Positions 1 to 36,969 of a DNA stretch of 36,969 nt are shown in pieces (the first letter of the stretch is position 1; the number at the start of each line of letters is the position of its first letter). The DNA is taken from positions 1 to 36,969 of IMG/VR virus record IMGVR_UViG_3300028388_001064; one strand, written 5' to 3'. The position numbers and the translations under genes were made by a program. The DNA is from a virus. Under the pieces are notes generated by a model that ran no database searches, was not told where the DNA came from, and saw nothing but the letters and a program-made list of their open reading frames with translations.

Positions 1-1117
1 GAATGCCTGTGTTGGCTTCTAGTTTTTTACCATACTTTGTAATCTTTTCAGCTGCTTGTTCTTTTAGTATTTCGGGCATTACAGTAATACTATAATAGTC
101 AGGTGTAAACAAAGGATTGATATGGAATCTGTCAACCCAATAGTTTTCCATATAAAAGCCTCTTGTAGGATGTACACTTTCTAAAGGTATTAAGTCTTGT
201 TTGTGCAGTTCTTCATGCAATTCTGTTATACGGAATATATTTAAGATACTAACAGTAGGATGGAACCAATAATCAACTGCTCCACTGTATCTAATCTTTT
301 TAAGATTTTCAAGTGTCTGGTTCCACTTTCCTTTATAGCGTATATGTTCAAATGCATCACCGGCACCGTCTATGCTTAAACTTAAATGAACATAATTAAA
401 CTTTTTCCAGTATTCGAGAACATTTTGTTTTTTAGTTCCAAGTGTTGTTCCATTTGTGCTGTAACGCAAATCAACGTCAAACTTTTCACGTTCAACTAGT
501 AAGTCTAGTATACGCCAATGCTCGGGCATAATAAGAGGTTCGCCACCAGCAAAGTGTATTTCGCTCATTGCATCTAGATTATATTCAATATCTTCCCAGA
601 ATTTATTTGCTTCTTTGAGATCAATCAAACGTGTTTCGCTATACTTGTCAGCGCCAGGGTGTAACTTTTGGAAATCTTCGCTCCACTGTGTACTAAACAG
701 CGGGCTACATGTTGTACAAGCTAGATTACAATAGTTACTAAAACGGAAATCCCAATACTTTAATTGCAGTTCTGGAATACTACCGTCTTCTGCTGTGCTT
801 GCAATCAAGTCTGCTGTTTCGTCAAACCACTTGCTGTTTAATCCAGTACGCATTGTGTTCATATTGTGGTTTTGCTTTGCAACACAACGTTCACATGCAC
901 TAGGCAAAGGTTTGCCTTCTAGCATATCCTTGCGCATTTTCTTTGCACGATCGCTGTTTACTACTTCGATAAGATTTTGATGTTTTACATTTCCAAAACT
1001 ATTTTCGTTTCTTAGAGGAGTTTGACAACATGCAAACGCTCTACCGTCGTTAATTACATGTAGATGCATCCATGGTGCTACACAGAAATTATCTGAGTTT
1101 TTTAAATCTTTATTCAT
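1..1117 (-). CDS. Third radical SAM protein (3' end outside window)
   Basis: ATG 1117 (MNKDLKNSDNFCVAPWMHLH) overlaps the previous stop by 8 nt. The frame is open to position 1, giving 372 residues. The radical SAM motif is CNLACTTC, about residues 129-136, and a GGEP motif (IHFAGGEP) follows about 60 residues later. N-terminal cysteines FCVAPW, ACCQTP and CERC resemble the FC..PW...CC pattern of 'twitch'-type radical SAM proteins. It is more distant from the two tandem paralogues than they are from each other. The C-terminal domain lies outside the window, so the auxiliary-cluster status is unknown. It is the third radical SAM gene in the same operon. Confidence 0.85.
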   Translation of the reverse strand, partial: MNKDLKNSDNFCVAPWMHLHVINDGRAFACCQTPLRNENSFGNVKHQNLIEVVNSDRAKKMRKDMLEGKPLPSACERCVAKQNHNMNTMRTGLNSKWFDETADLIASTAEDGSIPELQLKYWDFRFSNYCNLACTTCSPLFSTQWSEDFQKLHPGADKYSETRLIDLKEANKFWEDIEYNLDAMSEIHFAGGEPLIMPEHWRILDLLVEREKFDVDLRYSTNGTTLGTKKQNVLEYWKKFNYVHLSLSIDGAGDAFEHIRYKGKWNQTLENLKKIRYSGAVDYWFHPTVSILNIFRITELHEELHKQDLIPLESVHPTRGFYMENYWVDRFHINPLFTPDYYSITVMPEILKEQAAEKITKYGKKLEANTGI

Positions 1118-2462
1118 ACATCATCTCTCTAAATAGTTGCTGGAATTTTCTTTCATTCTTTTTGTTGTAAAACTTTTCTTTATTCTTTGCCATAAAAGGT
1201 GCGGTGTTGTCTATTTTACTTTGCAATTCTTGTTTGCTATAACTAGCCAGTTTTTCGATATTATCACAAATCAATTCTACACGTTTTGTTGTGCTACTAA
1301 TTTTATCATAAAATCCGTTTACAAGTTCCGTAGGTGCAAAATAACCTTCGTTAGTTACATGCCCCATGGTATTTACACAACCTAGTACCATGAAAGGATG
1401 TCCTTTGGCTATTTGTCTCCAAACTCCTGATCTCGGTGCAATAGCATTTGTTTCATCAAGGTAATGTTTATCAAAAGGTGGCACATACGATTCACTAACT
1501 ATGTTTATTAGACTATTTTCATAAACACTTTTGTCTACTGCTAATGGTGTTTCTTTAATTTGATTGATGTTAAAGTCAATCTTTTTGATAGTTGTATGCA
1601 ACTTTTCAATTATTTTCTTTTTTCCCTCAACATGTTCTTCACCTTTTGTTTTATCTACAATCCTAAAATCTGTATAATTATGTTTAACAAGTTCCTCATT
1701 AAGATTGTAACTAAAAATTCCACAATTATCTAAATTTCTATATATAATTTCTGATATTAGGGTAGTATCATGTAATCTAGTAGAGCCACAAAAGGCTGTA
1801 TATATGTATTTTGGATTCCAGTTGTTTATATCAAAATTTTCTGCTTCGAACTGTTTTTGCAAAATTGGCAAAGAGTGGCTATCTCTAAAAACCCAATACC
1901 AATCTTCCATTTTATAACGACTCTTATATGCTATCTGTGTATGTATTTGCCACCAATCAATACCAAATACATTTTTGTTATCAAACAGTTTGCGATAAGA
2001 TTCATTTATATCTCCTAAGACAATGTAAATTTGATCTCTTTTTAATCCATGACCTGTCAATTCGTCCAGCCTAGATCGTAACTTCCACAGATATCTATAT
2101 CCGAGAGAAAGCCAGGGCGCAAAAATAAGAAGTTTCATTTTTCCTTTCGCGATTTTACCAAGCGTCTTTTTTGGAATAAAATCATTAAATGGAATATCCC
2201 AATTTAATCCATTGTTAAGTTCAATTGGATAATACAAATTTTTTTCTTGATCTTTTCCTGAATGTAAATTTATAGAAAGACCTAATGCCTTCATACTGTT
2301 ATATAATGCTGTATAACGTAAGATTGGCAAGTGTGTTCCTTTAACAAACGGAGTCCTTTTGAAATCATCAGTAAAATCATACGAAAATGCACCATTTGGG
2401 ATTGGTGTTCCGTCTATAATTTTATCATAATACAAATTAATCGTAGGACGCAAGAGGATCAT
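1110..2462 (-). CDS. Unrecognised protein, possibly GT-B-like, 450 aa
   Basis: I take ATG 2462 as the start instead of the TTG one codon upstream, because AGGA lies 6 nt before it. The N-terminus (ILLRPTINLYYDKIIDGTPI) leads into a Lys-rich middle with a Rossmann-like strand (GKMKLLIFAPWLSLGYRY; QIYIVLGDINES). Near the C-terminus, SLINIVSESYVPPFD followed by IAKGHPFMVLGCVNTMGHV resembles a pattern of phage/bacterial glycosyltransferase-like proteins (S.VnivsE..., then Pf...G). This is only a weak similarity from memory. No DxD or clear catalytic set was identified. It is embedded between radical SAM genes and overlaps the next by 8 nt, so it is part of the same modification operon. Confidence 0.5.
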   Translation of the reverse strand: MILLRPTINLYYDKIIDGTPIPNGAFSYDFTDDFKRTPFVKGTHLPILRYTALYNSMKALGLSINLHSGKDQEKNLYYPIELNNGLNWDIPFNDFIPKKTLGKIAKGKMKLLIFAPWLSLGYRYLWKLRSRLDELTGHGLKRDQIYIVLGDINESYRKLFDNKNVFGIDWWQIHTQIAYKSRYKMEDWYWVFRDSHSLPILQKQFEAENFDINNWNPKYIYTAFCGSTRLHDTTLISEIIYRNLDNCGIFSYNLNEELVKHNYTDFRIVDKTKGEEHVEGKKKIIEKLHTTIKKIDFNINQIKETPLAVDKSVYENSLINIVSESYVPPFDKHYLDETNAIAPRSGVWRQIAKGHPFMVLGCVNTMGHVTNEGYFAPTELVNGFYDKISSTTKRVELICDNIEKLASYSKQELQSKIDNTAPFMAKNKEKFYNKKNERKFQQLFREMMYE

Positions 2463-3885
2463 CAATATTCCTTGAGTCTGGTTTTAATATCCAACCTTCT
2501 TTTTCTGCCAAATCTTGAATTTCTGCATCTGTATCAGGAATACTGTCCATCCAATCTGTTAAGATTTTAGGAAACACATGGATACTTTTATTTCTACGCA
2601 CATCATATTGCTTATAGAATGTTTTGAAGTCTCTCCAAAGCGTAATAGGATTGCTTGTTCTGCGATGAGGTGCGTCTACTGTAACAAGATAATCGATTAA
2701 ACGTTCTATGCTAGCTTTTTCAAACTCATGCCAACCTTCTTTATGCTTGTTTTCCTGCCACCATGTGTTTAACTTATTGTGACAATGATCCTTGATATGG
2801 TTAGGTAATGCCAAAGGACTCTGGAAGCTAGGAAAGCGTAATAGATTTACACTTACTGTAGGTGTTCTGCTTTGTGTAAGTTCTTTTAGTTTGTACACTT
2901 CGTCTAAAAATTCTGTAATACTAAACAACGATAAACTGTTAATAGTCATCATAACATTTACGCCATTGCAGTTTCCTTCTGTAAGAACACGTTTTATATT
3001 TTTTAGCCACATTTCGTAATCTAACCCGTCACGAATGTATTCAGCTTGTGCACCTGTTGCTTCACAACTTGTGTAAAGATCAAAATGTTTCATGCCTTGT
3101 GTTTTTTCAATTAGTTTATCAATGATAGCATCTTTTGCAATGAGATTGCTGTTAATAGCAAAACGCATGTCAGTATCTTGTTCGTTAAACCAATCAAACA
3201 GTTTCCAAGTGTTTCCGCTCATCAGCGGCTCACCGCCTGTAACACGTAATTCTTGTAAACTTTCTGATAGACCGTTATCCCACCATTTCCAAAAGGCTTG
3301 AATATACGGATTATCATCGTCGCTGTCGTATGGTTGCGCCCAACTGCCGTCCTGGTGGAATGCTCCTGCGCCGTCGGATACCAAATTTTCGTATGGACCG
3401 TTGTTCTTGATATCCTTTGCCCAGGTGGTAGAGAAGGAGGCGTTACAGTAGCTACACGCAAGATTACATACCCTATCAAAAGCAATTTCAAAGGTCTTGA
3501 GATTAGTATTTTCGTCCGAGTCTGCTTCATATGCTTGTTGTAGTTCTTCGTCAGTATAAATGATGCTTTTAAAGGTACGGTCACTTACAGCGTCTTTACC
3601 CATGTCTTCCATTTTCCAACAGTATTCACACTCTCGCGGACGCTCTCCGTTTTGCATCATACGGCGCATTTCTTTTTTATGCTTGGTATTATGAATAGCT
3701 GTTGGATTTTCTTCTACTTCTATTAAAGGAATTTTATGTGCAGGTGGATGGTGACAACTTGCAGTCGTACCGCTGCCTAGCCATGTAGTAGCGTTAAACC
3801 ATTTAGCACCGCAAAAGCTTTTACTTTTACTATCTAGTACCCTGTCTCTATACTGTTGTAGATTTTCTTCAGGTTTCTTTGGCAT
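2437..3885 (-). CDS. Radical SAM protein, tandem paralogue of the previous gene, 482 aa
   Basis: CxxxCxxC is at C140, C144 and C147 (CNLACSYC) and GGEP at 217-220 (RVTGGEP). The N-terminal region aligns without gaps to the 460-aa protein from about residue 20 to 100: SFCGAKW, CHHPPAHKIPL, and CEYCWKMEDMGKD match SFCTAKW, CHHPAPHKIPL and CSYCWKIEDLGKD. One difference is notable: the cysteine at position 22 of the neighbour is lysine here, while C25, C44, C86 and C89 are kept. GAGG lies a few bases upstream of the ATG. It overlaps the next gene by 26 nt. Tandem duplication with divergence suggests the two act together or on related substrates. Confidence 0.85.
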   Translation of the reverse strand: MPKKPEENLQQYRDRVLDSKSKSFCGAKWFNATTWLGSGTTASCHHPPAHKIPLIEVEENPTAIHNTKHKKEMRRMMQNGERPRECEYCWKMEDMGKDAVSDRTFKSIIYTDEELQQAYEADSDENTNLKTFEIAFDRVCNLACSYCNASFSTTWAKDIKNNGPYENLVSDGAGAFHQDGSWAQPYDSDDDNPYIQAFWKWWDNGLSESLQELRVTGGEPLMSGNTWKLFDWFNEQDTDMRFAINSNLIAKDAIIDKLIEKTQGMKHFDLYTSCEATGAQAEYIRDGLDYEMWLKNIKRVLTEGNCNGVNVMMTINSLSLFSITEFLDEVYKLKELTQSRTPTVSVNLLRFPSFQSPLALPNHIKDHCHNKLNTWWQENKHKEGWHEFEKASIERLIDYLVTVDAPHRRTSNPITLWRDFKTFYKQYDVRRNKSIHVFPKILTDWMDSIPDTDAEIQDLAEKEGWILKPDSRNIDDPLASYD

Positions 3886-5251
3886 TCCATTCCTCTAATA
3901 AGTTATCGTATTTTAAGAAAGTTTTAGAAAAATTCTTTCCTCTACGTTCGTCGTATGCTTGTATGTATCTTACAAAATCTTGTCTATGTTCTATTGCTGG
4001 TTCTTCTGTGCGTAAGTATTCACAAAATCTTTGAATTTGATCAAACTCTTCTAGGTATATTCTGGCATATTTTTCTTTAGAATAATATTTTAACCAACTC
4101 TTACACAATTCTTCAATGGTTGTCGCAAATTTTTCTCTATCTTCTTTATCTAGCAAAGAACATTGTAGGTGTGGAGGCCAGCGCATAATGTTTATGCTTA
4201 ATGGAATCCTGTTAACTTCAAAGCTTTTATTAAATTCTACTCTAAACTCCATGACTGTCATAATAAAATCTACAAAACTAGGTAGGCTTAAAATATTAAT
4301 AGTAGTCATAATAGCTACATTAGAATTAGTTTCATTTAACAGTCTACCTACTGTTTTAATCCAATATAAGTAATTAAGGCCGTCTCGAGCATATTCTGCT
4401 TGTTCACCAGTGCTTTCTAAACTAGTGTAAACATCTACTTTGACGCCAACTTTTTCTAGTGCATTAATCTTTTGGATTAAACGATCAATTAACTTTTCTT
4501 CTACACAGGCATTTGTATTAATAGCAACGTCTAAGCCTTTGCGAGGATTTTCTATAAGATAGTCTAACAGCTTCCATGTATCTTTGCTCATAGTAGGCTC
4601 GCCGCCTGTAATACGCAATACTTTTAGATGCGGAAGTGCATCAGGAAACCATTTCCAAAATGCTTCTACATACGGATTGTGTTCTCTATTTTTATAGGGC
4701 ATCTTGCCTGTTTTTTCAAGGTAACTTAGATCGTGTGCCCCGTGTTTAGTAGGATAAGAACCATGTGTCTTGATGTCTTCCATCCACTTGCTACTGATCT
4801 CCGGAGAACAATATGCACAGGCAAAATTACAAGCATTTGAAAAACTAACTTCTAAGTAACTAGGATAAACATTTTCGCCAGGATCGCTGGTTGCTATTTC
4901 TTCAAATCTGTCCCACGCCCAAGTGTCTGATGTTTTGTAATGCCTGTCTGAAAAATAATCTTTACCCAAGTCTTCAATTTTCCAACAATAACTACATTCA
5001 CTAGGACGTTCTCCGGTAAGCATTTTTAGTCGTTGTTCTTTTTTATATTGGCTATTGTGCAATGCCGCAGGGTCTGCTTCAATTTCTTCCAATGGAATTT
5101 TATGCGGAGCAGGATGGTGACAACTGTGATTATAACCGTTCTGAAGCATCAGTGTAGTTTGCAGCCATTTGGCCGTACAGAAACTACAACTTACATTGTT
5201 TATTTTTTCACGCTTTTCTTCAAGTATTTTTATCCGTTGTTCGTTACTCAT
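3869..5251 (-). CDS. Radical SAM protein with cysteine-rich N-terminus, 460 aa
   Basis: The radical SAM cluster motif CxxxCxxC is at C141, C145 and C148 (CNFACAYC), and GGEP at 216-219 (RITGGEP) contacts the methionine of SAM. The N-terminal region adds conserved cysteines: CSFC (22-25), CHHP (C44) and CSYC (86-89). These may hold an auxiliary Fe-S cluster or zinc; this is inference. The C-terminal half has no CxxC pairs. The architecture fits the 'twitch' radical SAM proteins known from marine phages. Substrate unknown. It overlaps the GT2-like gene by 4 nt, and the paralogue that follows by 17 nt. The ATG at 5251 has only a weak ribosome binding site, so translation is probably coupled. Confidence 0.85.
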   Translation of the reverse strand: MSNEQRIKILEEKREKINNVSCSFCTAKWLQTTLMLQNGYNHSCHHPAPHKIPLEEIEADPAALHNSQYKKEQRLKMLTGERPSECSYCWKIEDLGKDYFSDRHYKTSDTWAWDRFEEIATSDPGENVYPSYLEVSFSNACNFACAYCSPEISSKWMEDIKTHGSYPTKHGAHDLSYLEKTGKMPYKNREHNPYVEAFWKWFPDALPHLKVLRITGGEPTMSKDTWKLLDYLIENPRKGLDVAINTNACVEEKLIDRLIQKINALEKVGVKVDVYTSLESTGEQAEYARDGLNYLYWIKTVGRLLNETNSNVAIMTTINILSLPSFVDFIMTVMEFRVEFNKSFEVNRIPLSINIMRWPPHLQCSLLDKEDREKFATTIEELCKSWLKYYSKEKYARIYLEEFDQIQRFCEYLRTEEPAIEHRQDFVRYIQAYDERRGKNFSKTFLKYDNLLEEWNAKET

Positions 5252-6156
5252 CTAGATCTAATAATCCTTGGTGTATTTTGATATACAGATTTAAAGAACT
5301 TGCTTTGCTCTGCATCTAACGGTTTAGTAGAGATATCAACTCCTGTGCCTTTTAGTATTTCCAATCCTAAACGCTCACACTCGTCGTATACTTCGTGTTC
5401 ACTGTCAATACTACTACGGACTTCTTCTTCCCAAAAGTTGTTTAGCCATTCAAAGTCCCGCACATTAGCATAATCCCAGTCTGTACAGTTTGTCATATAG
5501 CAACCTTGACGTGCTCCTAATATGCTCCACATTCCGTTATCTACGTCAGCGCCTATTTGACTCCAAATAAGCAAGCGTTGATAATTCTGCCACCATACTT
5601 TGCGCAAGTCATCTACACGAGCACCTTGATCCAAACTCATTTTAACACCTTCTCTAAAACCTGCTCTCCAGGCTTGCCAAGGTGTCGCATTAGTATATGA
5701 TGTGCTGTAATTTTCATTAAATTGATAATACTTGTCATCAAAACAAAATTCAACTTTACCACGTTCGTCACCGTCTTCTGAGTTTTCGTGGGTTTTCATA
5801 TTATGAACAAACTTACGTGTCCACATTTTTAGGCCGCCGTTGCCGTACATTAATCCGTTAACATGCACTTTGCCACACCAACTAAAAACATGCTCCGGTG
5901 TTAGCCCTAGTTCATCAACGTCGACTACTTGATTTAAAAACTCTGGATCGATAATATTATCTGCGTCTACTGTAATGAAGTATTCTGTTTCTGACAAGTC
6001 AGCACATGCTTTGTGCGCTGCATCTGAACCTTCTACGCCATGTACACGCTTGGCCCAAGGAACCTTTTGTACTAAGTCTGCATAATTTTTTTCTGCATTA
6101 GGTTCGTCGTAACTAAGAAAAATAATATCTTGGTCTACTACTTTTAATATACTCAT
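5248..6156 (-). CDS. GT2-like glycosyltransferase, 302 aa
   Basis: The protein starts MSILKVVDQDIIFLSYDEPN. Residues 60-72 (FITVDADNIIDPEF) carry the DAD triad (D64-D66) that in GT-A/GT2 enzymes binds the divalent metal and nucleotide-sugar. Upstream, VHGVEGSDAAHKACADLSET corresponds to the loop before that strand. The C-terminal half is rich in aromatic residues (PWQAWRAGFREG, KVWWQNYQRLLIW) and may form the acceptor site. AGGAGA lies 4 nt before the ATG. It overlaps both neighbours by 4 nt (ATGA), so it is tightly co-translated with the radical SAM genes that follow. Donor and acceptor are unknown. Confidence 0.72.
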   Translation of the reverse strand: MSILKVVDQDIIFLSYDEPNAEKNYADLVQKVPWAKRVHGVEGSDAAHKACADLSETEYFITVDADNIIDPEFLNQVVDVDELGLTPEHVFSWCGKVHVNGLMYGNGGLKMWTRKFVHNMKTHENSEDGDERGKVEFCFDDKYYQFNENYSTSYTNATPWQAWRAGFREGVKMSLDQGARVDDLRKVWWQNYQRLLIWSQIGADVDNGMWSILGARQGCYMTNCTDWDYANVRDFEWLNNFWEEEVRSSIDSEHEVYDECERLGLEILKGTGVDISTKPLDAEQSKFFKSVYQNTPRIIRSR

Positions 6157-6731
6157 GCTGTCTCCTGAATGTGAAAATAGTTTTCAAAAACTTTACCGCA
6201 ATACAAACTTACATTTAGATCATTAGCAACTGTTTTATTTGTATCATTAATTTCGTACGAATCAGTATAAAGCACTTTATATAAAGGAATATTTAGGGTA
6301 TCTAATAATACATTAGGATTGTCTTTTTTACAAATATAAATTATTTGACATTTGTCTTTATAATAAAGGGTGCTTGTTAATAATTCTCGTAATTCCTCTG
6401 TTAAACAGATTGTCCAAGTTCCATTATTAATATTTTGTTTTACAGTAAATGCATTGTTAGTTTTAATCTCTTTAACTTTAGGAAATTGATGTATACTTTT
6501 ATCTACATCAAATTCAGATAAATCTTTATGCTTAAATTTAATTTCATATTTTACTTTAGCATCAACAGAAGGAATTACTATATAGTCGTCCATTTTTTTA
6601 CGTTCTTCTGCAAACTCAACCATAGTTTCCCTATCTATTTCAATATAGGGGGTAGAAGTATCTAGCTCATTTGTTAGCTTCCAAATCTCTCCCGATTCTT
6701 CTCGAAAATTAAGATAAAAGTGTAATTCCAT
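6153..6731 (-). CDS. Unrecognised protein, 192 aa
   Basis: The protein starts MELHFYLNFREESGEIWKLT. It appears beta-rich with charged loops (EFAEERKKMDDYIVIPSVDA, YEIKFKHKDLSEFDVDKS) and ends KVFENYFHIQETA. No signal peptide, membrane segment or known active-site motif was seen. It overlaps the broken glycosyltransferase gene by 23 nt and the GT2-like gene by 4 nt (ATGA), so it belongs to the accessory operon. A poor ribosome binding site suggests translation by coupling. I do not recognise its family. Confidence 0.5.
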   Translation of the reverse strand: MELHFYLNFREESGEIWKLTNELDTSTPYIEIDRETMVEFAEERKKMDDYIVIPSVDAKVKYEIKFKHKDLSEFDVDKSIHQFPKVKEIKTNNAFTVKQNINNGTWTICLTEELRELLTSTLYYKDKCQIIYICKKDNPNVLLDTLNIPLYKVLYTDSYEINDTNKTVANDLNVSLYCGKVFENYFHIQETA

Positions 6732-7260
6732 TTTTTAATTTCTCTATAATTTCATCTGTAAGGAAGTCATCCTCTACATAGTGTAATACTCTAGTTTGTG
6801 CATAGTTACCAAGAAATAACACGCCTTCGTCTGTAAAATATTTTCCAAGAACCTTGGTCCATTTATCAGGAATATTATACCAACCCTGTAGTCTAGGTTT
6901 CATATGAGTAAATGTTACAAAGCTTTTAGGATCAGTAATATCTTTTTGGTTGCCTAATATCTTGCTAACAATAGCCGCACACAAATCGATACTACACCAA
7001 TTCTGATAATTTTCTTTTGCATATTTAGAATAAAACAATGCCCAGTTGTTTACTACTATTTCTAGTAGATTGTAAAACTCTTTCGCAGTATCACCTTTTT
7101 TAAAATAGTGTATAGCACTATAAAGATTAGGCAAGTCATTTGAAACAAACGCTTTTCGATAGTATGTCTTTGTAACTAATTCGTCTCTATATGTTCTTAC
7201 ATTACTAACAAAGAATAATTCTCTCTTTGATAATTCTTTCCACCAATGCGTATTTTCCAA
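6709..7260 (-). pseudogene. C-terminal part of the same broken glycosyltransferase gene, out of frame
   Basis: This frame opens at a TTG (7260) with no ribosome binding site and begins ENTHWWKELSKRELFFVSNV, which fits the middle of the family after the DxD segment. It continues with RTYRDEL, NLYSAIHYFKKGDTAKEFYN and FVTFTHMKPRLQGW to a natural C-terminus. The upstream fragment ends at about 7250 in a frame offset by one base. Together they look like a single gene with a deletion of roughly 28 codons that also shifted the frame. The deleted part is the one that would hold the metal-binding DxD. A sequencing or assembly error cannot be excluded, but it would have to remove about 80 bases. Confidence 0.65.
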
Positions 7261-7466
7261 TCACTGTCGGCTGCATTGTCTGACCACGGTATAGGTATAA
7301 TTTGATCAAATGCTTCTTGCCATTCCTCTGGAACAATATCATTAGTAATCAAACTAATCTTTTGATCTTTGTTAAACATATGCAAACTTAAAGCGAGTGC
7401 ATGTGCTTGACGTATATAATCTGTTGTGCCGTTATTTTGTGCTAGTAAACAAAATCCTCTACTCAT
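7197..7466 (-). CDS. N-terminal fragment of a broken glycosyltransferase-like gene (89 aa)
   Basis: The protein starts MSRGFCLLAQNNGTTDYIRQ, clearly paralogous to the preceding 286-aa protein, and continues in family frame to about residue 71 (PIPWSDNAADSDWKI). After that the sequence (RIGGKNYQRENYSLLVM) no longer matches and stops. The family normally continues with about 28 residues holding a DETIV.DTD-type metal site. A strong GGAGG ribosome binding site lies 9 nt before the ATG, so it is probably still translated, but it lacks the DxD motif and the rest of the fold. The matching C-terminal part follows in another frame. Confidence 0.6.
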   Translation of the reverse strand: MSRGFCLLAQNNGTTDYIRQAHALALSLHMFNKDQKISLITNDIVPEEWQEAFDQIIPIPWSDNAADSDWKIRIGGKNYQRENYSLLVM

Positions 7467-8319
7467 TTGCTAGTACCTCCGATATTGCACGATCGAGACT
7501 AAATTTATTCATGATATGAATGTTTATGTCTTTTGCTGTACCCACATGATAATGTCCTACCCAATGTCTTTTATCTAGCAAAAATGTGTAACTTTCTTCT
7601 TCCATTTTTATAAGCACGTCAGCATCACTAGTAAACCAGAGTCTTCCAGGCAATACTTTGGGCCAACTGGTTCTTTGAAACCCGTTAACAATGTGTATAG
7701 CAATACTGAAGGCAAAATCATTTCTAAACGTTTTGTTTGGAATTTGATACATTAATCTATAGTAATGCCAATTTTCTTTGATATGTTCAATTACATTAAA
7801 GAAGAATTTCATATTTTCTGTTTTTTTAAAATAAAATACAGTTGCCCAATACATATCAACAGAACGATCACTTATCTTGTTAAATCTATGTTCGTCCGGA
7901 CGATCCATGTTTAGGTCAGTAATATGTCTATAAATTAAAAATTCTTGATCTGTATCGAATGCATTTAAAAGAATACTATTTCCTATTATAAAGTCAGTAT
8001 CCATTACAATAGTTTCGTCAAAGGGTGTAATATCATATGCACTACTTCTATTATGATTTCGCCACTCTAAATCACGCTTACTCATTGTACCATCACGATA
8101 TGTGCGTTTTTGAGTGCAATCATACCATTCTTGATCTATAATATAATCAATATATCTACTATAGTATGGATAAGTTTCCTTTAGATAAGAGGAATTATCA
8201 GTAGCAATTGCTACTGGAAGATTTAAATGTTTTTTTATTTTTTTTGCACAAAAGATAGCTTGCTTAACATAATCGATAGAATGATTATTTTGTGCAAAGA
8301 GCAAGACGCCTTTACTCAT
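7459..8319 (-). CDS. GT-A-fold glycosyltransferase-like protein, 286 aa
   Basis: The protein starts MSKGVLLFAQNNHSIDYVKQ, the N-terminus of a glycosyltransferase-like family seen in marine phages, with a Rossmann-type first strand and helix. Residues 107-109 form a DTD triad in TPFDETIVMDTDFIIGN, which fits the metal-binding DxD of GT-A enzymes that bind the nucleotide-sugar. A later conserved pattern is MYWATVFYFKKTENMKFFFN, with HYHVGT near the C-terminus, a possible second metal or donor site. The sugar and acceptor are unknown. The gene overlaps its broken paralogue by 8 nt and the 115-aa gene by 4 nt. It probably acts in the cytoplasm on virion protein, DNA or a host glycan precursor. 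Confidence 0.68.
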   Translation of the reverse strand: MSKGVLLFAQNNHSIDYVKQAIFCAKKIKKHLNLPVAIATDNSSYLKETYPYYSRYIDYIIDQEWYDCTQKRTYRDGTMSKRDLEWRNHNRSSAYDITPFDETIVMDTDFIIGNSILLNAFDTDQEFLIYRHITDLNMDRPDEHRFNKISDRSVDMYWATVFYFKKTENMKFFFNVIEHIKENWHYYRLMYQIPNKTFRNDFAFSIAIHIVNGFQRTSWPKVLPGRLWFTSDADVLIKMEEESYTFLLDKRHWVGHYHVGTAKDINIHIMNKFSLDRAISEVLANE

Positions 8320-8663
8320 AGATCTACTAGACCTTGTACAGTTCTATTTTTTTTAATTTCGTTGTATTTGTCAAAATATTCATATGAAGTTGTAAAGTAG
8401 ATGTCTAGAATATTATCTAAAAACTTTTGCAAATCTTCTACTTCAACAGGTGTGTCGTTGTCATCAATGAGGATGGCACCAGTTTGATCGTTGTTTAATA
8501 GTGTATAACAGAATGTTATAAGATCTCTATTAACTGTAAATTTTCCACCATTTAGGTAGTGTACACAATTTTCTAAGAATTGCTCCCTAATAATCCTACG
8601 CTGATTGTTAAGAGTAGTCATATAGTTAGAAAATTCTAAAGCTTTTTCTAGGCGTTCATCCAT
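8316..8663 (-). CDS. Small protein of unknown function, 115 aa
   Basis: The protein starts MDERLEKALEFSNYMTTLNN. It looks mostly helical: an N-terminal helix (residues 1-30), then HYLNGGKFTVNRDLITFCYT, a charged turn with DDNDTPVEVEDL, and a C-terminal helix (NILDIYFTTSYEYFDKYNEI). No signal peptide or membrane helix is apparent. GGAG lies 6 nt before the ATG. It is the first gene after the structural block and overlaps the glycosyltransferase gene by 4 nt (ATGA). I recall similar short proteins in marine T4-like phages, but no function is known to me. Confidence 0.6.
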   Translation of the reverse strand: MDERLEKALEFSNYMTTLNNQRRIIREQFLENCVHYLNGGKFTVNRDLITFCYTLLNNDQTGAILIDDNDTPVEVEDLQKFLDNILDIYFTTSYEYFDKYNEIKKNRTVQGLVDL

Positions 8664-8672
8664 ATTAATCTC

Positions 8673-8698
8673 CGAGTATTTTATATAGTATATACTCG
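8673..8698. promoter_or_regulatory. Inverted repeat with TATA-rich centre between structural and accessory blocks
   Basis: Perfect 7-bp arms (CGAGTAT / ATACTCG) flank a 12-nt AT-rich loop in the 55-nt gap between the 363- and 115-aa genes. On the minus strand the centre reads TATATAAAATA, near but not equal to the late element, about 14-25 nt before the ATG at 8663. It may be an operator or variant promoter that separates the two blocks. No T-tract follows, which argues against a terminator. Confidence 0.35.
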
Positions 8699-8718
8699 TT
8701 AATTAAGTTTGTCAACGG

Positions 8719-9810
8719 TTATGTGAATCGAAGTTCTGTGATAATATCAGGTCCAGGTTCTTCAATAGTTACATTTGCATTGGGTCTTTTTAAATCAATG
8801 CCACACCCCATGCTTCCGCCTGAAGAAAGGACAGGTTCATCAACAGCAGGTCCGCTACCAGTTTTGTCACCACTATCAACATCGTTAAATTCAAAAAAGA
8901 ATGTCACAGTATCATATGCAACATTTCTCTTTGCGTATATAGCAAAATAGTTTTCTTGATATTCTGTTTGACTGCCGTTTTTTTGAAAAATAATTCGATA
9001 TCCGGTAGAAAGTTGTCTAGAACCTAATGCACTTTCTATGCCGCCGGTGCCGTCTACATCTGTAGACCCGTCTCTAGCTCGACCAGTACCAGTAGATGTT
9101 GTAGAGTTCTTTCCAAAGATAATAAATCCCGAGTTGCCTAAAAGTGTCCCCCAATCTGTGTCTTTTGCTGTAGATCCGTTTAAGAAAGCACTCAGTCTTA
9201 TCTCGCCTGAAGCATTAAAAAAATGCCTAAAGTGATCGGCTCCGGTAGCAGTTATTACATCACCGCTTGTGTTTGTAGTTTGGTATCCGCCGCTAAATTG
9301 TACTGCAATTTCTGCATAGACTGCTTGGGTAGCTCCTGCACCTCCCCATGAAGAAGTCCGTGTGCTATTAGCAAATGCTCTGGTGGTAGTTAATTCAAAA
9401 TTTCCAGTAGCAATTTGATTCGCATTGGATTCTATTGTGCTTACTCCGTTAAACCAATCATTTACTCCTTGGTCAGCATCAGGAGTATCAATACTAAAAG
9501 TATCCCCTGTGATCCTTGTTACACTAGGCCCACTAGCATCTGCTCCTATAATATTTCCTGCTGTAACAGTATCAGGAACAATATTATTATTAGATTGATG
9601 TTGAGAACAAGTGTTTATATCTGTTCTAAGCGCATTCCAGTGATCTTTTTCGATATCATTTGTAGTGTCGACACCTTTTAAATTTTCAAAAGAAGTTACT
9701 CTTTGTCCATATCCTGTAGCGCCGTTTCCGTTGCCCAAAACAGCACCTACTCTTTCGAGCAAGCCGGTGAGATCTTCATTTTGTACTAAGGAACCGGTCG
9801 AAACGGTCAT
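8719..9810 (-). CDS. Structural/fibre-associated protein, paralogue of the previous gene (363 aa)
   Basis: The protein starts MTVSTGSLVQNEDLTGLLER and shares with the 301-aa protein an N-terminal segment (VGAVLGNGNGATGYGQRV, HWNALRTDINTCSQHQ) and a beta-rich domain (FFNASGEIRLSAFLNGST, DWGTLLGNSGFIIFGKNSTT, YQENYFAIYAKRNVAYDTV, FFFEFNDVDSGD). It is about 60 residues longer, the extra sequence lying mainly in the region between those blocks and in the C-terminal tail (GGSMGCGIDLKRP...). AAGGAG lies 8 nt before the ATG, and only 3 nt separate it from the previous stop, so both are probably co-translated. It is the last structural gene before the accessory cluster. Confidence 0.65.
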   Translation of the reverse strand: MTVSTGSLVQNEDLTGLLERVGAVLGNGNGATGYGQRVTSFENLKGVDTTNDIEKDHWNALRTDINTCSQHQSNNNIVPDTVTAGNIIGADASGPSVTRITGDTFSIDTPDADQGVNDWFNGVSTIESNANQIATGNFELTTTRAFANSTRTSSWGGAGATQAVYAEIAVQFSGGYQTTNTSGDVITATGADHFRHFFNASGEIRLSAFLNGSTAKDTDWGTLLGNSGFIIFGKNSTTSTGTGRARDGSTDVDGTGGIESALGSRQLSTGYRIIFQKNGSQTEYQENYFAIYAKRNVAYDTVTFFFEFNDVDSGDKTGSGPAVDEPVLSSGGSMGCGIDLKRPNANVTIEEPGPDIITELRFT

Positions 9811-9813
9811 AAT

Positions 9814-10719
9814 TTAGTCTCCTTCTGACAAATTAGATTGTGTACTATAGGAAGGAGAAGGGACTGAAACAAATGATCCGGTAGGTCTAAGCTGTTTAAC
9901 CACACTAGTAATAGTGCCGCGAACTAGTTCGTCGTCGTTTGGATCGCCTTCGTCGTTATCATAAAATTCTATGCTGAATTGAATAGCTCTGTCGCTGGTT
10001 TCTTTAGCATATATAAAATATCGATTTTCTGCATAATAGTCTGCTTGACCTCTGCGTTCAAATATCTTTTGAAAACTTGTAGATAAATCATAGTTTCCAA
10101 CAGGCTGTAGTAACCCAGCAGATCCAGTTTTTTCAGTAGTGTTAGCTTTAAACTTAATTGTGCCCATATTTGTTAAGATTGTATTCCAATCCTGACCTTT
10201 GACTGTAGTATCTCCTTCAATTTGGCCGCTCATTTGAATTTCACCACCTGCGTTGAAAAATGCTCTTCTATGGTCTGCATCGTTAAAGGTTACTGTAAAT
10301 CTATGAACAATAGAACCGTTCCAAGCGGCAAATCTAGCACTAGTTGTGGCTGTTTCAAGCGTAACTTGTGTTCCGTCAACTACATTTGCATTTGCAACAA
10401 GAATATCTACAACCGAAACGTACTGATTAAATCCTTTTTCAACATCACCGTCAATGTTATTAGCACCAATCTTTTCTGCTGATTGTATTTCAGCAAGCGA
10501 GGATAAACTACCTGTTTGGTGTACTTGAAGTCTATTGATATCAGTTCTTAGCAATTCCATATGCTCAGCTGTTACCACTTCTTCTGCGCCAACTGGCGCA
10601 CTTACTAGATCTTGTCCGTAGCCTGTGTCCCCAAAACCTGTACCCAAAAGAGTAGCTACTCTATTTTGCAAATCGTTGTAATTTGCTGCGGTGATTAATG
10701 ATCCTGGGTTTACAGACAT
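9814..10719 (-). CDS. Structural/fibre-associated protein, paralogue of the next gene (301 aa)
   Basis: The protein starts MSVNPGSLITAANYNDLQNR. An N-terminal helical part (VATLLGTGFGDTGYGQDL, then HMELLRTDINRLQVHQTG) is followed by a beta-rich domain (FFNAGGEIQMSGQIEGDT, DWNTILTNMGTIKFKANTTE, AENRYFIYAKETSDRAIQFS, IEFYDND). Every one of these blocks has a counterpart in the 363-aa protein, so the two arose by duplication. AGGA lies 6 nt before ATG 10719, and the gene is driven by the probable late promoter at 10745-10752. It has no signal peptide or catalytic motif. Location after the fibre genes and a late promoter make it a virion protein, possibly a fibre tip or adhesin subunit; the exact place is unknown. 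Confidence 0.65.
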   Translation of the reverse strand: MSVNPGSLITAANYNDLQNRVATLLGTGFGDTGYGQDLVSAPVGAEEVVTAEHMELLRTDINRLQVHQTGSLSSLAEIQSAEKIGANNIDGDVEKGFNQYVSVVDILVANANVVDGTQVTLETATTSARFAAWNGSIVHRFTVTFNDADHRRAFFNAGGEIQMSGQIEGDTTVKGQDWNTILTNMGTIKFKANTTEKTGSAGLLQPVGNYDLSTSFQKIFERRGQADYYAENRYFIYAKETSDRAIQFSIEFYDNDEGDPNDDELVRGTITSVVKQLRPTGSFVSVPSPSYSTQSNLSEGD

Positions 10720-10744
10720 TCTCTATCCTATTAAATACTACTAT

Positions 10745-10752
10745 TATTTATA
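10745..10752 (-). promoter_or_regulatory. T4-type late promoter, exact TATAAATA
   Basis: This is an exact match to the T4 late promoter element, with its internal TAA serving as the stop codon of the 508-aa fibre gene. It ends 25 nt before the ATG at 10719; a start about 6 nt downstream gives a 20-nt leader with AGGA as ribosome binding site. It is the best-matching late promoter found in the window. Confidence 0.65.
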
Positions 10753-12274
10753 CTTTAAGCACACACTCGACTAATTTTTCTTGGGTGTTTTCGTTTGTTT
10801 CTAATGCAACACCAACTAAACATCCGCCATTAATTGTTGTACTTGCGCAACCGTTGTCGTCAACGTAGACGTTTTCGCCTTTGTAAACTTCCCCAACTAT
10901 TCTAACAGGTACACGACCTTTTAATCCTATTGCTTGTCCTTCGCAATCTTTATTCATAAGATATGCAGGTTCTGCAGAGATAACCCCAATTGCTGTACTA
11001 CCTCTAATCGCCGCTTCTGTTTCATGATCGCCATGCTTACATACCATCATAACAGTTCCTACAGGATATTCTTGATCTGTTGTATACTTTTCTGCAAGGT
11101 CGGCATATAGTGCTTCTGTTGCAACACCTCTAAAGAAGTTTGCAAATAAGTCACCATTACTATCTCTTACAGCAATTGTATTTGCTGTTGCAGAAGATGA
11201 CGGATATCTTGCATTAGCAAGGGGATCATCAGGATCGTATGCGCCTACATTAATAGCCGATGCTATACTTGCCAAGCCGTTAACATTTTCTGCATAAATT
11301 TCTGGCCATTTATAATCAGTGGTACCTAGAGATACCGGTGCTACTACAGGACTGGTAGTTTCTGTACCTGCTACAAATCCAGGAATTACAGATTCAGATA
11401 GTATTCTCATAGGATTAAGAATAGTTCCTAGAGAATTTTTAGCACGGAATTCTATTTGTGTTCCATTTTCGTTTGCAATTACAGCTTTGTTATCTAATTC
11501 AATTTTTAATTTGAGGTCACCGTCATCGCCTACTTGTAAACCAGTATCACTAAATCTTGCTAATCCTGCAAAGTTTGCACTTGTATTTTTAACATATGCA
11601 CTAGCAGGTTCGCCGCCTAGCTTCTCAGCATTTGTTGCTGTACCAGTAAATCTCCAGTCTCCTGAACTTACGCCGCCGCCACTGTTAAGTGTATTTTTAA
11701 GTGTTAAACCTTGACGTATTCTATCAAAACCAGGAATATTGCTGTCAACATCTGCTGTATCAATAGTAAAGTCCTGTGAGCTTACCGCAAAAATAACTTC
11801 ATCGTTAACAACAGCAGTAATAATGCCGCGGCTGGTTCCGCCTGTGTCGCGAACAGAACGGCTTACAATCTGTGTTTGTCCTGATCCTGCACTTTGGGGT
11901 CCGATAAGTACAAAATCGCCGCCATTATATGTATAAAGTTGTTCATTGTCGCTATCCCACCATAGGTCGCCTATCTTAAGGCCAGTTGGGACACTTGCAC
12001 TAACTTCTGCGCCGCCTGTTGTGCGCCATTGTGTGCCGTCGTAAAATTTTAATTTACTATTTCCTGTATCAAACCAAAGTTGACCTTGTACCTTTCTAGG
12101 AGGTTCGCTTTGTCCTGCAAAATTCTCAAGTAAGAAAACAAAGTTTTCGTTTTGAATTTCGCCGTAACCAGCGTAGTTTTTACCTACTAGTTTAAGGTCT
12201 GTGGTTTGATCAATAGTTCCGTCTTCAATTCTCCAACTTCTACTATTACTATATGTATCTATTGTATATGCCAT
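10748..12274 (-). CDS. Tail fibre-like protein with Peptidase_G2-like C-terminal domain
   Basis: The protein has 508 residues. The N-terminal ~230 residues match the two preceding fibre genes (FVFLLENFAGQSEPP, QGQLWFDTGNSKLKFYDGTQW, IGDLWWDSDNEQLYTYNGGD, WRFTGTATNAEKLGGEPAS). The C-terminal part, about residues 390-508, has DLAEKYTTDQEYPVGTVMM, then STAIGVISAEPAYLMN, and short turns with VPVRIVGEVYKGENVYVDDN. This resembles the Peptidase_G2 / intramolecular-chaperone type domain of phage fibres (DYAE...YPVG.V, GVIS..P). Whether this copy cleaves itself cannot be told; no Ser/Lys dyad can be assigned with certainty. The stop codon lies within the next late promoter motif. Confidence 0.72.
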   Translation of the reverse strand: MAYTIDTYSNSRSWRIEDGTIDQTTDLKLVGKNYAGYGEIQNENFVFLLENFAGQSEPPRKVQGQLWFDTGNSKLKFYDGTQWRTTGGAEVSASVPTGLKIGDLWWDSDNEQLYTYNGGDFVLIGPQSAGSGQTQIVSRSVRDTGGTSRGIITAVVNDEVIFAVSSQDFTIDTADVDSNIPGFDRIRQGLTLKNTLNSGGGVSSGDWRFTGTATNAEKLGGEPASAYVKNTSANFAGLARFSDTGLQVGDDGDLKLKIELDNKAVIANENGTQIEFRAKNSLGTILNPMRILSESVIPGFVAGTETTSPVVAPVSLGTTDYKWPEIYAENVNGLASIASAINVGAYDPDDPLANARYPSSSATANTIAVRDSNGDLFANFFRGVATEALYADLAEKYTTDQEYPVGTVMMVCKHGDHETEAAIRGSTAIGVISAEPAYLMNKDCEGQAIGLKGRVPVRIVGEVYKGENVYVDDNGCASTTINGGCLVGVALETNENTQEKLVECVLKV

Positions 12275-12298
12275 TTATAAACCCCTATTGCGACATAG

Positions 12299-12306
12299 TA
12301 TTTATC
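12299..12306 (-). promoter_or_regulatory. Late-promoter-like GATAAATA before the 508-aa fibre gene
   Basis: GATAAATA (7 of 8 to TATAAATA) lies in the 40-nt gap between the 628- and 508-aa fibre genes and ends 24 nt before the ATG. A start about 6 nt downstream gives a 19-nt leader containing AGGGG at 7 nt from the start codon. Spacing is right for a T4-type late promoter. Confidence 0.55.
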
Positions 12307-12314
12307 TGCTTTGC

Positions 12315-14201
12315 TCAAACAGTTGTGGTACGCACCCATTGCCATGCCGAACCGTTTACTACAAATTCCATCACAGCCCTCTGAGGAATCAAATTTGCAC
12401 TACCAGACACATCAGTAAATGAAATATCTTGCAATACAGATTCTAACTGCGGTGTTGTACTATCTTCTGGGTCAACGTATACGCTGACTTGTGTTTTGGT
12501 TAATCCAGAACTTACATCAATTCCGGTCACTGTAGTGTTTGTATAATAGTGTGCTATTATATTTGCTTCAGTTCCGTTTTCATAATTAGAAGGAGGACTT
12601 ATCAAATTTAAAATATTAATTACATCATTATACGGGCCTCCAGATGAAAAATCTATTTCCGGATCGCTATAACCAGTAATATCTATTGAAAGAACTATAG
12701 GTTGCGAACCCAGTTGCGTATCAACATAATTTTTATTTGCAACGTCTGCACTAATTTGCGGATCTAAAACACCTGTAATTCGGACATCATTAATTGTAAT
12801 GATTCCATTAGAACTAATATTTAATGCTGAAGAACTTGAAATTGTTGATCCGTCTATGTTTACATTATCTACTTGTAAATCTTGTAATGTACCCACACTA
12901 ATAAGACCTTCAGCATATATAACCGAATCATCAATTCTATTTGCAGAAAGTTTAGTAACATTGTTTATTTTATAAGATTTCCCGCTAACTAAATCAAAAT
13001 CTTCGCTCGAGGTCCAATTTCCTGTTTCAAATTCCCAGGTAAGAGTTTTATCGTCACCGCTAGCACGAATTATTATACCAGCGCCGTCAACTTCAGGATC
13101 TGATAGTAATGCACTATCGCTTGTTACAGCTAACTCTATTGTTTTATCTTCGACTCTTAGAGAAGAAACATCCAAATAAGTAGTGTCGCCAGTGACTGTA
13201 AGATTACCTTCTATTTCTAAATTACCAGTAAATCTGCCATCGCCTGTAACGTCTAGCGTAGTGCTAGGAGTGTTAGTAAATAAGCCGATACGTTGTTCAG
13301 AGGTATCAACATAGACTGCGTTATCAAATGTATTACCCCTGCGAGTCCTTATTGCAAAGTCTCTGTTTGATCTCTGAGTTTCTAAAACTGTTATTAAACC
13401 TGTATCAACTTTTACATTAAGATACACCGTGTCTGAAACACCAACACTTAATCCGTTAGCATTCTGAATAGAAAGTGTACCTGTTGTACTAGTATTTCTA
13501 TCAGTTTTCATAAAGTTTGCTTCGGTGAATTCTTCTTGAGAATCACTTATAAGTGATCTAGAACTTGTTGCCGTACCACGCCACCAAAATTCTGCATTAA
13601 CAGGATTAAATCCTATTCTTATTAATTGCCTTTTAGGCGTTCTGTTATCGTCTGGATCTACAGGAAATCCTGTGATATTTAGTCTAGGTCTAAATTGTGT
13701 TCTAGAATATATACCTGACAAAGTTCCGTTGATATACAAATAAAGTACAGTTTGATCTTGTCCGTTTTCATCAATGATAGTAAATGCTTCGGTTCCTGTT
13801 TTACCCTGAGAAGCAGTATATTGAGGTCCAACCAGAACAATGTCAGCACCGTCAAAGAAATATAATTTGTTATTAAGACTATCAATCCAAAGATCGCCTG
13901 CTACAAGATTAGGTTGTGTTTGACTAACTACAGCACCAGCAGCTGAACGGAAAGTTTCTCCAGTATAAATTTTGAGTCTTTCTTCGGCGGTGTCATACCA
14001 AAGTTGTCCTACAAGCGGTGCGCCGGGCGCACTTGTTTTAGCAAAGTTTTCTAAAATCTTTATAAAGTTTTCGTTTAAAACTTCACCAAATCCTTTGTAG
14101 TTTCTTCCAACAAGTGTTATATCAGTGCTAGTATTGTCAATCTGACCATCAACTAGATCAACTAATAATTCACCGTTTGTTTTGTTTAACTTATAGCTCA
14201 T
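12315..14201 (-). CDS. Tail fibre-like structural protein, 628 aa
   Basis: Paralogue of the flanking fibre genes over its first ~230 residues (FIKILENFAKTSAP, GQLWYDTAEERLKIYTGETF, AGDLWIDSLNNKLYFFDGAD, AEFWWRGTATSSRSL). The middle has the fibre-repeat signature GLFTNTPSTTLDVTGDGRF followed by GNLEIEGNLTVTGDTTYLDV, then ANKNYVDTQLG, a typical fibre linker. The C-terminal ~110 residues are a beta-rich tip ending AVMEFVVNGSAWQWVRTTTV, unlike the tips of its two paralogues. The ATG overlaps the previous stop (TAATG), with GGAAGAG as likely ribosome binding site in the end of that gene. It probably assembles as a trimeric fibre or adhesin on the baseplate; its partner and receptor are unknown. 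Confidence 0.72.
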   Translation of the reverse strand: MSYKLNKTNGELLVDLVDGQIDNTSTDITLVGRNYKGFGEVLNENFIKILENFAKTSAPGAPLVGQLWYDTAEERLKIYTGETFRSAAGAVVSQTQPNLVAGDLWIDSLNNKLYFFDGADIVLVGPQYTASQGKTGTEAFTIIDENGQDQTVLYLYINGTLSGIYSRTQFRPRLNITGFPVDPDDNRTPKRQLIRIGFNPVNAEFWWRGTATSSRSLISDSQEEFTEANFMKTDRNTSTTGTLSIQNANGLSVGVSDTVYLNVKVDTGLITVLETQRSNRDFAIRTRRGNTFDNAVYVDTSEQRIGLFTNTPSTTLDVTGDGRFTGNLEIEGNLTVTGDTTYLDVSSLRVEDKTIELAVTSDSALLSDPEVDGAGIIIRASGDDKTLTWEFETGNWTSSEDFDLVSGKSYKINNVTKLSANRIDDSVIYAEGLISVGTLQDLQVDNVNIDGSTISSSSALNISSNGIITINDVRITGVLDPQISADVANKNYVDTQLGSQPIVLSIDITGYSDPEIDFSSGGPYNDVINILNLISPPSNYENGTEANIIAHYYTNTTVTGIDVSSGLTKTQVSVYVDPEDSTTPQLESVLQDISFTDVSGSANLIPQRAVMEFVVNGSAWQWVRTTTV

Positions 14202-16282
14202 TACTGTTCTCTTCCGGCATAAATTATATAATTTAATGTTACAGTCGGCGGCATAATATTTATAGGTTGTCCTACTGGATTGTTGCTAATAATACCACCA
14301 CTGTTTGGTAATTGTTGACCTAACCCGGTTGCTGTTGGACCGTCTACCGAACTTACATTCGTATCCCCTGATGGATCTGCTCGGTCTTGTACAGCATAAA
14401 ATTGGTTGTTGTCGGTATCTCTTAAGTCGTGTAAGTGTTCCGGAAGATTTGTAATATCTATAACCTTATCTTCCGAACCGTCTAATGCACCAATAATATC
14501 CGCAGAGCCTGCTGTTATAACATCAGCACTAGTTCCACCTATATTATCTGCACCGAGCGGAAGCCTTCCCCTCATGTCTGGAACAGCGAAGAATCCAGGA
14601 GTAACTTGCGACTCTGGTTTAAATTTAAATCTAATTACGCCAAATAATTCTTTATAGTCTTCTCGATCTAGTTCTTGTCCATTGCATAAAACCCATCCTG
14701 TAGGGGCTGTATCGCCTGCATAGGGCATTATTACGCCAGGAGGATTAATTGGAATTGTTTTTAATAAGTTTTCTCTCGTTACTTTTTTAATACCAGGTGC
14801 ACTTCCTGCTATCTGGTTTACTAAAACCTCATCAGCCGATGCTACATCTATAATTTCATCTTTATCGGCAATAAATGTGTTAGAAATTTCTGTTCTAAAT
14901 TTCTTTTGCAAGGGAAGCTCGCCGCTTGGCAACCCGTCTCCATTATCAAAATTTGGATCTTGAAACTGGCCGTCGAACTCGACTGGAACAACAGTGGTTA
15001 CATCACCTTCCATTATGAAGGTAGTTCTTGATGTTAACTTATCAGATTCTGTTGATCGTCCTGTAATTGTACCGCTTACATTTCCTACTAAATTTCCTGT
15101 AAAGGTTGTTGCATAAACATTTCTATACTTGTTAGCTGGTGCACCGATATCTCTAATATTATTATCATCAGGAGTAACACCTGTTGTTGTTACTAAACCT
15201 GTAAAATTAGTATCTCCGCCGACATTTAAATTTTGCCTAATGCCTGCTCCGCCTCTAACTTGTAACGCACCATTGTTAATTGTAGTGCTCTGAGTAGTAC
15301 CGTTTACTAAAAGACTTTCACTAGCTTGTATGTTACCTACAACATCAAGTGCTTCATCAGGAGCTTCTGTGTTTACACCTACCCTCAAATTAGAATCAAC
15401 ACGTATTACTGTTCTAGTAATGTTATTGTTCCTTACACGTAAGTCAATATTGGAGCCTCCAATATTATGTTGTATAATGCCTGCATTACCTTCAACACCG
15501 ATGGTTAGTTCTCCGTTGATGCCATAGTTTACACCTTGGTTATTTTGAACATTGATAGGAAAACTTGTTGTGCTTGTAACATCGCCACGTAAAAAGTTGC
15601 CTGCAGGAACATTTTCGTTTGAAACAATTAAATTTTCTGCTTTCTCTGCAGTTCCAAAGAATTTAAAATTACTTTGACCATCGGAGTCAGTATCTCTGTT
15701 AATTACATTAATACCCGGATTAATTTGGGCAAAGCCAGCAATAGTCGATTTAGGAATAAAAGAATTATTAGATCCAGAAACAATTGCTGTAGTTGTGCCG
15801 CCAACTTCAATTCTTAATACATTATAAAGTTCATTATCCTGACCGACAATCTGATCAGGAGTTGCTCCTGTAGAAAGTCCTTCTGAAAAACTCGGTCCAA
15901 CTAAAATCCAGCCACCACCTGTGAATAGATACAATTGTTGATTGTCAGTATCAACCCATAAATCGCCTGTTTGTGCAAGGGCAGGTGTGTTGATACTTTT
16001 GTTAATACCGCTTGCTGGTACCCAATTAGTTCCGTTATATACTTTAAGTGTTTCTACACCCAGTGTATTATCGTACCATATTTGTCCTTCTACAGGACTA
16101 GTCGGCTCAGTTGTTGCAGCAAAATTTTCTAAAAGATGTAAAAAGTTTTCAGCTATAGTTGCACCATATGCTGTAGTGTTTCTTCCAGGGATCTTAAGAC
16201 TAGTTTCTGTGTTGATAGTACGATCTTCTACTGTAATTGTACCTTTGTTTGCAGAATCTGTGTAACTAATTGTATAACTCAT
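14201..16282 (-). CDS. Tail fibre protein with C-terminal phage tail collar domain
   Basis: The protein has 693 residues. Residues 1-230 form the N-terminal module shared with the next two genes (LHLLENFAA, EGQIWYDN, TGDLWVDTDNQQLYLF, FKFFGTAEKAENL). The middle has trimeric-fibre type repeats (VGVNTEAPDEALDVVGNIQA; NVGGDTNFTGLVTTTG). Residues about 514-550 hold the phage tail collar signature (PGVIMPYAGDTAPTGWVLCN, then RGRLPLGADN) known from T4 gp12 short tail fibre and related tips. An HLH (HxH) at about 615-617 (NLPEHLHDL) could bind metal, as in T4 gp37/gp12 tips; this is inference. The C-terminus ends in a beta strand (PTVTLNYIIYAG). The start has AGGGG 7 nt upstream. It is probably the receptor-binding or short-fibre equivalent. 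Confidence 0.78.
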   Translation of the reverse strand: MSYTISYTDSANKGTITVEDRTINTETSLKIPGRNTTAYGATIAENFLHLLENFAATTEPTSPVEGQIWYDNTLGVETLKVYNGTNWVPASGINKSINTPALAQTGDLWVDTDNQQLYLFTGGGWILVGPSFSEGLSTGATPDQIVGQDNELYNVLRIEVGGTTTAIVSGSNNSFIPKSTIAGFAQINPGINVINRDTDSDGQSNFKFFGTAEKAENLIVSNENVPAGNFLRGDVTSTTSFPINVQNNQGVNYGINGELTIGVEGNAGIIQHNIGGSNIDLRVRNNNITRTVIRVDSNLRVGVNTEAPDEALDVVGNIQASESLLVNGTTQSTTINNGALQVRGGAGIRQNLNVGGDTNFTGLVTTTGVTPDDNNIRDIGAPANKYRNVYATTFTGNLVGNVSGTITGRSTESDKLTSRTTFIMEGDVTTVVPVEFDGQFQDPNFDNGDGLPSGELPLQKKFRTEISNTFIADKDEIIDVASADEVLVNQIAGSAPGIKKVTRENLLKTIPINPPGVIMPYAGDTAPTGWVLCNGQELDREDYKELFGVIRFKFKPESQVTPGFFAVPDMRGRLPLGADNIGGTSADVITAGSADIIGALDGSEDKVIDITNLPEHLHDLRDTDNNQFYAVQDRADPSGDTNVSSVDGPTATGLGQQLPNSGGIISNNPVGQPINIMPPTVTLNYIIYAGREQ

Positions 16283-16286
16283 TTAA

Positions 16287-16901
16287 TTACCCCTCATTAA
16301 AGCCTGTTAAGCTTTGAATTCTTACAGTATAATCGATTTGAATAAGTCTGTTTAAACTTTTTTGAATTGGATGAAAAATAACATGAGTAAGCAATCTACC
16401 TGTTCCTGTGGGATCAAAACTACGAAGTCCTAGTTCATCAAAAACATATAAACTTTCTGAACCCGATGCTGTGTCAAATGCATCTTGGCCGTCTGGTTCA
16501 CCATAGTCTAATAAACACGTAACTAAAATATCGGTATAATTTGTACCACTCACATGTCTTGTTTCTATTTTATTACGTGCAGGATCTATATTGTTAACAC
16601 TACGATCGTCAACTACTTTAGAAAATGTCTGATTGTAAAGACTAGCATTTGTTCCTGTTGAGTTTGGTGTTAGGTATGTAATAATACCTGTTGGGTCAAC
16701 GCTAGTGCCGCCATTTCCAAAACTCATTTCATGTATCCATCCTTCGCCGGCATTGCTTAGACTCTCAGCAAGAGCAATACTCATATTTTCGTAGTGGATA
16801 GCATTTCTTTTATTTAAGAGCACTTCACCAGAATTTGGATCATGTATTTTAACATGTCCTTCTAGTAAAACTCCTTGTTTATCATGTAAATTTTCAGCCA
16901 T
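16287..16901 (-). CDS. Probable virion structural protein, 204 aa
   Basis: The protein starts MAENLHDKQGVLLEGHVKIH. I place the start at ATG 16901 rather than the TTG two codons upstream because ACAGGA lies 7 nt before it. The N-terminal half has a beta-rich pattern (EGHVKIHDPNSGEVLLNKRN), then a helix (HYENMSIALAESLSNAGEGW) and a Gly-rich loop (FGNGGTSVDPTG). The C-terminus is beta-rich (HVIFHPIQKSLNRLIQIDYTVRI). No catalytic motif, signal peptide or membrane segment is seen. It lies between the giant baseplate gene and three fibre genes and overlaps the unit with the first of them closely, so it is probably a baseplate or fibre-attachment subunit; I cannot assign it to a T4 gene number. Confidence 0.6.
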   Translation of the reverse strand: MAENLHDKQGVLLEGHVKIHDPNSGEVLLNKRNAIHYENMSIALAESLSNAGEGWIHEMSFGNGGTSVDPTGIITYLTPNSTGTNASLYNQTFSKVVDDRSVNNIDPARNKIETRHVSGTNYTDILVTCLLDYGEPDGQDAFDTASGSESLYVFDELGLRSFDPTGTGRLLTHVIFHPIQKSLNRLIQIDYTVRIQSLTGFNEG

Positions 16902-16919
16902 TTTCAATTCCTGTCAATG

Positions 16920-16927
16920 TATTTATC
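16920..16927 (-). promoter_or_regulatory. Late-promoter-like GATAAATA overlapping the giant gene's stop
   Basis: GATAAATA (7 of 8 to TATAAATA) spans the TAA stop of the giant gene and ends 18 nt before the ATG at 16901. A start about 6 nt downstream gives a 13-nt leader that still contains the ACAGGA ribosome binding site. It would let the fibre block be expressed independently of the 15 kb upstream gene. Confidence 0.5.
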
Positions 16928-19900
16928 GCGGTAGATCAATTGTCTTTGCACGTAGGAAAGTTGCTACTTCAGTTTGTGACTTTCCTAGAGAGACACCTGG
17001 TTCATTCCAAATTTCGCCTTGTCTTCTTACTATAGTTAGCGTAGTATTTGGTTCAGGCGGATAAGTTAGGCGTACATACGCACCAATGTTTTTATTAACT
17101 GCATACTCAGCTTGTAACCATTCGTCTCCGTCTGGACTAAACTGTCCAAGTTCTGGATTATAAATCTTAATAGGATTCTTTCTCAGTCTTGATCCGTTAG
17201 CAAAGACTTCAATATCCATAGCTTCCCAATATTCTTCTGGAATACCCAGGTTGTCAAAATCATCCTTATACCACCCTGTTTCTGTTGCAGGATCAAATAC
17301 TTCACCTGTTCCTGGTCTAGGCAATGGTGCAAACGGTAATAGTATCTGAACGTATGGTATTGCTTTAGGAACAACCAAACTAGTAGCGGCTCTAATTGTA
17401 GGAGCTAATTCAGTATCATTGTATATTACAAGGTCGTATGCCCCAACTGGTAATGCAGGCGTAACAAACTGTATTTGTGTGCTGCTTACATAAGTTGTAG
17501 CAACTTGTACATCTTGTACAAATACCTGCACATTTGATCTGAATCCTTCGCCGTCAACTGTTGCAACTTGGCCGCCTAATGGGAATGCCGTATTATTGTT
17601 AAAATTATAAGATATACTATCAACTCTAATATCCGGGCTATTATTAGGATATACTGTGCTCATATCAATGTATTCGCCCGAAGTTGCAATTATGCGCTGT
17701 TCACTATCTTTATAAGGTATTGTGCTATCAAAACTTTGATTGTATAGTTTAGTACCTTCAGTATATACAGTTCTTACACCTGTTCCCAGTGTGCCTCTGC
17801 GTAGTTGTTTTAGCACATTACCTTCTCGGCGGAAGAATTCAATACGTTCGCCTTGAATAAAGATTATGCCAGGATTTCTACTATCTAATGCAGGTTCGGG
17901 TAAGTTTTCCCCTGATTCTACTAATGTAATAGTTCTATCGTACCAATTTAAAGGCTCTGCAAGTGTAAATTCGTCTTCTTTATTTAAACGCTTGTAGTGT
18001 ACCCTGTTAAGCATGTCTTTAAACTGTCTCCAACCAAATTTAGCACTAATAGGAGCATTTGCAAAGTGTATAATGTCTATTACATCATTCTCTGAAACTT
18101 CTGTAATAAATTTAATATATTTCTTATTTTCTAATAAGACGTAGTCTGCAGAAGGAGTCAACCATTTTCCGTTAAGCGCAACCCAAACATAATCAACGCT
18201 TATTGCTTGCTGACGCAATTCTATCAATCCATTTCTTAAGAATCTATAATCATAATATCCTTGACTGTTAGCTGACATTTGTGTTCTTTCGACCACATCA
18301 TAACTTTGTCTATCTATTCCCTGACTATCATGATTGCTAAACGTATAAACTCTAATTATATCGCCTTCGTTATACGGTTGATCAAAATACAATTCGCCAG
18401 GGGTTGAATCCACTCCACTAGTATCTACGAATTCATTCTGGTCATCAAAGAATCCAAATCTATATTCACCGCTATCAATAACGTAAACTTTAAGCTCGTC
18501 GCCCGCTTCTGCAACACCTCGATTTAAAATAATTGTGCTACCAGGCTGTGCATCGGGTTGAATGTTAGGATTAAATGATGTGGCACCTTCATATGTCCAA
18601 TCCTGCAAAAATTGTATTTGTCTACCATTTAAAAATACTTGTAGTTGTGATGCAGAAACAGAACCTACAGGTATTTGCCAAAGTTTTAATTTGTATTCTA
18701 AAATATTTTGCTCTACTGTAAATGATTCGCTATAACCTGCGTTTAGTACATTATCGTTGACTGTGACAATAGTTTTATATGCAACCGGATCCTGTGCAAA
18801 CGGTGCTTTACTTAATGTATATGAAAGCGAGCTTCCGTCTGCAATAAATTCATCTATTGTTACTTGACTAAACGATTGTATTTCGTTATTAAATAAAGCA
18901 AACTGTATGAATGCATTTTCCACAGGAGGTTGTACAAAACGTATCACACAACGATTAGGAACAGCATACGAATTATCTGATTGTATAAGTTCATATGGCT
19001 GTTCTGTGCCGTTGACTGACACAAATGCATGTACGTTTTCTCCGAATTCAACATTTGTTAAAAATTCTTGTGTACTACCATCTGAAATAAATTCATCATA
19101 ATCAAGAATGTTATCACCACTTACACCCATACTAGTAATTACAATGTTTGAATTATTTTCTGGTGCTTCATAAAATATAATTTGAGAATTTTCATAATCA
19201 ATTCTATATTCAGTTTCACCGTAAACTATATTGTAATCTATTTTTACAATAACGTTATTAAATTCAAAAGGCTTTTGGCGTAAGTCAAATGCTCGTGTAC
19301 TTCCGTCACCTTTAAATGAAACTGTTTGTATAAGACTAGAGCCACCTACTGGTCTTTCATAGACTGTAATGTCTAATGTATCAAGGACTTGTCCAGGAAC
19401 TACCTCTTCTGGACCTTTACTTGTAGTAGGAGTAACAAACCCGTCGCCATCCACATTAATTTCTTCTGCATTAATTCCTAATGCAGTTGTATAAGCTAAA
19501 TCGCCCCCCTGTAAGGCTGTATCGTAACTTTCTTCATTTGGTTGCAATGAACCATCCGAGGTGCTTTTACGAATTGTAATTATTTCCGATGGAGGATTAT
19601 CTTGGCCATTCGTACTGTTTTGTAAAAATTGACGATAACTAAATTCATTTTCAATAGTAAACGTATCTGTAACTCCGTCACCTATTAGTGTTTCCATAAA
19701 TGCATTTTTATTGTTTATAGATGAAACTGAACTACTACCGTCGTATTCTTCATCATCAACTCTAATACCGTTGATATAAACATTATACTTTACTCCATCT
19801 TCTAAAGGTTTAGTAAGTTGGAACACTAGTGTCGAGCCGTCTGTTTCAAACGTTTCCTCGTCAAAAGTTTCGTCAAATATGTCCCACGCACCAGTATACC

Positions 19901-22900
19901 AAGGATCCGAATCCCATCCTGGAGGTCCGCCAAATTCAAAGCTCTTAACTTCCACTCCACCATAGTCTACACCTTCCATTAATTGAGATACATCTTTACC
20001 TATTTGTCCACTAGTTGGATTGTAAAATAGGTTTATGCGATCTTGTGCTGAGAGAAGCCTGATTGACTTTTTATAATTAACAGTTATTATTGAATTATTT
20101 GCCGGCGGGTCTACGAATTGTATTTTACCATAATATTTGTCAAAGCCATCGTCTGTGTTAAGGAAGTTATCATAGCTATAAATGCTATTAAGTACAAGTT
20201 CTCCATTTACTAGTACTTCTACGGTATTAGTTCTCATATCCATTGGCCATTTAAGCTCAAAGTCTGTTAAACTGCCTGTGCCAACAAATGACTCTGCTTC
20301 GTTTAGCTGAGTAAATAGGAATGCTCCGGTTGTCCTGTCAAATTTAACAACAGTGTGCATACTTCTTACCAAGCTTTCGCCTATTTGAGATGCTAGGACA
20401 GCTTCTCTGCCGCCATCTCTTAGTGTTCCGTTCACTGTAACGGACGGTGCTACTAAGTATCCACTTCCTGGATTCGTAATAACCACACTCGAAATTACAC
20501 CATTTGGTCCGAGTGATGCTTTCGCAGTTGCATTACCTTCTATAATAATCTCAGGCGCACTTAAATAGCCTTCTCCTGCATCGCTGATCCCTATAGATGT
20601 AACTTTAAATGTAGTATTGTCAAACCAAAACTTTTCTGGATAGGTATTGACATCATCCAAATTACCTGCTAAAATTCCGTTTATAACTCTAATATTATTA
20701 GTTTCAATTGTATCTGTGCTTGTATTATATCTAGGAGGACTGTCAAAGTCTGTTACTGTGCTAGCACTATTTTCAATATTAGAATAATTAGAAACAAATT
20801 CTCTAATTTTAGCTTTGTAAGGTTTTACTTCTTCAATGTACTTTTCATAACTTTCAAGTGCATCATTTTTAAATGTTATTCTCTGCCTTAATGGGCCTAC
20901 ATTGTGTTGTGCTTTTACGAAGCTGGTTTTGAATGCCCAGTCAACATAACCTTGTTCTGAGAATACATAACGTAAACTTGCAAAGAATAACTTGTTATAT
21001 TCTGTTGCAAGATCGTTAACTAGAATATCATTTTTCAATGCCTCTAATATAATTCTAATTTCTGCAATAGGTTGACTATCGAAAAATTGTGTGTCGAAGG
21101 TTTGTGTATCAAAGCCAACTCTGCTGGTATCAAAGTTATATAGATTATCTTTAAATTGTATAGTACCATTTTGTACACCAATTGTTTTATAGTTCACTGT
21201 ATAATCTGTAGTATCTTGGCTGTCGATTTTTTCTAGTAGTAACCAACCTTCGCCGCCTACATTTAAAATTTTCACTACATCACCGAACGAGTCATCTAAG
21301 CCTTGCAGTTCAAATGATTGATTTACTACAAAATCAATTTCTGTAAATTCGTTATATCCTGTATCATACCAGTCAACATAATTCCAATATTTGGTGACAT
21401 CATAAGATTGGCTGCCAATTCTAGTCCAGCTATTTGTAGCACTAACTCTTTCATATAATGCCCAGTTACCTCTAATAGTCTGGTCTGCTGTAACTAATGC
21501 TGTAAAAGGTCTAACACTAATAATTGTATTTTCATTATAGTTGTTTCCAGGATCAGTTATTGCAACGTTTGTAATTTGTCCTAGATTGTTTATCGATATT
21601 TCAATTTTGGCGCCTTCGCCTATACCGCTTATTTCATAAGTTGGTGCAACAACATAACCTCTACCAGGATTTACAATATCCACGCGACTCAACTTACCGT
21701 CTTCGACTACTGCTGCTAATTCTGCACGCTCTGCTCTTACTACACCAATAAAGTCTAAGTCAATTTCGGTATCAACCGTAACATCATATTCTCCGTTGAT
21801 TTGAGACGGCGCAGGATCACTATCTAATATATTGTTAATATTTTTGTCTTCAACAATTAGATTTTCAAGCATTACTCTGTTTACACGTTCAACAATTTGT
21901 TTCAATGCTTCAGTTTTGTTTATAAACCAACTTTGTCTAGGATTGTTAAGAATGCCATAACGTTCCTTAATACTAAGTTTAGTATCTGGTACAGGACGTT
22001 CCTGACTATCAAAACCAACTAAACTATCCACCCATTTACGCTCAATATCAGGATACGGAATACTAGTATCTAATCCTTCTGTTAAAATTTGATATTGATT
22101 ATGTATATTACTAAAACGATCACTAAAGGTCCAATACTGTACACTAAGAACAACACTTCTGTCTCTTATCAAATCTTGACAGTTATAAACCGCAAAACTT
22201 GAACTGTCAAAAAAGCTAACAAATCTGTATCCTTGGCTTGCAGGATCTTCGATGAGTTTAGCTACAGTATCTACACTTAATGATCGACTCGCAACGTCTG
22301 GTATTGTTCTTTTATTTTTTACCCAAAAATAGTAATAATTTGTAAATCTTTGAGCAATACTGTCATATTCTCTTCTCTGAGTGTAAGCATTATCGCCATA
22401 TTTGGATAGACCTGTAATGCCTTGTGTTTCACCTTCTGGCTCTTGCGAAAGTCTATCCCATTCACTAGGTTTATATTTTGATTCTACCCATTCATAAACA
22501 TCAATGCTGGCACCTTCAAACAGTCTGTTAAAATTATTAGCTTTATAAATGGTATTGCCCTGATATACATTATAGAATTTTGCCTTTGTTAGGTCCCACC
22601 AGACTGTACCAAGTTGTGTTTTGCCCCACGCTTCTGTAGGATCAATATCCACACTTGTCAGTGTACCAATTGTATATGTTGCAGGATCGTATATCGTCTT
22701 ATATCGTATTTCCTCGTCTGCGATGCCTGCAATTTTACCTTGGACTGGATCTATGTAGTCTAAATTTTGTATTATTTCGTTACGATCTAAATCGTAAAGC
22801 ATTGCACGTTTGATCTTTGTAAGATCAACAGGGGGTGTTGGTTTTCTAAAGTCTTCCCACACCCTAACAGAATCAGGCCTTCTATAGTCAAGGACTGTTC

Positions 22901-25900
22901 CTATTTTACCATCGCTGTTTTCGTACGACGGTAATGACATATAAACATGATTATTCCTAGCCGTAATATTTCTACCAAAGAATTTAATTTCTGATTCATT
23001 TAAATCTAATGTTTGGCCAAAGATCAAGCTATCCTCAATTCTTTCGTAAACATATACAACACCGTTTGTAGCAATTACATTTTTAAAGTTTGTAAACTTA
23101 TTGTCAAACACAGTTGACTCACTATCAAATGTTGTAGTGTCATCGCTGTCTGCATTGAACGCACTTGCAAATAGTGTGCGTCCATCAAACTCTAGTTCTG
23201 CACCAAACAATTCACCTCTAACTGGATTCGTACTTCTTAAGGTTTGTGAAAGTATAAATGCACCATTTACTTGCTTGTAAATATATATAAGCCCACTTTC
23301 TTCTAAATCTCCGTTAGCATTTGGAGCGCCGATCGCTATTAATGTACCGTCTTGACTAATTGAAACTGATGCTCCAAATAATGATGTGCTACTATCGGCT
23401 AGAATTTCTTGACTCTTTTGATAGTTATCGTTTTGGTTTCTATAAATTATTGCTTTGTTGGCTTCGTCTTGGTACTGAGCAATTGCAACTAATACTTCAC
23501 CGTCGTCGCTTACATCAAACTCGTGGCCAAATTTAATAAGATTGGTTTGATCTAATTGTAGTGAACTATCGTTTCCTGGAACAAACTCTGTGTTATTAGG
23601 GATATACCCTACATAATCAATACTTCTAATATTATCATCAGTTGTTATATTCCAATCAAGTATATTAAATTCGTTTCCTGCTTGTATATTAGTTTTGGCT
23701 GTGTAAAAGTCGCCGTCTAAGAAAACTATATCGTTTACAAAATAGTCTTTTTCAGGTCCAAACTCTCCTCTATAACGCTTGTCTTTTGCAAGTTCCCAGT
23801 TATAGGAAATTCCTTCTTCGTCAGTTCCGTTGTTTACAAAATAAATGCGACCTGGATTTGCTGTTGTTCCGTTTCCTTCACAACCAATAAATGCCTTATA
23901 AAGATCATTCTGTTTTGCAATTTTGACTTTACTACCAATTCTTAAATTTTCTATTTGTTCTGGTACAATAAATGATCCTATACTTGTAAAGGTACTGATA
24001 TTCTCCCTTACATATACAGTAAATAACCCGTAATTGTCTAGTGCAACAGTTTCACCATCTGCATCTACAGGAATTCTATAAGATAGCCTCCAATCAAAAT
24101 TATTTGCAGAAGGAATATTTGGCTGAGTTGGTAGTCCTAATATTTCAAAATCTTTATAGATAATGTATTCTGCTCCTATAACAGCATCCTGCACCGGAAC
24201 GTCTTCAATCACTCCGTCTAATTGAATTACACATAGGTCTCCGATATTTAAACTATTGCTACCTAATGATGTTTCTTTTATATCACCCAAAATGCGTGTA
24301 ACAGAATATATCGGACTAGGATCAGTTGGATCGCCGATGAATTCAATGTCGGCACTTTCTCCAAAATTAGTGCCCAATGACCACTCGCCTTGTTTATTAT
24401 CTACAAAAATTGTTGCATTTACACCATTTCTTTGATAGAACTGCACTCTTGCTGTAGAGCCAGTTCTTCTGTCTCTCACAAACTGGCCTATTCTAGGTTC
24501 GTACGGACGTCCTAAGTCATCATTATTTTCTAATTCAAAATCTATCCAGCCATCCCATAGGGCATATAGTGTATGCGATTTATTTGTTTGCGGATAAGTT
24601 AGACCTGTAACTGTTATATCCACAAAACTACCATCATTAAAGTTAGGAAGATTTAAAATTTCTAATCCTATTTCGTCCCCGGCTGTTAATTGGTCTGTCA
24701 AATCTTTAGGCGCTCTTACTACAAACAAATCACTCAATATCGGGTCTAGTTCTCCGCCGGCTCCTGGAGATCCTTGGTATGTAAGTGTTCTTATATAACT
24801 ATTGATACTATTTGCGCCTTGGTCTGTAACTGTATTGTTTAGGTCGTAAATGTTTCCGCCAGCAGCACCGCTGTCTTCTTTTCCTGCTGGAATAATATTA
24901 TAAACAGCTAAAGCTCGTCCTTGGTCTTCGTTTGTTTCACCTACACTAATAACTTCATTAGTGTTAAACCACCAGTAACCACCCAAATCAGCAGAAGTAT
25001 CAAGATCTTCTTTAGGAGCAACTTTTACATATTCTCCAACAAACTCACCAGTTTCTAAGAATAGTGATCCGCTAGTGTCCCATATACCTGCACTATCTTC
25101 AACATATATTGTTGCACGGCCTTCAATCACAAATACATACGCAACATAGCCTGTTACACCGGTTGATTCAATTTGATCTCCCACCTGTGGCAATGTTGAA
25201 AGACTATTAATATCTAGTATTACATCAATTTTTTTCTGTATAATTAAACCGCTTTCAAGAAACGTCTCGTCAACACCTGGCACATTGCCATCAAAAGGTT
25301 GACGATCTTGCAATACTAACTGGGACTGATTAGCTGTCGTTTGTAAATACCAATCAAAGAATACTGTATCTCCCGGACCGGTTGCCGAATATTGATCTGC
25401 AAACGCCCTAACAAGAATATGATCTGTATCTTCATTCTTAAACGGATACTTACCAGTTAAAATATTATTGAATTCTATTTCACCCTGTGTAATATTATTA
25501 TCTTGTAATATTTCTATAATGCTTCCAAAGCTTCCAAAGGGTTGTTCAGCTTTTGCACCATTTATATCTACTACGGCTTCCCAAATTTGATCGCTATATC
25601 TAACTTGTTCGCCATTTTCATAATCTCTAGTTGTGACATAGTCTCCTGTGAATCTTGTTTTTACATTTGACGCATCTGGAGATCCTACAATTAAGTATCT
25701 GCCGTCGGCACTTAGTGCTAATCCTTTGCCGAATCCTTTGTTAGTGTCTGCTATTTCTTCTATAGGCTCTACTATCTGAGTAAATTGGAAATTTTGATTG
25801 TTACCGCCTCTAGTATATACAAATACCTTACCGTCTGTGTCTGCACCCGGCGATGCCAGCGCCATTGTAACATTTCTACTATCTATTGCAAGAGTTTGTC

Positions 25901-28900
25901 CAAAATTATTATCAGTTCCTGTTTCTTCAGCAGGAATTCTCTGTAAAATATCAAACGGTTGGTTATTTTTAATTACCCTCCAATTGTTATTTTCTATATT
26001 ATCTATCCAAACTAACGAGTTTTTAGATATTCCTTGTTGTGCTATTTCATTAGCATTATTATAATCCGTCGCTCTGACCGATTTAAATATTGTTAATAAT
26101 CCACGACACTCGTCAATATCATTAATAACTTGATTAGTTTCGATTATTATTTCGTTTAATCTAACTTGTAACACCTTAAAGAATCCTTGAACAGGTGCTG
26201 TAGTTTGAACTGTAATATCGTAAGAACTATCTTCCGGAGCAACTGCTGAAATTATTAAATCATAGATTCCAATTACATCGCCTGGGGCAATATTTTTTGG
26301 AGCATTACTTAGGGTTACAATAAACTGCTCTTTATCAGGAGCTCCTATACTAACAGCCGTTGCATTACCTTTTAAACTGGTAATGACACTGTCAGTAATT
26401 TCGTGTTGGTAAATGTTCCAAGAAAGGTTTTCTGTTCCTATCCAAACGTAATCACCATTATCAATGTTATTAATATCTAAGGTAATAATTTCTTCATAGT
26501 TATTTAAGATTGCTTTAGGATCATCAGTGTGAACATATCCAGCCGATCTTGTATATTGGGGTAGGTTTTCAAGCTGTGGAAATGCATTAGAAGTATATCC
26601 TTTAGGTTTTTTAAATACTTCAAAATCTCTAATTCTATATACTAAATCAGTTTCTTCGCCAGTTACATTATTTGTTAGTAGAAATGTTTGTGGTTCAATT
26701 CTATAGTTTCTTTCATCTAATCTAAATTCAACTTCGTCAAATCCTTCACTAGCACCATACTGGCCTTGTTTTACAGCCCATTCTTCATAAAAATCAAGAC
26801 TTTCTCTTCCAGCTGCACTTAACACATCAAATAATTTATCTAAACTATTTTTAGTTCCCTTTTCAAGTATCATTCCTTGGTAAAATTTATACTGACTTAC
26901 ATCATCGTTAATGATGTTTGCAAGATAATCTCTATTTTGATATCCTATTAGATGCTGTGCGAATTTCTGTTGCTCTACATCAAAATTATCAGTATCTAAA
27001 TCATAAAAATCAGCAAATTGATTTGTTTTGTATTCGAAGTTTGCTAACATTTCTGATTGCGGTTTAGACTCTAACCTTATCCATTTAGTAGAATCAAAAT
27101 TTTCTTCTCCAGTAATTTTTTCATCTGCTGTGTAATAAAATTCTTTATACTTTACAATATCACCAATGGAATAATCTTTCCACTGTTGCCATTCAGTAAC
27201 ATTTGCTTCATTGTATATAAAACCAGGAATATTTAAGCTACCGTCCCAATCTGTGGTTCTGTATCCAAATACTTTGATTCTTTCTTGGCGATATCCAGTT
27301 ATTGGTTGATATATTACATCCCCAAACACACTTGTATTATCTATCAATACAACATGTTCTTTCTGTACCAAAGGAAGTTGTACCGCGTATACGCCGTCAC
27401 CTGTGCTTTTAGGCTGAACTTTAAATTTATTTGATTCCTGACGACTGATTCTTGTGAAATCCTCGACAAGTTTTTTGCCATCTGCTTTAAGTAAACTATA
27501 TCCGTAAAAGTTATCAAATATATTATCTACTGTGGTGTATTGTGTCTCAAAATTAATTTCATCCGCCACAGGACTTAACGCAATTACAGCGCCTTCGCTC
27601 CAATTTTGTGTTGACCAAAACATAAATTCTCGACAGCTATTTTTCCAGTCTGAAAGTACTTCTTCTTCTCCGTCATAGTATTCGAATCTAAAACCTTGAT
27701 CTTTAAGCCATGTTTCGTAGCCTAGCAAGAAATCTATTACTGATTGTACTGATCTTAATAAAGAACCGTAAGGAAGAACTTCTTCTTCAAAAGTGAAGAA
27801 TTTTTCTTTGAAAATTCCGTCTACTCCGCCTGTGGTAGGCAATTTAGGAAGTTTAGTGTATTTTGAAGGATCAAATGTTGCAGAAGCCGTATGTGTCTCT
27901 ATAACTTTGTAGAATGCGTCAAGATAGCGTACATTTTTTCCTTCTATGTAAGTTTGTTGTGGTTCCCAGTTACTAAAAGGTTCTGATATACCACCAACAT
28001 TTACTGTGATATCTCTGTTAGATGAAATTGGTCTATAGTATCTAAATGTCGGAGCGTCTCTATTATACCCTCTAATTATAAAACCAGCAGCAATCTTTTC
28101 TACAATAACACCACTGTAATTAATGGTTTTTAATGGCGAACTTGTATTTAGGATAATATCATAGTTTTCCTCAGGAACAAATACATTGCCGTTGTTTGAT
28201 GGGGTTCTAGAGTCTAGTATTAGCTTGAATTTAGATTTATCTGTAAATCCTCCTAGTTTGAATGCTAGTGAATTCTTTATGTTTTTCAGTTTTCTTTTGT
28301 AGTCATTAAAAGATGCTGTTACACTTGATGCCATAAATCCGGCAATGTAGTTTACAACACCAGACGTAAGCACTTCAGTAGAATCTTTAGCTGTATTAGG
28401 AAACACTAGATCATTTAGGGTAATATGATCCATGGTTTCTGTATACACTAGATGTCCTAAAATATTTCTTGTCTGTCTTGATCTGTCAAAGCCAGATGCT
28501 AGTAACGAGGACGGTGAATTTATTGCCCAGCTTGTTAATAAAGCAAATGGATAATCTGAACTATTAAACCATGCACTCTCGACCGGCGAACTATCACCAA
28601 ATACAAAAGGATCATCTAATCCAAGGCTGTTAAACTTAAGAGGTAAGTTTGCATCTGAAGGACTTAGCAAATTGCCGTCGACGTCTACCGGTATCCAAGA
28701 TGTCAACCCAGGGCGAACGTATTTTGGATTTATTTTAAATGCTTTTCCGGGTTCTCTAACAATACCTTTTTCTAGGTCTTCCCAAAGCAATAGGTTTTCA
28801 CTAGTGTACGGAGCAGGTCCGTATTGTTCTTCCCACCAAGTTGGTTTAATTGTAAAACCTAGCATTTCCCAAGGATGGGTATGAGGATGATCAGTATCCA

Positions 28901-31900
28901 ATACTTGCTTGTACACTCCTCTCCACCATCCTGGCAAAAACTCACCTGCTGGAGATCTTAGATTTGAGTAGTTCCAAGTAAATGAATCTAATCTATCAAA
29001 GAATCTATTTTCTGTATAATCACTATCGACTAATTGTAACCATTGTACAAAATCTGTAATCATAGGTGCATAAACATCATTTCTTGAAAAACCTGTATCT
29101 CTGAACGAACTAGGAAGGTATGTGTTTATGTCAAATACTAGAGGATCATAATCAATCTTTATATTATTAAAAATTCTTTTTTCTAACTCTATTATAAGAT
29201 CGTCACGGAAATCTCCGTATGCACGAAGTAAACTACCGTCATGTCCTCTGATCATAGTCACTTCATCACCGTAGGTAAAATCTGTGTAAATTTCAGGACG
29301 ATATTTAGGAAACAATCCTAATTTAGTCGGAGTTGGAGGAATATAGTTTCCGTTTGTTGTTTCGTACTCGTTTATTTCAAGTATATCGCCAAAGTTTTTA
29401 TCTATTAAAAGTTCTAAAAATCCTTCGCTATTAAATGTGTAATCTCTTCCATGAATTAATTGTATATCATTTAAGTATACTGTTACACTTCTTGTGCTTA
29501 AATTTTCTAGTGTAAATGCTGTATTAAGTGCATAAAAATTTGCATCTTGATCTTCGATTGTTATTCTTGTAGTAACGCTTGCGCCAAATGCAATCATATC
29601 ACTAAAGTAGAAAGGCATTGTGTTTACTTTATCTTTAGTAATATGTTGAATAATTTTATCAACATGCTGCTTTGTAGGACCTTCATATCCTAAGGTTTCG
29701 GCTGTTTCCAAGAATAATCTTTTAAACTTACTATATTCTTTTCTAGCATATCTTAAAGATTTAATTAGATTAGATTCTTTATCAAGAGTGCTAAACATTG
29801 CAAGATTTAAGGGAGCAGAATGTTTGATAAACTTTCTGCCGTATCTACTTTGATTTGATAGATCTCGCAAGTTGCTAGGACCAGGAAAAATGCCGCTAAA
29901 ATTTGGAAGATTTTCTGCAATGCTTGCTACATGATCTGTTACTTCCCCTAGTGTAAATTCACTCACATTTTGGTTTAATGGATTTCTTTCTAAATTTGAT
30001 GCTATTTCATAGTAGCCGTTTTTGTTCTTAGGCGTTTGCGTCTTTGTCTTAATAATAATGTTTGCATCGTTTTCAATATTGTTGATAAATCTCACAGACT
30101 TTAATTTATCCGCATTGTCAACTAATTCGTAATCAACTCCTTGATAAACAATGTTGTTATTTACAAAGACCTTCACTTCTAGATCCGTGATAAATGCACT
30201 TTGGTCGTAACAATTAATTGGATAAGATAATCTAGTTCCGTCATTTACATATTGTAAAATTACTTCTTGTTGACTGAGATTCGTTGCCTTGGTATAGGCT
30301 CCGAGAACCTCATATTGATTATTACTATTATATTTTCTTAAGAATCCTGAGTTTATTTTTACAGAAAACGTTTCGTCGCCTATTTGATATTCCGCTGTAT
30401 CAGAATTAAAGTTAAAATCAAATTGAATGTCTCCTACATTCTCGATACTTTTGTACGTCAAAGGAAAACCTAGCACACTGTCGTTATTGCCCATTCCTTC
30501 TCTATAACTGAATATTCTCGTTCCCCTGAATGTGGTTGCAGGATATACACTAGTATTAGCTAAACTTGTACCGTCTAAATCGTATACATCAAAAACAGGA
30601 GGCTGATTTACCGATGTTTTTTCTTGCGCTCTATTCCAGTTTTCTCCGTCATAATACCAAATAGAACCTGCCAGATTCTCACCTTGAGTAACAAGGACAT
30701 TTTCTCCTACAAGAGGTAAAGTATCGGTTGTTTCTACTAAACTTATTTGACCCGAATCTCCACTACCTCGAAACTGTATAAATTTAACTTCAAATATTCT
30801 ACCTTTTACTAAAGGATCGTTGTCATTAAGGAATAGTATGCGCATTCCTTCAGATAGTTGCACACTATCAATATTATAGCCTAAACTTCCTTCAATTGTG
30901 CTAAATGCATCAGTAGTATAGTCATCAATAAGGTCTATTACTTCTTTAGTCCTTGTTCCGAAATTGTAAAGTTTTAGTCCAGCTTCGAACTCAATAATTG
31001 GCCTATTTGCACGTTGGTTTTGATCTATTAACACTTCAGATCCAGTGACTTCTGCAGCTAATGCAATCACATCTTTGTGGAACCAACGATTATATCTCGA
31101 CCAAAAGTTTCCATCTGGGCTAGATCGGTTAATTGTAATATAGTCTTTGTCTCTTGGGTAGCCTGTTGAAGTACCGTATGGAAGACGATCAAAACCTTCT
31201 TCATTGTCAAAAGGCACAACTAAATCAATGCCCACCGGAAATGAAACTTCAACATCCTTGTCACTGATTAATTTAATTTTATCACCAACACCTTCAATAT
31301 ACCATTCAGAAGTAGCATATTTGCTAGGAAGAACTTCACCAGCAAATCTTACTTTTAATCCATTCGTTAGACTCCAACCGTCTCTAGTGGTATAAAACTT
31401 CTTTCCTAATATTTCAGTTTCTACATCAATAACAGTTGCTTCCTCTTGATTTGCAACTTTTATTAAACCTCCAATATTGATATCGTTTTCGGCAACATAA
31501 AAAATTTCATTAGGTGTACTAGCATCCAATGTAAGCTCAATAGTTCCAGTTTCTACCGCCTGTGCCGAAACTCCATCAGTTAAAAGAAATGCGTCATCTA
31601 GTGTCCTTGCAGTTCTAAAAGTAAATGGCAATCCTGGTGTGTTAATTTCAAATGTATATTTTACACCTCTGTATAATTTAATTGTCGGGTTACTGGTTAA
31701 TCCGTCTGGTGTAAACACATAAGAATAATCTCCTAGACTGTCTAGTAAATTAACACTATATGTGCTAGCAATTTCTTTCTGTTCGCCAGGAATAACCACT
31801 GTTTGTGGTCCATTAGGTAACCAATAGTATTCTCTAAAGTTTGTAAACCTATCCCAATCTATACGAGGGTCCCAAACATAAAACTCTTGTTGGTTGTTAC

Positions 31901-32270
31901 GACTGTGATTATTTTTCAATCCGCCAAAGTTTTCTATTTGGTTAATGAAGTCTATATAGTCTCTTAGATATTCTACATTGCCTAAATTATCTTTAATAAC
32001 ACTTACAGGTTCTAATTGATAATTCTGTCTATCTGCTGATATTTCATCTAAGTAATTATTTTCTGCTTTAAATGCTTTTGCTGTTTTTCTTCCTACAAAT
32101 TCATTTACTTTCTCAGCAACACCTGGCTGAAGTAGCTGATCAAGGGTAGAATGCAAAAATTTTGTATTTTTTTCGGTGCGGAAATATTTAGGTAAATGTC
32201 TTGCACTTTCTCTTTTTTGAGGATTTTCTCCTGGTAGAGGAAATTCGTTTTGATTATCTTCGTATGCCAT
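16923..32270 (-). CDS. Giant 5115-residue baseplate or tail-associated structural protein
   Basis: One uninterrupted frame of 15.3 kb starts at ATG 32270, overlapping the gp6 stop, with GGAGGA about 12 nt upstream. It lies where T4 has genes 7, 8 and following (gp7 is 1032 aa), so I infer a wedge or baseplate-periphery protein; no residue-level match to gp7 is claimed. Visible parts, by approximate residue: FG-GAP blades at 2125-2205 and 2905-3123; four CBM5/12-like segments near 1432-1480, 1687-1733, 2205-2250 and 2830-2877; a helix-rich block at 3700-3830 (FFASLRYVFSEQGYVDWAF, EEVKPYKAKIREFV); GxGY repeats near 3530-3590 and 3893-3945; tandem beta-sandwich repeats at about 3990-4600 (FxGDGST..F, then V..NG, then I.F..PP); an IPT/TIG-like domain at 4875-4965; and a short C-terminal sequence (SLGKSQTEVATFLRAKTIDL). 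No catalytic motif was recognised. Giant virion proteins of this kind are known in marine T4-like phages, but their function is not settled. Confidence 0.8.
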   Translation of the reverse strand: MAYEDNQNEFPLPGENPQKRESARHLPKYFRTEKNTKFLHSTLDQLLQPGVAEKVNEFVGRKTAKAFKAENNYLDEISADRQNYQLEPVSVIKDNLGNVEYLRDYIDFINQIENFGGLKNNHSRNNQQEFYVWDPRIDWDRFTNFREYYWLPNGPQTVVIPGEQKEIASTYSVNLLDSLGDYSYVFTPDGLTSNPTIKLYRGVKYTFEINTPGLPFTFRTARTLDDAFLLTDGVSAQAVETGTIELTLDASTPNEIFYVAENDINIGGLIKVANQEEATVIDVETEILGKKFYTTRDGWSLTNGLKVRFAGEVLPSKYATSEWYIEGVGDKIKLISDKDVEVSFPVGIDLVVPFDNEEGFDRLPYGTSTGYPRDKDYITINRSSPDGNFWSRYNRWFHKDVIALAAEVTGSEVLIDQNQRANRPIIEFEAGLKLYNFGTRTKEVIDLIDDYTTDAFSTIEGSLGYNIDSVQLSEGMRILFLNDNDPLVKGRIFEVKFIQFRGSGDSGQISLVETTDTLPLVGENVLVTQGENLAGSIWYYDGENWNRAQEKTSVNQPPVFDVYDLDGTSLANTSVYPATTFRGTRIFSYREGMGNNDSVLGFPLTYKSIENVGDIQFDFNFNSDTAEYQIGDETFSVKINSGFLRKYNSNNQYEVLGAYTKATNLSQQEVILQYVNDGTRLSYPINCYDQSAFITDLEVKVFVNNNIVYQGVDYELVDNADKLKSVRFINNIENDANIIIKTKTQTPKNKNGYYEIASNLERNPLNQNVSEFTLGEVTDHVASIAENLPNFSGIFPGPSNLRDLSNQSRYGRKFIKHSAPLNLAMFSTLDKESNLIKSLRYARKEYSKFKRLFLETAETLGYEGPTKQHVDKIIQHITKDKVNTMPFYFSDMIAFGASVTTRITIEDQDANFYALNTAFTLENLSTRSVTVYLNDIQLIHGRDYTFNSEGFLELLIDKNFGDILEINEYETTNGNYIPPTPTKLGLFPKYRPEIYTDFTYGDEVTMIRGHDGSLLRAYGDFRDDLIIELEKRIFNNIKIDYDPLVFDINTYLPSSFRDTGFSRNDVYAPMITDFVQWLQLVDSDYTENRFFDRLDSFTWNYSNLRSPAGEFLPGWWRGVYKQVLDTDHPHTHPWEMLGFTIKPTWWEEQYGPAPYTSENLLLWEDLEKGIVREPGKAFKINPKYVRPGLTSWIPVDVDGNLLSPSDANLPLKFNSLGLDDPFVFGDSSPVESAWFNSSDYPFALLTSWAINSPSSLLASGFDRSRQTRNILGHLVYTETMDHITLNDLVFPNTAKDSTEVLTSGVVNYIAGFMASSVTASFNDYKRKLKNIKNSLAFKLGGFTDKSKFKLILDSRTPSNNGNVFVPEENYDIILNTSSPLKTINYSGVIVEKIAAGFIIRGYNRDAPTFRYYRPISSNRDITVNVGGISEPFSNWEPQQTYIEGKNVRYLDAFYKVIETHTASATFDPSKYTKLPKLPTTGGVDGIFKEKFFTFEEEVLPYGSLLRSVQSVIDFLLGYETWLKDQGFRFEYYDGEEEVLSDWKNSCREFMFWSTQNWSEGAVIALSPVADEINFETQYTTVDNIFDNFYGYSLLKADGKKLVEDFTRISRQESNKFKVQPKSTGDGVYAVQLPLVQKEHVVLIDNTSVFGDVIYQPITGYRQERIKVFGYRTTDWDGSLNIPGFIYNEANVTEWQQWKDYSIGDIVKYKEFYYTADEKITGEENFDSTKWIRLESKPQSEMLANFEYKTNQFADFYDLDTDNFDVEQQKFAQHLIGYQNRDYLANIINDDVSQYKFYQGMILEKGTKNSLDKLFDVLSAAGRESLDFYEEWAVKQGQYGASEGFDEVEFRLDERNYRIEPQTFLLTNNVTGEETDLVYRIRDFEVFKKPKGYTSNAFPQLENLPQYTRSAGYVHTDDPKAILNNYEEIITLDINNIDNGDYVWIGTENLSWNIYQHEITDSVITSLKGNATAVSIGAPDKEQFIVTLSNAPKNIAPGDVIGIYDLIISAVAPEDSSYDITVQTTAPVQGFFKVLQVRLNEIIIETNQVINDIDECRGLLTIFKSVRATDYNNANEIAQQGISKNSLVWIDNIENNNWRVIKNNQPFDILQRIPAEETGTDNNFGQTLAIDSRNVTMALASPGADTDGKVFVYTRGGNNQNFQFTQIVEPIEEIADTNKGFGKGLALSADGRYLIVGSPDASNVKTRFTGDYVTTRDYENGEQVRYSDQIWEAVVDINGAKAEQPFGSFGSIIEILQDNNITQGEIEFNNILTGKYPFKNEDTDHILVRAFADQYSATGPGDTVFFDWYLQTTANQSQLVLQDRQPFDGNVPGVDETFLESGLIIQKKIDVILDINSLSTLPQVGDQIESTGVTGYVAYVFVIEGRATIYVEDSAGIWDTSGSLFLETGEFVGEYVKVAPKEDLDTSADLGGYWWFNTNEVISVGETNEDQGRALAVYNIIPAGKEDSGAAGGNIYDLNNTVTDQGANSINSYIRTLTYQGSPGAGGELDPILSDLFVVRAPKDLTDQLTAGDEIGLEILNLPNFNDGSFVDITVTGLTYPQTNKSHTLYALWDGWIDFELENNDDLGRPYEPRIGQFVRDRRTGSTARVQFYQRNGVNATIFVDNKQGEWSLGTNFGESADIEFIGDPTDPSPIYSVTRILGDIKETSLGSNSLNIGDLCVIQLDGVIEDVPVQDAVIGAEYIIYKDFEILGLPTQPNIPSANNFDWRLSYRIPVDADGETVALDNYGLFTVYVRENISTFTSIGSFIVPEQIENLRIGSKVKIAKQNDLYKAFIGCEGNGTTANPGRIYFVNNGTDEEGISYNWELAKDKRYRGEFGPEKDYFVNDIVFLDGDFYTAKTNIQAGNEFNILDWNITTDDNIRSIDYVGYIPNNTEFVPGNDSSLQLDQTNLIKFGHEFDVSDDGEVLVAIAQYQDEANKAIIYRNQNDNYQKSQEILADSSTSLFGASVSISQDGTLIAIGAPNANGDLEESGLIYIYKQVNGAFILSQTLRSTNPVRGELFGAELEFDGRTLFASAFNADSDDTTTFDSESTVFDNKFTNFKNVIATNGVVYVYERIEDSLIFGQTLDLNESEIKFFGRNITARNNHVYMSLPSYENSDGKIGTVLDYRRPDSVRVWEDFRKPTPPVDLTKIKRAMLYDLDRNEIIQNLDYIDPVQGKIAGIADEEIRYKTIYDPATYTIGTLTSVDIDPTEAWGKTQLGTVWWDLTKAKFYNVYQGNTIYKANNFNRLFEGASIDVYEWVESKYKPSEWDRLSQEPEGETQGITGLSKYGDNAYTQRREYDSIAQRFTNYYYFWVKNKRTIPDVASRSLSVDTVAKLIEDPASQGYRFVSFFDSSSFAVYNCQDLIRDRSVVLSVQYWTFSDRFSNIHNQYQILTEGLDTSIPYPDIERKWVDSLVGFDSQERPVPDTKLSIKERYGILNNPRQSWFINKTEALKQIVERVNRVMLENLIVEDKNINNILDSDPAPSQINGEYDVTVDTEIDLDFIGVVRAERAELAAVVEDGKLSRVDIVNPGRGYVVAPTYEISGIGEGAKIEISINNLGQITNVAITDPGNNYNENTIISVRPFTALVTADQTIRGNWALYERVSATNSWTRIGSQSYDVTKYWNYVDWYDTGYNEFTEIDFVVNQSFELQGLDDSFGDVVKILNVGGEGWLLLEKIDSQDTTDYTVNYKTIGVQNGTIQFKDNLYNFDTSRVGFDTQTFDTQFFDSQPIAEIRIILEALKNDILVNDLATEYNKLFFASLRYVFSEQGYVDWAFKTSFVKAQHNVGPLRQRITFKNDALESYEKYIEEVKPYKAKIREFVSNYSNIENSASTVTDFDSPPRYNTSTDTIETNNIRVINGILAGNLDDVNTYPEKFWFDNTTFKVTSIGISDAGEGYLSAPEIIIEGNATAKASLGPNGVISSVVITNPGSGYLVAPSVTVNGTLRDGGREAVLASQIGESLVRSMHTVVKFDRTTGAFLFTQLNEAESFVGTGSLTDFELKWPMDMRTNTVEVLVNGELVLNSIYSYDNFLNTDDGFDKYYGKIQFVDPPANNSIITVNYKKSIRLLSAQDRINLFYNPTSGQIGKDVSQLMEGVDYGGVEVKSFEFGGPPGWDSDPWYTGAWDIFDETFDEETFETDGSTLVFQLTKPLEDGVKYNVYINGIRVDDEEYDGSSSVSSINNKNAFMETLIGDGVTDTFTIENEFSYRQFLQNSTNGQDNPPSEIITIRKSTSDGSLQPNEESYDTALQGGDLAYTTALGINAEEINVDGDGFVTPTTSKGPEEVVPGQVLDTLDITVYERPVGGSSLIQTVSFKGDGSTRAFDLRQKPFEFNNVIVKIDYNIVYGETEYRIDYENSQIIFYEAPENNSNIVITSMGVSGDNILDYDEFISDGSTQEFLTNVEFGENVHAFVSVNGTEQPYELIQSDNSYAVPNRCVIRFVQPPVENAFIQFALFNNEIQSFSQVTIDEFIADGSSLSYTLSKAPFAQDPVAYKTIVTVNDNVLNAGYSESFTVEQNILEYKLKLWQIPVGSVSASQLQVFLNGRQIQFLQDWTYEGATSFNPNIQPDAQPGSTIILNRGVAEAGDELKVYVIDSGEYRFGFFDDQNEFVDTSGVDSTPGELYFDQPYNEGDIIRVYTFSNHDSQGIDRQSYDVVERTQMSANSQGYYDYRFLRNGLIELRQQAISVDYVWVALNGKWLTPSADYVLLENKKYIKFITEVSENDVIDIIHFANAPISAKFGWRQFKDMLNRVHYKRLNKEDEFTLAEPLNWYDRTITLVESGENLPEPALDSRNPGIIFIQGERIEFFRREGNVLKQLRRGTLGTGVRTVYTEGTKLYNQSFDSTIPYKDSEQRIIATSGEYIDMSTVYPNNSPDIRVDSISYNFNNNTAFPLGGQVATVDGEGFRSNVQVFVQDVQVATTYVSSTQIQFVTPALPVGAYDLVIYNDTELAPTIRAATSLVVPKAIPYVQILLPFAPLPRPGTGEVFDPATETGWYKDDFDNLGIPEEYWEAMDIEVFANGSRLRKNPIKIYNPELGQFSPDGDEWLQAEYAVNKNIGAYVRLTYPPEPNTTLTIVRRQGEIWNEPGVSLGKSQTEVATFLRAKTIDLPR
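22895..23560 (-). other. FG-GAP-like propeller blades 3-6 within the giant protein
   Basis: Residues about 2905-3123 carry four units: FGHEFDVSDDGEVLVAIAQY; FGASVSISQDGTLIAIGAPN followed by GLIYIYK; FGAELEFDGRTLFASAFNAD followed by GVVYVYE; and FGRNITARNNHVYMSLPSYE. Spacing of 55-75 residues and the alternating FG / GAP / YVY pattern fit blades of one beta-propeller shared with the two upstream units. Confidence 0.6.
25655..25895 (-). other. FG-GAP-like propeller blades 1-2 within the giant protein
   Basis: Residues about 2125-2205 hold two units with FG at the start and a SPG/GSP turn: FGQTLAIDS ... ALASPGADTDGKVFVYT, then FGKGLALSADGRYLIVGSPD. This is the integrin-type FG-GAP blade pattern (FG..., hydrophobic strand, GAP/GSP, G.VyVY). 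Four more units lie about 700 residues further on. Confidence 0.6.
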
Positions 32271-35200
32271 TAGTAGCTATATCCTCCGCCTGTATTTCCG
32301 CTGGAACTTGTACTTGTACTTCCGCTAGAAATTGTACTTCCGCTATTAGTAACTGGTGTTGCAGTGTCGTCAAATGTTGCACTCTGTATTCCTACGTTAG
32401 ATGTTTGTGTCTGCGTTATAACTTGTCCACTAGATTTTAGTCTCGATGCTGTAATAGCATCAATAATCTCGACGTCGTCGACACTTGCACCACTTATAAA
32501 TATTTCATCTGCTTCAGCTTTAATTTCATAAAGACTTCCAAATGTTTGTTCCTCTTGTACTGGTACAAGTACGAAGGTAGTAAGATCAGGGGAAAGTTGT
32601 GTCATTACATAATTTGCTAGTTCTGAGAAATAAAATGTTTCTCCAAAGTCCCAATTTTCGAGTGCAAAGAATTCATTTACGGCTGTAATCACTCTTGATT
32701 TGATATCATTATCATTCAACACTCTTTCTGAATTCTTTACTACTTTAAATTTTGCTTTCAAATCTTCGTCTGCCTGATTTCCGAATAGTATTTTATACTT
32801 AACTGGATGATATATAACTTCGTCAGTAAGTGATTTAATTTGGTTCAATGCAGGACCGTACTCGATACTTAATCGATCGCTACTGACTGGTAGAGGTTTC
32901 TGTGCAATCTCTTCTGTAAGCCAAAGGCGAAAATCATTGTCATAATTTCTAGTTAACAAATACATATCAATAATATTACTTGCGCTAGGATCAATTCTTG
33001 CTTCTTGGCTTGCGGCATGAATATAACGGAATTTAATGGCATCCCTGCCTAATCTAGCTTTATAGTCAGATGTAATTGATAATCTTAGTGTTGTTTTATT
33101 AAGCACTTCAAAGATGTTAGTGTCAATATAATAAAAGATTTGACCGTCGTCATATGTACTAAAAGGTTGCAGTTCTGTTTTAGAGTTAAGAACAATTATT
33201 TCATCATTAGCATTTGCAAAATAATTAAAATCTTCAACACCATCGTTAGAAACTATCTTTTGAAAAATAATATATTTAGAAGTAGTATTAATTTCAGGTG
33301 AAACTATTTGTTCAAATAGATCTGCATCGTCTACAATGCCATCTTCGTCATCATCAAAATAACTTATTTCTAATTTTTTACTATCAACATATCCTTCTGC
33401 GTCTCTATACGCATCTACAATTTCCCATTCGTAATCTTGAGTAAACGCATTTGGATTGTCAGGCTGAGGATTGATATTAAGAACAGTAATTCTATCCTTA
33501 ACAATTTTTCCTGTTTTATTATCATAAATTTTATCCGAGCTGTCGTAATAAAATCTTATTTCGTTATCACTTTCGAACACGTAGCGCATTGATCTATTAG
33601 TAATTGTGTACTTTTCGCTATCTGTTTCAAATAGCAATAGCCAGCTAGCATCTAATTGTTGATTAGTTACATCACCAGTTTTACCTGTTGAGAACGGAGT
33701 TCCAATAGATAAATTATTTTCGGTTACTAGCCTCCATTGTCCTTCAATTTGATCAAAACGTAAACCAAATGTTCTTTGTGCAAATATCTGATCAATGATT
33801 TGTTGTTTTACTCCTGGTTCTAAATTATTGGCAAGAGCTGGTTTAATTTCAGCTAATATAGCACCAGTCGGAATAACATCGTTAAAAAATACAGCTCCAG
33901 AACCGTCTTCTCTTTGTTCTACACCTGTTCCATTAATACTAATTACTTTTACCCATTTGTAATAGGTATCTCCAAGAGTAAGAGCCGGTCCTGAAACTAG
34001 TTCGCCCTTAGAATTAAAATGGTTAGTAGAAGTATCAGGATCAGTTGGATTTTGTTTTGCTACAAATCCCGGTGCAATTAATTTAATTAAACTACCTGCT
34101 TTTATTAGTCTTAGAATTGATCCTGTAAATCTTCCCAAAGTTGCAGGCAAATCTTCAGTATTTTTAAAATAACCAGTGCTTAGATTTGTTTCGGCGGTTT
34201 GTTGCACCCAATTAACACCAAGGTCTGTTGTTAAAATTCTAGGAAATTGATCAAAGTAAAAATTTCTAACTTTTGTATTGCCTAATATAGGTGTAATAGT
34301 ATTTTCTACAACACCTTCGACATCGGTTCTAGTTGTAAATGTAAAACTAGTGAGATTGTTTTGGTATTCTTTGTAAACGACTCCATCATTACCATAAAGT
34401 GTTGTTTGACTATATTTTCCTGTGGCGTCTATTAAATCAAAATATCTACTAATGCCGCTGGATATTCTATTAACCGCTTTTGCTTTAACAATTTGCTGGT
34501 TAATTCCTAAAGGTGCAAGTTGATAATCTTCCCCTGTAACCATTCTATTCTGTGTGTAATATGTTGCAGGAGCATTTAGTTTAATGCTGTCAGAAGATTC
34601 TGATATTGAACTGTTGTCTACAGTATACTTTAAACCATATGTAAGATTTATAGTTTCTACTTTGCCCCTCTTAGAAAGATAAGGAATAGCAATATTAATA
34701 CCTTTGAAAAATCTTGGAGTTACAGTTACACGTTGATTTAACCCTGTTCTAAAATAAATCTTAAATTGTCCACGCGGTAAGGCACCAAATGTGCCATCTG
34801 AAAATATAAGAGTTACCCTGTCATCAGTTCTAGTCAGCACACTGTAAATATTTCTTTGATCTTTACTTAGATTGTTATAGATAATATTGTTACCTTCAAT
34901 AGCATCTACCTTAGTCCACAATTCTTCTTCGTTTCCAAGACTGTTTAGTTTGTAAAGCCAAACATCACTATTGTTTATGTTTGGTGTTTCTATTGCAACA
35001 CTTTGGTTTGAACTAGGATTGCTAATTGTAAAGAATCCTTGATCTAGTGTGCCTTGACGGAAGTGGCTAAAGAATCCATTATTTGAACTTGACGGGCCTT
35101 TGCCGTCATCACGGTATAAAAATGCAAAATTATTTCCAGGAAATGGTGATTCTTCTACTATCGAATCTGCTGTTATGTCTGTGGATACTATTTCAAATCT

Positions 35201-35830
35201 TACAGCTCTGCCGTCAACAGTTTTATTAAAATTGTAAACTGGAATATCTGTGTTGACGCTACTCAAACGATACTGTTCGGTTTCTATTCCTGCAATAGTA
35301 TCTTTTTTAGACGGTCTTCCAAATGTTCCGTTAACAGGAAGTGCTGTATTTAATACTTTAATAAATTGCTCATACCAGTCTTCGTTAGATGGATCGTTCC
35401 AAACAATTGTTTGGTTTTGTAGATTAACGTTGTTGCTATCTCTTATTTCTTCAGAAGTCCTCACGCTGTCTAGTTTTAGCAATCCGTTTGCTGGCTGATT
35501 GCGCTTAGGATTATAAGAAAGCAGCCTTGCTAAACGTAATACACTTTCACGACGTTCTGCAAGCTCTAGGTAATTCTCTCTTGCATTAAGATCGATTCGG
35601 AATGAAATATTTTGACCAAGAAACGCAATAAGATCAATTAGTGCAAGATACTCAGAACTTTCTACATAATCATTAAAATCTTCTGGATAGTTTTCTCTTA
35701 GATATTGAATCATTGTTCGACGTAGATTATCGAAGTCATAATTCTTAAAGTCTGCATTGCGGAAACTTTGGTAGACACGCTTCCAATCTTCCGCAAGTAG
35801 TAATCTATTTTGTCTATCTGTTGACGACAT
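32270..35830 (-). CDS. 6: Baseplate wedge subunit gp6 (baseplate J-like), enlarged
   Basis: The protein has 1186 residues against 660 for T4 gp6. The N-terminus (residues about 10-110) carries the conserved family block: WKRVYQSF, then FDNLRRTMIQYLRENYPEDF, SEYLALIDLIAFLGQN, and a helix with ARENYLELAERRESVLRLA. This is the segment by which gp6 dimers form the inner baseplate ring. The middle holds repeated beta-rich stretches, and a J-like portion with HPVKYKILFGNQ and SRVITAVNEFFALENWDFGE lies near residues 1000-1080. The C-terminal 25 residues are Gly/Ser-rich (GNTGGGYSY end), probably a flexible tail. The ATG at 35830 is preceded by AGGA at a spacing of 7. The last bases overlap the start of the giant gene (TAATG), so the two are probably translationally coupled. 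Confidence 0.92.
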   Translation of the reverse strand: MSSTDRQNRLLLAEDWKRVYQSFRNADFKNYDFDNLRRTMIQYLRENYPEDFNDYVESSEYLALIDLIAFLGQNISFRIDLNARENYLELAERRESVLRLARLLSYNPKRNQPANGLLKLDSVRTSEEIRDSNNVNLQNQTIVWNDPSNEDWYEQFIKVLNTALPVNGTFGRPSKKDTIAGIETEQYRLSSVNTDIPVYNFNKTVDGRAVRFEIVSTDITADSIVEESPFPGNNFAFLYRDDGKGPSSSNNGFFSHFRQGTLDQGFFTISNPSSNQSVAIETPNINNSDVWLYKLNSLGNEEELWTKVDAIEGNNIIYNNLSKDQRNIYSVLTRTDDRVTLIFSDGTFGALPRGQFKIYFRTGLNQRVTVTPRFFKGINIAIPYLSKRGKVETINLTYGLKYTVDNSSISESSDSIKLNAPATYYTQNRMVTGEDYQLAPLGINQQIVKAKAVNRISSGISRYFDLIDATGKYSQTTLYGNDGVVYKEYQNNLTSFTFTTRTDVEGVVENTITPILGNTKVRNFYFDQFPRILTTDLGVNWVQQTAETNLSTGYFKNTEDLPATLGRFTGSILRLIKAGSLIKLIAPGFVAKQNPTDPDTSTNHFNSKGELVSGPALTLGDTYYKWVKVISINGTGVEQREDGSGAVFFNDVIPTGAILAEIKPALANNLEPGVKQQIIDQIFAQRTFGLRFDQIEGQWRLVTENNLSIGTPFSTGKTGDVTNQQLDASWLLLFETDSEKYTITNRSMRYVFESDNEIRFYYDSSDKIYDNKTGKIVKDRITVLNINPQPDNPNAFTQDYEWEIVDAYRDAEGYVDSKKLEISYFDDDEDGIVDDADLFEQIVSPEINTTSKYIIFQKIVSNDGVEDFNYFANANDEIIVLNSKTELQPFSTYDDGQIFYYIDTNIFEVLNKTTLRLSITSDYKARLGRDAIKFRYIHAASQEARIDPSASNIIDMYLLTRNYDNDFRLWLTEEIAQKPLPVSSDRLSIEYGPALNQIKSLTDEVIYHPVKYKILFGNQADEDLKAKFKVVKNSERVLNDNDIKSRVITAVNEFFALENWDFGETFYFSELANYVMTQLSPDLTTFVLVPVQEEQTFGSLYEIKAEADEIFISGASVDDVEIIDAITASRLKSSGQVITQTQTSNVGIQSATFDDTATPVTNSGSTISSGSTSTSSSGNTGGGYSY

Positions 35831-35853
35831 GTGCGTATCCTTGTTTATTGTAA

Positions 35854-35861
35854 TATTTAGC
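35854..35861 (-). promoter_or_regulatory. Possible late promoter for gp6
   Basis: GCTAAATA matches 6 of 8 bases of the T4-type late element TATAAATA. It lies 23 nt upstream of the gp6 ATG in a 55-nt gap, the largest in the baseplate block. A start about 6 nt downstream would give an 18-nt leader containing the AGGA ribosome binding site. Spacing matches the better motifs at 10745 and 12299; the sequence match is weaker. Confidence 0.35.
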
Positions 35862-35885
35862 TAGTTTAGAAAAGTGCGTATATTA

Positions 35886-36338
35886 TTATTGCGTTAAAAA
35901 TCCTGCACTTTCGTCAAATTGAAGACGCACTTTTTCAGCAATACTATAAGGCAAATATACAAGTTCGCAATCAATTAAAATACCTTGTTCATAACTATCC
36001 ACTGTAATTTGATTTACATTTACTCTAGGATCATAATTGATAATTTTAGATACATTATTAACGATAGCATTTCTTACTTCGTCAGTAAGAGGTTCAAATA
36101 ATATATCCCATACAATAGTTCCAAACTCCGGATCACTAAGTTTTTCGCCTTGACGTATGTGGAAATGATTAATGATATCCTGTTTAATTAGAGCGATATC
36201 ATACAATATATGACTGTCAGCTTCAGGATTTACTGTGCTAAACCCTTTGTAGGTAGGACTAACATCTGTAATTTTATCGAAGTTGTTGCTAGTTTTAACA
36301 GAAACTTCTTTGTATAACTTTTTTTCTATTGTGCTCAT
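35886..36338 (-). CDS. 25: Baseplate wedge subunit gp25
   Basis: This 150-residue protein is close to T4 gp25 (132 aa). The core is the gp25 family signature: a helix around YDIALIKQDIINHF, followed by IRQGEKL, the PEFGTIVWDILFEPL segment, and then a helix (DEVRNAIVNNV) leading into NYDPRVNVNQI. In contractile tails gp25 sits at the inner core of the baseplate wedge, contacts gp6 and gives the first sheath layer its docking surface. A 35-residue N-terminal extension precedes the core. The gene follows the gp5-like gene by 12 nt and precedes gp6, and such linkage of gp25 and gp6 fits the role. The ATG at 36338 lacks a good Shine-Dalgarno (the nearest purine-rich run, AGGTAAG, is about 15 nt upstream), but no other in-frame start nearby is better. 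Confidence 0.93.
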   Translation of the reverse strand: MSTIEKKLYKEVSVKTSNNFDKITDVSPTYKGFSTVNPEADSHILYDIALIKQDIINHFHIRQGEKLSDPEFGTIVWDILFEPLTDEVRNAIVNNVSKIINYDPRVNVNQITVDSYEQGILIDCELVYLPYSIAEKVRLQFDESAGFLTQ

Positions 36339-36342
36339 ATGG

Positions 36343-36350
36343 TATTTATC
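36343..36350 (-). promoter_or_regulatory. Late-promoter-like GATAAATA next to the gp25 start
   Basis: GATAAATA matches 7 of 8 bases of the T4-type late promoter element TATAAATA. It directly follows the TAA stop of the gp5-like gene. Only 4 nt separate it from the gp25 ATG, so a transcript starting about 6 nt downstream of the element would begin inside the start codon. It may therefore serve genes further downstream, or be chance in AT-rich sequence. Confidence 0.3.
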
Positions 36351-36969
36351 TTACCTGCCATTGCGGAAAGTATCCGGAATTGCTGGAAAAGGAGGTTCTG
36401 GCAATTCGTCTGTAGTTCCGTTTAGTAATAATCCTTGCCTTGCTTCTTCGTTTTCCGGGTCGTCATAAGGTTTAGCTTCTGTTTCTTCAGGAACAAAATT
36501 AGTAGGATCGAGATGTTCATGGTCTGGCCAAGGTTCATGATGAGGAACTCTAACCGGAACACTTGCTACTCCTGCCTGATCTGCACTAGCCGAGCTATTC
36601 ATATAAATTTTGCCGTCTGTGGTTTCTCTATGATCGCCGCCAGCATATATATTTGTATTTCCGTCAGCTTTTAATTTGCCGTCTGTATCTGCTTTGATTT
36701 CCCAGTTACCGATTGTATGCACAAAAAAGTTTTCACCAGTAGTAATGTTTACATTGCGCTTTGCTTCAAAGTTAATATCTCTATCAGCGTAAAAATTAAT
36801 ATCATTTTCTGATCTAACGCTTATACTATCTTTTGCATACACATCAATTTTTCCGTTGGCTGTCATTTCGATCCAACTGTTGCCACTACCATGTGAAATG
36901 TAAATTAAATCTTCAGTGTTATGCAATAATATTTGATGACCCTGTCTGGTCTTTATTCTTACTAAATCA
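36351..36969 (-). CDS. 5: Baseplate hub/needle protein, gp5-like C-terminal part (5' end outside window)
   Basis: The reading frame is open to the window edge (last full codon at 36968), so about 205 C-terminal residues are seen. An upstream in-frame stretch (DLVRIKTRQGHQILLHNT) continues the protein, so the TTG at 36926 is not the start. After the sequence HGSGNSWIEM there is a run of 8-residue units with a hydrophobic residue at a fixed place (DVYAKDSI, SVRSENDI, NFYADRDI, NFEAKRNV, NITTGENF). This is the octad pattern of the triple-stranded beta-helix of T4 gp5 and VgrG-type needles, which puncture the outer membrane. A Pro/His-rich tail (PHHEPWPDHEHLDP) follows. The OB-fold and any lysozyme domain would lie outside the window. 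The next gene is gp25, as expected in a baseplate cluster. The family call is firm; whether a lysozyme domain exists cannot be judged. Confidence 0.82.
   Translation of the reverse strand, partial: DLVRIKTRQGHQILLHNTEDLIYISHGSGNSWIEMTANGKIDVYAKDSISVRSENDINFYADRDINFEAKRNVNITTGENFFVHTIGNWEIKADTDGKLKADGNTNIYAGGDHRETTDGKIYMNSSASADQAGVASVPVRVPHHEPWPDHEHLDPTNFVPEETEAKPYDDPENEEARQGLLLNGTTDELPEPPFPAIPDTFRNGR

Follow-up and report, generated by a model that had tools for sequence, protein, structure and literature searches.

In phage T4, the baseplate wedge genes stand in the order gp6-gp7-gp8 with an overlap between gp6 and gp7, and gp7 is a protein of 1,032 aa (PDB 5IV5, 5HX2). The proteins in the same slot of Mosig, Melnitz and Ac42 are of similar length (874-1,026 aa). 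In cyanophages, the gene that follows gp25 and gp6 can encode a giant of 3,515 to 7,351 aa (lengths from record coordinates), and some of these giants are annotated as baseplate wedge initiator. P-SSM2 has a 5,195-aa ORF (PCMG_00114) in the order gp25-gp6-giant-gp8, in which gp25 and gp6 were placed by position and size and gp8 is a separate gene. The T4 gp7 profile matches this protein, the HHalign comparison of T4 gp7 with its family gives 94% (E 1e-7), and the two weak matches of its N-terminus to PDB are both gp7. Other Kyanoviridae giants were found in ACG-2014f (4,225 aa), Bellamy (4,067 aa), S-RSM4 (3,515 aa), P-TIM40 (7,351 aa) and P-SSM7 (7,124 aa). Giant gp7 proteins are therefore already known. 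In P-TIM40 (locus L298, 65082-87137) and P-SSM7 (locus L299, 54052-75426), about 650 residues precede the gp7 core, as if gp6 had been fused to gp7 in one chain. In S-CREM2, the slot between two wedge genes holds ORF122 (baseplate wedge protein, intermediate; 1,937 aa from coordinates), which was detected with 91 unique virion peptides (PMC10665884) and whose slot is comparable to that of the giant described below.

Giants of 3.3-4.6 kaa, which belong to PHROG 10938, also follow gp25-gp6 in the jumbo phages RaK2, PBECO4, GAP32, PA5oct, XacN1 and Phosso. The same order is present in Munch and Vibrio 2.275.O, and gp6-type-giant in Atu_ph07; where a record leaves gp6 or gp25 unnamed, as some do, the gene was assigned from its position and size. 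Members of the family include PBECO4 gp538 (3,333 aa), RaK2 gp465, PA5oct gp355 (3,857 aa), Atu_ph07 AUZ94962 (4,449 aa) and SCTP-2 gp140 (3,807 aa), the last at the equivalent place and preceded by a very long unannotated ORF. This ORF in SCTP-2 (locus L003, 8606-17896) encodes a second giant of 3,096 aa at the expected place of gp6, adjacent to the PHROG 10938 giant on its upstream side. The family is annotated as virion structural protein in the category head and packaging, whereas the locus of its members is the baseplate.

Two members have been linked to virions. In phAPEC6, gp245 (hypothetical protein, 381.88 kDa) was detected with 17 unique virion MS peptides and adjoins gp244, a baseplate wedge protein (PMC7247149). 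The PBECO4 giant has a computed mass of 383 kDa, and from size and position we infer that gp245 is its orthologue. PA5oct gp355 is marked ESI-MS/MS in its database record. Virion presence is thus reported, in the literature and in record notes, for orthologues in other phages rather than for the phage studied here.

The window that we analysed is a stretch of viral DNA of 36,969 bases (Table 1). Its giant ORF on the minus strand starts with ATG and contains no internal stop, covers 15,348 bases (41.5%) and encodes 5,115 aa with a computed mass of 577.7 kDa and a pI of 4.5, in agreement with the single uninterrupted 15.3 kb frame over about 41% of the window that the first-pass annotation had described. 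On the minus strand, the gene order is gp5-type fragment, gp25, gp6-type, giant, PHROG 11259 protein and then fibre-like genes. The TAA of the gp6-type gene overlaps the ATG of the giant as TAATG, with GGAGG upstream. The giant thus lies in the same slot as T4 gp7, with the same kind of overlap, and is five times larger; by position, it occupies the gp7 slot. It had been proposed to take the place of T4 genes 7, 8 and following. The gene 7 slot is indeed taken, but replacement of gp8-12 is unsupported and P-SSM2 retains gp8. In the window gp8 was not recognised, and the next gene after the giant is the small PHROG 11259 protein; in PA5oct, SCTP-2 and Phosso, the gene at this position is alike in size.

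Table 1. Coordinates of the baseplate locus and of the parts of the giant protein (residues are those of the giant).
Feature	Residues	Position	Strand	Details
gp5-type hub / tail lysozyme fragment		36351..36968	-	truncated by contig end
gp25-type baseplate wedge protein		35886..36338	-	PF04965
gp6-type baseplate wedge protein		32270..35830	-	1,186 aa; PHROG 10646 and 219
Giant wedge-type protein		16923..32270	-	PHROG 10938; 5,115 aa, 578 kDa
Conserved block 1	1-157	31800..32270	-	common to all jumbo-phage orthologues
Inserted beta domain	176-273	31452..31745	-	resembles C-terminal part of PHROG 677
Conserved blocks 2 and 3	350-900 and 960-1690	27201..31223	-	
Chitin-binding type-3 (CBM5/12)-like module	1432-1476	27843..27977	-	Z 7.2, 45 residues, rmsd 1.2
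Second CBM5/12-like module	1688-1736	27063..27209	-	Z 7.7, 45 residues, rmsd 1.4
Candidate gp7 core	1737-1860	26691..27062	-	KGTKNSLDKLFDVL at 1804-1817
Variable insert	1990-3140	22851..26303	-	FG-GAP propeller repeats
Conserved block 4	3137-3500	21771..22862	-	
Conserved block 5	3600-3862	20685..21473	-	
C-terminal mosaic	3863-5115	16926..20684	-	weak matches to phage tail and gp10 modules
TIG domain	4893-4953	17412..17594	-	IPT/TIG (PF01833), 36.2 bits, cut-off 20.9
PHROG 11259 protein		16287..16907	-	206 aa, next gene after giant
Tail fibre protein with collar domain		14201..16282	-	PF07484

Three slices of the giant match PHROG 10938 with E 2.5e-177, 3e-74 and 5.9e-80, and small slices match too. 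The jumbo-phage members are homologous to the window giant over 1-1990 and 3140-3860 with about 24-33% identity; they differ in being shorter and in that the propeller/CBM insert is reduced or nearly absent in several. The Kyanoviridae giants share the gp25-gp6-giant slot, a similar size and a long extension with the window giant, but their gp7 core lies near the N-terminus and is recognisable from T4 gp7. Between the P-SSM2 giant and the window giant we detected no full-length homology, only short repeats in common.

With the first 1,001 residues as query, at least 597 encoded N-terminal relatives were identified in viral contigs; the closest are 65-73% identical to the giant over the first 1,000 aa among the matches listed, and 48 related sequences align along the giant. 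The loci retrieved with the A1 profile include 40 frames closed at both ends, with a median of 5,066 aa and a majority of 4.9-5.3 kaa; L136 and L206, which are the shortest, appear cut or split. L033 and L136 were rejected as naturally shorter giants, as both reach about 3,680 aa and stop where their contig ends. For pairs with unsaturated dS, dN/dS is about 0.1-0.4 throughout the length of the giant, and in pairs at 47-63% identity, where dS is near or at saturation, non-synonymous changes are far fewer than synonymous ones in every segment. The ORF is genuine. At the DNA level, no relatives of positions 1-24000 of the window were found among phage records. A T4-type major capsid protein was detected in six of the eight long marine relatives searched and in the four jumbo genomes. 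Hundreds of related phages, from the ocean or of the jumbo type, are already known to have giants of this kind, and the window protein is a new example, neither unprecedented nor the largest in the slot. The first-pass annotation had implied rarity, but cyanophages and jumbo phages commonly carry proteins of 3-7 kaa at this place.

The giant has residues 1-157, about 350-900, 960-1860, 3137-3500 and 3600-3862 in common with the jumbo phages; the beta domain after block 1 is absent from several jumbo orthologues. Two AlphaFold models are confident mainly for the blocks before 1640 and for the CBM modules, with pLDDT mostly 75-95 at about residues 1050-1290 and 1380-1640. CBM5/12 (PF02839) stays under the Pfam cut-off at 1434-1465 and 1693-1714 (best 22.6 bits versus 26.2), but the top structural matches of the models at these sites are the chitin-binding type-3 fold (Z 7.2-7.7, below 8; rmsd 1.2-1.5). 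The second of these modules is an insertion in the lineage of the window. FG-GAP repeats flank the large insertion, weakly at 2110-2152 and above the Pfam cut-off at 2964-2998 (PF14312, 29.6 bits in one slice against a cut-off of 23, and 22.8 in another cut of the region). Because the insert is almost missing from the PBECO4 orthologue, the propeller is an addition and not part of the core. When slices and profiles of the giant were compared with PDB sequences, nothing emerged beyond weak chitin-binding domains. The mosaic of propeller, carbohydrate-binding-like, beta-sandwich and TIG segments proposed earlier holds: FG-GAP and TIG pass Pfam, the fold matches suggest CBM-like modules, and the beta-sandwich modules are supported.

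A search for a gp7-like N-terminus had also been proposed. It gave no signal for block 1-160 as the gp7 N-terminal core and nothing significant in HHalign for 16 slices of the giant against the T4 gp7 family, and the relatives of the window giant contained no match to the T4 gp7 profile. With a broadened gp7-core profile, HHalign gave E of about 0.003-0.012 (probability 4-10%, below significance) at a candidate core, and E 0.05-0.9 for almost all other slices; slice 1500-1700 gave one equally weak match, with the T4-led profile only. The top site of the gp7-core profile is a KG motif in 34 of the 51 related proteins, which are not independent of each other. As the scores at this motif are very low and not clearly above the shuffled control, the evidence here is concordance of place and not score. 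The spacing K-G-x3-S-x3-L-F-x2-L, a pattern written after inspecting the sequence, is the same in the giant and gp7, so that a possible KG motif joins gene position and overlapping start among their likenesses. KGTKNSLDKLFDVL occurs once in the giant (chance 0.013 per sequence for this post hoc pattern). In the longer gp7 motif FY..KG.....LF..L, the FY of the giant lies four residues further upstream, and the full motif is unmatched in the jumbo orthologues, in which the last positions differ. The most conserved 50-residue stretch among the marine relatives (1751-1800) falls inside the candidate core. AlphaFold predicts helices around the KG motif at pLDDT of about 30-50 in the candidate core, and gp7 was not among the Foldseek matches of the giant models, in which the core itself is of low confidence; structure prediction of slices, another check proposed at the outset, thus yielded matches to the chitin-binding type-3 fold but none to gp7. 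The sequence features suggest, but do not prove, a gp7 core at 1737-1860.

In our view, the giant is probably a baseplate wedge backbone that stands in the gp7 slot of a marine phage of the T4 superfamily and has been enlarged by the insertion of modules (FG-GAP propeller, chitin-binding type, beta-sandwich and TIG). The blocks shared with the jumbo phages would form the wedge scaffold. By analogy with T4, from which the gp6 contact, the copy number and the surface role are all taken, the baseplate would contain about six copies of the giant, each joining a pair of gp6 subunits beside gp25, and the giant would nucleate wedge assembly and connect the hub with the periphery. The insert 1990-3140 (propeller/CBM) and the C-terminal beta-sandwich/TIG mosaic would project outwards and hold fibres or contact the host surface. 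The first-pass annotation had predicted a giant virion-type protein at this locus, and the orthologues detected by virion MS in other phages agree with this.

CBM-like, propeller, beta-sandwich and TIG modules are typical of fibres and adhesins, and the gp7 homology is not significant; the giant could thus be a peripheral adhesin or fibre-anchoring protein on the baseplate, with a different, unrecognised protein as the true gp7. We regard this as unlikely, since the place of the giant immediately behind gp6 is constant among phages whose hosts differ widely and the giant has large conserved blocks outside the modules, whereas the adhesin-like modules are its variable part, with the propeller insert nearly absent in PBECO4. 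In seven complete jumbo genomes, no other gp7 was detected with the gp7-core profile, but this search is too insensitive to exclude another divergent gp7 because it also missed the giants themselves. The contrast drawn at the outset, scaffold or adhesin rather than wedge piece, proved a false choice: the conserved blocks are wedge-like, and the insert and the C-terminus are display-like. Less likely still is a single-chain fusion covering gp7 plus gp8- or gp10-like functions, to which weak matches with gp8-family repeats (PHROG 438) near 3500-3590 and with gp10 domain 3 near 4700 would point, as would the lack of a recognised separate gp8 in the window. However, the PHROG 438 matches are to a short repeat common to many giant virion proteins and not to a whole gp8, the gp10 match is under the cut-off, and gp8 is encoded separately in P-SSM2. 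That the frame is an assembly artefact or a spurious fusion, which its source in a 37 kb metagenome fragment might suggest and which had been named beforehand as the test of the frame, has practically no chance in view of intact like-sized orthologues in many independent contigs and isolate genomes and of purifying selection over its length.

Read as an expanded wedge backbone, the giant provides a testable role for a protein family that is very abundant in marine phages. PHROG 10938 then probably belongs to the baseplate wedge, and its head and packaging category is probably wrong. PHROG 701 and PHROG 4406 are also filed under head and packaging, and the P-SSM2 wedge giant matches both. The gp7 position can grow from roughly 0.9 kaa to over 7 kaa with gp25 and gp6 still adjacent, which bears on how contractile phages gain baseplate host-contact modules. 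More tentatively, and as an idea that we would not yet lean on, at least two lineages, the Kyanoviridae and the marine and jumbo PHROG 10938 phages, may independently have made gp7 a wedge backbone of 3-7 kaa, with about 1,600 residues inserted into the core, and so splitting it, in the latter. If true, about 3.5 MDa of the baseplate would lie in one protein species that bears its own receptor-contact modules.

Beyond the baseplate genes, a single run of genes close to those for the tail fibres encodes three radical SAM proteins (2-1117, 2437-3885 and 3869-5251, minus strand). Between them and the fibres, the ORF run at 5248-10719 (minus strand) has no PHROG or Pfam match. A fibre-like protein is encoded at 10748-12274 (minus strand), and its C-terminus matches an autoproteolytic Peptidase_G2 / intramolecular chaperone domain below the threshold. 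One of the three radical SAM proteins has a SPASM domain, an unassigned 451-aa ORF sits among their genes, and their run is possibly a modification system.
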